DNA of 64,000 nt from Zeimonas arvi (GTDB lineage: Bacteria > Pseudomonadota > Gammaproteobacteria > Burkholderiales > Burkholderiaceae_E), in assembly GCF_008039575.1 (NCBI RefSeq), contig NZ_VDUY01000004.1, positions 62,001 through 126,000 of the forward strand, written 5' to 3'. The notes below the pieces were generated by a model. It ran no database searches. It was not told where the DNA came from and was given only the letters and a program-made list of their open reading frames with translations. Positions 1 to 64,000 of the stretch are shown here, piece by piece. The position numbers and the translations under genes are program-made. The first letter of the stretch is position 1. Each line of letters starts with the position of its first letter.

Positions 1-233
1 ATGCGGTGTCGGCGCAGCCCGATGGCCTGGCGCGCACCGTGTTCGAGCTGCAGGCCCGCGACTGGCGCGACGGCGAAGCGGTGCCGTCCGCCGAGCTGGC
101 CGGCTGGATCAGGCAGCTCGAGCTCGCCGGCGCCCGCAACATCGGCTACTACCCGGACGACGCGCGCGCCGACGTGCCCGAGATGCGGCCGATCGTGCCC
201 GCCTTCTCGGTTCGTTCCCTTCCGCAGCGCTAG
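1..233 (+). CDS. pgaB: PgaB, poly-beta-1,6-GlcNAc N-deacetylase, C-terminal end (partial)
   Basis: Only the last 76 or so codons lie in the window; the gene begins upstream. The tail reads like the end of the PgaB glycoside-hydrolase-like domain: a tryptophan-containing IRQLELAGARNIGYYPDD segment followed by RPIVPAFS, matching the family pattern of GYYPD(N/D) then IRP-FS near the C-terminus. PgaB is the periplasmic enzyme that partly deacetylates poly-N-acetylglucosamine before export. The stop at 231-233 lies 5 bp before pgaC, so the genes are probably one operon. The deacetylase domain is outside the window and cannot be judged. Confidence 0.8.
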   Translation, partial: AVSAQPDGLARTVFELQARDWRDGEAVPSAELAGWIRQLELAGARNIGYYPDDARADVPEMRPIVPAFSVRSLPQR

Positions 234-238
234 CCACG

Positions 239-1507
239 ATGAACATGAGCATTGCATCGATCGGACAGGCCCTGACCGACTTCGCCTTCTACTACCCGCT
301 GTTCATGGCCTACCTGTGGATGGCGGGCGCGCTCTTCTACTGGTATCGCCACGAGCGCGGGGCCGGCAAGGTCGACCAGCCGCCCGCGCACGACGAGTAC
401 CCGAGCGTGGCGGTCATCGTTCCCTGCTTCAACGAGGAGGCGCACGCGGAAGAGACCATCGGCTGCCTGATGCGATCGAAGTACCCGAATCTCGAGGTGA
501 TCGCGGTCGACGACGGCAGCACCGACGACACCGGGACGGTGCTCGAGCGGCTCGCCGCCCGTTACCCTTCGCTGCGCGTGGTGCGGCTCATGCGCAACCA
601 GGGCAAGGCCACCGCCTTGAACACGGCCGCGGCGATGACCCGCGCCGAGATCCTGGTCTGCATCGACGGCGATGCGCTGCTCGATCCCTGGGCCGTGCAC
701 TGGCTGGTGGCGCACTTCCGCTGGCCGCGCGTGGGTGCCGTCACCGGCAACCCGCGCGTGCGCACGCGCTCGACCCTGCTGGGCCGCCTGCAGGTCGGCG
801 AGTTCTCGTCGACGATCGGCCTGATCAAGCGGGCGCAGCGCACCTACGGCCGGGTCTTCACCGTGTCGGGCGTGGTGGCGGCCTTTCGCCGCAGCGCGCT
901 GCACGACGTGGGCTACTGGAGCACCGACATGCTCACCGAGGATGTCGACATCTCGTGGAAGCTTCAGGCCCGGCACTGGGACGTGCGCTTCGAGCCGAAC
1001 GCACTGTGCTGGATCCTGATGCCGGAGACCCTGCGAGGACTCTGGAAGCAGCGGCTGCGCTGGGCCGCCGGCGGCATGCAGGTCCTTGCGAAGAACTGGC
1101 GACCGATGCAGGCCTGGCGCCAGCGCCGGATGTGGCCGGTTTTCGCCGAGTACCTGACCAGCGCGTTCTGGGCCTACACGATGCTCGGGCTCTTCCTGGT
1201 GTGGGTGCTCAGGGTGGTCTTCGGCGTGCCCACGCCCATCGACGGCTCGTCGCTGATCCCGAGGTGGTCGGGGGTGGTCATCGGCACCACGTGTCTCGTG
1301 CAGATCGCGATCGGCATGTCGCTCGATGCGCGGGTCGAGAAGGGCCTGTTCCGCTACTTCTTCTGGATGATCTGGTACCCGCTCGCCTTCTGGCTCCTCA
1401 GCGCGCTCACCACGGTGGTGGGCGTGCCGAGGGCCCTGTTCCGTTCGACTGGAAAACGCGCAAGATGGAAAAGCCCGGATCGGGGACTGCTTCCCCAAGA
1501 CCGCTGA
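239..1507 (+). CDS. pgaC: PgaC, poly-beta-1,6-N-acetylglucosamine synthase
   Basis: This 422-residue inner-membrane family 2 glycosyltransferase polymerises UDP-GlcNAc into the PNAG biofilm polysaccharide. Visible motifs are VPCFNEE and the nucleotide-binding VDDGS in the N-terminal part, the metal-binding DGD near residue 142, the catalytic TEDVD near residue 238 and QRLRW near residue 275. Hydrophobic segments lie at the N-terminus (about residues 10-35) and in the last third. Length and motif order match PgaC/IcaA. The start is ATG 239, just after the pgaB stop, and the 3' end overlaps pgaD by 43 bp, which implies tight co-expression. Confidence 0.95.
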   Translation: MNMSIASIGQALTDFAFYYPLFMAYLWMAGALFYWYRHERGAGKVDQPPAHDEYPSVAVIVPCFNEEAHAEETIGCLMRSKYPNLEVIAVDDGSTDDTGTVLERLAARYPSLRVVRLMRNQGKATALNTAAAMTRAEILVCIDGDALLDPWAVHWLVAHFRWPRVGAVTGNPRVRTRSTLLGRLQVGEFSSTIGLIKRAQRTYGRVFTVSGVVAAFRRSALHDVGYWSTDMLTEDVDISWKLQARHWDVRFEPNALCWILMPETLRGLWKQRLRWAAGGMQVLAKNWRPMQAWRQRRMWPVFAEYLTSAFWAYTMLGLFLVWVLRVVFGVPTPIDGSSLIPRWSGVVIGTTCLVQIAIGMSLDARVEKGLFRYFFWMIWYPLAFWLLSALTTVVGVPRALFRSTGKRARWKSPDRGLLPQDR

Positions 1508-2016
1508 TCATCGAGCGACCGGACCTGCAGTCGCGGTCGCAAAGGCTGATCTCCGCGACGCTCACCGCGTTCTTCTGGGCGCTGTGGCTCTACCTGTGGC
1601 TGCCGGTGGTGGCGCTGGTGGGCTGGTGGCTGGGCGCCACACGCTTCTACGACGAGATGGTGCGGCTGGAGGGCTACAAGCCCCTGGTCGAGCTGCTCGG
1701 CTGGTACGCGGTCTGCATCGTGGCGCTCGCGGGTTCGCTGATCGTCTGGGCCCTCTACAACCTGGTGCGTTTTCGCGGGCGCGAGCGCCGCAAGGCGAGG
1801 CCTCTGGTGAGGGTCGCCCAGGTGGCCGAGCACGTGGGGGTCGAGCCCGACACGCTGCTGGCCTGGCAGCGCGCCCGGATCCTGCACGTGACGCACGACG
1901 AGGCGGGGCGGATCGAGTCGGTCGAAGCGATTGCCCTGCCCTCCGGGGGGCAGGGCGCGGCCGATGCCGGAGAGTCCGGCCCCGAGACCCTGCTCAGGGA
2001 TCCGGCGCTCGCCTGA
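1465..2016 (+). CDS. pgaD: PgaD, PNAG biosynthesis accessory membrane protein
   Basis: The 183-residue protein follows and overlaps pgaC. It starts with a short N-terminal segment containing a PLIIERPDLQS motif typical of PgaD, then two long hydrophobic helices (about residues 30-60 and 85-110) and a basic cytoplasmic tail. PgaD pairs with PgaC in the inner membrane, and in E. coli cyclic-di-GMP binding to the PgaCD complex switches on synthesis. ATG 1465 is chosen because the conserved segment starts soon after it; a longer reading frame runs upstream but overlaps pgaC entirely. The tail after about residue 150 is poorly conserved. Confidence 0.9.
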   Translation: MEKPGSGTASPRPLIIERPDLQSRSQRLISATLTAFFWALWLYLWLPVVALVGWWLGATRFYDEMVRLEGYKPLVELLGWYAVCIVALAGSLIVWALYNLVRFRGRERRKARPLVRVAQVAEHVGVEPDTLLAWQRARILHVTHDEAGRIESVEAIALPSGGQGAADAGESGPETLLRDPALA

Positions 2017-2103
2017 TCGGGCGCGGGACCGGGGCGAGCCCCCGGCCGCCCGGGTGGCAAGCGCGGCTGAACCTTCGGTGGCCGCGGGTACACTGCGGCC
2101 ACC

Positions 2104-3555
2104 GTGTCCAGACCGCGCCCCATCCTCCAGGTCTTCGGCAGCCGTCGCATCGCGGCGATGCTGTTGCTGGGTTTCGCCAGCGGGCTGCCGCTGGCGCTGT
2201 CCTCGGGCACGCTGCAGGCCTGGCTCACGGTCGAGGGCCTCGACATCGCCACGATCGGCTTCTTCGCGCTGGCCGGCCTGCCCTACACCTTCAAGTTCGT
2301 CTGGGCGCCGCTCGCGGACCGCTTCGAGCCGACCATGCTGCCGGGCCGGCGCCGCAGCTGGCTGCTGGTCACCCAGCTGGGGCTGGCCGCGCTGTGCTTC
2401 GTGATGGCCACGCTGGACCCGCGCACGTCGGTGATGGCCGTGGGCGCCTGCGCGGTGGCGATCGCCTTCCTGTCCGCCTCGCAGGACATCGTCTTCGACG
2501 CCTACCGGACCGATCTTCTCGACGAGAGCGAGCGGGGCGCCGGCGCGGCCGTGTCGGTGCTCGGCTACCGGCTCGCGATGCTGGTGTCCGGCGGGCTGGC
2601 GCTGATCATCGCCGATCAGTGGCTGGGCTGGCCGAACATGTTCCGGCTGATGGGCGGCTTGTTCGGCCTGATGGGGCTGGTCACCCTCTGGTCGCCCAGG
2701 CCGCCGCCTGCCGAGGCCCTGCGCAGCGACGTGCGCCGCGAACTGGTCGGCTTCGTGGCCATGCTGGCGGCCGGCGCCGGCAGCTTCTGGCTGCTTCGCC
2801 AGCTGCCCTGGAACTGGATCGGCGAGGGGCGCTTCGCCCGGCTCGCCGCGGACACGCTGATGCTGGTCGTGGCCTGCGTGGCCGCGCTGCGCGCCGCGCG
2901 CGCGGCGGGCTTCCCTTCCTTCCTCGCGCCCTGGGATGCCTTCTTCTCGCGCGAGAAGGCCGCCTGGCTGCTCGCGCTGATCGTGCTCTACAAGCTGGGC
3001 GACGCCTTCGCCGGCAGCCTGTCGACCAGCTTCCTGATACGCGGCGCCGGCTTCACGCCCACCGAGGTGGGCGCGGTGAACAAGGTGCTGGGGCTGGTCG
3101 CCACGATCGTGGGCGCGCTGGCCGGCGGCGCATGGCTCGCGAAGCGCCCCCTGTACGCCTCGCTGATGCTGTTCGGCGTCCTGCAGGCGGTCTCGAACTT
3201 CGGCTACTGGCTGATCTCGGTGCTGCCCAAGAGCTACACGCTGATGGCCGCCGCCATCGGTTTCGAGAACCTGTGCGGCGGCATGGGCACCGCCGCCTTC
3301 GTGGCCTTCCTGATGGCGCTGACCGACCGGCGCTTCTCCGCGGCCCAGTATGCGCTGCTGTCGGCGCTGGCCGCGGTGGGTCGGGTCTACGTGGGCCCGG
3401 CCTCGGGGGTGATGGTCGCCGCCTTCGGTTGGCCGGCCTTCTTCGTGTTCACCGTCGCGGCGGCCTTGCCCGGGCTGCTGCTGCTCGCCTGGTTGCGGCC
3501 GCAGGTGGCGGCGCTCGGCGGGCCGCCGGAGCCGGGGCGGCAGGAGCCGTCGTAG
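2104..3555 (+). CDS. ampG: AmpG-like muropeptide permease (MFS)
   Basis: The 483-residue polytopic protein belongs to the major facilitator superfamily. The N-terminal GFASGLPLALSSGTLQAWL, the following KFVWAPLADR and the SASQDIVFDAYRTDLL segment are hallmarks of AmpG, which imports anhydromuropeptides released in cell-wall recycling. Length matches E. coli AmpG (491). About 14 hydrophobic segments are visible. The start is GTG at 2104; no strong ribosome binding site is seen, so the start is moderately certain. The 3' end overlaps the convergent IclR-type gene by about 107 bp. Confidence 0.88.
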   Translation: MSRPRPILQVFGSRRIAAMLLLGFASGLPLALSSGTLQAWLTVEGLDIATIGFFALAGLPYTFKFVWAPLADRFEPTMLPGRRRSWLLVTQLGLAALCFVMATLDPRTSVMAVGACAVAIAFLSASQDIVFDAYRTDLLDESERGAGAAVSVLGYRLAMLVSGGLALIIADQWLGWPNMFRLMGGLFGLMGLVTLWSPRPPPAEALRSDVRRELVGFVAMLAAGAGSFWLLRQLPWNWIGEGRFARLAADTLMLVVACVAALRAARAAGFPSFLAPWDAFFSREKAAWLLALIVLYKLGDAFAGSLSTSFLIRGAGFTPTEVGAVNKVLGLVATIVGALAGGAWLAKRPLYASLMLFGVLQAVSNFGYWLISVLPKSYTLMAAAIGFENLCGGMGTAAFVAFLMALTDRRFSAAQYALLSALAAVGRVYVGPASGVMVAAFGWPAFFVFTVAAALPGLLLLAWLRPQVAALGGPPEPGRQEPS

Positions 3556-4360
3556 GCGCGCCGAGCGCCGTGGAGATCTGCGCGGCGGCCCGCAGCATCT
3601 CCGGCAGGACCTGCTGCCGCATCGCCTCGAGCGTGAAGCGGGAGGCCTGCAGGCCGGCGTTCAGCGCGGCCACCACCTTGCCGCCCGGTCCGCGCAGCGG
3701 CACCGCGATCGAACGCAGCCCCAGTTCGAGTTCCTGGTCCAGGATGCACCAGCCGTCGCGCCTGACCTGCGCGATCCGCCGCGCGAGCTCGGCGGGATCG
3801 GTCACCGTGCGTTCGGTGTAGGCGGGCAGGGGCGACGCCTCGGTCAGCACCGCGTCGAGCCCGGGTTCGGACAGCGCGGCCAGCAGCACGCGCCCGAGCG
3901 AAGTCGCATGGGCCGGCAGCCGCGAGCCGATGCCCAGGTTGATCGACATGATCCGGGTGCGGGTCGGCACCCGCGCCACGTAGACGATGTCGCGCCCATC
4001 GAGCACCGCGATCGAGCAGCTCTCGTGGATCCGCTCGACCAGCTCGACCAGGAAGGGTTGGGCCAGGTCCCAGATGCCCTGGGCGTGCAGGTAGGCGAAG
4101 CCGAGCTTCAGCACCCTGGGGCGCAGCGAGAACAGCCGGCCGTCGGTCTCGGCGTAGCCGAGTTCGCAGAGCGTGAGCAGCAGCCGGCGCGCCGCCGCGC
4201 GGGTCAGGCCGGCACGGCGGGCGACCTCGGACAGCGTCATGGCAGCGTGCTCGCGGTCGAAGGCCTCGATGACCGCCAGCCCGCGCGCGAAGGACTGGAC
4301 GAAATCGGGAGGCTCCGCGGTTGACAGGCGGCCGCCGTCGGCCTCTAATGCCGGCTTCAT
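3449..4360 (-). CDS. pcaR: IclR-family regulator of beta-ketoadipate genes (PcaR/PcaU type)
   Basis: The 303-residue protein has an N-terminal winged helix (FVQSFARGLAVIEAF, then LSEVARRAGLTRAAARR) and a C-terminal IclR effector domain with VARVPTRTRIM and LPAHATSLGRVLLA, the pattern of the PcaR/PcaU/PobR subgroup. These regulators respond to beta-ketoadipate or related aromatic acids. It is divergent from pcaIJ, and repeats in the 81-bp gap overlap its start codon, suggesting autoregulation. The last 45 residues are Ala/Pro/Arg-rich and lie over the end of ampG; they are probably not functional. No clear ribosome binding site precedes ATG 4360. Confidence 0.85.
   Translation of the reverse strand: MKPALEADGGRLSTAEPPDFVQSFARGLAVIEAFDREHAAMTLSEVARRAGLTRAAARRLLLTLCELGYAETDGRLFSLRPRVLKLGFAYLHAQGIWDLAQPFLVELVERIHESCSIAVLDGRDIVYVARVPTRTRIMSINLGIGSRLPAHATSLGRVLLAALSEPGLDAVLTEASPLPAYTERTVTDPAELARRIAQVRRDGWCILDQELELGLRSIAVPLRGPGGKVVAALNAGLQASRFTLEAMRQQVLPEMLRAAAQISTALGAPTTAPAAPAPAARRAPPPAAATRRAAAARARPPRR
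4321..4349 (+). promoter_or_regulatory. Candidate sigma-70 promoter of pcaIJ
   Basis: TTGACA (4321-4326) and TCTAAT (4344-4349) are separated by exactly 17 bp, a near-consensus sigma-70 promoter pointing at pcaI. It lies inside the first codons of the divergent IclR gene. The expected transcription start, about 4356, sits just upstream of the repeated TGTGCGCTAT elements. Confidence 0.55.
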
Positions 4361-4395
4361 GTGCGCTATTTGAACATGTGTGCGCTATGCGCACA
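4360..4395. promoter_or_regulatory. PcaU-type three-repeat operator
   Basis: TGTGCGCTAT occurs at 4360-4369 and again at 4379-4388. The second copy forms a perfect dyad, TGTGCGC-TAT-GCGCACA (4379-4395), with a third inverted copy. One palindrome plus one direct repeat about two helical turns away is the architecture described for the IclR-type regulator PcaU of Acinetobacter. The site covers the start of the IclR gene and lies just downstream of the candidate pcaIJ promoter. Confidence 0.7.
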
Positions 4396-4441
4396 ACAGG
4401 CCCGCGACCGATCGCGCTGCCAGGCAAGACAGAGGACTCCG

Positions 4442-5134
4442 ATGATCGACAAGACCGTTGCCTCGCTGGAGGAGGCCGTCGCAGGCATCCACGACGGCGC
4501 CACCATCATGATCAGCGGCTTCGGCAGCGCGGGCCAGCCGGCCGAGCTGATCGACGCGCTGATCGCCCAGGGCGCGAAGGACCTCACCATCGTCAACAAC
4601 AATGCGGGCAACGGCGAGACCGGCCTGGCCGCGCTGCTCAAGACGGGCCGGGTGCGCAAGATCCTCTGCTCCTTCCCGCGCCAGGCCGACTCGTACGTCT
4701 TCGACGAGCTCTACCGCAGCGGCAAGCTCGAGCTCGAGTTGGTGCCGCAGGGCAACCTTGCCGAGCGGATCCGCGCGGCGGGCGCCGGTATCGGCGGCTT
4801 CTTCACGCCGACCGGTTTCGGCACCCAGCTTGCCGAGGGCAAGGAAACGCGCCGGATCAACGGTCGCGACTACGTCCTCGAGTATCCGATCCACGCCGAA
4901 TTCGCGCTGGTCAAGGCGCGCAAGGCCGACCGCTGGGGCAACCTGGTCTACCGCAAGACCGCGCGCAACTTCGGCCCGATCATGGCCGCTGCCGCGAAGT
5001 GCGCGATCGCGCAAGTCGACGAGATCGTCGAGCTCGGCGCGCTCGACCCCGAGGCCATCGTCACGCCGGGGATCCATGTGAAGCGCGTCGTGCAGGCGGG
5101 CGCCGCGCAGGCGTCGGCGCAGGCTGCCGCCTGA
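4442..5134 (+). CDS. pcaI: 3-oxoadipate CoA-transferase subunit A
   Basis: The 230-residue alpha subunit of succinyl-CoA:3-oxoadipate CoA-transferase activates beta-ketoadipate in the last steps of aromatic ring catabolism. It shows the family GATIMISGFGSAGQP CoA-binding loop near residue 20 and the GGFFTPTGFGT segment near residue 115. ATG 4442 is chosen because AGAGGACT precedes it and the family starts with M-I/N-K-T; an upstream in-frame ATG at 4361 would run through the operator. The gene is followed 17 bp later by the beta subunit. Confidence 0.93.
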   Translation: MIDKTVASLEEAVAGIHDGATIMISGFGSAGQPAELIDALIAQGAKDLTIVNNNAGNGETGLAALLKTGRVRKILCSFPRQADSYVFDELYRSGKLELELVPQGNLAERIRAAGAGIGGFFTPTGFGTQLAEGKETRRINGRDYVLEYPIHAEFALVKARKADRWGNLVYRKTARNFGPIMAAAAKCAIAQVDEIVELGALDPEAIVTPGIHVKRVVQAGAAQASAQAAA

Positions 5135-5151
5135 GCGCAAGGGAGGACTCG

Positions 5152-5811
5152 ATGAACAAGCTGACCCGAGACCAGATCGCCGCGCGCGTCGCGCGCGACA
5201 TCCCCGACGGCGCCTACGTGAACCTGGGCATCGGCCTGCCGACCCTGGTGGCCAACCACCTTCCCCAGGGGCGCGAGATCGTCCTGCACAGCGAGAACGG
5301 CATCCTGGGCATGGGCCCGGCGCCGGCCAAGGGCCAGGAGGACTGGGACCTGATCAACGCGGGCAAGCAGCCGGTCACCGAGCTGCCCGGCGTGTCCTAC
5401 TTCCACCACGCCGACTCCTTCGGCATGATGCGCGGCGGCCATCTGGACTTCTGCGTGCTCGGGGCCTTCCAGGTGGCGGCCAACGGCGACCTCGCCAACT
5501 GGCACACCGGCGCGCCCGACGCGATTCCCGCGGTCGGCGGCGCGATGGACCTGGCCATCGGCGCCAAGCAGGTCTTCATCATGATGGAGCACCTGACCAA
5601 GTCCGGCGAGAGCAAGCTCGTCGAGCGCTGCAGCTATCCGCTGACGGGGATCGGCTGCGTGTCGCGCGTCTACACCGACCTGGCGGTCATCGACGTCGGC
5701 CCCGAGGGCTTCGTCGCGCTCGAATGGGTAGACGGGCTCTCGTTCGAGGAACTCGCCAGGCTGACCGCGGCGCCCTTGAGGCGCGGCGACAGGGGCGCGC
5801 GCGTCGCCTGA
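5152..5811 (+). CDS. pcaJ: 3-oxoadipate CoA-transferase subunit B
   Basis: The 219-residue beta subunit carries the catalytic glutamate in the HSENGILGMGP motif (about residue 47), which forms the enzyme-CoA thioester, and the GGHLDFCVLGAFQV segment typical of this subunit. It starts at ATG 5152 behind a good GGGAGGA site. Together with pcaI it forms the heteromeric transferase that makes 3-oxoadipyl-CoA for the thiolase encoded downstream. Confidence 0.94.
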   Translation: MNKLTRDQIAARVARDIPDGAYVNLGIGLPTLVANHLPQGREIVLHSENGILGMGPAPAKGQEDWDLINAGKQPVTELPGVSYFHHADSFGMMRGGHLDFCVLGAFQVAANGDLANWHTGAPDAIPAVGGAMDLAIGAKQVFIMMEHLTKSGESKLVERCSYPLTGIGCVSRVYTDLAVIDVGPEGFVALEWVDGLSFEELARLTAAPLRRGDRGARVA

Positions 5812-5829
5812 GCGGCGGAGCGATTTCCG

Positions 5830-6140
5830 ATGACGAGCCCGATCGATTCCGCGCGGCCTCCCGATGCCGCGCAGTCGTCCGCGGCCCCGTTCGCCTTCGA
5901 CGGCCGCAGCCCCTTCCCCTGCACCGGCTTCGCCGCCCGCGATCCGAAGGCCCTGTACGCGGTCGACGCGGCCCGATCGCGCCGCTGTCCGCCGAGGGCC
6001 TCGACCGCGCGGCCGACCTGACGGTGCAGAATCCGTACCGGAGCCCCCGGCCGATCGAGCGCGACGCGATCCGCGCCATGCTCGACGACGCCTGGCACGG
6101 GCGCATCATCCCTTCAATCCTCGAGAGACCCCGATCATGA
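5830..6140 (+). pseudogene. Small unknown gene between pcaJ and pcaF, apparently frameshifted
   Basis: From ATG 5830, behind GCGGAG, one frame gives a plausible start (MTSPIDSARPPD, then FAFDGRSPFPCTGF and DPKALYAVDAA). It turns Arg/Pro-rich and stops at 6021. Just after VDAA, near 5975, the frame shifted by one base reads IAPLSAEGLDRAADLTVQN and then YRSPRPIERDAIRAMLDDAW, and its TGA overlaps the pcaF start as ATGA (6137-6140). Adding one base joins the halves into a protein of about 103 residues. I do not recognise the family. The shift may be a sequence error or a real mutation. Confidence 0.5.
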
Positions 6141-7339
6141 GAGAAGTCTTCATCTGCGACGCGGTGCGCACCCCGATCGGCCGCTACGGCGGCGTGCTGT
6201 CTTCGGTGCGCACCGACGACCTCGGCGCGATCCCGCTGCGCGCGCTGCTCGAGCGCAACCCGAAACTCGACCCGGCCGCGATCGAGGAGGTGATCTTCGG
6301 CTGCGCGAACCAGGCCGGCGAGGACAACCGCAACGTGGCCCGGATGGCGGCGCTGCTGGCCGGCCTGCCGTTCGCGGTGCCCGGCGCCACGGTCAACCGG
6401 CTGTGCGGTTCGGGCATGGACGCGGTGGGCACCATCGCTCGCGCGATCCGCTGCGGCGAGATGGACCTGGCCATCGCCGGCGGCGTCGAGAGCATGTCGC
6501 GCGCGCCCTTCGTGATGCCCAAGGCCGACGCCGCCTTCTCGCGCAGCAACGCGGTCTACGACACCACGATCGGCTGGCGCTTCGTCAACCCGCTGATGAA
6601 GAAGCTGTACGGCATCGACTCGATGCCCGAGACGGCCGAGAACGTCGCCGACGACTTCAGGATCTCGCGGGAGGACCAGGACGCGATGGCCTTCCGCAGC
6701 CAGCTGCGCGCGGCCGCCGCCCAGAAGAGCGGCTTCTTCGACGGCGAGATCGTCCCGGTCGGCATTCCGCAGCGCAAGGGCGACCCGGTCGTGGTGAACC
6801 GCGACGAGCACCCGCGCGAGACGACCGTCGAGGCGCTGGGCAAGCTCAAGCCCATCGTGCGTCCCGATGGCACGATCACCGCCGGCAACGCCTCGGGTGT
6901 CAACGACGGGGCCGCCGCGATGATCCTGGCCACCGAAGAGGCCGCGACGCGCCACGGCCTCACGCCGCGCGCGCGGCTGGTCTCGATGGCCACTGCCGGC
7001 GTCGCGCCGCGGATCATGGGCATCGGCCCGGCGCCGGCCACGAAGAAGCTGCTCGAGCGCAACGGCCGCAAGATCGGCGACATCGACGTCATCGAGCTGA
7101 ACGAGGCCTTCGCCGCGCAGGGCCTGGCCGTGCTGCGCGAGCTGGGCGTGCCCGACGACGCGCCGCAGGTGAACCCGAATGGCGGCGCGATCGCGCTGGG
7201 CCACCCGCTGGGCATGTCCGGCGCGCGCCTGGTGCTCACCGCGGTCAACCAGCTGCACCGCAGCGGCGGCCGGCTGGCGGTGGCCACGATGTGCATCGGC
7301 GTGGGCCAGGGCATCGCCACGCTGATCGAGCGGGTCTGA
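6137..7339 (+). CDS. pcaF: 3-oxoadipyl-CoA thiolase
   Basis: The 400-residue thiolase cleaves 3-oxoadipyl-CoA to succinyl-CoA and acetyl-CoA, ending the beta-ketoadipate pathway. The acyl-accepting cysteine is Cys90 in NRLCGSGMDA; the GGAIALGHPLGMSGAR histidine and the final MCIGVGQG cysteine complete the thiolase active site. Length is exactly that of PcaF. The start ATG 6137 overlaps the stop of the preceding small reading frame (ATGA), so translation is likely coupled. CoA-transferase subunits lie upstream and a ring-cleaving dioxygenase downstream. Confidence 0.95.
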   Translation: MREVFICDAVRTPIGRYGGVLSSVRTDDLGAIPLRALLERNPKLDPAAIEEVIFGCANQAGEDNRNVARMAALLAGLPFAVPGATVNRLCGSGMDAVGTIARAIRCGEMDLAIAGGVESMSRAPFVMPKADAAFSRSNAVYDTTIGWRFVNPLMKKLYGIDSMPETAENVADDFRISREDQDAMAFRSQLRAAAAQKSGFFDGEIVPVGIPQRKGDPVVVNRDEHPRETTVEALGKLKPIVRPDGTITAGNASGVNDGAAAMILATEEAATRHGLTPRARLVSMATAGVAPRIMGIGPAPATKKLLERNGRKIGDIDVIELNEAFAAQGLAVLRELGVPDDAPQVNPNGGAIALGHPLGMSGARLVLTAVNQLHRSGGRLAVATMCIGVGQGIATLIERV

Positions 7340-7364
7340 GCGCGGGCAGGGGCGGCGGACACTC

Positions 7365-8222
7365 ATGAGCCTCGACGAGTCGAACCTGACCGACGCAGTG
7401 ATCGGGCGCATGGAGGGCTGCGAGAGCCCGCGCCTCAGGCAGATCATGACGAGCCTGATCCGGCACCTGCACGACTTCGCCCGCGAGGTCGAGCTGACCG
7501 AGGACGAGTGGTTCGAGGGCATCCGCTTCCTGACCGCCACCGGCCGGATGTGCGACGACAGGCGCCAGGAATTCATCCTGCTCTCGGACACGCTGGGCCT
7601 GTCGATGCTGGTCGACGCGATCAATCACCGCCATCGGGCCGGCGCCACCGACACCACGGTCTTCGGGCCCTTCTTCGTCGAGGGCGCGCCCGCGTTGCCG
7701 CACTGGGCGAACGTCTCCGAAGGCATCCCGGGCACGCCGTGCTTCGTGTCGGGCACGGTCCGCGACACCGGGGGCAGGCCGATCGCGGGCGCGGTGATCG
7801 ACGTCTGGCAGACCGATGGCGTCGAAGGCCTGTACGACGTGCAGCGACGCGAGGGCGGCATGTACGGTCGCGGCCGGATCACGACCGATGCCCAGGGCCG
7901 CTACGCCTTCCGCACGGTGCAGCCGGTCAGCTATCCGATCCCCGACGACGGGCCGGTCGGCAAGATGCTGCGCAAGATGGGCCGGCACCCCTGGCGGCCG
8001 GCGCACATCCACGCGAGGATCGCCCACCCGGCGCACGAGACGCTGACCACCCACATCTTCGTGAAGGGCGACGCCTACCTGGCGTCCGACGCGGTGTTCG
8101 GGGTCAAGGACTCGCTGGTCGTCGACTTCGTCCAGCACCCGCCCGGACCCACGCCCGACGGCGGTCGCAGCGAGCTCCGGTTCTCGACGGCGCAGTACGA
8201 CTTCGCGCTGGCGCCGGCCTGA
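7365..8222 (+). CDS. Intradiol ring-cleavage dioxygenase (hydroxyquinol 1,2-dioxygenase-like)
   Basis: The 285-residue non-haem Fe(III) dioxygenase has the N-terminal dimerisation domain (FLTATGRMCDDRRQEFILLSD) and the catalytic barrel with DVWQTDG, GLYDVQ (Tyr ligand), the second Tyr in SYPIP and the HxH of RPAHIH. The sequence around TDTTVFGPFFVEGAP resembles hydroxyquinol and chlorocatechol 1,2-dioxygenases more than protocatechuate 3,4-dioxygenase. Cleavage of hydroxyquinol would give maleylacetate, which feeds into beta-ketoadipate; no maleylacetate reductase is visible here. It lies 25 bp after pcaF, probably in the same operon. The exact substrate is uncertain. Confidence 0.85.
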   Translation: MSLDESNLTDAVIGRMEGCESPRLRQIMTSLIRHLHDFAREVELTEDEWFEGIRFLTATGRMCDDRRQEFILLSDTLGLSMLVDAINHRHRAGATDTTVFGPFFVEGAPALPHWANVSEGIPGTPCFVSGTVRDTGGRPIAGAVIDVWQTDGVEGLYDVQRREGGMYGRGRITTDAQGRYAFRTVQPVSYPIPDDGPVGKMLRKMGRHPWRPAHIHARIAHPAHETLTTHIFVKGDAYLASDAVFGVKDSLVVDFVQHPPGPTPDGGRSELRFSTAQYDFALAPA

Positions 8223-8278
8223 GCGGCGTCACCTGCGCGGGACCCATTCTTCCCACCTTTCGAGAGATGACACGAACC

Positions 8279-8659
8279 ATGTCCGACCAGACCATCATCG
8301 CCGACATCGAAGCCCTGGATGCGCGCCGGGTCGCCGCCACGCTCGAGCGTGACTTCGCCGCACTGGACGCGCTGATCGGCGACGACCTCGTCTACGTGCA
8401 TTCCAGCGCAGCCGTCGAGGACCGCGCCCTGTACCTCGAGCGCCTGCGCAACGGCCACTACGTCTATCGTGGCCTCACCGGCCTGAAGCGCGACCATCGC
8501 GTGCTTGGCGACGTCGTTCTCGTGAACGGCGAGGTCCGGATCGATGTCGAGGTGCAGGGCAAGGCCAAGCAGGTCAACGCCCGCTACCTTCAGGTCTGGG
8601 CGCGCCGCCCCGGCGGTTGGCAGATGGTGTCCTGGCAGTCAACTCCGATCCCCGCCTGA
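8279..8659 (+). CDS. NTF2/SnoaL-like protein (DUF4440 type)
   Basis: The 126-residue protein has the pattern of small cone-shaped NTF2-fold proteins: an N-terminal helix with [18 protein letters not shown], then [16 protein letters not shown] and a C-terminal strand pair ending [12 protein letters not shown]. Members act as isomerases, dehydratases or ligand binders, and one next to ring-cleavage genes may handle an intermediate. ATG 8279 fits GAGAG better than ATG 8267, which is also in frame. It probably closes the pca-type operon. The function cannot be assigned further. Confidence 0.7.
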
Positions 8660-8727
8660 AGCCTGGCGCAGGGGTGGCGCGCCCAGACGGCCCGCGCCAG
8701 CGTTCCCTACCACTCCGAATCCTCCCG

Positions 8728-9318
8728 ATGATCGACGAACAGTCCCTCGACACGCTCTTCCGCAAGGCCCGCACGCACAACGGCTGGCTCGATCGCCCGG
8801 TTTCCGACGCGCAGCTGCGCGCGGTCTACGACCTGCTCAAGATGGCGCCCACCTCGGCAAACAGCCAGCCGGGGCGCTTCGTGTTCCTGCGCTCGGCCGA
8901 GGCCAAGGCGCGGCTGCGCCCCGCGCTGTCGCCAGGCAACCTCGAGAAGACGATGGCCGCGCCGGTGGTGGCCATCGTGGCGCACGACACGCGTTTCCAC
9001 GAGCACCTGCCCAGGCTCTTCCCGCACAACCCCGACGCGGTGAACTGGTTCGCCGGCGAGGCCAATCGGGCGGCTCGCGAAACCGCCGCCTTCCGCAACG
9101 GCACGCTGCAGGGGGCCTACCTGATCCTCGCCGCGCGGGCGGTGGGGCTCGATTGCGGGCCGATGTCGGGCTTCGACAATGCCAAGGTCGACGCCGAGTT
9201 CTTCCCCGACGGCCGTTTCCGGTCGAACTTCCTGTGCAGCCTCGGGCACGGCGACCCGGCAAAGTTGTTCGCCCGCAGCCCGCGATTCGAGTTCGAGGAC
9301 GCCTGCCAGCTCCTGTGA
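8728..9318 (+). CDS. Nitroreductase-family FMN oxidoreductase, RutE/HadB-like
   Basis: The 196-residue protein matches RutE-type malonic semialdehyde reductases throughout: [17 protein letters not shown] at the N-terminus, [19 protein letters not shown] in the FMN-binding region, [19 protein letters not shown] and [15 protein letters not shown]. Length equals that of E. coli RutE (196). No other rut genes are near, so pyrimidine catabolism is not implied; a general NAD(P)H nitroreductase or enal reductase role is equally possible. No strong ribosome binding site is seen before ATG 8728. Confidence 0.8.
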
Positions 9319-9405
9319 TGCGCGAGCCGACATGGGACTCGCCTTGATCCATCTCAAGCCTTGCCGCGAACCGGGCGCTGCAAGATAGCGGCTTCCGGTC
9401 GGGGA

Positions 9406-9434
9406 CTTGAAAGCCGAGGTCGGTGCACCCAATT
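9406..9434 (+). promoter_or_regulatory. Sigma-32 (heat-shock) type promoter
   Basis: CTTGAAA (9406-9412) followed after 15 bp by CCCAATT (9428-9434) fits the RpoH consensus (CTTGAAA ... CCCCATnT). It lies about 95 bp upstream of the small heat-shock gene at 9527, the gene such a promoter would be expected to drive. Confidence 0.65.
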
Positions 9435-9526
9435 GACCGGCATCGGGCGCTGCGCCGCCGGAGCCTGAGAACTCCGGAGGCTGCCCGAGTTTCACAGGCA
9501 ATCGAGCATACGCAAGGAGAACCGTC

Positions 9527-9946
9527 ATGGCCCGTCTGTCCGTTTACGACCCGTTCGCCGAAGTCTTTCCGGAGCTCTTCCGCGGCCTGATGCAGCCGGT
9601 TCGCGCGCCGGGCGGCGATGCGCTGGAGATCAAGGTCGAGGTCAAGGAGTCCAACGGCGACTACACCGTCCAGGCCGAGATGCCGGGTGTCAAGAAAGAG
9701 GACATCAACGTCCAGATCGACGGCAATCGCGTCGCGATCTCGGCCGAGGTCAAGCGCGAGTCCGAGCAGAAGGAAGGCGAGCGCGTGCTGCGCAGCGAGC
9801 GCTACTACGGCGCGGTGGCGCGCAGCTTCACGCTGGCCTCCGAGGTCGACGAGTCCAGGGCCGCCGCGAGCTTCGAGGACGGCGTGCTCAGGCTCACGCT
9901 GCCCAAGAAGACCGCGCCGTCGGCCAAGCGGCTGCAGATCCGCTGA
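9527..9946 (+). CDS. Small heat-shock protein, Hsp20/alpha-crystallin family
   Basis: The 139-residue protein has a short N-terminal arm (MARLSVYDPFAEVFPELF), an alpha-crystallin domain from about residue 40 with VKESNGDYTVQAEMPGVKKE and the closing FEDGVLRLTLPKK, and a short C-terminal extension. Such proteins form oligomers that hold unfolding proteins in the cytoplasm. ATG 9527 follows AAGGAGAA, a strong site. The 208-bp gap upstream contains a sigma-32-like promoter, consistent with heat-shock control. Confidence 0.93.
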   Translation: MARLSVYDPFAEVFPELFRGLMQPVRAPGGDALEIKVEVKESNGDYTVQAEMPGVKKEDINVQIDGNRVAISAEVKRESEQKEGERVLRSERYYGAVARSFTLASEVDESRAAASFEDGVLRLTLPKKTAPSAKRLQIR

Positions 9947-10060
9947 GAAGCCGGGCCCGGTCGTGCCCGGGGGCAGGCCGAATGGGTCGCGGCTTGATCG
10001 CGATCAGGCCTGCCCGTGCCCAGCGTGGCAGGCTGGCGCGAACCGTTTCGGAGGTTCGCG

Positions 10061-10645
10061 ATGCAGTACGAAGCCCTCAGGGTCATCCACGACGAGCACC
10101 GGGCGCTCGCCGCGCTGTTGCACTCGTTGCGGGCGCTCGCCGCGCGCGTGGCCGACGCCCCCCGGCCCGCCGACTTCGAGATCCTGCGGGCCATCCTCCT
10201 CTACGTCGACGAGTTCCCCGAGCGTCGGCATCACCGCAAGGAATCCGAGCAGCTGTTTCCCCGGCTGCGCGCCCGCGCGCCGCAGGCGGGCCGGGTGCTC
10301 GACAGGCTGGATACCGAGCACCTGCTCGGCGAGCGGATGATCCGCGACCTCGAGCGCGCGCTGCTGGCCTACGAGCAGCTGGGCCGCTCGCGCCGCCAGG
10401 CCTTTCTGGACGCCGCCTCGCGTTTCGCGAACTTCTACGCCGCCCACATGCAGCTCGAGGAAACCGAGGTGCTGCCGCTGGCCCGCCGCGCGCTCGAGCC
10501 CGACGACTGGCGCGAGCTCGACGCGGCCTTCGCCGAGAACCGCGATCCGCTCACCGGCCACGCGCCCGAGGACGAGTATCGGGAGCTGTTCCGGCGCATC
10601 GTGTCGCTGGCGCCTGCGCCGATCGGGGTCGGGCCGGCGAGCTGA
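10061..10645 (+). CDS. Hemerythrin HHE cation-binding domain protein
   Basis: The 194-residue helical protein carries the di-iron ligands of a bacterial hemerythrin: HDEH near residue 8, HHRKE near residue 50, the DTEH histidine near residue 84 and HMQLEE with following EVLP near residue 125. Such proteins bind O2 or NO, or help repair iron centres. The start ATG 10061 sits after CGGAGG. It has no signal peptide. Neighbouring Hsp20 and NnrS-type genes suggest a stress context, but a specific partner is not evident. Confidence 0.85.
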   Translation: MQYEALRVIHDEHRALAALLHSLRALAARVADAPRPADFEILRAILLYVDEFPERRHHRKESEQLFPRLRARAPQAGRVLDRLDTEHLLGERMIRDLERALLAYEQLGRSRRQAFLDAASRFANFYAAHMQLEETEVLPLARRALEPDDWRELDAAFAENRDPLTGHAPEDEYRELFRRIVSLAPAPIGVGPAS

Positions 10646-10688
10646 ACCGGGGCTTGTCAGGCTGCCCCGTCCGGGCAGACCATTGGGC

Positions 10689-11390
10689 ATGACGAAGTAT
10701 CGACCCAATTCGCCGATCCGGCGCCGACGGATCGTGGCCGGCCTGGGCGGCGCAGCGCTCGCAGGCGCCACGGCTGCCGTGCCGTGGCGGGCGCTTGCCG
10801 CCGCGGGCGGCCCGGGCGCACGAGGCACGGCCAGCGCCGACGCGCAACGCATCGTCACCCCGCGCCAGAGCCTCGGGCCTTTCTATCCGGTCGACTGGGC
10901 CGGCGACGCCGACAACGACCTGGTGATCGTGCGCGGCGAGGCAGCCCGCGCGCTGGGGCAGGTAGCGCACGTGCGGGGCCGGGTGGTGGACCGTGACGGC
11001 GCGCCGCTCGACGGGTCCATCGTCGAGATCTGGCAGTGCGACGCCCGGGGCGTGTACCGGCATCCGCGCGACCGGGGCGTCCGCGACACCGGGTTCCAGG
11101 GGCGCGGCAGCACCCGCGCCGCCAGCGACGGCAGCTGGACCTTCCGGACCATCCGTCCGGCGCCCTATCCCGGTCGGACGCCGCACATCCATTTTTTCGT
11201 GCGCACGCCGGACGGCCGCGAACTGGTCACCCAGCTCTACGTGGCCGGCGACCCGGGCAACGCAGGTGACTTCCTGTTGAACTCGGTGCGCGATGCGCGC
11301 CAGCGCGAGCGCCTGATCGCCCGCTTCGACCCTGCGGACCGGATCGAGCCCGGCGCGCTGCTGGCCGAGTTCGAGATCGTGATCGGCTGA
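10689..11390 (+). CDS. Exported intradiol dioxygenase-like protein with Tat-type signal
   Basis: The 233-residue protein starts with a basic RRRRIVAGLGG segment and a hydrophobic stretch, a twin-arginine-type signal. The mature part is an intradiol dioxygenase domain: SLGPFYPVDW, IVEIWQCDARGVYRHP (Tyr ligand), then PYPGRTPHIHFFV (second Tyr and the HxH pair). All four iron ligands appear present. Periplasmic members of this family are poorly characterised and act on aromatic diols or quinones. A TTG at 10683 is also in frame, but ATG 10689 is preferred. Confidence 0.8.
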   Translation: MTKYRPNSPIRRRRIVAGLGGAALAGATAAVPWRALAAAGGPGARGTASADAQRIVTPRQSLGPFYPVDWAGDADNDLVIVRGEAARALGQVAHVRGRVVDRDGAPLDGSIVEIWQCDARGVYRHPRDRGVRDTGFQGRGSTRAASDGSWTFRTIRPAPYPGRTPHIHFFVRTPDGRELVTQLYVAGDPGNAGDFLLNSVRDARQRERLIARFDPADRIEPGALLAEFEIVIG

Positions 11391-11410
11391 GGCTTGGTCG
11401 GTCTGGCGCT

Positions 11411-12646
11411 TCAGCCCGGCCGGCCGTCCACCCGCGGCGCGATCAGCTTCGGCGCGTAGGTGGCGAAGTACAGCGCGAAGGCCGCCGACCAGCAGACCGA
11501 AGCGGCGGTCACGAAGGGCATCCAGGGAAGGCCTTCGAACAGTACCGGCGCCACCCTGAGCACCGCCGCCAGCTGCACCAGCACGAACATCGCGGTCTCG
11601 GCGCGGCCTGCCGCCAGCAGCCGGCCCGTGTGGCCGAGCGCGGTGCGGGTCATCATGCCGATGATCAGGCCGCCCATGGAGCCGATGGTCAGCGCGTGCA
11701 GGCCGGCGCTTTGCGGCAGCTTGCCCAGCGCCGCGAAGGCGAGCAGAAGCAGGCCGACCGGGATCCAGGCGTAGGAAAGGTGCAGGATCCACAGCAAGGG
11801 GTTTCCGCGCGTGGCCCAGGGGTTCCAGCCCGCCAGGCGCGTGGCCTGGAGCGCCGCGGCGACCGCGCAGGCCGCGGCCGTCAGGCCGGCGCCCGCGTTG
11901 CCGAGCACCAGCAGCAGCGCCGCCCCGGTGGCGCCGATCGCCAGCGCGTCGAGCTGCTCGTTGCGCCACTGACGCACGCCGCGGATCACGTTGGCGGTGA
12001 ACATGGGCACCACGCGCCCGGCGATCACCGACTCCAGCATCACCACCACGAAGATCGCGAAGTGGAGCGGCGTCAGCGGGTCGAAGGGCAGGCGGCCGGG
12101 CAGCGACAGGTGGAACAGCGAGTTGGCGACCAGGAAGGCGGTCAGGATGGCCAGCACGAACAGGTTGCGGGTGTTCCGGCTGCGCCAGAGCACGGAGCCG
12201 AGCGGCACCATGACCGACAGCAGGAAGGCCGCGTCGAGCACCATGGCCACCAGCGGCGGCGCCGCGTAGTTGGCGACGCGGGCGGCCACCCAGAGCAGGC
12301 AGATCACGGCCAGTTTCCAGCCCTTGGGCGTGGGCAGGCCGGTCCAGTTCTGGCCGGCGGTGAACAGAAAGCCGGCGATGACCGCGATCGCGAAGCCGAA
12401 GACCATCTCGTGGCCGTGCCAGAGCATGGCCGGCAGCCAGGCGGGACCCGGCAGCAGGCCGGCGAACTGGGCGATCCACAACGGAACGCCGAGCGCGGCG
12501 AACAGCGCCGCCAGCAGGTACAGTGGCCGGAAGCCGAGCGCGAACAGGGCCACGCCCTGCGGCGGTGCATCCTGTCCCGAAGGGCGCGCGCCAGGCCGGC
12601 GTGCCTCGATCTCGGCAATGGTGATCAGCGTGGAGGAGGAAGGCAT
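11411..12646 (-). CDS. nnrS: NnrS family membrane protein
   Basis: The 411-residue integral membrane protein has about 12 hydrophobic helices and the NnrS signatures: GFRPLYLLAALFA, WHGHEMVFGFAIAVIAGFL near residue 85 and GRVVPMFTANVIRG near residue 200. NnrS proteins contain haem and copper and protect cells from nitric oxide and nitrosative stress. The conserved histidines are present. ATG 12646 is chosen because family similarity begins soon after; longer in-frame extensions run through the promoter region. It is divergent from a second NnrS-type gene across an NsrR-like dyad. Confidence 0.88.
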   Translation of the reverse strand: MPSSSTLITIAEIEARRPGARPSGQDAPPQGVALFALGFRPLYLLAALFAALGVPLWIAQFAGLLPGPAWLPAMLWHGHEMVFGFAIAVIAGFLFTAGQNWTGLPTPKGWKLAVICLLWVAARVANYAAPPLVAMVLDAAFLLSVMVPLGSVLWRSRNTRNLFVLAILTAFLVANSLFHLSLPGRLPFDPLTPLHFAIFVVVMLESVIAGRVVPMFTANVIRGVRQWRNEQLDALAIGATGAALLLVLGNAGAGLTAAACAVAAALQATRLAGWNPWATRGNPLLWILHLSYAWIPVGLLLLAFAALGKLPQSAGLHALTIGSMGGLIIGMMTRTALGHTGRLLAAGRAETAMFVLVQLAAVLRVAPVLFEGLPWMPFVTAASVCWSAAFALYFATYAPKLIAPRVDGRPG

Positions 12647-12674
12647 CGGAGTGAGCGACCGCCAGAGCGGCTTG

Positions 12675-12699
12675 TAAGATAAATATGAAATGCATCTTA
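12675..12699. promoter_or_regulatory. NsrR-type operator between two nnrS-like genes
   Basis: The 25-bp element has arms TAAGATAAATAT and AAATGCATCTTA around one central base; 9 of 12 arm positions pair. The right arm reproduces the AAATGCATCTT half of the NsrR consensus. NsrR is a NO-sensing Fe-S repressor that controls nnrS in other bacteria. A partial copy, AGATAAATCCGAAA (12756-12769), lies nearer the rightward gene. Confidence 0.65.
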
Positions 12700-12789
12700 T
12701 GACCGGGGCCTGCCGGGAGCAAGCGCAGACCTTTGCGCTCGCGCAGGTTCTCTGCAGATAAATCCGAAACGAAGGCGAAAACCCGACCG

Positions 12790-13845
12790 ATGTACCGACT
12801 CGCCGCACTCTGGGCCGCCCTGGCCGTCCCGCTCTGGAGCGCCATCGCCTGGTTCTGGCCCGACGCCTCCGCCTGGCCCGCGGCGGCCCGGTCCATCGAC
12901 TGGCATGCCCGCGCCATGGTCTCCGGCTACGTGGGCGCGGTCGTCGTGTCCTTCCTCGTCGCACCGCTGCGCCGGTGGCCGGCGGACCGCAGCGCGCAGG
13001 CCTGGGCCTTGCTCGTCGCCTGGCTGGCGGCGCGCGTGCTGTCGCTCTGGTCGCCGGACTGGGCCCGCTACGGGATGGCGGCCGATCTGGTCTTCTTCGG
13101 CATCGCGGCGATCGTGCTGGGCCGTCGCGCGCTGCGCGCCCCGGCGCCCAACAACCTGCTGTTCGCGGCCGCCCCCTGGGTGCTGATGCTGTCGGTTGCC
13201 GCGCCGATGCAGGTGCTCGAGATGGTGGCCATCCTGATCGCCGTGCTCGCCGGCCGGGTGATCCCGGGCCTGGTCAACACGAGGGCGCCGGGCCGGCGCG
13301 CGCAGATCCGCCCCGACCTGGAGCGGATCGCGCTCGGCGCGCTGGTCGCCGCGATCGGCCTGCGTGCGTTGATGCCGGGCTCGGCGGTGGCCGATCTCGC
13401 CGCCGCGCTCGCGGCCCTGGCCAACCTGTACCGCTGGTGGAACTGGGCGCCGCAGGTGGGCTTTCGCGCCGACCTGAGGCTGGCCACGATGCTGTTCGCC
13501 TATGCGTGGCTGCCGGTCTGGCTGCTGGTCGATGCGGCAGGCGCCTGGGCACCCGCCGGCGCGGGCAGCCATGCCTTGGCCGCGGGGCTCGTCGGCGGGA
13601 TGACCTGGGCGATGATGAATCGCACGCTGGCCGAGCCCCTCGGGCCGCCCTGCTGGCTGGAGAAGACCGGCGCCGCCGCGCTGGCGGTCGGCGTGCTCGC
13701 GCGCTTTGCGATGGCCTTCGCGCCGGCGACTGCCTGGCTGCCGCTCGCGGCCGCCGCCACGCTGGGCTGGAGCCTCGCCTTCGGGAGTCTCGCGCTGCGC
13801 GGCCTGGGCGGCCCGGCACACAAGGGGCAAGAGCGGCGACAATAG
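12790..13845 (+). CDS. Second NnrS-like membrane protein
   Basis: The 351-residue polytopic protein is a shorter relative of NnrS, with IDWHARAMVSGYVGAVVVSFL replacing the WHGHEM helix, APMQVLEMVAILIAVLAGRVIPGL replacing the GRVVPMF segment, and a Trp-rich YRWWNWAP loop. About 11 helices are visible. The first conserved histidine is kept (WHARAM), but the HGHEM pair is reduced to one. It is divergent from nnrS and shares the NsrR-like operator, so a NO-related role is likely. The start is ATG 12790. Confidence 0.7.
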   Translation: MYRLAALWAALAVPLWSAIAWFWPDASAWPAAARSIDWHARAMVSGYVGAVVVSFLVAPLRRWPADRSAQAWALLVAWLAARVLSLWSPDWARYGMAADLVFFGIAAIVLGRRALRAPAPNNLLFAAAPWVLMLSVAAPMQVLEMVAILIAVLAGRVIPGLVNTRAPGRRAQIRPDLERIALGALVAAIGLRALMPGSAVADLAAALAALANLYRWWNWAPQVGFRADLRLATMLFAYAWLPVWLLVDAAGAWAPAGAGSHALAAGLVGGMTWAMMNRTLAEPLGPPCWLEKTGAAALAVGVLARFAMAFAPATAWLPLAAAATLGWSLAFGSLALRGLGGPAHKGQERRQ

Positions 13846-13877
13846 CGGTTTCTCACCAGGCTCCAGGAGACCGCGCA

Positions 13878-15323
13878 ATGATCGCTCGCGACACGCTGTA
13901 CATCGACGGCAAGTGGGTCCGCCCGCAGGGCCGGGGTCGCCTCGAGGTGACCGACTCCAGCACCGGCAAGCCCTGGGCGAGCATCCCCGAGGGCAACGCC
14001 GACGACGCGCAGGCCGCGATCGCGGCCGCGCGGCGCGCCTTCGCCGGCTGGGCCGGCATGACGCCGGCGGCCCGCGGCGAGGTGCTCGGCCGCGTCGCCG
14101 GCGAGCTGAAATCCCGCGCCGACGAGCTCGCCCGCGCGATCGCCACCGAGGTCGGCATGCCGCTGAAGATGGCCTCGCGCGTGCAGGTGGCGGGCCCGGT
14201 GGCGGCCTGGTCGGCCTACGCGAAGATGGCCGGCAGTTTCGAGTTCGAGCAACGTGTCGGCAATTCGCTGGTGGTGCGCGAGCCGGTCGGCGTGGTCGGC
14301 GCGATCACGCCCTGGAACTTCCCGCTGAACCAGATCACGCTGAAGGTCGCCGCCGCCATGGCCGCCGGTTGCACGGTGGTGCTCAAGCCCTCCGAGGTGG
14401 CGCCGATCAACGCCTTCATCCTGGCCGAGGCCATCGAGGCAGCCGGCGTGCCGGCCGGCGTGTTCAACCTGGTCACCGGCCTGGGACCGGTGGTGGGCGA
14501 GGCGATCGCCGGGCATCCCGATGTCGACATGGTGTCCTTCACCGGCTCGACCCGCGCCGGGCGCCGGGTAGGCGAGCTGGCCGCGCAGGGCATCCGCAAG
14601 GTGGCGCTCGAGCTCGGCGGCAAGTCCGCCTCGGTGGTGCTCGACGACGCCGACCTCGCGCGGGCCGTCAAGGCCACGGTGGGCAACTGCTACCTGAATT
14701 CCGGCCAGACCTGTTCGGCGCACACCCGCCTGGTCGTGCCGCGCGCGAAGCTCGCCGACGCGCTGACCATGGCCAAGGAGGCCGCCGAGCGCTTCACCGT
14801 GGGTCCGGCGCTGGCCGAGGGCTCGATGCTCGGGCCGCTGGTGTCGGCCGCGCAGAAGGAGCGGGTGCTGGGCTACATCCGTCGCGGCATCGACGAAGGC
14901 GCCACGCTGGTGACCGGCGGCGCCGACGCACCCGAGGTGCCGGCCGGCCATGAGGGCGGCTACTACGTGCGCCCCACCGTGTTCGCGGTCGAGGATTCGC
15001 GCGCCACGCTGGCGCAGGAAGAGATCTTCGGCCCGGTGCTCACCGTGATTCCGCACGACGGCGACGACGACGCGGTGCGCATCGCCAACGACTCGGTCTA
15101 CGGCCTGGGCGGCGGCGTCTGGGCCGGCAGCGACGAGCGGGCCAGCGCGGTCGCGCGTCGCATCCGCACCGGCCAGGTCGACATCAACGGTGGCGTCTGG
15201 AATCCGGCCGCGCCCTTCGGCGGCTTCAAGCAATCGGGGATCGGCCGCGAGAACGGCGTCTACGGTCTCGAGGAGTTCCTCGAGTACAAGTCGATGCAGT
15301 ACCGGCCGGCGCCGGCGGCCTGA
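13878..15323 (+). CDS. NAD(P)-dependent aldehyde dehydrogenase
   Basis: The 481-residue enzyme has the ALDH fold: PWNFPLNQITLKVAAAMAAG near residue 145, the SFTGSTRAGRRV Rossmann segment, the general-base glutamate in ALELGGKSA and the catalytic cysteine in NSGQTCSA near residue 280. EIFGPVLTV lies near the C-terminus. It oxidises an aldehyde to its acid; the substrate cannot be read from the sequence. It starts behind CAGGAGACC at ATG 13878 and lies 32 bp after the NnrS-like gene, so it may be cotranscribed. Confidence 0.93.
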   Translation: MIARDTLYIDGKWVRPQGRGRLEVTDSSTGKPWASIPEGNADDAQAAIAAARRAFAGWAGMTPAARGEVLGRVAGELKSRADELARAIATEVGMPLKMASRVQVAGPVAAWSAYAKMAGSFEFEQRVGNSLVVREPVGVVGAITPWNFPLNQITLKVAAAMAAGCTVVLKPSEVAPINAFILAEAIEAAGVPAGVFNLVTGLGPVVGEAIAGHPDVDMVSFTGSTRAGRRVGELAAQGIRKVALELGGKSASVVLDDADLARAVKATVGNCYLNSGQTCSAHTRLVVPRAKLADALTMAKEAAERFTVGPALAEGSMLGPLVSAAQKERVLGYIRRGIDEGATLVTGGADAPEVPAGHEGGYYVRPTVFAVEDSRATLAQEEIFGPVLTVIPHDGDDDAVRIANDSVYGLGGGVWAGSDERASAVARRIRTGQVDINGGVWNPAAPFGGFKQSGIGRENGVYGLEEFLEYKSMQYRPAPAA

Positions 15324-15339
15324 GCCGGCGCGGGCCGCC

Positions 15340-15759
15340 TCACTCGCACTTCGCGCGGATGTCGGCCGGCACCGGCACCGCGCGCAGGCGCTGCGGATCC
15401 TGCGGGTCGCGGATCACGAAGGCCCGGGTCTCGACGCTCTCGCAGATGAGGTCTTCGCCGCGCCGGATCTCGTGCCGCTGCAGGAATACCTTGTTGCGCC
15501 ATTCCTGGATCGAAGTGCTGATCGTGATTCGCTGGCCGTAGGTCACGGACTTGACGAAGCGCGTGTGGTGCTCGAGCAGGGGCGTGCCGACGATGCCGTT
15601 CGTCGCGGTCATTTCGCGCCACGGCGGCACGCCGCATTGCATGAAGAAGTGGAGCGAGGCGGCGTCCATCCACCGATGGAAGTTCGGGAAGAAGACGATG
15701 CCCGCCGGATCGCAGTGGCCGAAGCGCACGTCGATGTCCAGCGTGGAGGTCTTGGTCAT
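15340..15759 (-). CDS. Acyl-CoA thioesterase, 4-hydroxybenzoyl-CoA thioesterase family
   Basis: The 139-residue hotdog-fold protein carries the DVRFGHCDPAGIVFFPNF motif (about residues 9-26), whose aspartate is the catalytic residue of Pseudomonas-type 4-hydroxybenzoyl-CoA thioesterases. Length is typical. It would release an aromatic or short acid from CoA in the cytoplasm. It is convergent with the aldehyde dehydrogenase and lies 13 bp after the chromate-transporter gene on the same strand. Confidence 0.85.
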   Translation of the reverse strand: MTKTSTLDIDVRFGHCDPAGIVFFPNFHRWMDAASLHFFMQCGVPPWREMTATNGIVGTPLLEHHTRFVKSVTYGQRITISTSIQEWRNKVFLQRHEIRRGEDLICESVETRAFVIRDPQDPQRLRAVPVPADIRAKCE

Positions 15760-15772
15760 GGGCGTAGTCCGG

Positions 15773-17050
15773 TCAGGGGCCTGGGGTCGGGGGAAAGGCC
15801 GGGATCATCGCGCCGCCCAGCGCGGCAAAGGCCACGACGGCGATCGGCGAGGCCTTCGCGTAGACGAGCAGGCCGAACGCGGCCAGCGCCAGCGCGAAAT
15901 CCTCGCGTGAGTGAACTGCCGAGGTCCATACGGGATCGTAGAGCGCGGCCAGCAGGATGCCGACCACGCCGGCGTTGACGCCGGCCATGGCCGACCGGAT
16001 GCTCGCGCGGCGGCGCAGCGCTTCCCAGAAGGGCAGCGCCGCCACCACCAGCAGGAAGGCGGGAAGGAAGATCGCGACCAGCATCGCCAGCCCGCCGCGC
16101 CAGCCGCCGATCCAGCCGTTGCCCGACCCGGCGACCGATTCCGCAGCCAGCCCGGCCTCGGCGACCGGCGCCTGGGCCACCGCGCCGAGATAGGCCGCGA
16201 AGGTGAACAGCGGTCCCGGCACCGCCTGGGCCGCGCCGTAGCCCGCGGTGAAGGCTTCAGGGTCGACGAATCCGCCCGGCACGACGGCCGACTGCAGCAG
16301 CGGCAGCACCACGTGGCCGCCGCCGAAAACCAGCGCGCCCGCGCGGTAGAAGCCGTCGACCAGCGTGGCGAAGGCGGAGCCCGAGACCCCGGCCCAGATC
16401 GGCAGCAGCACGAGCAAGGACAGGAAGGCGGCGATCGCCATCGCGCCGGCACGCTTCGATACGCCGTACCCGCGATGTTCGGCGGCCTCGGCCGCTGGCA
16501 TCGCGAGCCAGCGCCAGCCGACCAGGCCGGCGACGAGGATCGCGCCGACCTGCGACAGGGCATTCGGCAGGAGCAGCGTCAGCAGGGCCGCCCCGATCGC
16601 GATGCCGGTGCGCGGGGCATCCGGGCACAGCGAGCGCGCCATGCCCCAGACTGCCTGCGCGACCACCGCCACGGCGGCGAGCTTCAGGCCGTGCACGACG
16701 CCGGAGGTCGCGAGCCAGCCGTGCTGGGCGATGCCCCAGCCGAACAGGATCAGCGCGAAGGCCGAAGGCAGGGTGAAGCCGCACCAGGCCGCCAGCGCGC
16801 CCAGCCAGCCAGCCCGCGACAGCCCGATCGCGATGCCCACCTGGCTGCTGGCCGGCCCGGGCAGGAACTGGCACAGCGCGACCAGGTCGGAGTAGTCGTG
16901 GTCGTCGAGCCAGCGCCGGCGCTCGACGAACTCGTTCCGGAAGTAGCCGAGGTGGGCCACCGGGCCGCCGAACGAGGTCAGACCGAGGCGAAGGAAGACC
17001 AGGAAAACGCTGGCGGCATGTCGAGTCGGCATCGATCGGAGCGGGATCAT
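15773..17050 (-). CDS. chrA: Chromate transporter, ChrA family
   Basis: The 425-residue protein is a full-length (two-half) CHR transporter: the N-terminal half has FLRLGLTSFGGPVAHLGYFR and LCQFLPGPASSQVGIAIG, and the C-terminal half repeats the pattern with GALVFGGGHVVLPLLQ and AVPGPLFTFAAYLGA. Both halves keep the FGGP/FGGGH and PGP motifs. Such proteins export chromate, and some members act on other oxyanions. ATG 17050 has AGGCGG immediately upstream; ATG 17032 is an alternative. A divergent promoter region separates it from the sigma-54 activator gene. Confidence 0.9.
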   Translation of the reverse strand: MIPLRSMPTRHAASVFLVFLRLGLTSFGGPVAHLGYFRNEFVERRRWLDDHDYSDLVALCQFLPGPASSQVGIAIGLSRAGWLGALAAWCGFTLPSAFALILFGWGIAQHGWLATSGVVHGLKLAAVAVVAQAVWGMARSLCPDAPRTGIAIGAALLTLLLPNALSQVGAILVAGLVGWRWLAMPAAEAAEHRGYGVSKRAGAMAIAAFLSLLVLLPIWAGVSGSAFATLVDGFYRAGALVFGGGHVVLPLLQSAVVPGGFVDPEAFTAGYGAAQAVPGPLFTFAAYLGAVAQAPVAEAGLAAESVAGSGNGWIGGWRGGLAMLVAIFLPAFLLVVAALPFWEALRRRASIRSAMAGVNAGVVGILLAALYDPVWTSAVHSREDFALALAAFGLLVYAKASPIAVVAFAALGGAMIPAFPPTPGP

Positions 17051-17258
17051 CCGCCTGAAATGGCCCTGTTTAGGGGGTTTTCCGTATGTACCTGCGGTCG
17101 TATCCTTAACGACGATGCGCCACAGCAGCGTCCGCTCGACGAGCAGTCCCGAGCAGGTGCGCACGGTCTGCCCGAGTCTAGCCGAAGCGGGCGCGGCCAA
17201 ACGGTGTCTGGGCTGCTCGAAGAAGCACGGCAGGTGGCAGGTGAATTGGCCGGAGTCC

Positions 17259-18644
17259 ATGCGCCGGGGGGTCCTGCTCATACAGGCTGCCGGTTCGATG
17301 ATCGACCTCGAACCGGTACTCGCCTCTGGGGGTTGGCGTCCCATTCGTTGCGCCGAGCCAGATCGGATCGAGGCTGCGGCAAGCGATCGTGATTGTCTGG
17401 TGTCGATCGTCGTGATCGAGCGGCTGGGCGATTTCGACTTGCGCGCGCTGCGCGCAGCCATCTGTCGCGCAGCGACGCAGATGGTCGCGGTCACGTCGTC
17501 CGCGGCGCTGGCCGACGCGTCGATCGCCGCGCTGCTGGCCGGCGATTGCTTCGATTTTCATACGCTTCCTGTCGAGAAGGATCGGTTTCTCGCGTCTCTG
17601 GGACACGCGTGCGGCAAAGCCGCTCTACGACGGCGGATGGTCGCTGCGGCCGGGGCCGTCGCAGGGCGGCACGGGATGGTCGGCACGAGCCGGGCGATGC
17701 TCGAGTTGTACCGATCGCTCGACAAGGTCGCCCGGGTCGACGCGCCGGTCCTGATCGGTGGCGAGAGCGGGACGGGCAAGGAGATCGCGGCCCAGGCGAT
17801 CCACCGTGCCACGCCGGGCCGCAACGGCCCCTTCGTCGCGGTGAACTGCGGGGCGATCCCGCCCCAGCTGATGCAAGCCCAGCTGTTCGGCCACGAGAAG
17901 GGCGCGTTCACCGGCGCGCATCAGCGCCAGATCGGGAGTCTCGAGGCCGCAGGCGGCGGCACCATCTTTCTCGACGAGATCGGCGACCTGCCACTCGAAT
18001 CGCAGGCCAGCCTGCTTCGCTTCCTCCAGGAATCGACCGTGGTCCGGATCGGCTCCACCCGCGCGCTGCGCGTCGACGCCAGGGTCGTGGCAGCCACGCA
18101 CGTGGATCTCGGCGCGGCCGTGGCGGACGGTCGCTTTCGCGAGGACCTCTATTACCGCCTCAATGTGCTTCAGCTCCGGGTACCCCCGCTTCGTGAGCGG
18201 GTCGAGGACATTCCGATGCTCGTCGAGCACGTCTTCGAGCTCTGGCCTGACCACCGAACCCCGACGCTGATCGGCATCTCGCGCGACGCCTTGCGGGCGA
18301 TGCGTGAGTACTCGTGGCCGGGCAACGTCCGCGAGCTGATCAACAGGGTCCATCGAGCGATGGTCATGTGCGAAGGGTCGCTGATCGATGCGGAGGATCT
18401 CGGGTTGGGCGCACTCGCGGCGAACGTCGGATCACGATCGCTCGCAACCGCCCGGCGGGGCACCGAGCGAGACCTGGTGATCGCCGCACTTGTACGCAAT
18501 GCCAACAACATGGCGGCCGCCGCGCGCGAGCTCGGCGTGTCGCGAGTCACCTTGTACAGGATGGCCGAGCGCCTGGCCGTCCGGCCGAGACGGCGAGAGT
18601 TCGGCGCGCATTCAGGGGAGGGCAATGATGGAAACCGACAATGA
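17259..18644 (+). CDS. VpsR-like sigma-54-dependent transcriptional activator
   Basis: The 461-residue protein has an N-terminal receiver-like domain without the usual acidic phosphorylation cluster (residues 1-135), an AAA+ domain with Walker A GESGTGKE near residue 168, the sigma-54-contacting GAFTGA near residue 215 and IFLDEIGDLPLESQ as Walker B, and a C-terminal Fis-type helix-turn-helix (ARELGVSRVTLYRMAERL). This layout matches VpsR/FleQ-type activators of biofilm genes, some of which bind cyclic-di-GMP. ATG 17259 has GGAG upstream. The gene overlaps the outer-membrane protein gene and probably controls the locus to its right. Confidence 0.88.
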   Translation: MRRGVLLIQAAGSMIDLEPVLASGGWRPIRCAEPDRIEAAASDRDCLVSIVVIERLGDFDLRALRAAICRAATQMVAVTSSAALADASIAALLAGDCFDFHTLPVEKDRFLASLGHACGKAALRRRMVAAAGAVAGRHGMVGTSRAMLELYRSLDKVARVDAPVLIGGESGTGKEIAAQAIHRATPGRNGPFVAVNCGAIPPQLMQAQLFGHEKGAFTGAHQRQIGSLEAAGGGTIFLDEIGDLPLESQASLLRFLQESTVVRIGSTRALRVDARVVAATHVDLGAAVADGRFREDLYYRLNVLQLRVPPLRERVEDIPMLVEHVFELWPDHRTPTLIGISRDALRAMREYSWPGNVRELINRVHRAMVMCEGSLIDAEDLGLGALAANVGSRSLATARRGTERDLVIAALVRNANNMAAAARELGVSRVTLYRMAERLAVRPRRREFGAHSGEGNDGNRQ

Positions 18645-19884
18645 GAGCCCGGCAAGGGTCGCCATGGCACTGGCGATCGGGCTCGGGATGGCGGTCGCCG
18701 GAGCGTCGGCCCGGGCACAAGGCATCGACGGCGAATCGGGGCTTCGCGCGATCGAGCACAGGCTCGAAGAGGGGGCTCGCCGACTGCAGGAGCTCCGGCG
18801 CCAGCTCGACGACGCGCAGCGACGTCTCGACGAGGATCGGCGCGAGCTGGAGCGCATGGCGGGAAGGAGCGAGGCATATCTGGGCGGTCTCTCGGCGCGG
18901 GGCGGTCCGCCGCAGCTGGCTCAGGCGCCCACCGGCCCGGTGGGCGAGGCGCCGAAGCCGCCCGATCAGCCGGCTGCGTCGGCCCGCATCTTCGACGAGC
19001 CTACGGCGCTGACGCCGCGCGGCAAGCTGGTCCTGGAGCCCACCTACCAGTTCGTTCATGCGACCGACAACCGGATCGCGCTGGTCGGCTACAGCGTGAT
19101 CCCGGCGATCACGATCGGCCTGATCGACGTGCGGCGTGTGTCCCGGGACATCCACACGCTCTCGGTCACCGCCCGCTACGGCGTCACTGGCCGCTTCGAG
19201 CTCGAGGGCAAGCTGCCCTGGGTCTCGGCGAGCAGCTCCACGCTCACCCGCCCCCTGGCGACTCCCTCGGTGACCGACAGTTTCTTCGACTCGAACGGTT
19301 CGGGCATGGGCGACATCGAGCTCGCCGCGCGCTATCAGCTGAACCAGTTCCGGGGAGACAACGCGGTCTATATCGGTTACCTGCGCTACAAGTCGCGCAC
19401 CGGCGAAGGACCGTTCGAAGTCCCGATCGATCCGGCCACCGGACTCCAACAGGAACTGCCGACCGGGTCCGGCTTTCATGGCCTGCAGGCGGGGGTGACT
19501 TTCCTCTATCCCTCGGATCCGGCGGTGTTCTTCGGTGGTATCGCGTACATGCACAACTTCTCGCGGGACGTGGGCAACGGATTCGGCCGGATCCGCCCCG
19601 GCGGCGTCACCGACATCAATCTGGGGATGGGCCTGGCGCTCAACGAGCGCTCCTCGTTCAGCATCGGCTACCAGCACAGCATCGTCGGCAGGACCTCGCA
19701 AAGCGACCCGGCATCGGCGGCCAGGTTGCTGGCGCCGTCGGGCAGCCTGCAGCTCGGCACCCTTCGCTTCGGCATCGCGTACCGCGTCACCCAGAAGCAG
19801 AACGTGAACCTGTCGCTGGGCATCGGCGTCACCGACGACAGCCCCGATGTGGAGCTCACGCTGCGGGTGCCGTGGTCACTGTAG
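18628..19884 (+). CDS. Coiled-coil plus beta-barrel outer-membrane protein, FapF-like
   Basis: The 418-residue protein has a Sec signal peptide (cut near ASARA-Q), a heptad-rich coiled coil (about residues 35-80, LRAIEHRLEEGARRLQELRR onward), a Pro-rich linker and a barrel of alternating strands from about residue 130 ending RVPWSL. FapF, the trimeric amyloid-export pore of Pseudomonas, has the same order of coiled coil then barrel. It overlaps the activator gene by 17 bp; GGAGGG favours ATG 18628 over ATG 18625. Other transporter-like barrels share this fold, so the FapF assignment rests on architecture and context. Confidence 0.7.
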   Translation: METDNESPARVAMALAIGLGMAVAGASARAQGIDGESGLRAIEHRLEEGARRLQELRRQLDDAQRRLDEDRRELERMAGRSEAYLGGLSARGGPPQLAQAPTGPVGEAPKPPDQPAASARIFDEPTALTPRGKLVLEPTYQFVHATDNRIALVGYSVIPAITIGLIDVRRVSRDIHTLSVTARYGVTGRFELEGKLPWVSASSSTLTRPLATPSVTDSFFDSNGSGMGDIELAARYQLNQFRGDNAVYIGYLRYKSRTGEGPFEVPIDPATGLQQELPTGSGFHGLQAGVTFLYPSDPAVFFGGIAYMHNFSRDVGNGFGRIRPGGVTDINLGMGLALNERSSFSIGYQHSIVGRTSQSDPASAARLLAPSGSLQLGTLRFGIAYRVTQKQNVNLSLGIGVTDDSPDVELTLRVPWSL

Positions 19885-19916
19885 CGGCCTCCGGAAGTAC
19901 GGCCTGCAAGGGCGCC

Positions 19917-19945
19917 TCGCCGGGTCGGCCTCGGCGGCCCGGCGA
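19917..19945. terminator. Candidate hairpin between convergent genes
   Basis: TCGCCGGG (19917-19924) pairs perfectly with CCCGGCGA (19938-19945) across a 13-base loop, in the 68-bp gap between the converging barrel and lipoprotein genes. No T-run follows on either strand, so termination is plausible but unproven. Confidence 0.4.
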
Positions 19946-19952
19946 AGCTCCG

Positions 19953-20780
19953 TCAGCGCTGTCCCACGAAGGTGCGCCCGGCCGAACGCGAATCGTCGAG
20001 GAGCATCAGGACCAGCTGCGACGGGCCGCTCGACGGCGCGGTCACGAATCCGACACCGGCGATCGACTCGCCGTCGCTGCTGCCGCAGCCGTTGCCCAGC
20101 GTGAAGTTCGCGTCGTAGACATTGCGCCCCGATGACCTGGCCCGTAACGAGCCGCTGAACTCGCAGCTGTAGGCGATGCTGCCGTCTGGGGCGAAGCCGC
20201 TGGCTACGCCCCGGACTGCGCCCTGCTCGCTGACCTCGATGCCGCCCGTTTCGGTGCGCCCGAAGAACCCGGGCCACTGCCCGGCGACGGCCGCGGCATT
20301 GGCCGGCTGGTCATAGTCGTAGTCGGCCACCGCTGCGGCCGTCACGGTGTACTGGTACGGGGGCGCCGGCGGAGTGGGCGTGACGGGGGTGATCGCGATG
20401 TCCATTCGCTCACGCGGCGCGTAGGTGGCGCTGAGCGAGGAAGTCTCGACGATTCCCTGGAGGAAGTTGTAATCGCGCAACTCTGCGACCGTGTAGTTGC
20501 CGTCGCGCGACGAGCCGTTGCCTTGAACGAAGCCGCCGTGCTCTCCGCCGGCCCTGCCGGTCGCGGGCGGCAGGCGGTAGACACCCCAGAGCTGATCGTT
20601 CTCCAGCACCAGCAGGAATATGCCCGAGCCATCGTCGTTATCGAGCGCGTAGGCGCCCTCCGCCACGCGTGGAGCGGACGCCGGCCCGGTCGCCACCACG
20701 GGATCGTCTCCGCCTCCGCCGCAGCCGCCAAGCGCGGCCGCCAGAGTCGCTGCCAGGCCGAATGCCTTCGATCGATTCAT
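19953..20780 (-). CDS. Predicted lipoprotein of the amyloid-like locus, unknown function
   Basis: The 275-residue protein has a lipoprotein signal (AAALGGC, Cys20) followed by a Gly/Asp linker. The rest is beta-rich with repeats of strand-turn character (DGSGIFLLVLENDQLWGVY; later GGIEVSEQGAVRGVASGF and GQLVL-type ends), resembling beta-sandwich lipoproteins that sense or bind at the outer membrane. I do not recognise a family. It is the last gene of the leftward operon, starting 3 bp after the FapE-position gene, so it likely supports that system. Confidence 0.75.
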   Translation of the reverse strand: MNRSKAFGLAATLAAALGGCGGGGDDPVVATGPASAPRVAEGAYALDNDDGSGIFLLVLENDQLWGVYRLPPATGRAGGEHGGFVQGNGSSRDGNYTVAELRDYNFLQGIVETSSLSATYAPRERMDIAITPVTPTPPAPPYQYTVTAAAVADYDYDQPANAAAVAGQWPGFFGRTETGGIEVSEQGAVRGVASGFAPDGSIAYSCEFSGSLRARSSGRNVYDANFTLGNGCGSSDGESIAGVGFVTAPSSGPSQLVLMLLDDSRSAGRTFVGQR

Positions 20781-20783
20781 GAT

Positions 20784-21638
20784 TCAGCGCCGCAACGCGT
20801 CGAGGGCCTGCTGTTGTTGCAGGAAAGAAGCGAGGTGCGAGGCACGCAGCGCCGCGAGGCTGCTCATCGTCGCCTGGATCCGGGTCTCGGTGTCGATGCG
20901 TATCGCCGCGACCGAGTTCTGGATCGTGGTCATCATCGCGGCGGCGTCGGGCAGGTTGCTGACCGTGACGGCTGGCGCGGCATTCGCGACCGGAAGTGCG
21001 GCGCCGGGCGCGCTTGCGGAGCGACCCGGAAGCTCGCCGTTGGCGGCATTGACCCCCGCCGCAAGGCCCGGCCCGAACTGCCCCATTGCCGACGAACTCG
21101 CCCCGGCCGATCCCGAGGCCGTCGGGGCCGCACCCTGGCTCGGCGCCGCAGGCGGAACGGCAGCGTCCGGGATCGCGCGCGATGCGAAGCCGAGAGCGGC
21201 GCCCGCCGCCGCCGAAGTCCGTCCGCCGGGCGCGGTCGGCGCAACGCTGTCGACGCCAGCCTGGTCGAGGATTCGCGCAACGCCGTCCTGTGCGACGACC
21301 GTGTTGTTCTGCCCGATCTGGATCAGGTTGGCCAGATTGCCGGCGAGTTCGACGCGCGGCGCCTGCCCCCGGGACAGGTTGGCCACCTCGGAGAGCACGA
21401 GTCGCGAGCGCGACACGACCTCACCGTCGATCCGGACGAGCCGTTCGATCGAGAAGTTCGCGATGAGCACCCCGAGATCCAGGCCGCCACGCATCTGTGC
21501 CAGCGCCTCGTCCTGCACTGCGCTCCACGCGTCGATCGGCGAAGCGCTCCCGGTTGCGCCGACAGCGGCGGGCGCGGCGGCGAGCAGCGCCGCAGCCAGC
21601 CAACTGGGTACGGCAAGCCTGCGTCCATCTGTTTCCAT
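20784..21638 (-). CDS. Exported protein at the FapE position with RGG motif
   Basis: The 284-residue protein has a signal peptide (cut near residue 28) and then DEALAQMRGGLDLG (residues 43-56), a double-glycine-like motif. The next segment (VLIANFSIERLVRIDGEVV) is a strand pair, followed by LIQIGQNNTVVAQDG (residues 105-119), an Ala/Ser/Pro-rich linker and a C-terminal helix rich in Gln (FLQQQQALDALRR). It sits between the C39 peptidase and the lipoprotein, as FapE sits near FapD in Pseudomonas. GAGG precedes ATG 21638. Function is inferred from context only. Confidence 0.7.
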   Translation of the reverse strand: METDGRRLAVPSWLAAALLAAAPAAVGATGSASPIDAWSAVQDEALAQMRGGLDLGVLIANFSIERLVRIDGEVVSRSRLVLSEVANLSRGQAPRVELAGNLANLIQIGQNNTVVAQDGVARILDQAGVDSVAPTAPGGRTSAAAGAALGFASRAIPDAAVPPAAPSQGAAPTASGSAGASSSAMGQFGPGLAAGVNAANGELPGRSASAPGAALPVANAAPAVTVSNLPDAAAMMTTIQNSVAAIRIDTETRIQATMSSLAALRASHLASFLQQQQALDALRR

Positions 21639-21651
21639 GACGTGCCTCGAC

Positions 21652-22365
21652 TCAGAATCTGCTCGCGTCCGGGATGCCCAGCGTGAGCGTGCCCAACCCG
21701 TCACGCGAGACGGCCAGGGCGGTTGGCGCGGCCAGGCGAGAGGCCCAGTCGGCCGGCGCGTTGAAGCTGGCAGTGTCCAGATGGCTGCGAATGACGAAGA
21801 AGATCCCGCCGACCCAGAGCGATTCGAACTGTTGCCGGTCGACGAAGCGAGTGCCGATCGCCGGATCACCCAGCACCACGCGATTGCGCTGCAAGCCTTT
21901 GACGACCACGAAATGGCGGTATCCGTTGTCGCTGACCAGCGCGATGGCCGGCACGCCGACGCTGGCGAGCTCATCGAGCGATACCTGCACGCCGTCGGCA
22001 CGATAGCCTTCGGCCTCGAGGTATCGCTTCATGTCGAGCAGCGAGAAGCCCTCCGCGCGGATCTTCGGCTGGTCGCCGCGCTCCCACATCCTCTGGAAGA
22101 CCTGAGCCTCGCTGACCTTGCGGCCGTAGTGAAACGTGAGCAGGGTCGCGATCGCGGCCGACCCGCAACTGAAGTCGTATTTCTGGTGAACCGTGGTCCG
22201 GAAGGCGGCCTGCTGCCGGATCTCCTTGATCGTGCGGATGGGCATCGCGTAACCGCGGCCCGATTCGGCCAGCACCGGCGCCGTGCCGACCGCTCCGGCC
22301 GGACGCAGCGCACCAGCCGCCAGCGCAAGGGCCGCGAGTGCCAGGATGAATCCGCGGCGAATCAC
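21652..22365 (-). CDS. Periplasmic C39-family cysteine peptidase, FapD-like
   Basis: The 237-residue protein has an N-terminal signal peptide and one papain-like C39 domain without the ABC-transporter parts found in bacteriocin exporters. The active site is visible: QKYDFSCGSAA (Cys67), GYRHFVVVKG (His151) and VLGDPAIG (Asp167), with Gln61 in the oxyanion position. C39 enzymes cut after double-glycine motifs, and FapD is the C39 protease needed for Fap amyloid export. It starts with GTG 22365, 7 bp after the small exported gene, so coupling is likely. Confidence 0.85.
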   Translation of the reverse strand: MIRRGFILALAALALAAGALRPAGAVGTAPVLAESGRGYAMPIRTIKEIRQQAAFRTTVHQKYDFSCGSAAIATLLTFHYGRKVSEAQVFQRMWERGDQPKIRAEGFSLLDMKRYLEAEGYRADGVQVSLDELASVGVPAIALVSDNGYRHFVVVKGLQRNRVVLGDPAIGTRFVDRQQFESLWVGGIFFVIRSHLDTASFNAPADWASRLAAPTALAVSRDGLGTLTLGIPDASRF

Positions 22366-22372
22366 GGTCGCG

Positions 22373-22753
22373 CTACTTCAGCTGGAGATTGAGGATCGTC
22401 GAGTTCTGGATCACGACGTTGTTGCCGGAGTTCTGGACGACCATCGGCACGCCGTTCGCGTTCGAGAACGCGCTGTCGGCGATCGTGTTGTTCCCCGTGG
22501 CGAGATTGCTCGCGACGTTGCCCTCGACGGTGGCAGTCGCGTTGTTCTGGTTGACGTGAACGTTGCCGCCGCGCTGTCCGGCGAGCTCGCTCTCGCCGAG
22601 GACGCGACCGAACGCGACGTCCGCGCGCGCAGGACCGCCCCTGGCCTCGCTTGCGACGAGACCGTCGCCTTCCTCGGCAACGGCCGGCGCCACGGGCGCG
22701 AGAAGCGCCAGGGCCAGCAGGGCTGCGCCGGCGATCGGCTTCGTGGAACTCAT
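22373..22753 (-). CDS. Small exported protein with double-glycine and QN-rich motifs
   Basis: The 126-residue protein has a Sec signal (cut after APAVA, residue 26), then LGESELAGQRGG (residues 52-63), which matches the double-glycine leader pattern (Leu -12, Glu -8, Leu -7, Gly -2, Gly -1). The remainder is Asn/Val/Gly-rich with HVNQNNATATV and the C-terminal VVQNSGNNVVIQNSTI, typical of beta-forming amyloid-like units. It could be the minor subunit or nucleator beside the giant protein. AGAGG precedes ATG 22753. No known family is certain. Confidence 0.75.
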   Translation of the reverse strand: MSSTKPIAGAALLALALLAPVAPAVAEEGDGLVASEARGGPARADVAFGRVLGESELAGQRGGNVHVNQNNATATVEGNVASNLATGNNTIADSAFSNANGVPMVVQNSGNNVVIQNSTILNLQLK

Positions 22754-22784
22754 GTTCCTCTCCGGAGATGCGGTTCGATTCGTC

Positions 22785-22818
22785 GCGAAGGGAGGCGCCC
22801 GATGGCGCCTCCCTTCGC
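22785..22818 (-). promoter_or_regulatory. Strong intercistronic stem-loop after the giant gene
   Basis: GCGAAGGGAGGCGCC (22785-22799) and GGCGCCTCCCTTCGC (22804-22818) form a perfect 15-bp stem with a 4-base loop in the 92-bp gap downstream of the giant gene. No T-run follows on the minus strand. It could cap and stabilise the giant mRNA or act as a partial terminator, giving more structural protein than accessory proteins. Confidence 0.75.
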
Positions 22819-22845
22819 TCCGAGGATCACTGACCGGCTTTCCGA

Positions 22846-25128
22846 TCAGCGAACCGCGAGGTTCGCCTGCACGTTGACGCTTTGCTGGATCAGCGACGCG
22901 AAGCCGGTGTTCTGGCTCATGACGGTGATGCCGGCACTGTTGGCGAACGAACCGCCGCTCACGGTATTGGACATGTCGAAGGTCCCGGCGTCGACCATGA
23001 TGGTGCCGCCCGCGCCCCCGACCGCGCCGTTGCCGACGCCGCCCGTGCCGCCCGTGCCGCCGTTACCGACGCCGCCGGCCGCGCCCACGGCACCGCTCCC
23101 GCCGGACGCGCTGCCATTCGTTGCAGAGCCGTTCGACGCGGTGGTGGATGCGCCGCCGTTCGTGGCGTTACCTGCCGTCGCCGCGCCACCCGCGCCGCCC
23201 GCGCCACCGGCGTTGCTTGCCGTTCCGCCGGCGCCGCCGTTGCCCGCGACCGCGGTGGCCGTCCCACCCGTGCCGCCGGTTCCGCCGTTCGGCGAGAATG
23301 TGCCGCCACTGGCCGTGCCGCCCATGCCGCCGGCACCGCCATTGCCGCCGTTGCCGCCATCGCCGCCTGCGCCGCCCGAGCCGAGCGAGGCACTCGCGCC
23401 GCCGTTGGTTGCGCTACCGTTGGTCGCGGAGCCGCCCGCGCCGGAATGTCCGCTGGTGTTCATCGCGGTGTTGGTGCCGCCCCTTCCGCCCGTGCCAGTG
23501 CCAGCCATGGCCGTCCCGCCGGCGCCGCCAGTACCGCTCACCGCGCCCGATCCGCCGGTGCCGACGCCGCCGGCGCCGCCGGTCCCACCGGTGCCCGTCG
23601 CGCCGGCCGCGGCAGCGGCCATGCCGCCGGTGCTCGTGCCGGTTGCGCCGGCCGCGCCGACCGCCCCGCTGCTGGTGGCCGCTGCCGCCGTGGCCGGCGC
23701 GCTGGCGCCGCCCGCGGCGCCGGTCGCGCCGGACCCGCCGGTGCCAGCGCCCGCGGTGTTCGTCCCGCCAACGCCGGCGCCGCCGGTGCTGGTGCCACCG
23801 GTGTTGGTACCAGCGGTGCTGGTGCCGGCGGAATTGCCATCCCGGCGCCCATCGTTCGTTGCCGAGGCCTGGGCGTTCGCGCCTTCCGCGCCGGCGCCTG
23901 ACGCGCCTCCACCGGTCGCGCCGGCGCCAGTCGCCCTGCCGCCGACGCCGCCCGCGCCATCGCCGCCGCTGCCGCCGTTGCCGGCATCGCCGACCGACGC
24001 GGACGTGCTGCTGTTGCCCGCGCTGCCGCCCGAGCCACCGGAGCCGCCGGCCGCCATGCCGCCGGCGCCGCCGTTGCCGCCGCCGCCATTGCCCCCGGAG
24101 CCGTTTCCGGCATCACCACCCATGCCGCCTGCGCCGGTGCCGCCGGCGCCGCCGGTGCCCGAGGCGCCGCCCATGCCGCCGTTGGCGAAACCGCCGAGGC
24201 CGCCGGTGGCGTTCGCCCCGCTGGCGTCGGCGTTGCCGGCGCGACCCGTGTTGCCACTGTCACCCGCTGCGGCATATCCATTGGACGCGCTGCCGTTGGT
24301 CGTGTTGCCGTTGCTCACGCTGCCGCCGGCCGATCCGATCGCGCCGGTCGCACCGTTGCCGCCGGTGGCGCCGTTCGCGGTCGCCGAGCCCGTGGAGGTC
24401 GAGTTCCCGGCGTTGCCGGCCGCGCCGCCCCAGGCCGCAGAGTTGCCGCCCCAACCGCCGTTGGCGCCGTTGGCATCCCCGGTGTCGCCGCCGCGACCGC
24501 CCCGGCCGCCCTGGGCGCCCCAATTGGTGGCGCTGCCGTTGCTGGCCGCGCCAGCGCTCGCGCTGCCATTGGTGGCGCTGCCGTTGTTCGCGTTGCCGCC
24601 ATTGCCGCCATTGCCGCCGTTGCCGCCGCTGCCGCCGTTCCCGGTGCCGCCGTTGCCGCCCTGGCCGTTGCCGCCGGGGCCTGCGTACGTGCTGCCCCAG
24701 TTGCCGGCCTGGTTGCCGATGTTCCTGATCGTGTTGTTGCTGACCGTCGCGCTGAGCGTCGAGGTTGCCACGATCGCGGTGTTCCAGGTCTGCGTGGTGT
24801 TGTGTGAGTTCCAGTTGGCGGCCGCAGTGCCGCCATCGATCGCGGCCGCCCCGCCCAGTCCGGAGGCGTTCTTGCTGTTGTTGCTCCGGTTGCTGTTGTC
24901 GGCCTGGTTGCTTGTCGAGGTCGTGGTGGTCGTGTCTTGAGAAGCCGACGAGTATTCATTCGCCTGCGGACTGCCGTCACCGCTCTGCCTCGACGTGGCG
25001 GAGGTGTTCTGGGTGATCGATCCGCTCCTGTCCAGCGGACTGTCGTTGACTTCAGCGTAAGGGTTGGCGATGGCCGTACCTGAGCCGAAGGCCATGGCGA
25101 TTGCCGTGGCGAGCAATGTCTTCCTCAT
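22846..25128 (-). CDS. Giant exported Gly/Ala/Asn-rich protein, candidate amyloid or matrix subunit
   Basis: The 760-residue protein has a Sec signal (cut near AIA, residue 21), a Ser/Asn/Thr/Gln-rich N-terminal region (residues 22-149), a long low-complexity block of GGNGG, GTGG, SATNGSA-type units (about 150-708) and a C-terminal tail with SQNTGFASLIQQSVNVQANL (residues 738-757). No cysteine is seen and aromatics are rare. Composition and context suggest an extracellular fibre or matrix protein. ATG 25128 has GGGAG 7 bp upstream. It differs from Pseudomonas FapC, which has three imperfect repeats and a CxxC end. Confidence 0.85.
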   Translation of the reverse strand: MRKTLLATAIAMAFGSGTAIANPYAEVNDSPLDRSGSITQNTSATSRQSGDGSPQANEYSSASQDTTTTTSTSNQADNSNRSNNSKNASGLGGAAAIDGGTAAANWNSHNTTQTWNTAIVATSTLSATVSNNTIRNIGNQAGNWGSTYAGPGGNGQGGNGGTGNGGSGGNGGNGGNGGNANNGSATNGSASAGAASNGSATNWGAQGGRGGRGGDTGDANGANGGWGGNSAAWGGAAGNAGNSTSTGSATANGATGGNGATGAIGSAGGSVSNGNTTNGSASNGYAAAGDSGNTGRAGNADASGANATGGLGGFANGGMGGASGTGGAGGTGAGGMGGDAGNGSGGNGGGGNGGAGGMAAGGSGGSGGSAGNSSTSASVGDAGNGGSGGDGAGGVGGRATGAGATGGGASGAGAEGANAQASATNDGRRDGNSAGTSTAGTNTGGTSTGGAGVGGTNTAGAGTGGSGATGAAGGASAPATAAAATSSGAVGAAGATGTSTGGMAAAAAGATGTGGTGGAGGVGTGGSGAVSGTGGAGGTAMAGTGTGGRGGTNTAMNTSGHSGAGGSATNGSATNGGASASLGSGGAGGDGGNGGNGGAGGMGGTASGGTFSPNGGTGGTGGTATAVAGNGGAGGTASNAGGAGGAGGAATAGNATNGGASTTASNGSATNGSASGGSGAVGAAGGVGNGGTGGTGGVGNGAVGGAGGTIMVDAGTFDMSNTVSGGSFANSAGITVMSQNTGFASLIQQSVNVQANLAVR
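23005..24681 (-). repeat. Glycine-rich low-complexity repeat block inside the giant gene
   Basis: About 560 codons consist of irregular short units rather than exact tandem copies: GGxGG runs, GTGG and GAGG units, and recurrent SATNGSA or NATNGGA segments. Codons for Gly vary, which argues for old, selected repeats rather than recent slippage. On the opposite strand the same DNA reads as a long Pro/Ala-rich open frame with no gene character. Confidence 0.8.
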
Positions 25129-25209
25129 TTGTGCACTCCCTGTCGCGAATGACCTGCGCGTTGATGTTGGGCGGGGATGCACTCGAAACGTCCCCCGCCT
25201 CGGCGCCGA

Positions 25210-25225
25210 TGCAAGTCGCATGCCC
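25210..25225 (-). promoter_or_regulatory. Sigma-54 promoter of the giant-protein operon
   Basis: Read leftward, the site is GGGCATGCGACTTGCA. It matches TGGCACG-N4-TTGC[AT] at 10 of 12 informative positions, with both the GG and GC dinucleotides and correct spacing. Transcription would start near 25199, leaving about 70 bases of leader before ATG 25128. The activator gene at 17259 supplies the needed protein type. Confidence 0.7.
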
Positions 25226-25315
25226 GTGGCGCGATGCCCGCAAGGTCCTGATTCGCCTGGCAAGCGCTTGTGGTCGTGCGTCGGGGAACTGTTCTGGTAA
25301 TGAAACATGTATCGT

Positions 25316-25330
25316 TCCCGAATCACGGGA
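25316..25330. promoter_or_regulatory. Candidate activator-binding inverted repeat
   Basis: TCCCG-AATCA-CGGGA lies about 100 bp upstream of the sigma-54 promoter, a usual distance for an enhancer site. GAGCAGTCCC follows at 25331-25340 and also occurs at 17141-17150 upstream of the activator gene. Either could be a binding site; evidence is only positional. Confidence 0.35.
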
Positions 25331-25385
25331 GAGCAGTCCCAGCGCGCCGGAGGCGGCGCGATGGCCAGCCGTCAGGGAGGTCGCG

Positions 25386-25976
25386 ATGGACTCAGCGCAG
25401 GACGGGCCTGATGCAGAGACCGTGCTGCAGCACCTGTTGCGGCGCCACTCGATCGGGCCCAGGCAGCTCTCGGCGCCCGGCCCGACGCGCGGCGAGCTCC
25501 GGCTGGCCGCACGGGCAGCGATGCGTGCGCCCGATCACAAGCGCCTGTCGCCAGTCAGGCTTGTCGAGATTCCCGATGCGCGCCGCGCCGAGCTCGCGGC
25601 CCTGTTCGAGGATTTCGCGCGGCGCAGCGGCCGGTCCGCGGTCGAAGCGAAGGAAGAGGCCGCGCGCGCCTGGAACGGCCCGGCCCTGGTGGCGCTGGCC
25701 GCGCGCATCGACGCCGAGGCCGGCGTGCCGCCGCACGAGCAGTGGATCGCGGTGGGCGGGGCGCTGGCCAACTTCATGAACGCCCTGCACCTGCTGGGCT
25801 ACGGCGCCAAGATGCTGAGCGGCCGCAAGGCCGCCGACCCGCGCATCACTGCCGCGCTGTGCGAGCCCGGCGAAACGCTGGTGGGCTGGATCGCGATCGG
25901 CACGCCCACCGCCGCGGCGAAGGCGCGCGGCGAAGACGACCCGGACAGGATCCTTCGCAGCTGGGCGAGATCCTGA
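25386..25976 (+). CDS. Nitroreductase-family oxidoreductase
   Basis: The 196-residue protein has the nitroreductase fold pattern: RRHSIGPRQLSAPGPTRGEL at the N-terminus, AARAAMRAPDHKRLSPVRLV, then PPHEQWIAVGGALANFMNALHLLGYGAKMLSG and GWIAIGTP near the C-terminus. It would be an FMN enzyme using NAD(P)H; the substrate is unknown. ATG 25386 follows AGGGAGG. It is divergent from the giant-protein gene across 257 bp and is probably not part of that system. Confidence 0.85.
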   Translation: MDSAQDGPDAETVLQHLLRRHSIGPRQLSAPGPTRGELRLAARAAMRAPDHKRLSPVRLVEIPDARRAELAALFEDFARRSGRSAVEAKEEAARAWNGPALVALAARIDAEAGVPPHEQWIAVGGALANFMNALHLLGYGAKMLSGRKAADPRITAALCEPGETLVGWIAIGTPTAAAKARGEDDPDRILRSWARS

Positions 25977-25984
25977 CCGGTGCG

Positions 25985-26869
25985 TCAGAGCGTGCGCGCG
26001 TTGAACGTGTCGCACTGCCTGAAGTCGCCCGACTCCAGTCCGCGCCTGAACCAGGCCACCCGCTGCTTGCTGGTGCCGTGCGTGAAGCTGTCGGGCACCA
26101 CGTAGCCCTGCGACCGCTTCTGCAGCGCGTCGTCGCCGATCTGCGCGGCCGCGTTCATCGCTTCCTCGATGTCGCCCTGCTCGAGGATCCGCCTGGCCTC
26201 GTGCGCATGGTTGGCCCACACCCCCGAGAAACAGTCGGCCTGCAGCTCCACGCGCACGCTCAGCTCGTTGGCGTCGGCCTGGCTCATGCGGGCCTGCGCC
26301 GAGCGCACCTGCTCGCTGATCCCCATCAGGTTCTGCACGTGGTGGCCCACCTCGTGGGCGATCACGTAGGCCTGCGCGAAATCGCCGGGCGCGCCGAGCC
26401 GGTTCTTCATCGTCTCGTAGAAGCCCAGGTCGATGTAGACCTTCTGGTCGGCGGGGCAGTAGAAGGGCCCCATCGCGGCCTGGCCTACCCCGCAGGCGGT
26501 CTGGGTGGCGCCGCGGAACAGCACCAGGACCGGCTCGCGGTAGCGCCCGCCGTTGTCGGCGAACACCTGCTGCCAGACGTCTTCGGTGTCGGCAAGCACC
26601 ACCGACACGAACCTGCCCATCTCGTCGTCGATCGGGCCGCGTTGCGCCGGCGCCTGCTGGGTCGGCGCCGAAGACATCGGGTCGCCGCCCGCCAGCATGC
26701 CCAGCAGGGTCAGCGGGTTCACGCCGAGCAGCCAGCCAGCGACCAGCGCGATCGCGATGGTGCCCAGCCCGATGCCGCCGCCGCCGAGACGAATCCCTCC
26801 GCCTCCGAAGCCGCCGCCCGAGCGGCGATCCTCGACATTGCTGCTCTCGCGGTTTCCTCGCCACTTCAT
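25985..26869 (-). CDS. Neutral zinc metallopeptidase, YpfJ family
   Basis: The 294-residue protein is membrane-anchored by one helix (about residues 37-58) after a Gly-rich N-terminus, with an outside domain holding the zinc motif [14 protein letters not shown] near residue 170 and the downstream [13 protein letters not shown] glutamate region. This is the pattern of the YpfJ/DUF1342-type putative neutral zinc metallopeptidases. Substrates are unknown. It is convergent with the nitroreductase, with 8 bp between the stops. Confidence 0.92.
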
Positions 26870-26948
26870 GGCCGGCTCCGGTTCGGGGACAGGACTGCCG
26901 GTCGGCCAGGCCGCCGGCTCGCGGATACCCGCGATCGGATTCTAGCTT

Positions 26949-27701
26949 TCATCGCCGCCGCCAGGCCCGGTAGCGGATCCGGAGATCGTCCAGGAAGGGC
27001 CGCAGCGAGATCGGCACCAGGATCGCGGCCAGGCCGATCGTCATGGCGTAGCCGACGTGCTTGAAGCCGAGCGCGCCGACCAGGCCGCCCACGAAGAACA
27101 TGCCGATCAGCAACGCGTGCAGCCGCAGTCTGCGCCGGTCCGCCACGACCCGGGTGTCGTCGCGGAAGCGGTTCACGTAGACCAGCTTGCCGAGCTCGAT
27201 GCCCAGGTCGGTGACCAGGCCGGTGACGTGCGTGGTGCGGATCTCCGCGCGCGAGATCTTGGTGATGACCGCGTTCTGCAGGCCCATGACGAAGCACAGC
27301 ACCAGCACCGTCGCGGGCAGCAGCAGCGCGATCTTCATCGACATGGCCGCCCCGAGCAGTCCGAAGACGAGCAGCAGCGCCGCCTCGAGCAGCAGCGGCA
27401 GCGCGTACTGGCTGCGCAGCCGCGTGCGACGTCCCCAGTTGACCAGCACCGCGGTGGTCATCGCGCCGGCCAGGAAGCTGCCGAGCGCGGCCAGCCCGGC
27501 CAGCGCCATCGTGAGCTGGCCCAGCGCCAGGTTGTCGGCCATCGACGAGACGATGCCGGTCATGTGCGAGGTGTACTGGCCCACCGCCAGGAAGCCGCCG
27601 GCATTGGCCGCGCCTGCCACGAAGGCGAGCGCCGCGCCCAGCTTCACGTTGGCCTGTGGGGTTCGCTCCACCGCGGCCAGCTTGCGTACCCCGGGCAGCA
27701 T
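26949..27701 (-). CDS. DUF1275 (YoaK) family membrane protein
   Basis: The 250-residue protein has six or seven hydrophobic helices and the DUF1275 signatures: AFVAGAANAGGFLAVGQYTSHMTG near residues 29-52 and GLQNAVITKISRAEIRTTHVTG near residues 140-161. Function of the family is unknown. It lies downstream of the MBL hydrolase on the same strand, with a 45-bp gap. Confidence 0.92.
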   Translation of the reverse strand: MLPGVRKLAAVERTPQANVKLGAALAFVAGAANAGGFLAVGQYTSHMTGIVSSMADNLALGQLTMALAGLAALGSFLAGAMTTAVLVNWGRRTRLRSQYALPLLLEAALLLVFGLLGAAMSMKIALLLPATVLVLCFVMGLQNAVITKISRAEIRTTHVTGLVTDLGIELGKLVYVNRFRDDTRVVADRRRLRLHALLIGMFFVGGLVGALGFKHVGYAMTIGLAAILVPISLRPFLDDLRIRYRAWRRR

Positions 27702-27746
27702 GGCGTGTCTCGTCGGGAAGTCGGCGTGGCGGCGACTGGCGGGCGT

Positions 27747-28649
27747 TCAGGCCGCGGCGAAGCGGCCGGGTTCGACTTCCGACACGCGGCCGGCGGCGGC
27801 CAGCTCGTCGAGGTGCTGGGTGATCGTGCGGCGCTCGACGTCGTCGATCCACAGCTCTTCGTAGTCGGCAGGGTAGAGCAGGCGGATCGCCACCAGTTCG
27901 TCCACGCTCCGGGGCGCCTCGCGCAGCAGTTCAACCAGCCGATCGCTGCGCTCGTCGATCCTGCCGGCGAAGGCGGCCAGCGCCTCGAGGAAGGCCGGCC
28001 GCTCGGTGTAGATGCCGCGATGGTGAGACGTGACCCAGACGCGCGCCGGCACCTCGGGCAGGCGCGCGAGCGTGCGGCGGAACTGGGCAAGGCTCGAGGT
28101 GGCGTCGCCGTAGTAGGGGCCGAAGCCGCTCAGGTCGATGTCGCCGATGAAGGCCACGCCCTCGGGCTCGACCAGCAGCACGCAGTGGCCCGAGGTGTGG
28201 CCGGGCATGTGGATCGCACGCACCGTGGACCCGCCCAGGTCCCAGCTGGCGCCGTCCCGGTAGGCGATCGCGTCGGGCCGCGGCGCGTAGTGGAACTCTC
28301 GCAGGGCCTTGTCGAGCATCTTGCGCGCCGCCTCGGGCGACAGCCCGAAGTGCCGAGACAGTCCTTCCCAGCTGCGCGCGGCCTCGACGTCGAGCTCGTG
28401 CACGTGCACCGGCGCGCGCGGCACGCGATGCAGCCCCGCCATGTGGTCCTCGTGAACGTGGCCCTGGATGACCAGCTCGGCATCGTCGACGTCGGCCCCG
28501 ATGCGATTGGCCACCAGCGGCGTGTCGAAGATCGCGTGCGTGTCGGTGCCGCGCACCACCACCTGGTTGCCGTCCGGATACTTGCCTGACTTCTCGCCGA
28601 AGAAGACCGAGACGCGGCCGAAGTCGGCTCGGCGGATCGGGTCGCTCAT
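27747..28649 (-). CDS. MBL-fold metallo-hydrolase with C-terminal winged helix
   Basis: The 300-residue protein has the metal-binding HVHEDH motif (about residue 65), HMPGHTSGH near residue 147 and GDIDLSGFG near residue 168, giving a complete binuclear metal site. Residues 240-300 (LLREAPRSVDELVAI, then ITQHLDELAAAGRV) form a winged-helix-like end, as in some beta-lactamase-like hydrolases. The substrate is unknown. It starts 17 bp after the small DUF3185-type gene. Confidence 0.85.
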   Translation of the reverse strand: MSDPIRRADFGRVSVFFGEKSGKYPDGNQVVVRGTDTHAIFDTPLVANRIGADVDDAELVIQGHVHEDHMAGLHRVPRAPVHVHELDVEAARSWEGLSRHFGLSPEAARKMLDKALREFHYAPRPDAIAYRDGASWDLGGSTVRAIHMPGHTSGHCVLLVEPEGVAFIGDIDLSGFGPYYGDATSSLAQFRRTLARLPEVPARVWVTSHHRGIYTERPAFLEALAAFAGRIDERSDRLVELLREAPRSVDELVAIRLLYPADYEELWIDDVERRTITQHLDELAAAGRVSEVEPGRFAAA

Positions 28650-28665
28650 GTGCGGTCCCGGCCTC

Positions 28666-28890
28666 TCAGCGACGGCCGCCGCCGCCGAAGACGAGCAGGC
28701 CCGCGCCGACCGCGATCAGGCCGATGCCTGCCCACAGCGGCACATTGACCGTTTCCTTCTCCGTCACCGTGAGCTCGATCGGGCCCAGCTTGGCCACGTC
28801 GGTCTGCCTGGTGTAGCTGAAGCCGCCATAGACGAGCCCGAGCGCGCCGGCCACGATCAGGATCAGGGCGAGGATGCGAATGCCGTTCAT
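28666..28890 (-). CDS. Small two-helix membrane protein, DUF3185-like
   Basis: The 74-residue protein consists of an N-terminal helix (residues 4-25), a short exposed segment with IELTVTEKETVNVP and a C-terminal helix ending in GGGGRR. The pattern MNGIRILALILIVAG ... FSYT ... IELTVTEK is that of DUF3185 proteins, often linked to envelope stress. Function unknown. CCAGGGAG lies upstream of ATG 28890. Confidence 0.8.
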   Translation of the reverse strand: MNGIRILALILIVAGALGLVYGGFSYTRQTDVAKLGPIELTVTEKETVNVPLWAGIGLIAVGAGLLVFGGGGRR

Positions 28891-29001
28891 GGGGGATCTC
28901 CCTGGAGCGATCCGCCAATGCTAGCCCGAACGCACCTGCATCGCATCGGGGGGGTTCCGGGAAGCGGCGGCAGGCCGGTTCCCCGCCTTCCCGCAGGGGG
29001 G

Positions 29002-30288
29002 TCAATCCCCGCGCATGGTCGCGGGCAGCCACAGGGCGATGTCGGGCCAGATCATGACCAGGGCCATGACCCCGATCATCAGCAGCACGTAGGGCGCGGC
29101 GCCGCGCACGATCTCGCCGATCGGCGCCTGCGTGATCGCCTTGATCGTGAAGAGGTTCATCCCCACCGGCGGCGTGATCTGCGCCAGCTCCAGGTTGATG
29201 ACCAGCAGCACGCCGTACCAGATCGGATCGATCTCGAGGTGGATCATCGCCGGCAGGATCACCGGAGTGGTGATCAGGATGATCGCGATCGATTCCAGGA
29301 ACATGCCCAGGATGAAGATCAGCGCCATCATCACGATCAGGAAGCCGGCCACGCCGATGTCCGCGGCGATGATCGCCTCGACGATCTGCTGCGGAATCCG
29401 CATCTTGGTGAGCACGTGACCGAAGACCGAGGCCCCGGCCATGATCATGAACAGCATCGCCGAGACGCGGCACGCATCGACGGCCGAGTCCCAGACGTCG
29501 CGCAGGCGGATCGAGCGGTAGACGAGCCCGGCGATCAGCAGCGCCAGCCAGGCGCCCGCTGCCGCCGCCTCGGTCGCGGTGAAGATACCGGCGTACATGC
29601 CGCCCAGCACGAACACCGGCAACGAGATCGCCCACAGCGCCTTGCGGACGGCGCCCGCCGCCTCGGCGAGGGTGGCGCGCGACTCGCGCTGCACGTGGCG
29701 GTGCGTGATCGCGGTGCGCGCCATGCTCCAGGCCACGAACACGCCGGCCATCAGCAGGCCGGGCACGATGCCGGCCATGAACAGGCCGCCGATCGAGGTG
29801 TCGGTGGTCACGCCGTAGAGCACCATCGGTCCCGAAGGCGGGATCAGGATGCCCAGCGTGCCGCCGGCGGCCACCAGGCCGTAGGCGAAGCGCGGCTCGT
29901 AGCCGAAGCGGATCATCTGCGGGATGGCCACCGCGCCGATGGTCAGCGCGGTGGCGACGCTCGAGCCCGAGATCGCGGCGAACACGGTGCAGGCCGCGAT
30001 GGTGGCGATGCCCAGCCCGCCCGGCAGGTGGCGGGTGAGCGTGTAGGCGGTGTTGTAGAGATCGTCGACGATCCGGCCGCGGATCATCACGTGCGCCATG
30101 AAGGCGAACAGCGGGATGGCTACCAGCAGGTAGCGGTTGATCTCCCCGAAGATCACCTCGGTCACCGAGCCGATCTCGCCCTGGGTGGCGAGCATCAGCG
30201 CACCGCCGTAGAGCGTCAGGCCGGCGAAGATCGGCAGGCCGGTGAACAGCAGCAGGAGCAGGCCCGCGAAGAGCAGCGCGATGGTCAT
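29002..30288 (-). CDS. TRAP transporter large permease (DctM)
   Basis: The 428-residue polytopic protein is the large membrane subunit of a tripartite ATP-independent periplasmic transporter. Typical segments are LLLLFTGLPIFAGL at the N-terminus, AIPLFAFMAHVMIRG near residue 60, AAISGSSVATALTIG near residue 105 and GGTLGILIPPSGPMVLYG. It works with the small permease and binding protein encoded just upstream, using an ion gradient to import an organic acid. ATG 30288 overlaps the small-subunit stop (ATGA). Confidence 0.94.
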   Translation of the reverse strand: MTIALLFAGLLLLLFTGLPIFAGLTLYGGALMLATQGEIGSVTEVIFGEINRYLLVAIPLFAFMAHVMIRGRIVDDLYNTAYTLTRHLPGGLGIATIAACTVFAAISGSSVATALTIGAVAIPQMIRFGYEPRFAYGLVAAGGTLGILIPPSGPMVLYGVTTDTSIGGLFMAGIVPGLLMAGVFVAWSMARTAITHRHVQRESRATLAEAAGAVRKALWAISLPVFVLGGMYAGIFTATEAAAAGAWLALLIAGLVYRSIRLRDVWDSAVDACRVSAMLFMIMAGASVFGHVLTKMRIPQQIVEAIIAADIGVAGFLIVMMALIFILGMFLESIAIILITTPVILPAMIHLEIDPIWYGVLLVINLELAQITPPVGMNLFTIKAITQAPIGEIVRGAAPYVLLMIGVMALVMIWPDIALWLPATMRGD

Positions 30289-30857
30289 CGGTCGTCGTTC
30301 GCCCGCCCGTGGGACGGCTCGTGGGGAGGCGGCAGTCCGGCGAGCGCGCGCCACAGCGCCTCGATCGCGGCGAGCAGCAGCAGCAGGCCTCCGACGGGCA
30401 TGAACAGCATCAACTGCCAGGTGGGCCACTCGAGCCAGCCCTCGGTGACCAGGCCCAGCATCTTCGCGAGCATGGCCGTGTCCCAGCCGTTGAAGACCAG
30501 CACCAGCGCGATGGCGGCCGCAGCCAGCGCGCTCCAGGCCCGGACCCAGCGGCGCCCGCTGGCGGGCAGCCGCTCGGCCAGCAGGTCGACGCCGATGTGC
30601 TCGCCTCGCCGCAAGGCGTTCGCCGCAGCGAGCATCACCACCGCCACCAGCGCGAAGCCGACGACCTCGTCGACCCAGACCGGCGCCGCGTTGAACCCGT
30701 AGCGCATGACGACGGCCCAGCCGATCAGCGCCAGCGAAACGAGCAGGGCCGCGGCGGCCAGCGCCATGGCCGCGCCGGACAGCGCGGCCACCAGGCGGCC
30801 GAAGGCGCGCAGCGCCCGCCCTTCGGCGGGCCCGGGAGAACGGGCGTCGCGGGTCAC
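30285..30857 (-). CDS. TRAP transporter small permease (DctQ)
   Basis: The 190-residue protein has four hydrophobic helices; the VVMRYGFNAAPVWVDEVVGFALVAVVML segment near residues 50-77 and GEHIGVDLLAERL are characteristic of DctQ subunits. It forms the membrane complex with the large permease and overlaps its start codon. The binding-protein gene ends 27 bp upstream. Confidence 0.92.
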   Translation of the reverse strand: MTRDARSPGPAEGRALRAFGRLVAALSGAAMALAAAALLVSLALIGWAVVMRYGFNAAPVWVDEVVGFALVAVVMLAAANALRRGEHIGVDLLAERLPASGRRWVRAWSALAAAAIALVLVFNGWDTAMLAKMLGLVTEGWLEWPTWQLMLFMPVGGLLLLLAAIEALWRALAGLPPPHEPSHGRANDDR

Positions 30858-30884
30858 GCCGGCGGGGCGATCAGAGCGGGGCGA

Positions 30885-31889
30885 TCAGAGCCGGTCGATC
30901 AGCTCGAGCAGCCGCACGCCGTCGGGCGCGGTGGCCCGCAGGAACTCCTTCTTGACCGCCGGCTGCATCGCGTCGGCCATGGCCTTTTCCTGGGCCTTGG
31001 TCAGCGCGATCGTCTGCATGCCGTTGTCGTTCAGGATCCTGACGTCTTCGGGGGGCACGCCGTCGGTGTTGCGGATCGAGCGCTGCACCGCGCGGTCGGC
31101 GGCGGCCTGGATCGCGTTGCGCACGTCGGCGGGCAGGCCCTTCCACCAGGCGGGGTTCACCACCAGGTTGTCGAAGGCCAGGATGATGTTCGACGCGACG
31201 CCGTACTTCTGGATCTCGTAGAACTTGCGGCTGTAGGCGGCCTTCACGCCGGTGAAGCCGGCGTCGAGGACGCCGGTCTGCAGCGCCTGGTAGACCTCGG
31301 AGCCGGGCATCGCCGAGGGCGAGGCGCCCATTGCCTCGAGGCCTGCATCGAACAGCTTGTTCAGGCCGCGGATCTTCAGGCCCGAGAAATCGGCCGGCGC
31401 GGCCAGCGGCTTCTTCGCGGAGGTGAAGATCCCGTCGTTGGTGTCGACGATCCACGCGATGTTCTTCACCCCGCGCGCTTCCATCTTGGCATCGAGCAGC
31501 TTCGAGGCCTCGGACCCGATGAAGGCCTTCTGCTTGGCGACCGAGGTCATCAGGTAGGGGATGATCGTGACGCTCATCTCGGGGATCGTTCCGCCCCACT
31601 GGAAGCTCAGGATCGCCGCGGCCTCGATCTTGCCGCTGGCGACCGCGGGATGGTTCTGGTTGGGCTTGAAGAGCTGTGCCGCGCCGAAGATCTGGACGTC
31701 GACCTTGCCCTGGGTCGCTGCCTCGACCTCCTTCTCGAACTGCGCGAGGCTGACCGCGGTGTGATGGGTCGGCGGGAACTGGTGGCTGATCCGCATCGTG
31801 TGGTCGGCGGCCGATGCGGCGCCGGCCAGGCCGAGCGAGGCGAAGGCGCCGGCGGCGAGGCTCAGCGCAAAGCGACGTGTGGTGGTCAT
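30885..31889 (-). CDS. TRAP transporter substrate-binding protein (DctP)
   Basis: The 334-residue periplasmic protein has a signal peptide with an RRFALSLAAG start and AGAASAADH cleavage region. The DctP core shows MRISHQFPPTHHTA, VDVQIFGAAQLFKPNQNHPAVASG, the ligand-binding arginine in DFSGLKIRGLNKLF and NLVVNPAWWKGLP. The ligand is likely a carboxylate; because the neighbouring enzymes are HMG-CoA lyase-like and CaiB-like, a C5-C6 hydroxy or unsaturated dicarboxylate is my inference. Confidence 0.9.
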   Translation of the reverse strand: MTTTRRFALSLAAGAFASLGLAGAASAADHTMRISHQFPPTHHTAVSLAQFEKEVEAATQGKVDVQIFGAAQLFKPNQNHPAVASGKIEAAAILSFQWGGTIPEMSVTIIPYLMTSVAKQKAFIGSEASKLLDAKMEARGVKNIAWIVDTNDGIFTSAKKPLAAPADFSGLKIRGLNKLFDAGLEAMGASPSAMPGSEVYQALQTGVLDAGFTGVKAAYSRKFYEIQKYGVASNIILAFDNLVVNPAWWKGLPADVRNAIQAAADRAVQRSIRNTDGVPPEDVRILNDNGMQTIALTKAQEKAMADAMQPAVKKEFLRATAPDGVRLLELIDRL

Positions 31890-31968
31890 CCGTGTCTCCC
31901 TTGTATCGTCTTCGGTGTGGGGCGTCTGGGAAGTGAACCTGGGTCGCGAGCCTGCCCGCAGGGGCCCG

Positions 31969-33207
31969 TCAGGCGACCGCCTTCGCGGCGCGCAGCGCTT
32001 CGATCTCGCCGGCAGCGTAACCGAGCCCGCCCAGCAGTTCCAGCGTGTGCGCGCCGAAGCGCGGCGGGTCGAGCCGCACCGGCAAGCGGGCGCCTTGCAT
32101 CGTGATCGGGAACAAGGTGGTGCGCACCTTCTCGCCGGCCTTCTCGCCGTCGGGCAGCACGACCTCGGCGAGCCCGCCGGTGGCGTTCAGGTGCGGGTCC
32201 TCGTACAGGTCCTCGGGGCGGCGGATCGGCGCGAAGGGCAGCCCCGCGCGCTCGAAGATCTCCGCGAGTTCCGCGGCGCTGCGCCGCGCCAGGCGCTCGC
32301 GCAGCGTGGTCAGCAGCGCGGGGCGCGCGCGCACCCGGTCGTTGTTGGTGGCCAGCGCCGGATCGGCCTTCAGGTCGTGAAAGCCGAGCGCCTCGCAGAA
32401 GGTCGCGAACTGCCCATCGCTGACCGCGGCCAGGAAGATCTGCTCGCCGTCCTTCACGGTGAACACGTCGTAGACCGCCCAGGGGCTCTCGCGCGCCGGC
32501 ATCGGCGCCGGATGGCGTCCGGTCATCGCGTACTGCAGCATGTGCTGGCCCATCAGGAACACGTTGTTCTCGTACAGGGCCGACTGCACTTCCATGCCCT
32601 TGCCGGTGATCCCGCGCTGGATCAGGGCGCCCAGCGCGCCGATCGCGCCGAACAGGCCGCCCATGATGTCGTTGACGCTGGTGCCGGCACGCAGCGGGTC
32701 TCCCGGGCGGCCGGTCATGTAGGCGAGCCCGCCCATCATCTGCACGACCTCGTCGAGCGCGGTCCGGTTCTCGTAGGGCCCGGGCAGGAAACCCTTGTGG
32801 CTCACGTAGATCAGGCGCTCGCTGGCCTTGGCGAGCGAGGCGTAGTCCAGGCCGAACCTGGCGAGCGCCCCGGGCTTGAAGTTCTCGGCGACCACGTCGG
32901 CGCTGGCCGCGAGCCGCCGCGCCACGGCTGCGCCCTGCGGGTTGCGCAGGTCGATGCCGATGCTCTTCTTGTTCCGGTTGAACATCGGGAAGAACCCCGC
33001 GCCCGCCCCGAGCAGCCGGCGCGTGCCTTCGCCGTCGATCGGCTCGACCTTGATCACCTCGGCGCCCAGGTCGGCGAGCACCATCCCGCAGGTGGGACCC
33101 ATCACCATGTGGGTGAACTCGACCACCCGCAGGCCCTTCAGCGGCTGCGGCGCTTGCGCCGCGGCCTCCTTCGGCGCCGTCGTCGCGGGGGCTCGCATGG
33201 CGTTCAT
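31969..33207 (-). CDS. CaiB/BaiF family (class III) CoA-transferase
   Basis: The 412-residue enzyme has the class III signature: LKGLRVVEFTHMVMGPTCGMVLADLGAEVIKVE near residues 24-56, FFPMFNRNKKSIGIDLR, and the region around LYENNVFLMGQHML. The aspartate that forms the CoA intermediate lies in TALDEVVQMMGG (about residue 150). It would make the CoA ester of the imported acid for the lyase encoded upstream. ATG 33207 overlaps that gene's stop (ATGA). Confidence 0.9.
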   Translation of the reverse strand: MNAMRAPATTAPKEAAAQAPQPLKGLRVVEFTHMVMGPTCGMVLADLGAEVIKVEPIDGEGTRRLLGAGAGFFPMFNRNKKSIGIDLRNPQGAAVARRLAASADVVAENFKPGALARFGLDYASLAKASERLIYVSHKGFLPGPYENRTALDEVVQMMGGLAYMTGRPGDPLRAGTSVNDIMGGLFGAIGALGALIQRGITGKGMEVQSALYENNVFLMGQHMLQYAMTGRHPAPMPARESPWAVYDVFTVKDGEQIFLAAVSDGQFATFCEALGFHDLKADPALATNNDRVRARPALLTTLRERLARRSAAELAEIFERAGLPFAPIRRPEDLYEDPHLNATGGLAEVVLPDGEKAGEKVRTTLFPITMQGARLPVRLDPPRFGAHTLELLGGLGYAAGEIEALRAAKAVA

Positions 33208-34196
33208 GACGCGGCGCGCATGGTCCTGGGCAGGCCGGCGCGCCAGAGCGCGCCGTGCAGGGGCACGCCTTGCAGCCAGCCCGCCAGCCTGCCGCGCAGG
33301 GCGACCAGCGCGTCGAAATCCAGGCCCGTGGGCTCGCCCATGCTCTCGAACAGGTAGGCGAGGTCTTCGGTGGCCACGTTGCCGCTCGCCCCCGGCGCGT
33401 GCGGACAACCTCCGATCCCGGCGAGCGACGCGTCGAAGCCCCGCACGCCTGCCTGCCAGGCGGCGAAGGCGTTGGCCATGCCCAGGCCGCGCGTGTCGTG
33501 GAAGTGGCCGCAGGTCAGGCGGTCGCCGGCGATTTCGCGGCCCTGCGCAAACAGCTCGCCGACCGCCTTCGGGTCGGCGTAGCCCACCGTGTCGGCCAGC
33601 CCGACCCGGTCCACCCCCAGGTCGAGCACCGTCCGCAGCAGGCGCAGCACTTCTGCCGGCTCCACATGCCCCTGGATCGTGCAGCCGAAGGCGGTGCTGA
33701 TGCCGATCTCGATCCGGCAGCGCGAACCCGCGGCATCGCGGGCGGCGACGATCTCGCCGATCTCGCGGACCACGTCGTCGGGCGCCTTGCGCAGGTTGGC
33801 CAGGCTGTGCGCGTGGCTCGCCGACAGCGGCAGCAGCATCGCGTCGGCATCGCTGTCGATCGCGCGCAGCGCCCCCTTCAGGTTGGGGACCAGCACCGAC
33901 ACCACCAGCCCGGGCAGTGTCTGCGCGAAGGCCACCAGCTCGGCCGTGTCGGCCAGCTGGGGCAGCAGGCGGGCGGGCACGAAGGAGCCCACCTCGATCT
34001 CGCGCAGGCCTGCGGCATGGGCGTCGCGCAGCCACGCGAGCTTGAGCTCGGTGGGCAGCGTCGTGGCGATGCTCTGCAGGCCGTCGCGCAGGCCGACTTC
34101 GCGGATGCTCACCGCGCGTGCCGCAGGCGTCGTGCCGCCGCGGGGAGCTTGCGTCTCGCGGCTCGGGGCGCCCGGCGGGGAGGTAGGGGGGCTCAT
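33204..34196 (-). CDS. Hydroxymethylglutaryl-CoA lyase-like enzyme
   Basis: The 330-residue TIM-barrel protein has SIREVGLRDGLQS (metal and catalytic Arg/Asp), CGHFHDTRGLGMANAF (metal-binding His pair) and the catalytic cysteine loop GIGGCPHAPGASGN. It cleaves 3-hydroxy-3-methylglutaryl-CoA or a related acyl-CoA such as citramalyl-CoA. With the CoA-transferase and TRAP genes it makes a likely uptake, activation and cleavage operon. ATG 34196 is chosen over an upstream in-frame start because the latter would span the operator. Confidence 0.88.
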   Translation of the reverse strand: MSPPTSPPGAPSRETQAPRGGTTPAARAVSIREVGLRDGLQSIATTLPTELKLAWLRDAHAAGLREIEVGSFVPARLLPQLADTAELVAFAQTLPGLVVSVLVPNLKGALRAIDSDADAMLLPLSASHAHSLANLRKAPDDVVREIGEIVAARDAAGSRCRIEIGISTAFGCTIQGHVEPAEVLRLLRTVLDLGVDRVGLADTVGYADPKAVGELFAQGREIAGDRLTCGHFHDTRGLGMANAFAAWQAGVRGFDASLAGIGGCPHAPGASGNVATEDLAYLFESMGEPTGLDFDALVALRGRLAGWLQGVPLHGALWRAGLPRTMRAAS

Positions 34197-34210
34197 CGGC
34201 CGGATTCTAG

Positions 34211-34262
34211 GCGTTCCGAATACGATCGAAACGGGTATTTGGGAACGCTCAGCGTTCCGAAT
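34211..34262. promoter_or_regulatory. LysR-type operator: GGAACGC-TCA-GCGTTCC dyad plus direct repeat
   Basis: GGAACGC (34242-34248) and GCGTTCC (34252-34258) form a perfect 7-bp dyad with a 3-bp spacer. The right half with flank, GCGTTCCGAAT, is repeated at 34211-34221 and 34252-34262. The array fills the gap between the divergent LysR gene and the lyase operon, so it is the likely regulator-binding region. Confidence 0.6.
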
Positions 34263-34282
34263 CGACATGGTAAGTTGCAGCC

Positions 34283-35188
34283 ATGCGCCGTCATGTGGAT
34301 CCGGTCACCCTGCGCCTCTTCGTGGCGGTCTGCGAGGAAGGCAACATCGCCCGGGCCGCCGCCCGCGAGGCGCTGGTGGCCTCGGCCGTCAGCAAGCGGA
34401 TCGGCGCCATCGAGCGCGAGATCGGCGCCCCGCTGCTGGTGCGCAACCGGCGCGGCGTGGCGCCCACCGCCGCCGGCGAGGTGCTGTTGCGCCGGGCGCG
34501 CGAGATCCTCGGCGCGCTGGACCGCACGCTTGCCGAGCTCGACGAATTCTCCACCGGCGTGCAGGGCAGCGTGCGGGTGGTCGCCAGCGTTTCGGCGCTG
34601 GCCGAGGACCTGCCCGACGACATCGCGAGCTTCCTGGCCGCGTACCAGTCGGTGAGGGTCGTGCTCGACGAGGCCGTGAGCACGGCGATCGTGCGCATGG
34701 TCCGCGAGGGCGCGGCCGACATCGGCGTGCTCTGGGATGCCGCCGACATGTCGGCGCTGCAGGCAGTGCCCTACCGTTCGGATCGCCTCTGCGCGGTGGT
34801 CCATGCGCGCCACCCGCTGGCCAGGGCCGCGCGCACGACCTTCGCCGAGACGCTGGCCTGGCCGTCGATCGGCGTCACGCCCGGCGGCATGGTGGAGTCG
34901 ATGTTGCGTCGCCAGGCCGCGCTGCTCGGCGCGGCGCTCACTCCCAGGATCCAGGTCGCCAGTCTCGACGCGGCGCGCCGGATCGCGGCGGCGGGCCTGG
35001 GGCTGGCCATCCTGCCGGTCGAGGCGACGATGCCCTACGCCGGCGCGACCGGCCTGGTCGCGGTGCCGCTGACCGACGACTGGGCCCGGCGGCAGTTCGT
35101 CGTGTGCTCGCGACCGGATTCGATGCTGTCGGCGTCTTCCAGGGCCTTGATCGATCACCTGCGCCGCCGCGCGAAGGCGGGCGGGTGA
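34283..35188 (+). CDS. LysR-family regulator of the lyase/TRAP operon
   Basis: The 301-residue protein has the LysR winged helix (LRLFVAVCEEGNIARAAAREA, then SAVSKRIGAIEREIGAPLLVRNRRG) and a periplasmic-binding-like effector domain from about residue 90. It is transcribed divergently from the HMG-CoA lyase-like gene, the usual layout for a LysR regulator and its target. The start ATG 34283 lies 20 bp after the repeat array. Its end overlaps a convergent MFS gene by 34 bp. Confidence 0.9.
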   Translation: MRRHVDPVTLRLFVAVCEEGNIARAAAREALVASAVSKRIGAIEREIGAPLLVRNRRGVAPTAAGEVLLRRAREILGALDRTLAELDEFSTGVQGSVRVVASVSALAEDLPDDIASFLAAYQSVRVVLDEAVSTAIVRMVREGAADIGVLWDAADMSALQAVPYRSDRLCAVVHARHPLARAARTTFAETLAWPSIGVTPGGMVESMLRRQAALLGAALTPRIQVASLDAARRIAAAGLGLAILPVEATMPYAGATGLVAVPLTDDWARRQFVVCSRPDSMLSASSRALIDHLRRRAKAGG

Positions 35189-36372
35189 GCGAATAGCAGG
35201 ATCAGCGCGGCCAGGCAGAACACCGCGCCGGCGAGGAAGGTCTGCGCGGCGCCGAAGCGGTCCCAGAGCAGCCCGGCCAGCGCGCTGGCCACCAGCATCG
35301 CGATGCCGCTCACCAGGTTGAAGAAGCCGTAGGCGGTGCCGAGCAGCTCGGGCGGCGCCGCATCGGCCACCATGGTCGCCAGCAGGCCCTGCGTGATGCC
35401 CAGGTGCAGCCCCCACAGCGACACGCCCAGCCAGACCCATCCCCAGTGGCTGCTCCAGGCCAGCGCCAGGTCCGCCACCGCCAGCACGAGCAGGCCCGGC
35501 ATCAGCAGGGCGCGCCGGTCCATGCGGTCGGAGAGCCTCCCGAACGGGTAGGCCGACAGCGAATAGACGACGTTCATCGCGATCAGCACCAGCGGCACCA
35601 GCGCGAGCGGCAAGCCGCCCTGCTCCGCGCGCAGCACGAGGAAGGCCTCGCTGAAACGCGCCAGCGTGAAGACCGCGCCGAAGGCGACCACCCACCAGTA
35701 GGCGCGCGGCAGCCGCGCGAGGTTCGCGCGCCGGATCGGGTTGCCGGGGGATTGACCGCGCCCGCCCGCGGATTCGCGCACGCGCTCCGGCTCGCGCACG
35801 CCGACGAAGAGCAGCGCCACCGCCAGCACGCCGGGAATCACCGCCAGCCAGAAGACCGCCCGGAAGTCGTTCGCCCACAGCAGCATCAGGCCCATCGCGA
35901 CCAGCGGCCCCAGGAAGGCGCCCACCGTGTCCAGCGACTGGCGCAGCCCGAAGGCGGCGCCGCGGATCGATTCGGGCGCGATCTCGGCGACCAGCGCGTC
36001 GCGCGGCGCGCCGCGGATGCCCTTGCCGATCCGGTCGATCAGCCTGGCCGCGAACACGAAGCCTGCGCCCGGGGCCAGCGCGAACAGCGGCTTGGACAGC
36101 GCGCCCAGGCCGTAGCCCAGCACCGCCAGAGGTTTGCGTCGGCCCCAGTAGTCGGACAGCATGCCGGAGAAGACCTTGACGACCAGGGCGGTGGCCTCGG
36201 CGAAGCCCTCGATCAGGCCGACCGCGAACGCGCTCGCGCCCAGCCCCACCACCAGGTAGACCGGCAGCAGGCTGTGGATCATCTCCGAGGACACGTCCAT
36301 CAGCAGGCTCACGAAGCCGAGCGTCCAGATCGCAGCGGGCAGACGGGTGCGATGCGCGGGGTGGCTGCTCAT
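35155..36372 (-). CDS. MFS transporter, DHA1-like
   Basis: The 405-residue polytopic protein has about 12 helices and the major-facilitator loop motif GMLSDYWGRRKPLAVLGYGLG near residue 70, repeated as AYPFGRLSDRMDRRALLMPG in the second half. RLIDRIGKGIRGAPRDALVAE near residue 112 is typical of one MFS branch often annotated as multidrug or unknown. Substrate is unknown. The start is ATG 36372; an upstream in-frame extension is Arg-rich and unlikely. Confidence 0.85.
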   Translation of the reverse strand: MSSHPAHRTRLPAAIWTLGFVSLLMDVSSEMIHSLLPVYLVVGLGASAFAVGLIEGFAEATALVVKVFSGMLSDYWGRRKPLAVLGYGLGALSKPLFALAPGAGFVFAARLIDRIGKGIRGAPRDALVAEIAPESIRGAAFGLRQSLDTVGAFLGPLVAMGLMLLWANDFRAVFWLAVIPGVLAVALLFVGVREPERVRESAGGRGQSPGNPIRRANLARLPRAYWWVVAFGAVFTLARFSEAFLVLRAEQGGLPLALVPLVLIAMNVVYSLSAYPFGRLSDRMDRRALLMPGLLVLAVADLALAWSSHWGWVWLGVSLWGLHLGITQGLLATMVADAAPPELLGTAYGFFNLVSGIAMLVASALAGLLWDRFGAAQTFLAGAVFCLAALILLFAHPPAFARRRR

Positions 36373-36494
36373 GCCGGCTCGTTCAGGTCGCGATGAGGGG
36401 CGGCGGACTCGGTACCGTAAAGGCTCAAAATGGGCGACTATCCCGAGGCGGCGCGTCGTCGATCGACGACGCGCGCCGGGCACACGGAGGCACG

Positions 36495-37172
36495 ATGGAT
36501 CAGGATACGACGAAGCTCGAAGGCGAGGTGAAGGCAGCGGTCGAAAGCGACCCGGCCTCGATCGCCGAACGCGTGCGCGGCATCACGCTCTCGGCCCTGT
36601 CCGAGGGCAGGCTCGACGGCGAGGGCATCCGGCAGGTGATGGGCGCGGTCTTGAAGGGCGCCCAGCAGGGCGTCGCCCGGCCGGGCGAGCAGAGCAGGGC
36701 CGCGCTCGAGGAAGCGGTGCGCGGGCTCGACGAGGCCCTCGCGGCCGCCGCCCAGGCCACCCAGCTGGCGATCCAGGAAGCCGCCGGCCGCACCAGCGAG
36801 TTCTCCCGGGAAGGCCTGAAGACCCGGGCCGACGAGCTCGCAGGCCTGGAGTCGCGGTTCCTGGACACGCTGACGGAAGCGGCCCGCAGCGCGACGGGCC
36901 ATGTGCAGGAAACGCTGCGCGACCTGGCGGCGCATTCGCGGGCCAGTGGAACCGCGGTCGGCGGCCGTGTGCAGTCGGCCGCCTCGCAGCTCGCCCGGGC
37001 GCTGGCGGACGCGGCCCAGGACCAGTTCGAGGCCGGCGCGCGCACCGTGCGCAACGAGGCGGGGCTCCTGGCAGGACTGGCCGCAGGCATGCTGCGCGGC
37101 ATTGCCGACTCGCTGCAGCCGGCGTCCGGGCGGCGCGACGAGAGGGGCACGCCCCCGAGCGATCGCAGCTGA
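36495..37172 (+). CDS. Alanine-rich helical protein coupled to UbiB-type kinase (DUF6781-like)
   Basis: The 225-residue protein is almost wholly helical and Ala/Glu/Arg-rich: IAERVRGITLSALSEGRLDG near residue 23, VMGAVLKGAQQGV, then long amphipathic helices from residue 70 to 205. The composition recalls phasin- or apolipoprotein-like helical proteins that sit on lipid or polymer surfaces. CGGAGG precedes ATG 36495. Its TGA overlaps the kinase ATG (TGATG), so the two proteins are made together. Family assignment is tentative. Confidence 0.7.
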   Translation: MDQDTTKLEGEVKAAVESDPASIAERVRGITLSALSEGRLDGEGIRQVMGAVLKGAQQGVARPGEQSRAALEEAVRGLDEALAAAAQATQLAIQEAAGRTSEFSREGLKTRADELAGLESRFLDTLTEAARSATGHVQETLRDLAAHSRASGTAVGGRVQSAASQLARALADAAQDQFEAGARTVRNEAGLLAGLAAGMLRGIADSLQPASGRRDERGTPPSDRS

Positions 37173-38857
37173 TGCTCTGGCAGGCCATCGGCGCCGCGCG
37201 CGACCTTTCGCGCGCCAACGACATCGCGGCCGTCCTGATCCGCTACGGCTTCGGCGACCTGGTCCGGCGCATCGGCATGGCCGGCGCGCTGGAGAAAGCG
37301 GGCAAGGCGCTGCACTGGCGCGCGCCCGAGGAACTCGCGCGGCTGGAGCCGCCGGCACGCGTGCGGCGCGTGCTCGAGGACCTGGGGCCCACCTTCGTGA
37401 AGCTGGGCCAGATCCTGGCCACCCGGGTCGACCTGTTTCCCCCGGAATGGATCGAGGAGCTCGGCAAGCTGCAGGACGCGGCGCCGGCTGCCGATTTCGC
37501 CTCGATCCGCGCGCAGCTCACCGAAGACCTCGGCGAGGCGCCCGAGACCGCGTTCGCTCGCCTGGACACCGACCCGATCGCCGCCGCTTCGCTGGCGCAG
37601 GTCCATCGGGCCACGCTGCCCGACGGGAAAGAGGTCGTGCTCAAGGTCCGGCGCCCGGGGATCCGCCCGGTGGTGGAAGCCGACCTGCATCTGCTCGCGC
37701 GGCTGGCCGAGATCCTCGAGGCGGAAGCGCCCGACCTGCGCCGCTACCGGCCGCGCGAGGTGGTGCGCGAGTTCACGCTGTCCTTGCGCCGCGAGATGGA
37801 CTTCGCTGCCGAGTGCCGGATTGCCGAGCGGGTCGCCGCCAACTTCGCCGGCAGTCCGGATGTCGTGGTGCCGGCGATCCACTGGCAGTGGTCCGGCGAG
37901 CGGCTCAACGTGCAGGATTTCGTCGAAGGCATTCCTGGCCGCGACCTGGCGACGGCCGACGCGGCGGGCCTGGACCGCAAGCTGCTGGCCCGGCGCGGCG
38001 CCGCGGCGGTGCTGAAGATGATGCTCGAGGACGGCCTGTTCCACGCGGATCCGCACCCGGGCAACGTGTTCTATCTGCCGGGCAACCGCCTGGCCTTCAT
38101 CGACTTCGGGATGGTGGGCCGGCTGACCGAGGAGCGGCGCTATCAGGTGGCGCTGATGCTGCACGGGTTGGTCACCGGCGATTCCGAGACGGTCGCCGAG
38201 GTGCTGCTCGACTGGCGCAGCGACGCCGACCGCGAGATCGACCCGGCGCGGCTTCGCCACGAGATCGACGGCTTCGTCGACCAGTACCGCAACGTGCCGC
38301 TGCGGCAGCTGGACCTGGCGGCCATGCTGTCGGACCTGCTGGCGATCCTGCGCGAGAACGACCTGTCCCTGCCGCCGGACCTGTCGCTTCTGGTCAAGGC
38401 CTTCATCACGCTGGAGGGCCTGGGGCGGCAACTCGACCCGGACTTCGACATGGCGGCCGAGGCCGCGCCTTTCCTCGAGCGCGTGCTGCTGGCGCACCAG
38501 TCGCCGGCCGCCATCGCGAAGCGGGGCTGGCGCGCGGCGGGCGGCGCGTTGAGCCTGCTGGCCTCGCTGCCGCAGGATCTCGGCCAGCTGATGCGCGCGG
38601 CCCGACGCGGCAGGCTGAACATGCAGGTCGACATCGTGGCGCTCGACCGCTTCGGCGAGAAGCTCGATCGCGCGGCAAGCCGCATGACCATCGGCATCGT
38701 GACCGCCGCGCTGATCATCGGCACCGCGATCCTGATGACGGTGGTGGGCGATCCGGCATTCACCGGCCTGCGCACGCTGGGACTGCTGGGTTTTTTCGGC
38801 GCGGTGGCCGGCGGGGTATGGGTGCTGCTGTCGATCTGGCGCGGCAGGCGCTCCTAG
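37172..38857 (+). CDS. ABC1/UbiB-family atypical kinase
   Basis: The 561-residue protein has the family KxGQ motif (FVKLGQILATR near residue 75), the Ala-rich loop AAASLAQVHRA near residue 135, VVLKVRRPG (ATP lysine), the catalytic loop LFHADPHPGNVF near residue 290 and FIDFGMVG. Two hydrophobic helices close the C-terminus, as in membrane UbiB. UbiB proteins support coenzyme Q synthesis or lipid transport. The usual ubi neighbours are absent, so a non-ubiquinone role is possible. Confidence 0.9.
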   Translation: MLWQAIGAARDLSRANDIAAVLIRYGFGDLVRRIGMAGALEKAGKALHWRAPEELARLEPPARVRRVLEDLGPTFVKLGQILATRVDLFPPEWIEELGKLQDAAPAADFASIRAQLTEDLGEAPETAFARLDTDPIAAASLAQVHRATLPDGKEVVLKVRRPGIRPVVEADLHLLARLAEILEAEAPDLRRYRPREVVREFTLSLRREMDFAAECRIAERVAANFAGSPDVVVPAIHWQWSGERLNVQDFVEGIPGRDLATADAAGLDRKLLARRGAAAVLKMMLEDGLFHADPHPGNVFYLPGNRLAFIDFGMVGRLTEERRYQVALMLHGLVTGDSETVAEVLLDWRSDADREIDPARLRHEIDGFVDQYRNVPLRQLDLAAMLSDLLAILRENDLSLPPDLSLLVKAFITLEGLGRQLDPDFDMAAEAAPFLERVLLAHQSPAAIAKRGWRAAGGALSLLASLPQDLGQLMRAARRGRLNMQVDIVALDRFGEKLDRAASRMTIGIVTAALIIGTAILMTVVGDPAFTGLRTLGLLGFFGAVAGGVWVLLSIWRGRRS

Positions 38858-39987
38858 GCGGCCTTCGCCAGGCAGCGGCGGTGCCGCTCGTTCACCCGGT
38901 CGGCGAACCATTCGGTCGTCAGCTTGCGGCTGATCTTGGGGCCTTTCAGCGCGATCTGCGGCACCACCGCGCGCGGCAAGGGCTGGCGCTCGAGCTGCTC
39001 GGCCAAGGCGAAAACGCGCCGGTAGAGCTCGCTGTCCTCGAACTTTCGCCGGTCGCCGAGCTCGAGCGCCCGGCGGATCTCGCCATCGCCGATGCCCAGC
39101 CGCTTGCCGAGGGAGCGGATCGCGAGTTCGGTCTGGCCGGGGCTCGCGTCGCGGCCGGCATCGTGCCGGACCAGGTCGCCGTCGAGCGCGAGCGGAATGC
39201 CCGAGGCGATGCTCGCCGCATTCTGGAAGGCGGCGTTGCGGCTCGCGTAGCGGCCGGCATTGAAGTCCGCGAACCGGTAACGGTGGCTGTCGTAGGCGGC
39301 GGGATAGTCGAGCAGGTGGGCGATGCCGAAATACAGTCCGCCGCGCCGGGTGAAGACCTCGTCGCGAATCGATCCGGTCATCGGGTAGGGATAGCCGCGC
39401 TCGCCCGCGTGCTGCTCGGCGAAGGCGATGCTCACCTGCATCGGGCCGCCGGTGCGCACCGGGTTCCAGCCGCCGAAGAGCCGTTTGCCCATCGGCGCCA
39501 TGTCGATGAAGTCCTCGAACACGCGGCTCAGCGCCTTCTCTGTCCGGGCGGCGGCGATCCGCTCCGCATAGGTCTTGCCCGTAGGAGACGAAAGCCCGAG
39601 CGCGGCGTTCACCGCGAACTTCGGGATGCCGATGCGATCGGCGCGCCGGTCGATCTCCTCGCGTGCGATCCGGCCCAGGTCCGGCACCGCCGGATCGGCG
39701 CGATAGCTCGATTCCTGTTCGGTGATCGCCAGCGCCGCGCAGATGTTCGGAAGGCTGGCGGGGATCCCGAGACTGGTCAGCGCCGCGTAGATGTCGGTGG
39801 CCCAGCCGGCGCGGTCGCCGACCGAGGCCGGCATCAGGTTCGCGATCAGCGCGCGAACCTCCTCGGGCCGCGGCGGCATCGGGTCGGGCATGTGCGGGTC
39901 GATCGCGCAGCCCGCGAGCAGCGCGGCCGCCGACACCGCCAGCCAGGCGAGCGATCGCGATGCGGCATCGAGGAATTTCGTGATCAT
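38854..39987 (-). CDS. DUF1615 family lipoprotein
   Basis: The 377-residue protein has a lipoprotein signal (SAAALLAGC) and the DUF1615 pattern: NICAALAITEQESSYRADPAVP near residue 82, RIGIPKFAVNAALGLSSP, FGGWNPVRTGGPMQVSIAFAE and RRGGLYFGIAHLLDYPAAYD. The EQESSY segment hints at a lytic-transglycosylase-like fold, but no activity is established to my knowledge. ATG 39987 is chosen for the signal peptide. It is convergent with the UbiB gene, overlapping by 4 bp. Confidence 0.88.
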   Translation of the reverse strand: MITKFLDAASRSLAWLAVSAAALLAGCAIDPHMPDPMPPRPEEVRALIANLMPASVGDRAGWATDIYAALTSLGIPASLPNICAALAITEQESSYRADPAVPDLGRIAREEIDRRADRIGIPKFAVNAALGLSSPTGKTYAERIAAARTEKALSRVFEDFIDMAPMGKRLFGGWNPVRTGGPMQVSIAFAEQHAGERGYPYPMTGSIRDEVFTRRGGLYFGIAHLLDYPAAYDSHRYRFADFNAGRYASRNAAFQNAASIASGIPLALDGDLVRHDAGRDASPGQTELAIRSLGKRLGIGDGEIRRALELGDRRKFEDSELYRRVFALAEQLERQPLPRAVVPQIALKGPKISRKLTTEWFADRVNERHRRCLAKAA

Positions 39988-40135
39988 GGGCAGGAATCGC
40001 GCAAACGGAAGCACGGCGGGAAGCACTCGGGCGGGCCGGCCCGGCGCAGAATGACACCTGCGCCGATGGCGCTCCGCCGGCACGACCGGAAGGCCGCCAT
40101 TGTGTCATTCCCGCCCCACGGAGAACCGAAGGCCC

Positions 40136-41275
40136 ATGAGCAATCGTCCCGCGAGCATCGCCGTCCTGGGCGCAGGCTTTGCCGGCCTGTCCACGATCCG
40201 GGCGCTGCGCAAGCGCGATCCCGGGGCCGAGATCACGCTCGTCGCGCCGCGCGCGGAACTGCACTACCTGCCCGGAATCATCTGGATCCCCAGCGGGCTG
40301 CGCAAGCGCGAGGACCTCGTCATTGCCCTCGACGGATTCCTGAGGCGGCAAGGGGTGCGCTTTCATGCCGCCGAAGTGACCGGCCTGGCCGACGGCGGCC
40401 GCACGGTGCAGACCACCGCGGGCGGCCTGGCCAACGACGCGCTGGTCATTGCCACCGGCGGGCGCTTCATCAAGAAGCTGCCGGGCATCGAGCACGCGAT
40501 CACGCCCTGCGAAGGCATCGCCGCGGCGGAGCGGATTCGCGACCGCCTGCGCGACCTGCAGGGCGGCACGATCGCGGTCGGTTTCGCCGGCAATCCGAAC
40601 GAACCCAGCGCGATGCGCGGCGGGCCGATGTTCGAGTTCCTGTTCGTCATCGACCAGCAGCTGCGACGCGAAGGCCGCCGCGATCGCTTCGAGCTGGTGT
40701 TCTTCAATCCGTCGAAGGAGCCCGGGAACCGGCTGGGCCCCAAGGCGGTGAAGTTCCTGCTTGCCGAGATGGCGCGGCGCGGCATCCGCACCCACCTCGG
40801 TCACAAGATGCAGCGCTTCGAGGCGGACAAGGTGGTCACCGAGGGCGGCGAGTTCTCCGCCGACCTGATCCTGTTCATGCCGGGCATGACCGGCAATGCC
40901 TGGTTCGACGCCACCGAGCTGCCGCGCTCGGCCGGCGGCCTCATCCAGGCCGACGCACACTGCCGGGTGCCAGGATTCGACAAGGTCTACGTGGCCGGCG
41001 ACTCGGGCAGCTTCCCGGGACCGGACTGGATGCCCAAGCAGGCGCACATGGCCGACCTGCAGGCCGCCGCCGCGGCCGCCAACCTGCTGGGCGACCTGGC
41101 CGGTAAGCGGTCGAGCGACACCTTCCAGGTCGAGCTGATGTGCATCGTGGACGCGATCGACCAGGGCACGCTGGTCTGGCGCACGCCGCAGAGGAACCTG
41201 CTGCTGCCGTCCACGCGGCTGTTCCACTGGGCCAAGCGCGGCTTCGAGTGGAAGTACCTGAGGCAGTATCGCTGA
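40136..41275 (+). CDS. FAD-dependent oxidoreductase, sulfide:quinone reductase-like
   Basis: The 379-residue flavoprotein has the dinucleotide fold AVLGAGFAGLSTIRALRK at the N-terminus, LVIATGG near residue 105, and the FAD-binding KVYVAGDSGSFPGPDWMPKQAHMAD segment near residue 288. It is closest to sulfide:quinone oxidoreductases. SQR-type cysteines: one is seen in ITPCEG and one in ELMCIVD, but the central segment reads NEPSAMRGGPMFEF, without the redox cysteine. It may therefore be a related quinone reductase rather than a true SQR. Confidence 0.8.
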   Translation: MSNRPASIAVLGAGFAGLSTIRALRKRDPGAEITLVAPRAELHYLPGIIWIPSGLRKREDLVIALDGFLRRQGVRFHAAEVTGLADGGRTVQTTAGGLANDALVIATGGRFIKKLPGIEHAITPCEGIAAAERIRDRLRDLQGGTIAVGFAGNPNEPSAMRGGPMFEFLFVIDQQLRREGRRDRFELVFFNPSKEPGNRLGPKAVKFLLAEMARRGIRTHLGHKMQRFEADKVVTEGGEFSADLILFMPGMTGNAWFDATELPRSAGGLIQADAHCRVPGFDKVYVAGDSGSFPGPDWMPKQAHMADLQAAAAAANLLGDLAGKRSSDTFQVELMCIVDAIDQGTLVWRTPQRNLLLPSTRLFHWAKRGFEWKYLRQYR

Positions 41276-41432
41276 GCCGGTCGACGAGGGCCTTGGCGCG
41301 GCGAGCATCGGGCAGGAGAATGCAGGCACGCCCCATCCCGGATCTCCGGTGCGGAATCGGGGCCGGGATTCGCCCTGGCGCGGCCCATGACAGAACCGAT
41401 CCGAGGCAGGTCACGACATTCACGGAGGCAGC

Positions 41433-41741
41433 ATGAGCAGCGAACCGATCGACATGGAAGCCGCGCTGCGGGACCCAGCCGCGGTCTTCGCCTCGCCTGA
41501 GGCGGTCGCGGAGCATGCGGAGCTCTCCAGGGAGCAGAAGATCGAGGTCCTGAGGCTCTGGGGGTACGGCGCGTCCGAAGCCGAGGTGGCCACCGAGGAA
41601 GGCATGCCGGGCGGCGGCGACGGGAGCGAGCTGCTCAGGCGAATCATCCTGGCGCTGGACGGGCTGATCGGGGAGGTCGACGTTGGCGATTCCGCACCCA
41701 CCAAGCAGCACGCGGTGCTGCTTCGGCAGGGGCGATCCTGA
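41433..41741 (+). CDS. Small conserved acidic protein of unknown function
   Basis: The 102-residue protein contains LSREQKIEVLRLWGYGASEAEVATEEGMPGG (written here in two parts: LSREQKIEVLRLWGYGASEA and EVATEEGMPGG), a pattern I know from short conserved proteobacterial proteins of unknown role. Two helices and an acidic tail are predicted. GGAGGCAGC precedes ATG 41433. It lies alone between the flavoprotein and the convergent GMC gene. Confidence 0.7.
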   Translation: MSSEPIDMEAALRDPAAVFASPEAVAEHAELSREQKIEVLRLWGYGASEAEVATEEGMPGGGDGSELLRRIILALDGLIGEVDVGDSAPTKQHAVLLRQGRS

Positions 41742-41789
41742 TTCGTCTCGCTCGGCGCCTTGTCAGAGGGGCGCCGCAACCGCCTGCGC

Positions 41790-43388
41790 TCAGGCGCCTC
41801 GCGCGTCTTCCAGTATCAGGTCGGCCGCCTTCTCCGCCACCATCATCACCGCGGCCTGCGTGTTGCCCGACACCATCGACGGCATCACCGAGGCGTCGGC
41901 CACGCGCAGGCCGGCGATGCCGCGCAGCCCTAGCCGCGGGTCGACCACCGCCCGGTCGTCCTCGCCCATCCGGCAGGTGCCGATCGGGTGGTAGATGGTC
42001 TGGCCGTTGAGGCGGCCGAACTCCAGCCACTCGTCGTCGGTCTTCACCTGCGGTCCCGGCGCGGTCTCGATGTCGACGTAGGGCGCCAGCGCCGGCTGCG
42101 CGACGATTCGCCGGGCGATCTTCATCGCATCGACCAGGCACCGGCGGTCGGACTCGGTGGCCAGGAAGTTCGGCCGGATCGAAGGGCCCTCGAAGGGATC
42201 GGCCGAGCGGACGTGGATGCTGCCCGTCGACTCGGGCCGCAGCTGCGCGACGCCGATGGTCATGCCGGGCACCTTGTCGAGGATGCGCTCGGCCGCGTTC
42301 GCGTAGGTGGCGTGCATGAAGAAGTACTGCGCGTCGGGCGTGGCCAGTTCGGGCCGGGTGCGCACGAAGCCGTGCACCAGCCCGGTGCCCAGGGTCAGGA
42401 TGCCCGTGCGCGTGGCGAAGTACTGCGCCACCGCCCGCACGAGACGCCAGCCGCGCGCCATCTCGTTCAGCGTGATCGTGTCCTTCAGCCGCCAGTTCAT
42501 CCGCGTGCAGAAGTGGTCGATGTAGTTCTCGCCCACGCCTGCCAGGGCGTGCCGCACCGGAAGGCCCAGCGCTTGCAGCACCGCGGGGCTGCCGATGCCG
42601 GAGAGCTCGAGGATCTGCGGCGTCTGCACGCTGCCGGCCGCCATGATCACCTCGATGCCGGCCTTGACCGTGACATCGCGGCCGGCCTGCCGGAAGCTCA
42701 CGCCGGTGCAGCGGGTGCCGTCGAGCTCGACGCGCAGCACATGCGCGCCGGTCTCGATCCTCAGGTTCGGCCGGCTGCGCGCCGGCTTCAGGTAGCCGTC
42801 GTAGGTGCTCCAGCGCTTGCCGCCGTGCTGCAGCACCTGGTACCAGCCGACACCGTCCTGGCGCGCGTCGTTGTAGTCCTCGTTCAGCGGCTGGCCGTCC
42901 TGCTGGGCGGCCTTCAGGAAGGCGTCGGCGATCTGGAAGCGCTCGCTGACCCGGTGCAGCCGCATCGGGCCGCCGTGGCCGCGCTTCGGTCCGCCGGGGG
43001 CGTAATCCTCGAGCTTGCGGAAGTAGGGTTCCACCGCCGCCGCGCCCCAGCCGCGCGCCCCGGACCGCTCCCAGGCATCGAAGTCGCCGGGTTGGCCGCG
43101 CACGTAGATCATGCCGTTGATCAGCGTGGAGCCGCCCAGGCCCCTGCCGCGCGGCACCGCGATCACCCGGTTGCGCGTGTTCTCCTCGGGGTCGGTCTGG
43201 AAGCCCCAGTTGAACTCGCGCCCGCGCATCAGCCTGGCGAAGCCGGCCGGGATCGGGATCCAGAAGTTCCTGGGCTCGCCGCCCGCTTCGAGCAGCAGCA
43301 CCTTGTGGCGCCCGGACTCGGTCAGGCGGTTGGCGAGGATGCAGCCGGCGGCGCCGCCGCCGACGATCACGTAGTCGAAGCTGTCCAT
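41790..43388 (-). CDS. GMC-family FAD oxidoreductase (choline dehydrogenase-like)
   Basis: The 532-residue enzyme has the N-terminal FAD motif YVIVGGGAAGCILANRLTE, GRGLGGSTLINGMIYVRG near residue 80 (GMC signature 1), GSVQTPQILELSGIG near residue 252 (signature 2) and the C-terminal HPIGTCRMGEDD with MVSGNTQAAV. Members oxidise alcohols such as choline or polyethylene glycol. The start, ATG 43388, is 4 bp from the shikimate dehydrogenase stop, so the pair may be cotranscribed. Confidence 0.93.
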   Translation of the reverse strand: MDSFDYVIVGGGAAGCILANRLTESGRHKVLLLEAGGEPRNFWIPIPAGFARLMRGREFNWGFQTDPEENTRNRVIAVPRGRGLGGSTLINGMIYVRGQPGDFDAWERSGARGWGAAAVEPYFRKLEDYAPGGPKRGHGGPMRLHRVSERFQIADAFLKAAQQDGQPLNEDYNDARQDGVGWYQVLQHGGKRWSTYDGYLKPARSRPNLRIETGAHVLRVELDGTRCTGVSFRQAGRDVTVKAGIEVIMAAGSVQTPQILELSGIGSPAVLQALGLPVRHALAGVGENYIDHFCTRMNWRLKDTITLNEMARGWRLVRAVAQYFATRTGILTLGTGLVHGFVRTRPELATPDAQYFFMHATYANAAERILDKVPGMTIGVAQLRPESTGSIHVRSADPFEGPSIRPNFLATESDRRCLVDAMKIARRIVAQPALAPYVDIETAPGPQVKTDDEWLEFGRLNGQTIYHPIGTCRMGEDDRAVVDPRLGLRGIAGLRVADASVMPSMVSGNTQAAVMMVAEKAADLILEDARGA

Positions 43389-43392
43389 GGGA

Positions 43393-44205
43393 TCAGGCGC
43401 CTCGCGGAACGATCGGCGCGCCCATGAAGGCGGCCATCAGCTCGATCTGGCAGGCCAGCATCGGCTTGCCGTACTGGATCCGGCAGCCGCGTGCCTTCGC
43501 GGTCTTCAGCAGCGCGGTCTCCTCGGGCTGCATGATGATCTCGGCCACCGTCTGGCCGGGCTGCAGCCTGGCCGCGTCGAAGGGCAGGGGGTCGTCCTCG
43601 CGCAGGCCCAGCGAGGTGGCGTTGACGACCAGGTCGTGGCCGGAGGGGTCGGCCGTGCCGACCGCGGTCTCGAGACCTGGTCTCGCCTGCGTCACCCGCT
43701 CGAGCAGTTCGCGTGCCTTCGAGGCGGTGCGGTTCCAGACGGTGAGCCGCGACACGCCGGCCACCGCCAGCGCCCAGGCGATCGCGCTGGCCGCGCCGCC
43801 CGCCCCGGCCAGGTAGGCGCTGCGGCCGGCCGGTTCGATGCCGTGGCTGCGCAGCCCGGCCACGAAGCCGTCGCCGTCGAGCATGCCGCCGCGCAGCCGG
43901 CCGTCGGGCAGGCGCTGAACGATGTTGACCGCGCCGATCGCCCGGGCCGCGTCGGTCAGCTCGTCGCAGTGCGCGACCATCGCCTGCTTGTGCGGCACGG
44001 TGGCCACGAAGCCGCCGAAGTTCTGCTGCGCGCGCAGCCCGGCCAGCACCGTGCCGAGGTCCTCGGGCCTCACGTGGACCGGCACCATGACGCCGTCGAA
44101 GCCCTGCGCCGCGAACACCGGGTTCATCAGCTGCGGCGCCTTCACATGGTGGATCGGGTCGGCGAGGATGCCGTAGATGCGGGTGTGGCCGGTGATTTCG
44201 CGCAC
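43393..44205 (-). CDS. Shikimate/quinate dehydrogenase family protein
   Basis: The 270-residue protein has the shikimate dehydrogenase pattern: YGILADPIHHVKAPQLMNP near residue 10 (substrate site), FGGFVATVPHKQAM with the catalytic lysine near residue 70, AYLAGAGGAASAIAWAL for NADP binding, and VWNRTASKA. The usual NPS-HS start is altered to DPIHHVKAP, as in many quinate or non-AroE homologues, so a catabolic role is plausible. The start GTG 44205 is inferred from the conserved beginning; no strong ribosome binding site is visible. Confidence 0.85.
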   Translation of the reverse strand: MREITGHTRIYGILADPIHHVKAPQLMNPVFAAQGFDGVMVPVHVRPEDLGTVLAGLRAQQNFGGFVATVPHKQAMVAHCDELTDAARAIGAVNIVQRLPDGRLRGGMLDGDGFVAGLRSHGIEPAGRSAYLAGAGGAASAIAWALAVAGVSRLTVWNRTASKARELLERVTQARPGLETAVGTADPSGHDLVVNATSLGLREDDPLPFDAARLQPGQTVAEIIMQPEETALLKTAKARGCRIQYGKPMLACQIELMAAFMGAPIVPRGA

Positions 44206-44261
44206 GGTGCAGGGTCTCGGGCTGGGCGACACCTGCCATTTTGCATCGGTTCGGCCGGCGG

Positions 44262-45272
44262 TCAGCTCCCGCGTGCGAAGCGATTGACGATCCAGACCAG
44301 CGACAGCATCACCGGCACCTCGACCAGCACGCCGACGACGGTCGCCAGCGCCGCGCCGGAATCGAGCCCGAACAGCGAGATCGCCACGGCCACCGCCAGC
44401 TCGAAGAAGTTCGAGGTGCCGATCAGGCAGGCCGGCCCGGCGATCTCGGGCGGCAGCTTGAGCAGCCGCGCGCCGGCCCAGCCCACCGCGAAGATGCCGT
44501 AGCTCTGAAGCACGAGCGGCACCGCGATCATCGCGATCACCAGCGGCCGGGCCACGATCGTGCCCGCCTGGAAGCCGAAGAGCAGCACCACGGTGGCGAT
44601 CAGACCGACGACCGACCAGGGTTTGAGCCGCGCGACGAACGCGGCCACCGCGAGCGGCGAGCGGCGCGCCAGCGCTCGGCGCGTCGCCATGCCGGCAAGC
44701 AGCGGCAGCACCACGTAGAGCACCGTGGACAGCACCAGCGTTTCCCAGGGCACGGTGATCTTCGTGACGCCGAGCAGGAAGGCTGCGATCGGCGCGAAGG
44801 CGAAGACCATGATCAGGTCGTTCACCGAGACCTGCACCAGCGTGTAGTTGGCATCGCCCTTCACCAGCTGGCTCCAGACGAAGACCATCGCGGTACAGGG
44901 GGCGACGCCGAGCAGGATCATGCCGGCGATGTACTCGCTGGCCGATGCGGGGTCGACCCAGGGCGCGAACAGGTACTGGAAGAACAGCACGCCGAGCGCC
45001 GCCATCGTGAACGGCTTGATGAGCCAGTTGACGACCAGCGTGAGCGCGAGCCCGCTGGGGCGCTTGCCGACATCCTTCACCGCGCCCCAGTCGATCTGGA
45101 TCATCATCGGGTAGATCATCACCCAGATGAAGACCGCCACGACGAGGTTGACGTGGGCGAGCTCCAGCGCGGCGATCGCGTGGAAGGCGCCGGGAGCGAG
45201 CAGGCCGAGCCCGACGCCGACGACGATGCCGAGGCCGACCCAGACGGTCAGGTAGCGTTCGAAGAGACCCAT
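44262..45272 (-). CDS. acr3: ACR3-family arsenite efflux permease
   Basis: The 336-residue protein has about ten helices and the ACR3 signatures: [20 protein letters not shown] near residue 47 and [17 protein letters not shown] near residue 120, whose cysteine is needed for arsenite transport. It exports As(III) from the cytoplasm using the proton gradient. It is third in the arsR-arsI-acr3 run and starts 21 bp after the ArsI-like gene. Confidence 0.94.
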
Positions 45273-45293
45273 GCCCTCGGCGGTCGCCTTGCC

Positions 45294-45761
45294 TCAGCAG
45301 CAGGACCTGGCCGACGCCTTGGCTGTCGCGGCCACCGGCTTGCCGGCGGGCGCCGGCGTGCAGCAGCTTTCCGGCGCGTCGTCGGCCTGCCGGAACACCG
45401 GAATGTCGCCCAGCGTGTGGAAGTGCTCCCAGGCGATGCCCTGCGGGTCGGTCACCCAGTGCTTTTCGCTGCGGGCGTAGCAGCAGGTGGTCGTGCCCTC
45501 GTCGAGCAGCGCCATGTCGGCGGCCTCGGCGCGGGCCTTCATGCCGGCGAGCTCGGCCGGGTCGTCGGTCTGGAAGCCGAGGTGGTCGATGCCGGGCTGC
45601 GCGCCGCGCGTCGAGATCGCGAAGTTCACGGCCGGGTCGTCGAGCATCCACTTGGCGTAGTCGGACGCGACGCGCGCCGGCTCGGCGGCGAACAGCTTCG
45701 AGTAGAAGGCGATGCTCTTGCCGAGGTCGTCGACGTGAAGGTGGACGTGGAAGCGTTTCAT
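45294..45761 (-). CDS. arsI: ArsI/CadI-family VOC metalloenzyme
   Basis: The 155-residue vicinal-oxygen-chelate protein has HVHLHVDDLGKSIAFYSKLF at the start, PGIDHLGFQTDD near residue 57, and the vicinal cysteines TTCCYARSEKHW near residues 90-101, the pattern of ArsI C-As lyases that demethylate organoarsenicals such as MAs(III). The C-terminus adds ESCCTPAP and a final CC, further thiols that could bind arsenic. It lies between arsR and acr3. Related CadI-type proteins have the same fold, so substrate is not certain. Confidence 0.85.
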   Translation of the reverse strand: MKRFHVHLHVDDLGKSIAFYSKLFAAEPARVASDYAKWMLDDPAVNFAISTRGAQPGIDHLGFQTDDPAELAGMKARAEAADMALLDEGTTTCCYARSEKHWVTDPQGIAWEHFHTLGDIPVFRQADDAPESCCTPAPAGKPVAATAKASARSCC

Positions 45762-45774
45762 GATCGGCTCCGGT

Positions 45775-46101
45775 TCAACAGCGGGCGCGACGTCGCGCGG
45801 CGGCGGGCCGGCAGGGCCGCCCCTGGCAGCAGTGGTCGGTCAGGTAGGCGAGCAGGCCGTCCATCCGGTCGAGCGAGGGGCGGTAGATCAGGTTGCGACC
45901 GTCGCGCTCGGCGCCGACCAGACCCGCGTGCACCAGTTCCTTCAGGTGGAAGGACAGCGTGGACGCGGGAATGTCGAGGATGGCCGACAGGACGCCAGGG
46001 GTCATGCCCTCGGGGCCTGCGCCGACCAGGGCGCGGAACACCCGCAGGCGGACTTCCTGGGCCAGGGCGGCAAGGGCGGCGACAGCATCTTTCTCATTCA
46101 T
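45775..46101 (-). CDS. arsR: ArsR-family regulator
   Basis: The 108-residue winged-helix protein shows LAALAQEVRLRVFRALVGAGPE then IPASTLSFHLKELVHAGLV, and GRNLIYRPSLDRMDGLLAYLTDHCCQG. The CC pair near residue 92 could be an arsenite-binding site; the usual ELCVCDL site of classic ArsR is absent, so this is a variant that uses C-terminal cysteines. ATG 46101 is chosen because the helix pattern starts there. It leads the arsR-arsI-acr3 operon. Confidence 0.88.
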   Translation of the reverse strand: MNEKDAVAALAALAQEVRLRVFRALVGAGPEGMTPGVLSAILDIPASTLSFHLKELVHAGLVGAERDGRNLIYRPSLDRMDGLLAYLTDHCCQGRPCRPAAARRRARC

Positions 46102-46103
46102 AG

Positions 46104-46119
46104 TTCCAATATTATAGAA
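46104..46119. promoter_or_regulatory. AT-rich imperfect dyad upstream of arsR
   Basis: TTCCAATATTATAGAA has TTC and GAA ends but imperfect centre pairing. It stands out as AT-rich in GC-rich DNA and abuts the arsR start, so it may be the ArsR operator or the promoter -10 region. Confidence 0.35.
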
Positions 46120-46172
46120 AACTTGACGAAACTCGAGCTGTGGCACTCTGGCGAGCCGCACCGGCATCGAAG

Positions 46173-46511
46173 ATGGCCTCCCGTCGCGAACCCCGGCATC
46201 ACCATCACGTCTACGTGGTCGCGCTGTCCGTGCGCGTCCTCGACGAGCCCCGCTTCCGCAAGGCCAACCCGGCCTACCGTCCGGGCATGCCCTGCGTCTA
46301 CGTGGGCATGACCGGGCTCGACCCGGACCGGCGTTTCGACCGCCACAAGGCCGGCATCAAGGCGAATCGTTTCGTGACCGAGTACGGCCTGCGGCTGCTG
46401 CCCGAGCTCTACGAGGTCTACAATCCGATGCCCTACGAGGCGGCGCGCGAGATGGAGGTCGAGCTGGCCGTGGCGCTGCGCGAGGCGGGTTACGGCGTGT
46501 GGCAGGCCTGA
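46173..46511 (+). CDS. GIY-YIG-like small protein
   Basis: The 112-residue protein has HHVYVVALSV near residue 10 and CVYVGMTGLDPDRRFDRHKAG near residue 41, matching the two strand motifs (GIY and YIG-type) and the Arg/His helix of GIY-YIG nuclease domains. The catalytic glutamate would lie in REMEVELAVAL near the end. No DNA-binding extension is present, so the role is unknown. It is divergent from arsR and begins 72 bp from it. Confidence 0.65.
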   Translation: MASRREPRHHHHVYVVALSVRVLDEPRFRKANPAYRPGMPCVYVGMTGLDPDRRFDRHKAGIKANRFVTEYGLRLLPELYEVYNPMPYEAAREMEVELAVALREAGYGVWQA

Positions 46512-46599
46512 ACCGCGGGCCGGTGACATGGCCGGGCCATCGAGCCATCGCCCGGCGATGGCCTCGGGTCGCGGCTCCAGGATCGGGGGATTTCGGAGG

Positions 46600-47805
46600 A
46601 TGCAGGTGCCGAGGTACGCACTCATTGGCGCGGCGATCGCCCTGGCCGCAACGGCCGTCGTCGGGCAGGTCGGGCATGTCGAGAACCTCGAGGCGGTCGA
46701 GTCGTCGGTGCTTCGCTCGGCATCGCCGAAGGAGCGGCTGGGCAAGCTGCTGTTCGAGGACGTCAACCTGTCGGATCCGCCGGGACAGGCTTGCGCCACC
46801 TGTCACCGCCTGGGCGCCGGCTTCGCCGACCCGGATCGCAGCGCGCCGACCTCGAAGGGCGTGCGCGCCGGCCTGTTCGGCGATCGCAACACGCCCTCGG
46901 CCGCCTACATGGCCTTCAGCCCGAAGTTCCATTTCGACGAGACCGAGGAGCACTACGTGGGCGGCCAGTTCTGGGACGGCCGCGCCGCAACGCTCGAGGA
47001 GCAGGCCAAGGGGCCCTTCCTGAATCCACTGGAGATGGCCAACACGCATGCCGCGCAGGTCGTGGAGAAAGTCCGGGAGGCACCGTACGCGCCGCTCTTC
47101 GCCGAGGTGTTCGGCGCGAGCGCGCTGGCCGATGCGGAGCAGGCCTACGAGGGCATTGCCGAGGCGATCGCCGCGTGGCAGCGCACGCCACTCTTCAGCC
47201 CCTTCTCGTCGAAGTACGACGCCTGGCTGGCCGGACGCGCCCGGCTGACCGCTCAGGAGCGCCGGGGTCTGGCGCTCTTCGAGCGAGAGGACAAGGGCAA
47301 CTGCGCCGCCTGCCATCCCGTCGCGAAGGGCACCGACGGCCGGGGCGGCCTCGGAACCGACTTCACCTACGACAATCTCGGGGTGCCGAAGAACCCGGCC
47401 AACCCCTTCTACCGACTGGCTCCCGCGCACAACCCGGCCGGCGAGGCCCATGTCGACCTCGGGCTGGGCGGCGTGGTCGGCAAGGCCGGGGAGTACGGCA
47501 AGTTCAAGGTCCCCACCGTGCGCAACGTGGCGCTCACCGCGCCCTACATGCACAACGGCTACTTCGAGACGCTGCGCGGCGTGGTCGACTTCTACAACAC
47601 CCGCGACGTCAAGCCGCGCTGCCCCGACGAGTTCACCGCCGAGGCCGATGCCCGGCGGCTCGGCTGCTGGCCGCGCCCCGAGATGGTGGCCAACGTGAAC
47701 ACCGACGAGCTGGGCAAGCTTCGGCTGAGCCCGACCGAAGTCGACGACATCGTGGCCTTCATGCTCACGCTGACCGACGGCTGGAGCCCGCCGGGCGCCC
47801 GATGA
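46600..47805 (+). CDS. Di-haem cytochrome c peroxidase family protein
   Basis: The 401-residue periplasmic protein has an N-terminal signal helix, two c-type haem sites (CATCH near residue 64 and CAACH near residue 237) and the peroxidase pattern FEDVNLSDPPGQACATC, GGQFWDGRA, NPLEMAN and TVRNVALTAPYMHNGYF with the distal methionine/histidine region. It would reduce hydrogen peroxide or, as in MauG relatives, oxidise another protein. GGAGG directly abuts ATG 46600. The next gene overlaps by ATGA. Confidence 0.92.
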   Translation: MQVPRYALIGAAIALAATAVVGQVGHVENLEAVESSVLRSASPKERLGKLLFEDVNLSDPPGQACATCHRLGAGFADPDRSAPTSKGVRAGLFGDRNTPSAAYMAFSPKFHFDETEEHYVGGQFWDGRAATLEEQAKGPFLNPLEMANTHAAQVVEKVREAPYAPLFAEVFGASALADAEQAYEGIAEAIAAWQRTPLFSPFSSKYDAWLAGRARLTAQERRGLALFEREDKGNCAACHPVAKGTDGRGGLGTDFTYDNLGVPKNPANPFYRLAPAHNPAGEAHVDLGLGGVVGKAGEYGKFKVPTVRNVALTAPYMHNGYFETLRGVVDFYNTRDVKPRCPDEFTAEADARRLGCWPRPEMVANVNTDELGKLRLSPTEVDDIVAFMLTLTDGWSPPGAR

Positions 47806-48284
47806 AACCCGCCCGTCACCCGACCGCCCTGCGCACCGCGCAGCTGCTGCACGAAGCCGGCATCGACGCGCAGGTCGTCGAGTTCGAGCAGCCCACCCGC
47901 ACCAGCGCCGAGGCCGCGGCCGCGATCGGCTGCTCGGTGGCCGAGATCGCCAAGTCGATCGTGTTCCGTGGCCGGCAGAGCGGGCAGGCGGTCGTGGTCG
48001 TGGCCAGCGGGGACAACCGGGTCAGCGAGGCCAAGGTGGCCGCACTGGTCGGCGAGCCGCTCGGGCGGGCCGATGCCGACTTCGTGCGCGAGGCGACCGG
48101 CTACGTGATCGGCGGCGTGGCGCCGATCGGGCATGCGCAGCCGGTCAAGCTGTTGCTCGACGAGGACCTGCAGAGGTTCGAGACCGTGTGGGCCGCAGGC
48201 GGCACGCCCTTCTCGGTGTTTCCGCTGACGCCCGGGCAATTGCGCGGCCTGACCGGGGCCGGCTGGGCCGACATCCGCCAGTGA
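47802..48284 (+). CDS. YbaK/EbsC-type aminoacyl-tRNA deacylase
   Basis: The 160-residue protein has the YbaK/ProX pattern: TSAEAAAAIGCSVAEIAKSIVFRG with the conserved lysine near residue 51, VVVVASGDNRVSEAKVAALVGE and ATGYVIGGVAPIGHAQP near residue 98. Such proteins clear mischarged tRNA such as Cys-tRNA(Pro). Its start ATG 47802 overlaps the peroxidase stop, though no functional link is evident. Confidence 0.9.
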   Translation: MKPARHPTALRTAQLLHEAGIDAQVVEFEQPTRTSAEAAAAIGCSVAEIAKSIVFRGRQSGQAVVVVASGDNRVSEAKVAALVGEPLGRADADFVREATGYVIGGVAPIGHAQPVKLLLDEDLQRFETVWAAGGTPFSVFPLTPGQLRGLTGAGWADIRQ

Positions 48285-48371
48285 GTCGCCCGTGAGACCC
48301 CGGCGGTGAGCCCGGCGCGGCTCGGGTAGCATTCGATCCCCATAGCCCATCGCAGCGACCAGGAACCCGCC

Positions 48372-49238
48372 ATGCGCATCGCCACCTACCAGTACCAGGG
48401 CCGCCGCCACGTCGGCCAGGTGTCGGCCGACGGCCACACCGTCACCGCCTTCGAGCTCGACGACGCCTCGCGTGGCGCGCAGCCGCTGATCGAGCGCGCG
48501 GCCGCCGGCGCGCGCATGCCGATGGCCACCGGGGCGATCGTGCCCTCGAGCGACGTGAAGCTCGAGGCGCCGCTGCCGCGTCCGTTCCGCAACCTCTGGT
48601 GCGTCGGGCGCAACTACCACGCGCACGCGAAGGAGCTGCGCGAGACCGTGTTCAAGGACAGCGCCAAGGCCGTGGACCAATGGCCGATCGTGTTCACCAA
48701 GGTGCCCGAGTGCGTGATCGCCGACGGCGAGACCGTCCGATTGCCGGGCACCGCGGTGTCCTCGCAGATCGACTACGAGGCCGAGCTCGCGCTGGTGATC
48801 GGCAAGGGCGGCAAGAACATCTCGCGCGCCGACGCGCTGTCGCACGTGTTCGGCTGGACCATCGTCAACGACGTCACCGCGCGCGACGTGCAGATGCGCC
48901 ACCAGCAGTGGGACATGGGCAAGAGCTTCGACACCTTCTGTCCGATGGGCCCGTGGATCGTGACCGCCGACGCGCTCGACGGCACCGACACGCGCGTGCG
49001 CTGCTGGGTCAACGACGAGCTGCGCCAGGACGCGCGCACCACCGACCTGATCTTCGACATTCCCACGCTGATCGAGACCGTGTCGCGCGGCATCACGCTC
49101 TACCCGGGCGACGTGATCGCCACCGGCACGCCGGCGGGCGTGGGCATGGGCCTGACCCCGCCGAGCTGGCTGGAGACCGGCGACGTGGTGCGGATCGAGA
49201 TCGACGGGATCGGGACGCTGAGCAATCGCTTCGAGTGA
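48372..49238 (+). CDS. Fumarylacetoacetate hydrolase family protein
   Basis: The 288-residue protein has the FAH core: NLWCVGRNYHAHAKEL near residue 76, SQIDYEAELALVIGKGG near residue 132 (metal glutamates), WTIVNDVTARDVQMRHQQWDMGKSFDTF split by the conserved aspartate, and GTPAGVGMGL near the end. Members hydrolyse C-C bonds of acylpyruvates or isomerise and decarboxylate dienoic acids in aromatic catabolism. The substrate is unknown. CAGGAACC precedes ATG 48372. Confidence 0.9.
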   Translation: MRIATYQYQGRRHVGQVSADGHTVTAFELDDASRGAQPLIERAAAGARMPMATGAIVPSSDVKLEAPLPRPFRNLWCVGRNYHAHAKELRETVFKDSAKAVDQWPIVFTKVPECVIADGETVRLPGTAVSSQIDYEAELALVIGKGGKNISRADALSHVFGWTIVNDVTARDVQMRHQQWDMGKSFDTFCPMGPWIVTADALDGTDTRVRCWVNDELRQDARTTDLIFDIPTLIETVSRGITLYPGDVIATGTPAGVGMGLTPPSWLETGDVVRIEIDGIGTLSNRFE

Positions 49239-49323
49239 CGCGCGCCACGCCGCGGCGCCGGGCCGCTGGCGTCCCGGCACCGCGTTCCCGTGCCAGACTG
49301 CGCAGATCCATGCGGAGGTCGGC

Positions 49324-49638
49324 ATGAAGTTCATCTTCGAAGTGCGCATGAAGCCCGGCTACACGGTCGAGGAGTACGCCGAAGGCTGGGTGCGGGCCAG
49401 CGAGATCATCCAGCGCACGCCCGGCGCGCGCGGCACTTATCTGCACCGCAAGATCGGCGAGCCCGGCACGCTGCTCGCGATCGCGACCTGGGAATCGAAG
49501 GCCCACCGCGACGCGAAGGACGACCGCGGCAGCGAGATCGTGCGCGCGATCCTCGACAAGCACGCGAGGCACTGCGAGATCACGGTGATCGGCGAGTTCG
49601 AAGAGCCGGAGTGGACAGTGCTGCCCTCGCCGGCCTGA
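49324..49638 (+). CDS. Small dimeric alpha/beta-barrel-like protein
   Basis: The 104-residue protein begins KFIFEVRMKPGYTVEEYAEGW and contains LLAIATWESKAHRDAKDDRG and ITVIGEFEEPEW, the strand-helix pattern of ferredoxin-like dimeric barrels (antibiotic-biosynthesis monooxygenase or EthD type). No cofactor residues can be identified. GGAGGTCGGC precedes ATG 49324. The link to the FAH gene upstream is positional only. Confidence 0.65.
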   Translation: MKFIFEVRMKPGYTVEEYAEGWVRASEIIQRTPGARGTYLHRKIGEPGTLLAIATWESKAHRDAKDDRGSEIVRAILDKHARHCEITVIGEFEEPEWTVLPSPA

Positions 49639-49666
49639 ATCACGCTGCGGCCGCGCCCGGCCGCCT

Positions 49667-49978
49667 TCAGTTCCCGCTGGTCGACTCGTGGACGAAGTCC
49701 GCGACGGCCCGGATCTGCTCCTCGGTGAGCAGTCCGGTGTAGCGCGGCATCACGCCGACGCCGGAGCGGACCGCCTCGAGGATCTGCGACCTGGTTGGCT
49801 TGAGCTCGTCCAGGGAGGGGCCGACCTCGCCGGTGGCGCCTGCGGCGGCAAGCGTGTGGCACACCGCGCAGGGCGGCGTGGCCTTCGCGGTGAAGACCTC
49901 GCGGCCCAGGTCGTCGGCGCCGGCCATTGCAGGCAGGGCCAGCAGGAGCGCCGGCCCGGATCTCCGCAAGCCCCTCAC
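49667..49978 (-). CDS. sorB: SorB, cytochrome c subunit of sulfite dehydrogenase
   Basis: The 103-residue protein has a signal peptide (LLLALPAMAGADD), one c-haem site (CAVCH near residue 38), GATGEVGPSLDELKPT and a methionine-containing GVGVMPRYTGLLTEEQ segment that supplies the sixth haem ligand. It passes electrons from SorA to the respiratory chain. The start GTG 49978 overlaps the sorA stop as GTGA, matching the tight sorAB arrangement known in Starkeya. Confidence 0.88.
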   Translation of the reverse strand: MRGLRRSGPALLLALPAMAGADDLGREVFTAKATPPCAVCHTLAAAGATGEVGPSLDELKPTRSQILEAVRSGVGVMPRYTGLLTEEQIRAVADFVHESTSGN

Positions 49979-51189
49979 GCCACGGTCACCGTCAGCGCGT
50001 GGTCGCGCCATCCGTTGTGGGCGTAACCGCGCTCGTTCTCGACCCGCTGCTCGGGCTGGGTGCTGCCGTCCGCGGCGATCGCCCGGCTGGTGATCATGTA
50101 CTTGCCGGGTGGCAGGTTGACCTGGGCAACGAACTGGCGCCATGCGTGGCGGCCCATGTGCGGGCCCACGAAGCGGGCGGTCTGCCAGGTCTTGCCGCCG
50201 TCGACCGACACCTCGACGCCGCGGACCGGGCTGCCGCCCGAGAAGGCCACGCCTTGCACCTGCAGCAGGCCGGCGCGCAGCTTCTGCCCGTCCGCGGACG
50301 GGGAGGTGACGAAGGACTTCAGGTTCATCTCCCACATCGACGGCTGCGTGGGGTCGCCCTTCTTGCCGATGTCGCGCACGCGGTAGCCGGACTTCTGGAT
50401 GTTCGCCTGCGTCTCGTCGACGGTGAACGCCAGCCGCTTCACGTACTTGACGTTGTTCACCCCGTAGTAGCCGGGGATGATCACCCGCAGCGGGCCGCCG
50501 TGCGCCAGGGGCAGCGGCGCGCCGTTCAGCTCCCAGGCCAGGATCGCCTCTTCCATCGCGGTCCAGGGCACCGAGCGCTCGACGATGATCCTGGCCGCGT
50601 CCACCCCGGGCGGCAGTGTTTCGCCGCCGGTGCTGGTCATGTAGCGCATGCCCTGGCGCACGCCACCGAGCGCGGCGACCACGTCCCGGACCGGCACGCC
50701 GCTCCACAGCACGTTGCCGGCTGCGCCGACCTTCCACTGCGAGCCCGAGGCCTTGTGCTCGAAGAAGCCGCGGCCGTTGCCAGAGCACTGCAGCACCATC
50801 GCCACGGTGTCCAGCCCCATGCGCTTGAGATCGCCCACCGTGAGGCTGGCCGGGCTGGTGACGCCGTCGATCTCGATCTTCCAGGCGTCCGGATTCTCGA
50901 CGATCGCAGCGTTCGGCGCGCCGAGGTTGTTGCGCAGGAAGAGCCGCTCGACGTCGGTGATGCCGCTCGAGCCGAAGGCGTCGCGGCGGGTCTCGATGCC
51001 GTTCGCGCTGTGCACGATCATCGCGTCGGCATCCTTGAACGATGCGACGGCCGGCATCGGTTTGGCGCCGGGCTGGGCCTGGGCGAGGCTCGACGGGCTC
51101 CAGCCGCTCAGGCCTGCCGCGGCGCCGGCGGCGCTCGCCGCCATCCAGCGGCGCCGGACGATGTCGACCTGCTTGTCTCCGGTGCTCAT
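49975..51189 (-). CDS. sorA: SorA, molybdenum subunit of sulfite dehydrogenase
   Basis: The 404-residue enzyme has a Tat signal (VRRRWMAASAAG), a sulfite-oxidase molybdopterin domain with the Mo-ligand cysteine Cys135 in MVLQCSGNGRGFFEH, GPLRVIIPGYYGVNNVKYVK and a C-terminal dimerisation domain (RGVEVSVDGGKTWQ). It oxidises sulfite to sulfate in the periplasm. It overlaps sorB downstream and an unknown gene upstream (ATGA), forming a three-gene operon. Confidence 0.93.
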   Translation of the reverse strand: MSTGDKQVDIVRRRWMAASAAGAAAGLSGWSPSSLAQAQPGAKPMPAVASFKDADAMIVHSANGIETRRDAFGSSGITDVERLFLRNNLGAPNAAIVENPDAWKIEIDGVTSPASLTVGDLKRMGLDTVAMVLQCSGNGRGFFEHKASGSQWKVGAAGNVLWSGVPVRDVVAALGGVRQGMRYMTSTGGETLPPGVDAARIIVERSVPWTAMEEAILAWELNGAPLPLAHGGPLRVIIPGYYGVNNVKYVKRLAFTVDETQANIQKSGYRVRDIGKKGDPTQPSMWEMNLKSFVTSPSADGQKLRAGLLQVQGVAFSGGSPVRGVEVSVDGGKTWQTARFVGPHMGRHAWRQFVAQVNLPPGKYMITSRAIAADGSTQPEQRVENERGYAHNGWRDHALTVTVA

Positions 51190-51608
51190 GATTCTTCTCC
51201 CTTTTCCAGGATTGCCTCGATGGGCATGGACCGCGACGAATGCCGCCGCCGGTCGTAGAGCGGCCCGATGGCCAGCAGCCGGCCCGGGTCGAGGAACACC
51301 GCGAAGAAGTTGTCTCCGCGAGAGCGGTGCCGGTCGGCGGCTGACGCGAGCGCGGCGATCAGGGGCCGGAGCGCGTCGGCGTCGCGGCGCGCCAGATCGT
51401 CGAAGTCATCGATGAGCAGGATCTGCCCGGGGGCGTCGGCCGCCTGCCCGCACTCGCCGGGCAGGCGATCCGCGGTCGTGCCGCGCAACGAGAGCCGGAC
51501 GATGGGCAGGCCGACGATTCCCGCAGCCTCTTCCAGCGCCTCGGTGACCTCGACACGATAGACACCCGCGCGGCTCTTGTCCGCCAGGCGTTCGGCAAGT
51601 TTTCCCAT
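51186..51608 (-). CDS. Unknown protein coupled to sorAB
   Basis: The 140-residue protein has no signal peptide. It shows an alpha/beta pattern with VYRVEVTEALEEAAGIVGLP, a hydrophobic strand ILLIDDFDDLARRDADAL near residue 63, and LIAALASAADRHRSRGDNFFAVFLDP. The LIDDFDD segment resembles a Walker B-like strand, but no Walker A is present. Its stop overlaps the sorA start (ATGA), implying a role tied to the enzyme, perhaps in expression or maturation. I do not recognise the family. Confidence 0.7.
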   Translation of the reverse strand: MGKLAERLADKSRAGVYRVEVTEALEEAAGIVGLPIVRLSLRGTTADRLPGECGQAADAPGQILLIDDFDDLARRDADALRPLIAALASAADRHRSRGDNFFAVFLDPGRLLAIGPLYDRRRHSSRSMPIEAILEKGEES

Positions 51609-51725
51609 GGGGCCAATACTTTCGGTTCAATTGATTTGTGTCAATCGTGCTCCGCAGCATGAAGCCGCCCTCGCCTGCGCGGCGGGGCAATCTCCGGCGT
51701 CGTATCCGGCCTCGTGCTCGGCGCG

Positions 51726-54700
51726 CTAAGCCGGACCGGCGGCCAGGGCGTCGCAGCGGCGGGCGTCGAGCCGGTGCCCGGCCGCCCGGAAGCCCCGGGC
51801 CGCGGCGGCGAAGTGTCGCGCCGCGACGGCGGCGTCCTGCCCCCTTGCCCGCGCCATGTGACCTCGCACCTCCTCGAGCGCCGCATGCCAGGCGGGCAGC
51901 CGCATCACCACGTTGGCCAGGTACTCGCAGGACTCGCCGTAGCGTTCGGCGAGCTCGAGTTGCCCGCCTCGCGCCGCGGCGATCGCCGCCGGCACCGCGA
52001 AGGTGATCCGGCAGCCCGGGCAGGTCTCCAGCAGGCCGCGCACCGACTGCTGCGCGTCCTCCAGGGCGGCCAGGCCGGCCTCGGGGTTGGCAGCCAGGCG
52101 CAGGCGAGTGCCGTAGATCCGGTCGAACAGGTGGAAGCCGATGTCGGTCTGCCGGGCCAGGTCGAGCGCCTCGTCGAGCAGGTCGGCGGCTTCGTCGCTC
52201 CGACCGCGCTCCAGCGCGAGCTCCGCGCGCCGCTGCAGCGACAGCGCCTCGCCGACCGCGCCGCCGAAGCGCCTGTGCAGCGCGCCGCCCAGCTTCAGGT
52301 GCTCGTCGGCGGCGTCGATCTCGCCGGCCAGCAGTTCTGCCTCGCCGCGCAGCGTCACCCCGAAGGCGTGGCCGCGGGCCGCGCCGAGGCGACGCGCCTC
52401 GTCGGCGATCGCGTCGGCGAACTCGATCACCTTCGGATAGGGGCTCGCGCCGTACAGGAAGCGTTGCGTCATGCACAGGTGACCGTCGAACACGCGCACC
52501 GCCAGCCCCGGCACGTTGCGTGTTTCCATCAGGTCGGCCCACACGCTGCCGTGCAGTTCGCCGCGCGCGTGGGCGGCTGCGGCCTGCGCCCACGAGGCCA
52601 CCACGATCGAAGCGGTGTCGCCGCTCTCCAGGGCCAGCCTGCGCGCGGCGGCCGCCTTTCGGGTGCCGACGGCCGGGTCGCCGAAGCCCAGCGCCGCGGC
52701 GCCGCTGTAGGCGAGCGCTTCGCACAGCCGGCCCTCCACGGTGACCGGATGCACGCCTTGGAGCACCGCGAGGCCACCCGCCGGGTCGCCCTGCTTCACC
52801 TGGGCCAGCGCGCCCTTGGCGCGCAGTTCGTGCCAGTCCTGTCCGCCGGCCGCGTCGGCGGCCGCCCGGTAGGCAGCCACCGCGGCCGGGTCGCCGACGG
52901 CCTCGAGCGCCTCGGCCCGCATCCGGAGCGCTTCGGCGTGGCCAGGATCGAATTCCAGCAGCGGCTCGAGGTGTCGGAGCACGTCGCCGTAAGCGGCCAG
53001 CCGGACCGCATCGCGCGCCGCCGCAAGCAGGCAGGGCGCGGCCTCGGCCGGGCTGCCGCCGGCCAGCCAGTGCCGGGCGACGAGCCCCGGTGGCGCGCCG
53101 TGCCCGGCCAGTTGCCGGGCCACCTCGCGGTGCATGCGGAGCCGTCGGTGCGGCGGCACCCGCTCGACCAGCGCCTGGCGAAGGAGCGCCTGCCGGAAGC
53201 GGTACTGCATGCCCGACACGACCAGCACGCCGGCCGCGATCGCGGCGTCGAGCAGCGCGCCGGCGCGCGCCTCGTCGCCGTCGGCCAGCGCTGCCACCGT
53301 GCTCGTGTCGAAGGCGTCCGAGACCAGCGCCAGCCGCTCCAGGAGCGGCATCGATGCCTCGTCGACGTCGCACAGCCGCTCGGCGATCGCCTCGCGGGTG
53401 CTCTCGGGCATCCGGGCGCCGGCATCGGCGCAACGTGCCAGTTCGATCGCGGCGAACGGATTGCCCTCGGCCAGCCCGAGGACGCGCTGCGCCAGCGCGT
53501 CTGCGAGCGGCCTGCGTGTCGCCTGCGCGAGCAGCTCGGCGGTCTCGTCCTCGCCGAGCGGACCGAGGTCGATCGCCTCGAGGTGACGGCCCCGGAGCAG
53601 GCGCGCCATGCCGGCCGCCAGCGCCGGGGTCGGGGTCGGCGCCGGATGGCGCAGGGCGAGCACGACGTGGACCGGCCGGCCGCTCGCCGCCAGCTGCAGC
53701 AGCAGGTCGGCGTCGGCTTCGTCGACCAGGTGGGCGTCGTCGACGACCAGGGCGACAGGCGCGCCCCGCGAGGCGGCCAGCAACAGCCGCCGGAACGCGC
53801 CGATCACCTGGTGCCGTCCCAGCGGTCCGGGCAGGGCGGCCGCGGGGGCGGCGAGGTCGGAGAGCATCGCCAGCACCGAGCGGGCCGGGGCGCCGATCGG
53901 GTCGAGCAGGGATCGGTCGTCGCGCAGCAGGCGCTCGGTCGCGGCGGCGGTCACTCCGTAGGGGGATCGGGCCTGGCCGGCGTCGAGCTCGAGCACGGTC
54001 CAGCCCCGATCGCGCGCAAGCCCGGCCAGCTGGGCGCAGAACGCGCTCTTGCCGATGCCGCCGGGGCCGCGCACGAGCAGGCCGCCGGCGCGCTCGCGTT
54101 CAGGGGCGGCGAGCCATCCGGTCGCGCGCACCAGCTCCGCCTGCCGGCCGACGAAGGCCGGCCCCGGCGGATGCAGGCCGGCCACGCATTGCTCGTAGAG
54201 CGCCTCGGTCTCGCGGTCGGGCGGCACGCCGAGCGCGCGTTGCAGCGCGCGGCGCAGCCGGAAATACCAGCGGATCGCGGCCGACCGATTGCCGGCGGCA
54301 AGCTCGCTGCGCATCAGCGCCCGGTGCGCGGGCTCGTCGGTCGGGTCCGCTTCGGCCAGCCGCTCCCACTGAGCGCTCGCGCGCAGCAGTTCCAGGTAGC
54401 GCGCGCGCAGGCGGGCGCGCGGGGCCTCGGCCCAGGCTTCATAGGGCGAGCCGGGCAGCAGTTCGCCGGTCCAGGCATCGGCGGCGGTCGCGCAAGCCCC
54501 CGCGTCGCCCGAGGCCAGGGCTGCGTCGGCGAGCGCCTCGAAGCGCGCGGCGTCGACATCGACTCGCAGCGACGGGCACAGGAGCACCTGGCCTCCTTGC
54601 AGCACGACGGCGTCGGCCCGGCCCAGCGCCTGGCGCGCATGGTGGGCGGCCTTTCTCAGGTTGGCGCCGCCCGCCTCGGCGTCGAGCTGCGGCCACAGGG

Positions 54701-54872
54701 CCTCGATCGCGAGCTCGCGCGGCATCCGACGGCCCGGCGCGAGGCTCAGCCACTGCACGAGCTCCGCCGCCCGGCGGCTGGGCCACTGCTCGGGCGGCAC
54801 GGCAGCGCCATCGATCGTCAGCCGGAAATCTCCCAACAGGCGAATCCGGATGCCTTCGGTCGAATCGCTCAT
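51726..54872 (-). CDS. SARP-type regulator with BTAD, AAA ATPase and TPR-like repeats
   Basis: The 1048-residue protein starts with a winged helix (IRIRLLGDFRLTIDGAAVPP, then WPSRRAAELVQWLSL), followed by a BTAD-like helical domain to about residue 245, an ATPase domain with GPGGIGKSAF near residue 271 and VALVVDDAHLVDEADADLLL as Walker B, then TPR-like helices to the end. This is the layout of large SARP/AfsR- or MalT-like regulators. GGGAGGGC precedes ATG 54872. The divergent small protein and globin genes are the likely targets. Confidence 0.85.
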   Translation of the reverse strand: MSDSTEGIRIRLLGDFRLTIDGAAVPPEQWPSRRAAELVQWLSLAPGRRMPRELAIEALWPQLDAEAGGANLRKAAHHARQALGRADAVVLQGGQVLLCPSLRVDVDAARFEALADAALASGDAGACATAADAWTGELLPGSPYEAWAEAPRARLRARYLELLRASAQWERLAEADPTDEPAHRALMRSELAAGNRSAAIRWYFRLRRALQRALGVPPDRETEALYEQCVAGLHPPGPAFVGRQAELVRATGWLAAPERERAGGLLVRGPGGIGKSAFCAQLAGLARDRGWTVLELDAGQARSPYGVTAAATERLLRDDRSLLDPIGAPARSVLAMLSDLAAPAAALPGPLGRHQVIGAFRRLLLAASRGAPVALVVDDAHLVDEADADLLLQLAASGRPVHVVLALRHPAPTPTPALAAGMARLLRGRHLEAIDLGPLGEDETAELLAQATRRPLADALAQRVLGLAEGNPFAAIELARCADAGARMPESTREAIAERLCDVDEASMPLLERLALVSDAFDTSTVAALADGDEARAGALLDAAIAAGVLVVSGMQYRFRQALLRQALVERVPPHRRLRMHREVARQLAGHGAPPGLVARHWLAGGSPAEAAPCLLAAARDAVRLAAYGDVLRHLEPLLEFDPGHAEALRMRAEALEAVGDPAAVAAYRAAADAAGGQDWHELRAKGALAQVKQGDPAGGLAVLQGVHPVTVEGRLCEALAYSGAAALGFGDPAVGTRKAAAARRLALESGDTASIVVASWAQAAAAHARGELHGSVWADLMETRNVPGLAVRVFDGHLCMTQRFLYGASPYPKVIEFADAIADEARRLGAARGHAFGVTLRGEAELLAGEIDAADEHLKLGGALHRRFGGAVGEALSLQRRAELALERGRSDEAADLLDEALDLARQTDIGFHLFDRIYGTRLRLAANPEAGLAALEDAQQSVRGLLETCPGCRITFAVPAAIAAARGGQLELAERYGESCEYLANVVMRLPAWHAALEEVRGHMARARGQDAAVAARHFAAAARGFRAAGHRLDARRCDALAAGPA

Positions 54873-55053
54873 GCGCCCTCCCTTGTCCCGCAGGAGACAG
54901 GGGAAAGTGTCCTCCCGGCGGGGCCTCCCAACAAGGGGAGCGCGCGTTCGCCGGGAACGGTTGGGGAACGCCCGGCCGCGCAAGCTTCGAAGCGTGCAGG
55001 CCGTCGACGCGCCTGCGGGACCCGGCAGACAGGCCGAACGCGAGGAGACCACC

Positions 55054-55302
55054 ATGAGCCTTTCACGGATCACCTTCTCGACCCCCGAAGGACGCGGGGC
55101 GATGCTGACCTTCACCGAGCCGCTCGCGCCGGCGCGCCTCGACGCGCTGGGCGAAGTCTCGGCCCGGATCCTGCGGGTGCTCGCCGACGGCGGCCCGGGG
55201 CAGGGCGCGCGGCAGGCCGGCGAGGCGGAGTACGCCTCGTGGTTCCGGTCGCGCGCGGGCGAAGCGGAATATGCCTCGTGGCTGGCGCAACTGCGCCATT
55301 GA
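55054..55302 (+). CDS. Small protein with internal GEAEYASW duplication
   Basis: The 82-residue protein begins MSLSRITFSTPEGRGAMLTF and has a helical middle. GEAEYASWF and GEAEYASWL occur in tandem near its end, 12 residues apart. The two DNA copies differ at several third positions, so the repeat is old or selected. CGAGGAG precedes ATG 55054. It is divergent from the SARP-type regulator and 13 bp before the globin gene. No known family is recognised. Confidence 0.65.
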   Translation: MSLSRITFSTPEGRGAMLTFTEPLAPARLDALGEVSARILRVLADGGPGQGARQAGEAEYASWFRSRAGEAEYASWLAQLRH

Positions 55303-55315
55303 CCGGGAGACCGGG

Positions 55316-55675
55316 ATGAACGAGACGCTCTATCAGCGCCTGGGCGGCGCCGAACGGATCTCCTCGATCGTCGAGGAGTCGATCGACCGCCACACCGTGA
55401 ACCCGCTGCTCGCGCCGCGGTTCCGCGGCAAGGACCTGCCGCAGCTGAAGAAGCTCGGCACGCAGTTCTTCTGCGCCGGCATCGGCGGACCGCAGGCCTA
55501 CGAGGGGCGCGACCTGCGGGCCGCGCACGCCGGCCTGAACGTCAGCGAGCAGGAGTTCATCGCCACGGTGGACGACATCGTCGACGCGCTGGCCTCGCAC
55601 GGCGTGGCGCAGGCCGAGACGAACGAGGTCGTCGCGATCCTCTATTCGTTGAAGGGAGACGTGCTGCGCCTTTGA
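55316..55675 (+). CDS. Group 1 truncated haemoglobin
   Basis: The 119-residue protein matches group 1 globins: ETLYQRLGGAERISSIVEES at the N-terminus, GGPQAYEGRDLRAAHAGLNV with the proximal histidine at residue 71, and FIATVDDIVDALASHGV. Such globins bind O2 or NO and may detoxify NO. It starts at ATG 55316 after CCGGGAGACC. It is likely cotranscribed with the small protein upstream. Confidence 0.93.
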   Translation: MNETLYQRLGGAERISSIVEESIDRHTVNPLLAPRFRGKDLPQLKKLGTQFFCAGIGGPQAYEGRDLRAAHAGLNVSEQEFIATVDDIVDALASHGVAQAETNEVVAILYSLKGDVLRL

Positions 55676-55703
55676 GTCGCTCGCGCGCGGCGCCGTGACC
55701 GGT

Positions 55704-56738
55704 TCAAGTCGTCAGATCCAGCCCGATCTTCCCGAACTGCTGGCCGGACTCGAGCCGGCTCAGCGCCTCGTGGACGCGCTCGATGCCGAACTCGCTGTCG
55801 ATCACCGGCACGATGCCGCGCCGCTCGACGAAGCCCAGCAAGTCCTGGAATTCCGACAGGTCGCCCAGCGTGGAGCCGAAGATCTGGAGCTGCCGGATGA
55901 AGATGCGGCGCAGGTCCGCCGGGGGCTGGTCGCCGGTCGTCGCGCCGCAGGTGACCAGGCGTCCGCCGCGCACCAGGGACTTCATCGCCGAGGACCACAC
56001 CGCCTCGCCGACGTTCTCGATCACCACGTCGACCCCGCGGCCGCCGGTGTACGCCATCACCGCCTTCGCCACGTCCTGGGTCTTGCCGTTGATCCCGTGA
56101 TCGGCGCCCATGGCCTGCGCGCGCGCCAGCTTCGCGTCGTCGCGCGAGGTCACGATGACCCGGGCCCCGATCGCCCTGGCCAGCTGCATGGCCGCCAGCG
56201 AGACCCCACCGCCGATGCCGAAGACCAGCACGGTCTCCCAGGGCCTGACCCGCGCCTTGGTGAACAGCATGCGCCAGGCCGTGAGGTGATTGACGCCCAG
56301 GGCCGCGGCCTGCACGTAGCTCAGGTTCGCGGGCATCGGCAAGAGGTTGCGGGCCGGGACGCTGATCCATTGCGCAAAGGTGCCGTCGCGATGCTCGCCC
56401 AGCAACTGCATCCGGGTGCACAGCACGCCCTCGCCGCGCCGGCAGAACTCGCAGCGGCCGCAGGTCACGCCCGGGTACACCACCACCTGCTGCCCGGGCG
56501 ACAGCAGGGTCTCGGTCGCGTCAACCTCCTCCACGACACCGGCGCCGTCCAGCCCCATGACCTGGGGCAGCCGGTGGGTGATGCCCGCGCCGCTGTTGCG
56601 CATGTACAGGTCGACCTGGTTGAGGGTCGCCGCATGCAGGCGCACCAGCGCTTCGCCCGGCTGGCGAACCGGGCGCTCGCACTGCCTGACCTCGACCACC
56701 TCGTTGCCGCCGTGGCCGGTGATGAACGCTGCCTTCAT
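55704..56738 (-). CDS. Zinc-type alcohol dehydrogenase / quinone oxidoreductase
   Basis: The 344-residue medium-chain dehydrogenase has the structural-zinc site CGRCEFCRRGEGVLC near residues 93-107, MGLDGAGVVEEV, GTFAQWISVPA and the Rossmann motif VFGIGGGVSLAAMQLA near residue 170. The usual catalytic-zinc cysteine near residue 40 is replaced by LNQVDLYM, so it may lack catalytic zinc and act as a quinone or enone reductase. It is convergent with the globin gene. AGGAGAAC precedes ATG 56738. Confidence 0.88.
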   Translation of the reverse strand: MKAAFITGHGGNEVVEVRQCERPVRQPGEALVRLHAATLNQVDLYMRNSGAGITHRLPQVMGLDGAGVVEEVDATETLLSPGQQVVVYPGVTCGRCEFCRRGEGVLCTRMQLLGEHRDGTFAQWISVPARNLLPMPANLSYVQAAALGVNHLTAWRMLFTKARVRPWETVLVFGIGGGVSLAAMQLARAIGARVIVTSRDDAKLARAQAMGADHGINGKTQDVAKAVMAYTGGRGVDVVIENVGEAVWSSAMKSLVRGGRLVTCGATTGDQPPADLRRIFIRQLQIFGSTLGDLSEFQDLLGFVERRGIVPVIDSEFGIERVHEALSRLESGQQFGKIGLDLTT

Positions 56739-56877
56739 TCGCTGTTCTCCTGTCGGTCGACGTCCTCTGCGTTCCCAGGGCGGCGCGCCTTCGCATCGGC
56801 AACGGGGACAGTCTCGCCCGGGGATCGCGCGGCGGCAAGGCCCGCGGCCGGCCAGGCCGCGCAGGGCGCCGCCCCGG

Positions 56878-57777
56878 TCAACCGCGCGGCCGAGGCGGCA
56901 GGCTCTTCAGGTACAGGTGAAGCGCGCGCAGGTCCGTGTCGCTCATCTCGCTCAGCGACTCGAAGGGCATGACCTTGACCGCCGTGCCGTCGGGGCGCCG
57001 GCCGGTGCGGAACATCGCGATCATGCTGTCCGCATCGGGGTACAGCGCCAGCGCGGTGCCCTCTCCGGGCGTGAGCTTGGCGGCCGGCGGCCAGTCGGGC
57101 GGGCTGCCCGGGATACGGCCGCCGGCCAGGCCTGCGCCATGGCAGCCCTGGCACATGTTCGCAACGTACTCGCCGTGCGCCACGGTCACGCCCTCGGGGA
57201 CCGGCGCCGATGGCGGCAGCGTGTGGTCGATGCGGGCCGCGGCGTCCTTGATGTAGCCCAGGCCATACAGGGCCCGGACCGGCAGCGGCAGCTCCACGAC
57301 GGCGCCCGCGCCGGCGGTCGGCGGCAGCGCGCGCACGTAGGCGATCAGCGAGGCCAGGTCCTCGTCGGTCAGGCGGTTGTAGTCCTCGCTGGGCATGATC
57401 ATCAGTGCGCGGCCCCGAGGGCTCACGCCGTGACGGATGCTGCGCACCCAGTCCACCTGCCGGTAGTCGGCGACCACGCCGCCCGGCCCGCGCGTGATGT
57501 TGGGGCCCGCGATTCGCAGGCCGGCCCCGTCGTCCAGGAAGAGCCTGCCGGCGCCGTCGGCACCATGGCAGTCGACGCAGCCGCGCGACGCGTACAGGTA
57601 CCTGCCCCGTTCCAGCGCCGCGCCGTCGCTGCGCATTGCCACCGGCTGCACCGGCACGTCCACGCGACGCTGCATCTTCTGCTGGGCCAGGAACAGCCCG
57701 ACGCCCGCCACCCCTGCGGCCAGGGCCGCCAGCCCGACCAGGCCAGCGCCCAGCGCGCGAATCCAGCGCTTGCTCAT
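56878..57777 (-). CDS. Membrane-anchored di-haem cytochrome c
   Basis: The 299-residue protein has an N-terminal membrane helix (residues 8-30) and two cytochrome-c domains with CVDCH near residue 67 and CQGCH near residue 210. Methionine-containing segments ALMIMPSEDYNRL and VKVMPFESLSEMSD supply sixth ligands. This is the layout of cytochrome subunits of membrane alcohol, aldehyde or gluconate-type dehydrogenases. No flavin or PQQ subunit lies next to it; the ADH gene is 139 bp downstream. Confidence 0.9.
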   Translation of the reverse strand: MSKRWIRALGAGLVGLAALAAGVAGVGLFLAQQKMQRRVDVPVQPVAMRSDGAALERGRYLYASRGCVDCHGADGAGRLFLDDGAGLRIAGPNITRGPGGVVADYRQVDWVRSIRHGVSPRGRALMIMPSEDYNRLTDEDLASLIAYVRALPPTAGAGAVVELPLPVRALYGLGYIKDAAARIDHTLPPSAPVPEGVTVAHGEYVANMCQGCHGAGLAGGRIPGSPPDWPPAAKLTPGEGTALALYPDADSMIAMFRTGRRPDGTAVKVMPFESLSEMSDTDLRALHLYLKSLPPRPRG

Positions 57778-57801
57778 CTGTCTTCTCCGTTTCCGTTAAA
57801 A

Positions 57802-57854
57802 TGTGTGTAATGATCAAAAATGCATAGACCATGTAAAAATGAATGCTACACACA
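57802..57854. promoter_or_regulatory. Divergent promoter with TGTGTGTA/TACACACA repeat
   Basis: TGTGTGTA (57802-57809) and TACACACA (57847-57854) are perfect inverted copies across a 37-bp AT-rich spacer, a strong contrast to the GC-rich surroundings. The region lies between the cytochrome c and TetR genes and is the likely TetR operator and promoter region for both. Confidence 0.55.
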
Positions 57855-57862
57855 ATTTCGGA

Positions 57863-58549
57863 ATGCCGTCAATGCCCCCCTTGCCGGCTGCGCTGGCCAG
57901 CGGCCTGCGCCCGCCCGAGCCCAGGCCCGGCAAGCGCGAGCGCACGCGCCTGCAGCTGGTCGAGGCGGCGATCAAGGTGTTCTCGGCGCGCGGCGTGGCG
58001 GGGTCCACGGTGCAGGAGATCGCGTCGGTGGCCGGCATGACGACCGGCACCTTCTACAACCACTTCAATACGCGCGACGACCTGACCCGGGCCGTGGCGG
58101 CCACGCTGATGCACACGCTGTGCGAGCGGATCGCCGAGAGCTTCGAGCACGTGGCCGAAGGCGCCGAGCGGATGGCGATCGGCCAGCGCCGCTACATGTG
58201 GCTGGCCCGGGAGAGCCCGGCCTGGGCGCTGCTGCTGATGGACGTCTCGGCGGTGGCGCCCGAGCTGATCGCCGGGATCCGGTCCTATGTGCTGGCCGAC
58301 CTGCGGCTCGGCGTTCGCCAGAAGAGTTTCCGGATCACCACCGAGGACGCGGCGCTCGACATGATCCAGGGCGCGACCTCGCTGGCCATCCGGCGCATCG
58401 CCACCGGCCAGGCGCGCGACAAGCACGACATCGCCACCGCCACGATGGTGCTCAGGGGCCTCGGCATGCCGGCCGGCGAGGCGGCCGAGGTGGCGCGGCG
58501 GCCGCTGCCGCCGCTGGGCGTGGAGGCGATCAGCGCGACGCGGCGGTGA
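57863..58549 (+). CDS. TetR-family regulator
   Basis: The 228-residue protein has a TetR helix-turn-helix near residues 25-70 (RTRLQLVEAAIKVFSARGV, then TVQEIASVAGMTTGTFYNHF) and a helical ligand domain. It is divergent from the di-haem cytochrome gene and probably controls it. ATG 57863 is one of several in-frame starts (57839, 57872); ATG 57872 has a better-spaced CGGA. Its end overlaps the convergent serine hydrolase gene by 20 bp. Confidence 0.9.
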   Translation: MPSMPPLPAALASGLRPPEPRPGKRERTRLQLVEAAIKVFSARGVAGSTVQEIASVAGMTTGTFYNHFNTRDDLTRAVAATLMHTLCERIAESFEHVAEGAERMAIGQRRYMWLARESPAWALLLMDVSAVAPELIAGIRSYVLADLRLGVRQKSFRITTEDAALDMIQGATSLAIRRIATGQARDKHDIATATMVLRGLGMPAGEAAEVARRPLPPLGVEAISATRR

Positions 58550-59753
58550 CCGGCGCGGTTGGCGTCTCGTCGTCCACCGCCTTCTGCACCGCGCGATAGA
58601 ACGCGTCGCGCGCTTCCTTGGCGGCCGGGTCCGACGCCCCGCCACCCCAGTTCGCGTTCACCGCCACCACCAGCTTGCGCTTCGGGTCGATGAAGATGCC
58701 CTGTCCGAAGATGCCGCGCGCGGCGAAGCTGCCGTCGGCATGGGTCCACCACTGGTAGCCGTAGCCGCGATCGGGTTCGCCGATCGCGGCGCGCTGGGTG
58801 GTGGCCTCGGCGAGCCAGCCCTCGGGCACGATGCTCTGCCCGTTCACGCGCGCGCCGTCGAGGACGAACTGGCCGAAGCGCGCGAAGTCGCGCGTGGCGG
58901 CCTGGATGCAGCAGCCGCTGATCTCCTTGCCGGTGCGGTTCAGGATCCAGGTGGCCTGCTGCTCCATGCCGGCCGGCTTCCAGATCTTCTCCGACAGGTA
59001 CTCGGCGAGCGGCCTCTTCGTGGCCTGGCTCAGCAGGATGCCGACCAGGTTGGTCTCGCCGGTGCTGTAGAGCCAGCGGGTGCCGGCGGGGGCCTCGCGT
59101 GGCAGCTTGCGCAGGTAGCTCACCAGCGCGTCGACGCCCTTGTCCGGCTCGTGGTTGTTGAAGCGGGCCACATCGGAGTCCGGATCACCGTAGTCCTCGT
59201 TCCAACGGATGCCCGAGGTCATCGTCAGCAGCTGGCGGAGGCTCACGTCGTCGTAGGCCGAGCCCTTCATGTCCGCGATGTAGTCGCTGACCTTGTCGTC
59301 CATGCTGCGGATGTGGCCGTCGCGGATCGCGGCGCCCACCAGCGTGGCGGTGATCGACTTGGCCACCGAGAAGCTGGTCCAGCGCCCGGCGGCGTCGAAG
59401 TCGAGGCCGTAGCGCTCCAGGCGCAGCTTGCCGTCGTGCAGGACCACCACTGCCGCGCTGCGCTGGCCGGCCATCCAGGCGTCGACGTCGAGCGGAAGCT
59501 TCAGCGGCGGGCCGGGTGGCAGCGGCCTTGGCGCATCGCCGGCCGGCACCGCGCGGGCCTTGGCCAGGAAGGGCAGCCGGTCGAGTGCGCGGAAGGCCGC
59601 GTCGCGCTGGGTCTGGCTCCAGAACAGGATGTCGCGGTCGGTGGGCAGCGCCATCAGCAGCCCGCGCGTCTCCTTGTCGAGACTGAACCAGCCGGCGGTG
59701 CCGGCGACGGCGAGGACGGCGACCAGGCCGAGGGCGATCTTCCGGAGTTTCAT
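58530..59753 (-). CDS. Serine hydrolase, beta-lactamase/class C esterase family
   Basis: The 407-residue protein has an N-terminal signal or anchor helix, the nucleophile motif SVAKS (SxxK) near residue 130, YSTGE (YxN-type position, here Tyr-Ser-Thr) near residue 232 and GYGYQWWTH near residue 325. This is the pattern of class C beta-lactamase-like esterases and peptidases. The substrate is unknown. ATG 59753 is chosen for the signal helix; an upstream in-frame ATG lies at 59792. Confidence 0.88.
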   Translation of the reverse strand: MKLRKIALGLVAVLAVAGTAGWFSLDKETRGLLMALPTDRDILFWSQTQRDAAFRALDRLPFLAKARAVPAGDAPRPLPPGPPLKLPLDVDAWMAGQRSAAVVVLHDGKLRLERYGLDFDAAGRWTSFSVAKSITATLVGAAIRDGHIRSMDDKVSDYIADMKGSAYDDVSLRQLLTMTSGIRWNEDYGDPDSDVARFNNHEPDKGVDALVSYLRKLPREAPAGTRWLYSTGETNLVGILLSQATKRPLAEYLSEKIWKPAGMEQQATWILNRTGKEISGCCIQAATRDFARFGQFVLDGARVNGQSIVPEGWLAEATTQRAAIGEPDRGYGYQWWTHADGSFAARGIFGQGIFIDPKRKLVVAVNANWGGGASDPAAKEARDAFYRAVQKAVDDETPTAPVTAASR

Positions 59754-59849
59754 CGCGGCGTCGATGGGAGGGCGATGTACCGCATTAGACACGATCCATC
59801 GACACGGGGATGCCGGCGATGGAATCTCGCCTTGCCGGATCGGGGCGTC

Positions 59850-60644
59850 TCAGGCCGCGAGCCCCCAGGCATACGACTCCATCGACAGCATCCCGTACCT
59901 GACCTCGTCGTCGAGCAGCCGGGGCGGCTCGCCCTCGCCGCTGGCGCCCATCGCGACCAGCAGCGGCAGGAAGTGCTCTTCGGTCGGATGCGCGCGCGCG
60001 GCCTCCGGCGCCAGGCTTCGATAGTCGACGAGCGACGCCGAGTCGTGTCGCAACACGGCCTCGCGGACCCATTCGGTGAACCGGGCCACGTAGGGCTCGG
60101 GTCGCGAGGCCGCGCCGCGGAACTCGTGGAGGTTGTGGGTCATGCTGCCCGAGCCCAGGATCGCGATGTCCCGTTCTCGCAGCGGCGCCAGCGCGCGGCC
60201 CAGCTCGAGCGCGCGGGCAGCGTCGAGCGTGTGCGGCAGCGAGAGCTGGAACACCGGCACGCCGGCATCGGGCAACAGGTGCATCAGCGGCACCCAGGCG
60301 CCGTGGTCGAGCCCGCGCTGGTCGTTCTCGGTCGGCCGCCAGCCGGCTTCGCGCAACAGTCCCGCCGTTTCGGCGGCCGCCTCGGGTGCGCCGGGCACGG
60401 GGTAGGCGAGCCGGTAGAGCGCCGGCGGAAAGCCACCGAAGTCGTGGATCGTGGCCGGCCGCTCGGTGGTCATGACTTCCAGCCCGCGCGTCTGCCAGTG
60501 CGGCGACACGACGAGCACCGCGCGCAGGCCGTCCAAGTCGCGGCCGATCTCGCCCAGCTTCGCGCCGAGCGGGCCGGGCTCGAGCGCGAAAGTGGGTGCA
60601 CCGTGCGACACGAAGAGCACCGGGGCGAGCGTCGGGGCAGTCAT
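59850..60644 (-). CDS. DODA-type extradiol dioxygenase (YgiD/LigB family)
   Basis: The 264-residue protein has the class III extradiol pattern: VLFVSHGAPTFAL with the first metal histidine, VVSPHWQTRG, LDHGAWVPLMHL and SGSMTHNLHEFRG. These supply the metal ligands of 4,5-DOPA-type dioxygenases, which open catechol rings. GGAG 6 bp upstream favours ATG 60644 over 60650 and 60656. It is cotranscribed with the DoxX gene 30 bp upstream. Confidence 0.9.
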   Translation of the reverse strand: MTAPTLAPVLFVSHGAPTFALEPGPLGAKLGEIGRDLDGLRAVLVVSPHWQTRGLEVMTTERPATIHDFGGFPPALYRLAYPVPGAPEAAAETAGLLREAGWRPTENDQRGLDHGAWVPLMHLLPDAGVPVFQLSLPHTLDAARALELGRALAPLRERDIAILGSGSMTHNLHEFRGAASRPEPYVARFTEWVREAVLRHDSASLVDYRSLAPEAARAHPTEEHFLPLLVAMGASGEGEPPRLLDDEVRYGMLSMESYAWGLAA

Positions 60645-60674
60645 GACCATCTCCATCGATTGCGTGGTCGCGGC

Positions 60675-61085
60675 TCAGGCCCGTTGCCGGCCATCCAGGC
60701 TGAATGCGCCGGCGCCGTGCGCCGCCAGCACCAGCAGGCCACCCGCGACGGCAATGTTCTTCCAGAACAGCAGCTGCTGGACGAAGGCCTGCTCCGGCGC
60801 CATCGACCAGAAGGCGTGGAAGAAGAAGCTGGCCACCAGCGTGAAGACGGCCAGGACCAGCGCCGCGATCCGCGTCTTGTAGCCGAGAACCAGCGCGAGG
60901 CCGCCGGCGACCTCGACCACCAGGGCCAGGATCGCCCCCAGCGTGGCCATCGGCAGGCCCACCGACGCGATGTAGCCGACGGTGCCGGAAAAGCCGGTGA
61001 TCTTGCCGATGCCGGCGGGCAGGAAAAGGGCCGCCAGGCCGAGCCGGCCGAGCAGGTTCAGGGTGTTCGATGCGGGGGTGTTCAT
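60675..61085 (-). CDS. DoxX family membrane protein
   Basis: The 136-residue protein has four hydrophobic helices with LGLAALFLPAGIGKITGF near residue 15, VEVAGGLALVLGYKTRIAAL and FFFHAFW, the DoxX/DUF417 pattern. Its role is unclear; relatives support thiosulfate or quinone redox enzymes. It pairs with the extradiol dioxygenase downstream, and a divergent LysR gene probably controls both. Confidence 0.88.
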   Translation of the reverse strand: MNTPASNTLNLLGRLGLAALFLPAGIGKITGFSGTVGYIASVGLPMATLGAILALVVEVAGGLALVLGYKTRIAALVLAVFTLVASFFFHAFWSMAPEQAFVQQLLFWKNIAVAGGLLVLAAHGAGAFSLDGRQRA

Positions 61086-61194
61086 CAGGATTCCTCGTGA
61101 TTCCGTTGTTGGAAGTCCGTCGCCTCCGATGGCGCCGGGCATCGAGACACTTTATTGATCAAACGCAAACAGATAAATCCCTGCTAGATTGATT

Positions 61195-61219
61195 GATTGT
61201 TTCGCAAATCGAGACAATC
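61195..61219. promoter_or_regulatory. LysR-type operator GATTGTTTCG-N5-CGAGACAATC
   Basis: The 25-bp dyad has 10-bp arms that pair at 9 positions and contains a T-N11-A core, the form bound by LysR regulators. It lies in the gap between the DoxX operon and the LysR gene and touches the likely TTG start of the latter, suggesting autoregulation. Confidence 0.65.
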
Positions 61220-62113
61220 TTGGACCGATTCCAGGAAATGAGCGTGTTTGCCACGGTGGTCGACGCGGGCAGCTTCGTCGGCGCGGCCGAGGCCTTGGGG
61301 CTGTCCCGTGCGGCGGTGTCGCGGCTGGTCGGCGAGCTGGAGTCGCGCCTGGGCGTGCGGCTGCTCCACCGCACCACGCGCCGGCTGTCGCTCACCGACG
61401 AGGGCAGGATCTTCCATCTGCGCTGCAAGGCCGTGCTGGCCGAGGTGGAGGAGGCCGAGGCCGAGGTCAGCGCGCGCTCGGGCGCGGCGCGCGGGCTGCT
61501 CAAGCTCAACGTGCCGGTCACCTTCGGCCTGCTGCACCTGGCGCCGCTGTGGAGCGAGTTCATGGCGAAGAATCCCGGGGTCGTGCTGGACATCACGCTG
61601 TCCGACCGCGTGGTCGACCTGGTCGAGGAGGGCTACGACATGGCGGTTCGCATCGGCCGCCTTGCGAGCTCGTCGCTGATCGGCCGCCAGCTGTCGTCGA
61701 CGCGGATGGTGCTATGCGCGTCGCCGGGCTACCTGTCGGCGCATGGAGCGCCTCGCCACCCGCGTGATCTCGCGGACCATGCGGTGATCTCCTACAGCCT
61801 CTTCTCGATGGGCGAGCAGTGGGAGTTCGAGGGTCCCGACGGCGCGGTGTCGGTGAAGGTCGAACCGCGCATGCGCACGAACAGCGGCGACACCTGCCGG
61901 CAGGCCGCGCTGCACGACAGCGGCATTGTCCTGCAGCCCTCCTTCCTGGTGGGCGAGGACGTCGAGGCGGGCAGGCTGGTCGAGCTGATGCCCGAGTACC
62001 GATCGGTCGAGCTGGGCATTTACGCGGTCTACGCGAGCCGGCAGCATGTGTCGCCGAAGGTGAGGTTGTTGATCGATCACCTGCTGCGGGCGCTGGCCGC
62101 GCCGCGCTGGTAG
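61220..62113 (+). CDS. LysR-family regulator
   Basis: The 297-residue protein has the LysR winged helix (FQEMSVFATVVDAGSFVGAA, then SRAAVSRLVGELESRLGVRLL) and an effector domain ending VSPKVRLLIDHLLRALAAP. TTG 61220 gives the usual LDRFQEMSVF start of this AaeR-like subgroup; ATG 61238 with CAGGAA is a possible alternative. It is divergent from doxX and the dioxygenase gene. Confidence 0.9.
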   Translation: MDRFQEMSVFATVVDAGSFVGAAEALGLSRAAVSRLVGELESRLGVRLLHRTTRRLSLTDEGRIFHLRCKAVLAEVEEAEAEVSARSGAARGLLKLNVPVTFGLLHLAPLWSEFMAKNPGVVLDITLSDRVVDLVEEGYDMAVRIGRLASSSLIGRQLSSTRMVLCASPGYLSAHGAPRHPRDLADHAVISYSLFSMGEQWEFEGPDGAVSVKVEPRMRTNSGDTCRQAALHDSGIVLQPSFLVGEDVEAGRLVELMPEYRSVELGIYAVYASRQHVSPKVRLLIDHLLRALAAPRW

Positions 62114-62131
62114 GCAGCCGCGCCTGCCTGT

Positions 62132-62165
62132 CCCGATGCAGCGGCATTCCGGCCGCTGCATCGGG
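62132..62165. terminator. Bidirectional hairpin between convergent genes
   Basis: CCCGATGCAGCGGC (62132-62145) and GCCGCTGCATCGGG (62152-62165) form a perfect 14-bp stem with a 6-base loop, between the LysR stop (62113) and the BON-protein stop (62209). No strong T-run follows, but position and stability fit a shared terminator. Confidence 0.7.
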
Positions 62166-62208
62166 CGCTGATCGAGGTCCGCCTGTGCGGGACCTCGAGG
62201 AAGGCGAA

Positions 62209-62523
62209 TTACTTCAAGCGCATGTCGTTCTTCACCGACTTCACGCCGGCGACGCCGCGCGTGACGGCGACCGCCTTGTCGATGTCGGCGCGGGAGTTCA
62301 CGAAGCCGCTGAGCTGGACCACGCCCTTGAAGGTCTCGACGTTGATTTCCGCGGACTTCAGCGTGGGTTCGTTCAGGATCGCAAGCTTGACCTTTCCGGT
62401 GATCACGGAGTCGTCCACGTACTCGGCGGTTCCCTCGCTGGTTCGGGTGCCTGCGCAACCTGCGGCCGAGACGAGCGTGACGGCGATGAAGACCGCGGAG
62501 AGATACTTGCTGACTTGTTTCAT
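62209..62523 (-). CDS. BON-domain lipoprotein
   Basis: The 104-residue protein has a lipoprotein signal (VTLVSAAGC, lipobox SAAGC) and one BON domain: YVDDSVITGKVKLAILNEPT, VETFKGVVQLSGFVNSRADI and AGVKSVKNDM. BON lipoproteins such as OsmY/DolP relatives bind lipid and support envelope integrity. ATG 62523 is chosen because the signal peptide starts there; the ribosome binding site is weak. Confidence 0.9.
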   Translation of the reverse strand: MKQVSKYLSAVFIAVTLVSAAGCAGTRTSEGTAEYVDDSVITGKVKLAILNEPTLKSAEINVETFKGVVQLSGFVNSRADIDKAVAVTRGVAGVKSVKNDMRLK

Positions 62524-63010
62524 GATCGAGTTTCCAGATGAGGATAAGGGGACAGGATCTGCAGGACCGCGTCGCGACTGCCGGCCGGGCGCCATGCGAT
62601 TCGACGAAGATCCACGTGGCGCGACGTTCCGGACATTCGAACGCGGCCCGCGCTGCAGTTCCCAATGTCGCGGGCACGACAGGGGCGGTCTGTACGGTGC
62701 CGCACATAGCAATGAATCCTGATTCGCCCCTGCATCGCCGTGGTCGGCATCGAGGGGATCGTCGGCGTCTCGCTCGTCACGGGCGCCGGCCACGGCTACC
62801 GCCCGAACGGGCGCGGCCGTGTGCAACCGCCAACGTTCGCTGGACCGGCATCTGTGCCGCGGGCTGCCGTCCGGTCTCGACCGCCCGGCGCTCGAAGCTC
62901 GCGTCGGCGAGTGCTACGCTGTCGTGAAGAAGGCGTTCGACCGCCTTCCGGCCCTGGCAAGCCCGCCTTGCTCCAACGCATCGCCAGGTCCTGGCGAAAG
63001 GAGAAGAACG
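62524..63010. other. 487-bp stretch without a supported gene
   Basis: Short open frames occur on both strands but are Arg/Pro-rich and lack ribosome binding sites. The stretch presumably holds the promoters of the BON gene (left) and the DUF5670 gene (right). The part from about 62819 reads in frame with the DUF5670 start but shows no family match. Confidence 0.5.
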
Positions 63011-63156
63011 ATGCTCCAGACGATCGCGCTTGTCCTGGTCCTGCTCTGGCTTCTCGGTTTCGTCACTTCGTACACCATGGGGGGTTCATTCACCTCCTCC
63101 TGGTCATCGCGGTCGTGGTCATCCTGGTGCGCCTGATTCAGGGGCGACGACGCTGA
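63011..63156 (+). pseudogene. DUF5670 (Lmo0937-type) small membrane protein, frameshifted
   Basis: From ATG 63011, behind AAAGGAGAAG, the frame gives LQTIALVLVLLWLLGFVTSY then TMGG, and then loses sense. One base back, the next frame continues GGFIHLLLVIAVVVILVRLI and QGRRR to the stop at 63154-63156. The shift lies in a run of six G at about 63079-63084; a seventh G restores one 48-residue protein with two helices, the size and pattern of DUF5670 proteins. A homopolymer sequence error is as likely as a mutation. Confidence 0.7.
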
Positions 63157-63166
63157 CCGTCTCCGG

Positions 63167-63967
63167 GTGCCTGGCCTGATCGCCGGGCCTGCGATGCTGG
63201 CCTTCAGTGGCTGGGCCAGCGCGGACCCGCCGTCGCGGATCGCCCGCCTCGGCTACACCTACGGGCCGGTCGGCTTCTCGCCGGCCGGCGAGCGCGACCG
63301 GGCGCACGCCAGCCTCAACACGCCACTGACCGCCTCTGGGCTGAGTCGGGCGCGCGGGCCGAGATCCAGGCAGGCGGCGCAATGATCCGCATGGGCGCCG
63401 GCGCGGCCCTGTCCGTGCTGAGTTTCGACGACCGGATCGGCCCGTTCCGGCTGACGCAGGGCATCCTGAACGTCCGCGTGCTGCGCGTCGATCGCGGCCA
63501 GATGTTCGAGGTCGACACGCCGAATCTCGCCTTCACCATCCGGCAGCCGGGTGATTACCGGATCGAGGTGGATCCGCGCGGCGACAGCACGACGATCTTC
63601 GTGCGCCAGGGCCAGGGCGAGGTCTACGGGGAGGGCACGGCAGCGGTTCGTGTGCCGCAGCAGCGAGTATCCGGCGGCCCGGTCGCCGCGACGGCCCCGG
63701 TCGCGCCGACCAGGAGGAGCGTGAGCGGCGCCGCCGTTCGACGCCGGCAGCCGCCCGCCCAACGCGCCCTGGAACCCGACAGGCCGCGCGGAAGAAAAGC
63801 GCAAGCGTGAAGAAGCCGAACTCGAACGCAAGCGCCAGGAAGAGGAGCGCAGGGGGCGTGGCGGACAGCAGGCAGCCCGCCTCTCGCGGCGGCCCCTGCC
63901 ATCGTCGAACGAAGGATGGCCATCGTCGAACGTCGTCTGGCCCTACTTGTCCTTGCTCACTTCGTGA
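63167..63967 (+). pseudogene. Broken DUF6600/FecR-type exported protein gene
   Basis: Three pieces in two frames resemble one gene. From GTG 63167: a signal peptide and DPPSRIARLGYTYGPVGFSP, up to NTPLTA. Then, in another frame from about 63330: LWAESGARAEIQAGGAMIRM and onward through DRIGPFRLTQGILNVRVLR and FEVDTPNLAFTIRQPGDYRI to GQGEVYGEG near 63630, the FecR-like core. From about 63735, back in the first frame: APPFDAGSRPPNAPWNPTGR and a charged EEAELERKRQEEERR tail. About ten bases and a much larger middle part seem lost. The gene is probably non-functional. Confidence 0.6.
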
Positions 63968-64000
63968 CCGATCACTCCGCCGACGGCAGCGCCGCCGACG
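63943..64000 (-). CDS. Glycine-zipper 2TM-type protein, C-terminal end (partial)
   Basis: Reading leftward from the window edge, the last 18 codons give VGGAAVGGVIGHEVSKDK before the TAG at 63943-63945. Alternating Gly/Ala with GHEV is the end of glycine-zipper 2TM (17-kDa surface antigen-like) domains, common in outer-membrane lipoproteins. The rest of the gene lies beyond the window. The fragment is short, so the call is moderate. Confidence 0.6.
   Translation of the reverse strand, partial: VGGAAVGGVIGHEVSKDK

Follow-up and report, generated by a model that had tools for sequence, protein, structure and literature searches.

Fap-like locus of Zeimonas arvi with double-glycine leaders and single-repeat subunits, a probable sister lineage of canonical Fap

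Seven open reading frames (ORFs; P0001 to P0007) at positions 17259 to 25128 of a 64,000-nucleotide stretch of Zeimonas arvi DNA, referred to here as the window, form a locus that, judging from its sequence, is a sister lineage standing apart from canonical Fap, and not Fap in the strict sense. We base this on the tree position of its C39 peptidase, on subunits with one repeat instead of three, and on a blunt pattern search that showed no FapA-like gene. The first-pass annotation of this DNA had placed the same seven ORFs, all of which were confirmed from the sequence, and had read them as a Fap-like locus, an interpretation supported by FapF-, FapD-, and FapE-type genes recognized by sequence, profile, or fold. 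Its wording of a fap operon with odd parts, however, does not agree with the C39 phylogeny. The explanation that we regard as probable, taken as a whole, is a sister Fap lineage with leader removal by the C39 peptidase, export through a FapF-like pore, and cross-beta stacking of the subunits.

Conserved genes and their regulator

Like Fap of Pseudomonas (fapABCDEF), the locus contains a FapF-type coiled-coil barrel, a FapD-type periplasmic C39 peptidase, a FapE-type protein, and two subunits with Fap-type repeats, in a similar gene order. The claim of a periplasmic C39 peptidase is borne out by P0005 (21652..22365, − strand), where Pfam recognizes Peptidase_C39 but none of its ABC transporter families. 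The protein carries a signal peptide recognized by eye and has catalytic-type residues (Q61, C67, H151, and D167) that are invariant in an alignment of 15 rows. Its match to the NCBIfam FapD model (E value of 3e-40, 137.8 bits) stays below the curated cut-off of 330. The outer-membrane pore P0002 (18625..19884, + strand) consists of a signal region, a helix, and a barrel. In its AlphaFold model, a coiled-coil-like helix at residues 36 to 89 is followed by a beta barrel with 13 strands of at least 6 residues, in agreement with the coiled-coil-plus-barrel protein described earlier, and solved FapF (5o67; E value of 2.9e-22, TM score of 0.82 on the target) outranks all other structures in the PDB, so that the barrel resembles FapF rather than an unrelated transporter. 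P0002 also matches solved FapF by phmmer (E value of 6.9e-27) and the NCBIfam FapF model (E value of 2.7e-35, 122 bits, below the curated cut-off of 700).

In the HMM check on FapD, FapE, and FapF that had been proposed, FapD and FapF were matched below their cut-offs, and P0004 gave no match to the NCBIfam FapE model. Missed cut-offs are a weak test here, because the canonical locus L082 passes only that for FapC and misses those for FapB, FapD, FapE, and FapF. The FapB, FapC, and FapE models do match proteins of L082; against P0004, P0006, and P0007, neither these three nor any other NCBIfam model gave a match at an E value of ≤1. A related C39 peptidase and outer-membrane protein also occur in Fil, a putative pilus system of Acinetobacter, with scores of 119 bits for FilB (curated 475) and 52 bits for FilC (curated 630), but both proteins score higher to FapD and FapF, and no other Fil match was found.

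Gene-set conservation was assessed in 80 named loci chosen by their C39 protease alone, and the FapE-like gene (80/80), the small subunit (P0006 family; 77/80), the FapF-like pore gene (76/80), and the large subunit (71/80) were kept together, as the earlier note had asked of a genuine system. A first count of 77 large subunits took in cross-matches on the small subunit; a separate large subunit is present in 60 loci by HMM alone, and a C-terminal pattern search upstream recovered another in 11 of the 17 loci with only a small one. Neither HMM nor pattern found a large subunit in L114, L119, L120, L133, L143, and L164, and neither subunit was detected in L162, L170, and L178. The FapF-like gene lies on the same strand as the C39 gene in 40 of 76 loci. 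Loci of this type were found in Cupriavidus, Lysobacter, Massilia, Variovorax, Dechloromonas, and others; C. necator is among the species, and C. metallidurans CH34 has a match to the C39 peptidase. A literature search that covered few subscription papers and no preprints returned no paper title describing the clade among the matches listed. At positions 15000 to 28000 of the window, Rfam gave no match at the gathering threshold.

The lipoprotein P0003 (19953..20780, − strand), described earlier as an addition to the system, is indeed present in the locus but falls outside the conserved genes. As a system component it was rejected, having no matches in sets of 18 regions, 20 regions, and 80 loci, the last searched with a positive control; among five loci of the same genus, some of which end at contig edges, it was found only in L050, beyond the regulator. 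P0003 is therefore incidental and not a core protein.

Could the locus simply be a divergent fap operon, with P0007 as FapC, P0006 as FapB, and the same mechanism? The FapF, FapD, and FapE homology and the co-stranded subunit, C39, FapE-like, and FapF-like genes of many loci, arranged as in fapBCDEF, would fit this reading, and the missed NCBIfam cut-offs say little against it. However, a single branch of the C39 tree separates 29 family rows from 10 canonical ones (support 99/83, root unfixed), each subunit has one C-terminal repeat whereas FapB and FapC have about three imperfect ones, and the FapE-like leader ends in RGG where canonical FapE has RG[RK] at the aligned site (11/11). Moreover, the large subunit carries a Gly-rich region, and its gene mostly precedes that of the small subunit in the 80 loci, reversing the order fapB-fapC. 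No FapA-like ORF was found with the pattern [VI]ILWDE at positions 15000 to 28000 of the window or in the 80 loci; this pattern is blunt, matching only 4 of 13 loci in another set scanned, and FapA is frequently absent from fap operons (PMC3792158). Altogether, a mere divergent fap operon appears quite improbable, and we favor the sister lineage.

P0001 (17259..18644, + strand) was claimed to be a VpsR-like sigma-54 activator, and Pfam agrees, with Sigma54_activat (225 bits), VpsR (32.1 bits, cut-off of 23.7), the AAA lid, and HTH_8 all above their cut-offs. It is the probable activator of the locus: a homologue (E value of ≤1e-60) lies within the fetched flanks of 40 of the 80 loci, and a VpsR-domain sigma-54 activator, above cut-off, is also found near three of four canonical fap loci scanned. 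A sigma-54 promoter-like site, GGGCATGCGACTTGCA (25210..25225, − strand), lies 97 nt upstream of the P0007 start. Sites with a score of at least 28 occur in 28 of 59 regions upstream of large subunits (control mean of 1.2, maximum of 4), and more often in loci with the regulator near (21/30) than in those without it (7/29). At a looser threshold of 24, the contrast is weaker (49/59 regions; control mean of 16.9, maximum of 25).

Double-glycine leaders on two exported proteins

P0004 (20784..21638, − strand) had been listed merely as one of several further exported proteins. The ORFs are present as described, but P0004 can be placed, since it occupies the FapE position between the FapD- and FapF-type genes and is FapE-like by profile. 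Comparing 95 family rows with 9 canonical FapE sequences, hhalign gave a Prob of 86.5, an E value of 4.6e-6, and a score of 41.6, against 15.9 for the best of 40 column-permuted controls. This match is restricted to the leader and the first strands; the post-leader part gave a Prob of 3 (smaller alignments, no control).

In both P0004 and the small subunit P0006 (22373..22753, − strand), a double-glycine leader follows a Sec-type signal, recognized by eye in P0006. The leader of P0004 ends in RGG at residues 50 to 52 (21483..21491, − strand), with a predicted cut after residue 52, and that of P0006 in RGG at residues 61 to 63 (22565..22573, − strand), with a predicted cut after residue 63. Such leaders behind a Sec-type signal are present in all 80 FapE-like proteins and in 70 of 77 small subunits. 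The pattern [LM]...RGG occurs in 64 of 77 small subunits but in none of 61 large subunits; among other ORFs of these loci, counted irrespective of export, 14 of 685 have it.

The C39 peptidases PCAT and ComA have consensus positions in the double-glycine leaders that they cleave. Our leaders resemble these in having GG at −2/−1, Leu at −7 (76/80 FapE-like proteins, with Met in the other 4, and 77/77 small subunits), and mostly V, L, or I at −12. At −4, most FapE-like rows have M, L, V, or I, whereas this position is mixed and not regularly hydrophobic in the small subunits. The proteases belong to the same domain family, but P0005 is free of an ABC transporter and comes with a signal peptide of its own, and the leaders here lie behind a Sec-type signal. 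We infer from these leaders that P0004 and P0006 are likely substrates of P0005.

Double-glycine leaders and C39 peptidases are a hallmark of bacteriocin export, and the PDB chains nearest to P0005 are double-glycine protease domains of bacteriocin and peptide exporters (6mpz, PCAT, and ComA). P0005 and P0006 might accordingly make up such an export system, with P0006 a small secreted toxic peptide and P0007 an unrelated matrix protein. Since P0005 has no ABC transporter domain, a FapF-type pore is conserved, and the two subunit families have a common C-terminal repeat that is tied to FapB (see below), we consider bacteriocin-like export very unlikely compared with a Fap-type system.

Leaders of this kind on FapE-like and small-subunit proteins are new, and they point to the target of the peptidase in this system. 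According to sections of a 2017 paper (PMC5557850), this target was unclear, with FapE as the likely substrate; the same sections describe Fap proteins as lacking canonical C39 sites and report mass spectrometry in which N-terminal processing was complete in FapE only, the FapF linker being possibly processed, which counts against our explanation. Part of a 2018 review likewise describes the substrate as yet to be determined (PMC6173800).

The C-terminal repeat and the Gly-rich region

The large subunit P0007 (22846..25128, − strand) was proposed earlier to be a giant main subunit. It is indeed a Gly/Ala-rich protein of 760 amino acids, but its C-terminal repeat (residues 718 to 760; 22849..22977, − strand) is shared with the small P0006 (residues 88 to 126; 22376..22492, − strand). 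Repeat windows of the two families match each other with an E value of 3.6e-8; anchoring these windows by a pattern lost 3 small subunits out of 17 and 2 large ones out of 10, and when the large-subunit windows are taken on their own, one of 60 permuted controls does as well.

The canonical Fap repeat HMM finds no repeat directly in P0006 or P0007. A direct search gave P0006 7.5 bits, with shuffles reaching 8.8, which is not significant, and the best family score was 11.2 bits (L100; E value of 0.15). At an E value of 1e-3, the model matches only one of 138 family subunits, L161, an Acidithiobacillus subunit with four repeats whose locus is of the same kind (2.1e-9, 36 bits, compared with 23 for the best of 1,000 shuffles). 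L161 also matches NCBIfam FapB (E value of 5.4e-13, 49 bits) without reaching the curated cut-off of 190. An HMM of the L161 repeat in turn matches 68 of the 138 family subunits, L161 included (0/1,380 shuffles), and 8 of 19 canonical FapB/C sequences (0/950 shuffles), P0007 itself reaching an E value of only 0.012. L161 bridges the P0006/P0007-type repeat to that of FapB and is the only link between them. PDB sequence searches with L161 and the P0006 profile (E values of ≤1 and ≤5) returned no chain, FapC included, and a single-sequence structure prediction of L161 (pLDDT of 32) was left unused.

Outside L161, the repeat lies within 12 residues of the C terminus in all 66 domain matches (E value of ≤0.01). 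This position would also suit a sorting tag for the pore, in which case P0007 could be a non-amyloid, Gly-rich surface coat or adhesin that leaves through the FapF-like pore. A monomer with a single layer would also contribute little to a fiber. Four repeats in one chain, as in L161, would however be pointless in a tag, and the L161 bridge ties the repeat to that of FapB; we regard a non-amyloid coat or adhesin with a sorting tag as unlikely.

The Gly-rich region spans residues 150 to 715 of P0007 (22984..24681, − strand), with a Gly periodicity of 3 residues and 40% Gly and 20% Ala over residues 151 to 715. Directly before it lies a conserved arm (residues 123 to 139; about 24712..24762, − strand), and the Gly-rich region appears to sit inside the repeat domain as an insertion. 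The arm profile of 53 large subunits matches the small subunit with an E value of 0.0035, with none of 60 permuted controls as high, and insertion-less subunits with an E value of 1.2e-4 (no control). The insertion-less large subunits of L132, L144, and L172 align to the small-subunit core over 54 to 59 model positions. Single-sequence scoring of the arm against the small subunit was not significant (0/58 above 4 bits). A pattern search detected the arm in 38 large subunits out of 61 (P0007 and 60 from the named loci, L161 left out), with apparently false matches in L160 and L176; it gave no match in the other 23, some of them cut by contig ends.

Proposed assembly and its meaning for Fap-type systems

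Fiber formation, leader cleavage, the export route, and the roles of the two subunits are what we infer from these genes. P0001 and sigma-54 would switch on the subunit operon, and Sec would carry the exported proteins across the inner membrane. In the periplasm, P0005 would trim the second leader, ending in RGG, from P0004 and P0006, and P0004, P0006, and P0007 would then exit via the FapF-like coiled-coil pore. Once outside the cell, P0006 and P0007 would stack through their single C-terminal repeats, which would form cross-beta layers. P0006 would likely serve as nucleator or minor subunit, and the large Gly-rich part of P0007 would loop out to give a surface coat. Since this Gly-rich domain, periodic in triplets and up to about 570 residues long, appears to lie inside the one repeat domain of a big monomer, each layer could push out a long loop. 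Leader removal in two steps (the Sec signal first, then the double-glycine leader, cut in the periplasm by FapD-type C39 enzymes), single-layer monomers, and such loops would together give a bottle-brush fiber and a large sister class of Fap, a possibility that we put forward tentatively.

Given that the FapE-like protein has a double-glycine site at the aligned position and that the small subunit has one too, the question of the FapD target becomes testable with one protease and two short substrates, and the aligned site shows where to look in Pseudomonas FapE. Spread across several genera, this would be a second type of Fap system, built on a fiber protein of another kind, and it may show how nature designs an amyloid-type layer that bears a very large loop.

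Gene content and conservation of the locus

All seven genes that the first-pass annotation had described as a Fap-like functional-amyloid locus were found. The genes for the VpsR-domain sigma-54 activator (P0001) and the FapF-like pore (P0002) lie on the plus strand with a 20-base overlap; facing them on the minus strand are five genes, encoding in turn the large subunit (P0007), small subunit (P0006), C39 peptidase (P0005), FapE-like protein (P0004) and lipoprotein (P0003). Elsewhere in the genus, a homologue of the lipoprotein gene (window 19953-20780) adjoins the locus in a single genome (L050 1010-1849), on the opposite side of the regulator.

P0002 matches the sequence of solved FapF (6.9e-27) and reaches 122 bits with the NCBIfam FapF model, under the curated cut-off of 700. 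Its AlphaFold model (44 rows, mean pLDDT 81.8) combines a long helix at residues 36-89 with a barrel, and FapF chains take the first 18 places among its PDB matches (E 2.9e-22 to 6.7e-17), ahead of a COG4313 channel (1.5e-12). For P0005, the best NCBIfam model is FapD (137.8 bits), then FilB (119 bits), and among PDB chains it lies closest to double-glycine protease domains from peptide exporters. Gln61, Cys67, His151 and Asp167, which we take to fill the catalytic roles, are invariant across 15 rows.

Counting the window's own genome in each case, P0002 has matches (E up to 1e-5) in 19 of 150 same-order sample genomes, the FapD model in 6 of 18 same-genus genomes, and the small subunit (E up to 1e-6, at most 10 candidates scored per genome) in 15 of 397 genomes sampled from the phylum; the FapD model also matches in 7 of 14 control genomes. 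The window's own genome holds one copy. The five other loci of the genus, all of which were fetched, each contain relatives of P0002, P0004 and P0005 (E below 1e-100) as well as of P0006. Scanning the genomes of 84,980 species with a C39 alignment yielded at least 585 relatives; we retained the best 80. In these 80 loci, chosen on C39 alone, we found a FapE-like gene in all 80, the small subunit in 77, a FapF-like gene in 76 and the regulator in 40 (E up to 1e-60, inside the fetched flanks). A separate large subunit was detected by HMM in 60 loci (61 proteins, two of them in L135), and a C-terminal pattern added one in 11 more. The genes usually run from large subunit through small subunit and C39 to FapE-like gene, with the FapF gene on the same strand as C39 in 40 of 76 loci.

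Double-glycine leaders and the probable protease target

The leader of the FapE-like proteins ends in RGG in 78/80 and in HGG in 2/80; position -7 holds Leu (76) or Met (4), and positions -12 and -4 are mostly hydrophobic. Among the small subunits, GG is present in 70/77, Leu at -7 in 77/77 and V, L or I at -12 in 70/77, while -4 is mixed. The classical double-glycine leader has the same spacing; here it reads as sitting behind an apparent Sec signal. The pattern [LM]...RGG occurs in 64/77 small subunits, and its [RS]GG form in 78/80 FapE-like proteins; the leader pattern turns up in 14 of the 685 remaining ORFs of these loci (a mixed set, exported or otherwise) and in none of the 61 large subunits.

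All 11 FapE proteins identifiable in canonical Fap loci carry RG[RK] at the leader position; nine were found by a pattern that accepts G, R, K or L at this site, two more without such a pattern; family and canonical FapE align at this position (E 4.6e-6). In the relevant parts of Rouse et al. (2017, PMC5557850), Fap proteins are described as lacking canonical C39 sequences, FapE is named as the likely FapD target, although the target is called unclear, a FapD Cys mutant secreted no FapC, and complete N-terminal processing was seen in FapE only. In contrast to those Fap proteins, the family of the window locus has such a site.

One FapE-like protein of 403 amino acids (L099 8472-9683) has, by eye, a hydrophobic segment and about 200 coiled-coil-like residues before its RGG leader. 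A leader-like L..[VI].G motif, degenerate at its final residue, is also seen in the FapA-like proteins of L082, L083, L088 and L096, so FapA may have this leader type too.

The large subunit and its putative promoter

Residues 151-715 of P0007 are 40% Gly, with a lag-3 correlation of Gly of 0.32 (maximum of 0.13 in 500 shuffles); Cys is absent. A polyglycine-II type fold is an idea from GGX proteins. The stretch before the Gly-rich region has a conserved consensus ending in S.LsGTVSGntV (pattern-free alignment of 53 large subunits), which is similar to the beginning of the small-subunit core; the Gly-poor large subunits of L132, L144 and L172 cover that core unbroken. With moderate confidence, these sequence comparisons suggest that the Gly-rich region is an insertion inside the repeat domain.

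Large subunits with 6-8% Gly occur in L132, L144, L151 and L172 (hosts: a Geobacteraceae MAG, a deltaproteobacterial MAG, Geomesophilobacter and Thioalkalivibrio), the three named above being those looked at and found to be without the insertion. Gly-rich large subunits form tandem pairs in L135 3996-7433 (Pseudothauera rhizosphaerae) and L111 3740-7368 (a proteobacterial MAG).

Sigma-54 sites were scored by a hand-made weight table, with start codons chosen by rule. At a threshold of 28, a sigma-54 type site lies 73-133 bases upstream of the large-subunit gene in 28/59 upstream regions (controls: mean 1.2, maximum 4; other strand 0), namely in 21/30 with a regulator near versus 7/29 without. 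The first, looser threshold of 24 gave 49/59 against a control mean of 16.9. Exact TGGCAC-N5-TTGC is present in 17/59 (control mean 0.01, maximum 1). In the window itself, the site scores 28.5 and lies 97 bases before the gene.

Relation to canonical Fap

Our canonical set comprised thirteen class-level loci (FapF scores 307-456 bits), with L091 showing no C39 and L090 cut by its contig; it supplied 36 repeats from 19 proteins in 11 of the 13 loci, FapE from 9, later 11, loci and C39 from 10. In the one locus checked (L082), FapC passes the NCBIfam curated cut-off (211.6 of 195), and FapB, D, E and F match their models but under the cut-offs. The VpsR domain is over its cut-off in 4/5 family and 3/4 canonical regulators scanned, so the activator type is common to the family and Fap loci.

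By eye, FapF-like genes adjoin apparent glycosyltransferase or polysaccharide genes in L091 6910-11229, with no C39 match, and in L094 1211-8438; other cargo is possible for FapF-like pores. In a Fap-type locus (L084 5175-6681), the C39 gene is shortened and its start is overlapped by an ORF that looks transposase-like by eye.

In a C39 tree, one branch (99/83, 100% of 200 bootstrap trees) splits 29 family rows (27 from every third of the 80 loci, L161 and the window) from 10 canonical rows, with 9 further rows outside both groups. The tree is unrooted, and "sister" to Fap is therefore a reading. Published surveys define fap clusters by FapBC repeats, counting 1172 in GTDB with three repeats in 94% of FapC (PMC12392863), and mention that fapD and fapF occur paired in five additional phyla, with no more detail in the section concerned (PMC6173800); the literature searched yielded no description of the clade of this locus.

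Pattern-anchored C-terminal windows of the small subunits match those of the large subunits (Prob 95, E 3.6e-8; a pair without permuted control). Against the 36 canonical repeats, the small-subunit windows match at Prob 56 and E 1.1e-4, with 0/60 permuted controls as high, and the large-subunit windows do not rise above controls. The large subunit of L161 (Acidithiobacillus ferriphilus), whose reading frame lies at a contig start and is perhaps incomplete, has four repeats and is matched by the canonical repeat HMM (2.1e-9) and NCBIfam FapB (5.4e-13). This repeat count is not new, since Acidithiobacillus FapC with 4-8 repeats is already reported in part of an earlier study (PMC3792158). A model of the four repeats finds 8/19 canonical FapB/C and 68/138 family subunits (source protein counted), as well as P0006 at 8e-5 and, weakly, P0007 at 0.012, and no shuffled copies at 1e-3 or below. 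L161 sits in a family-type locus and thereby links canonical Fap with the family of the window locus.
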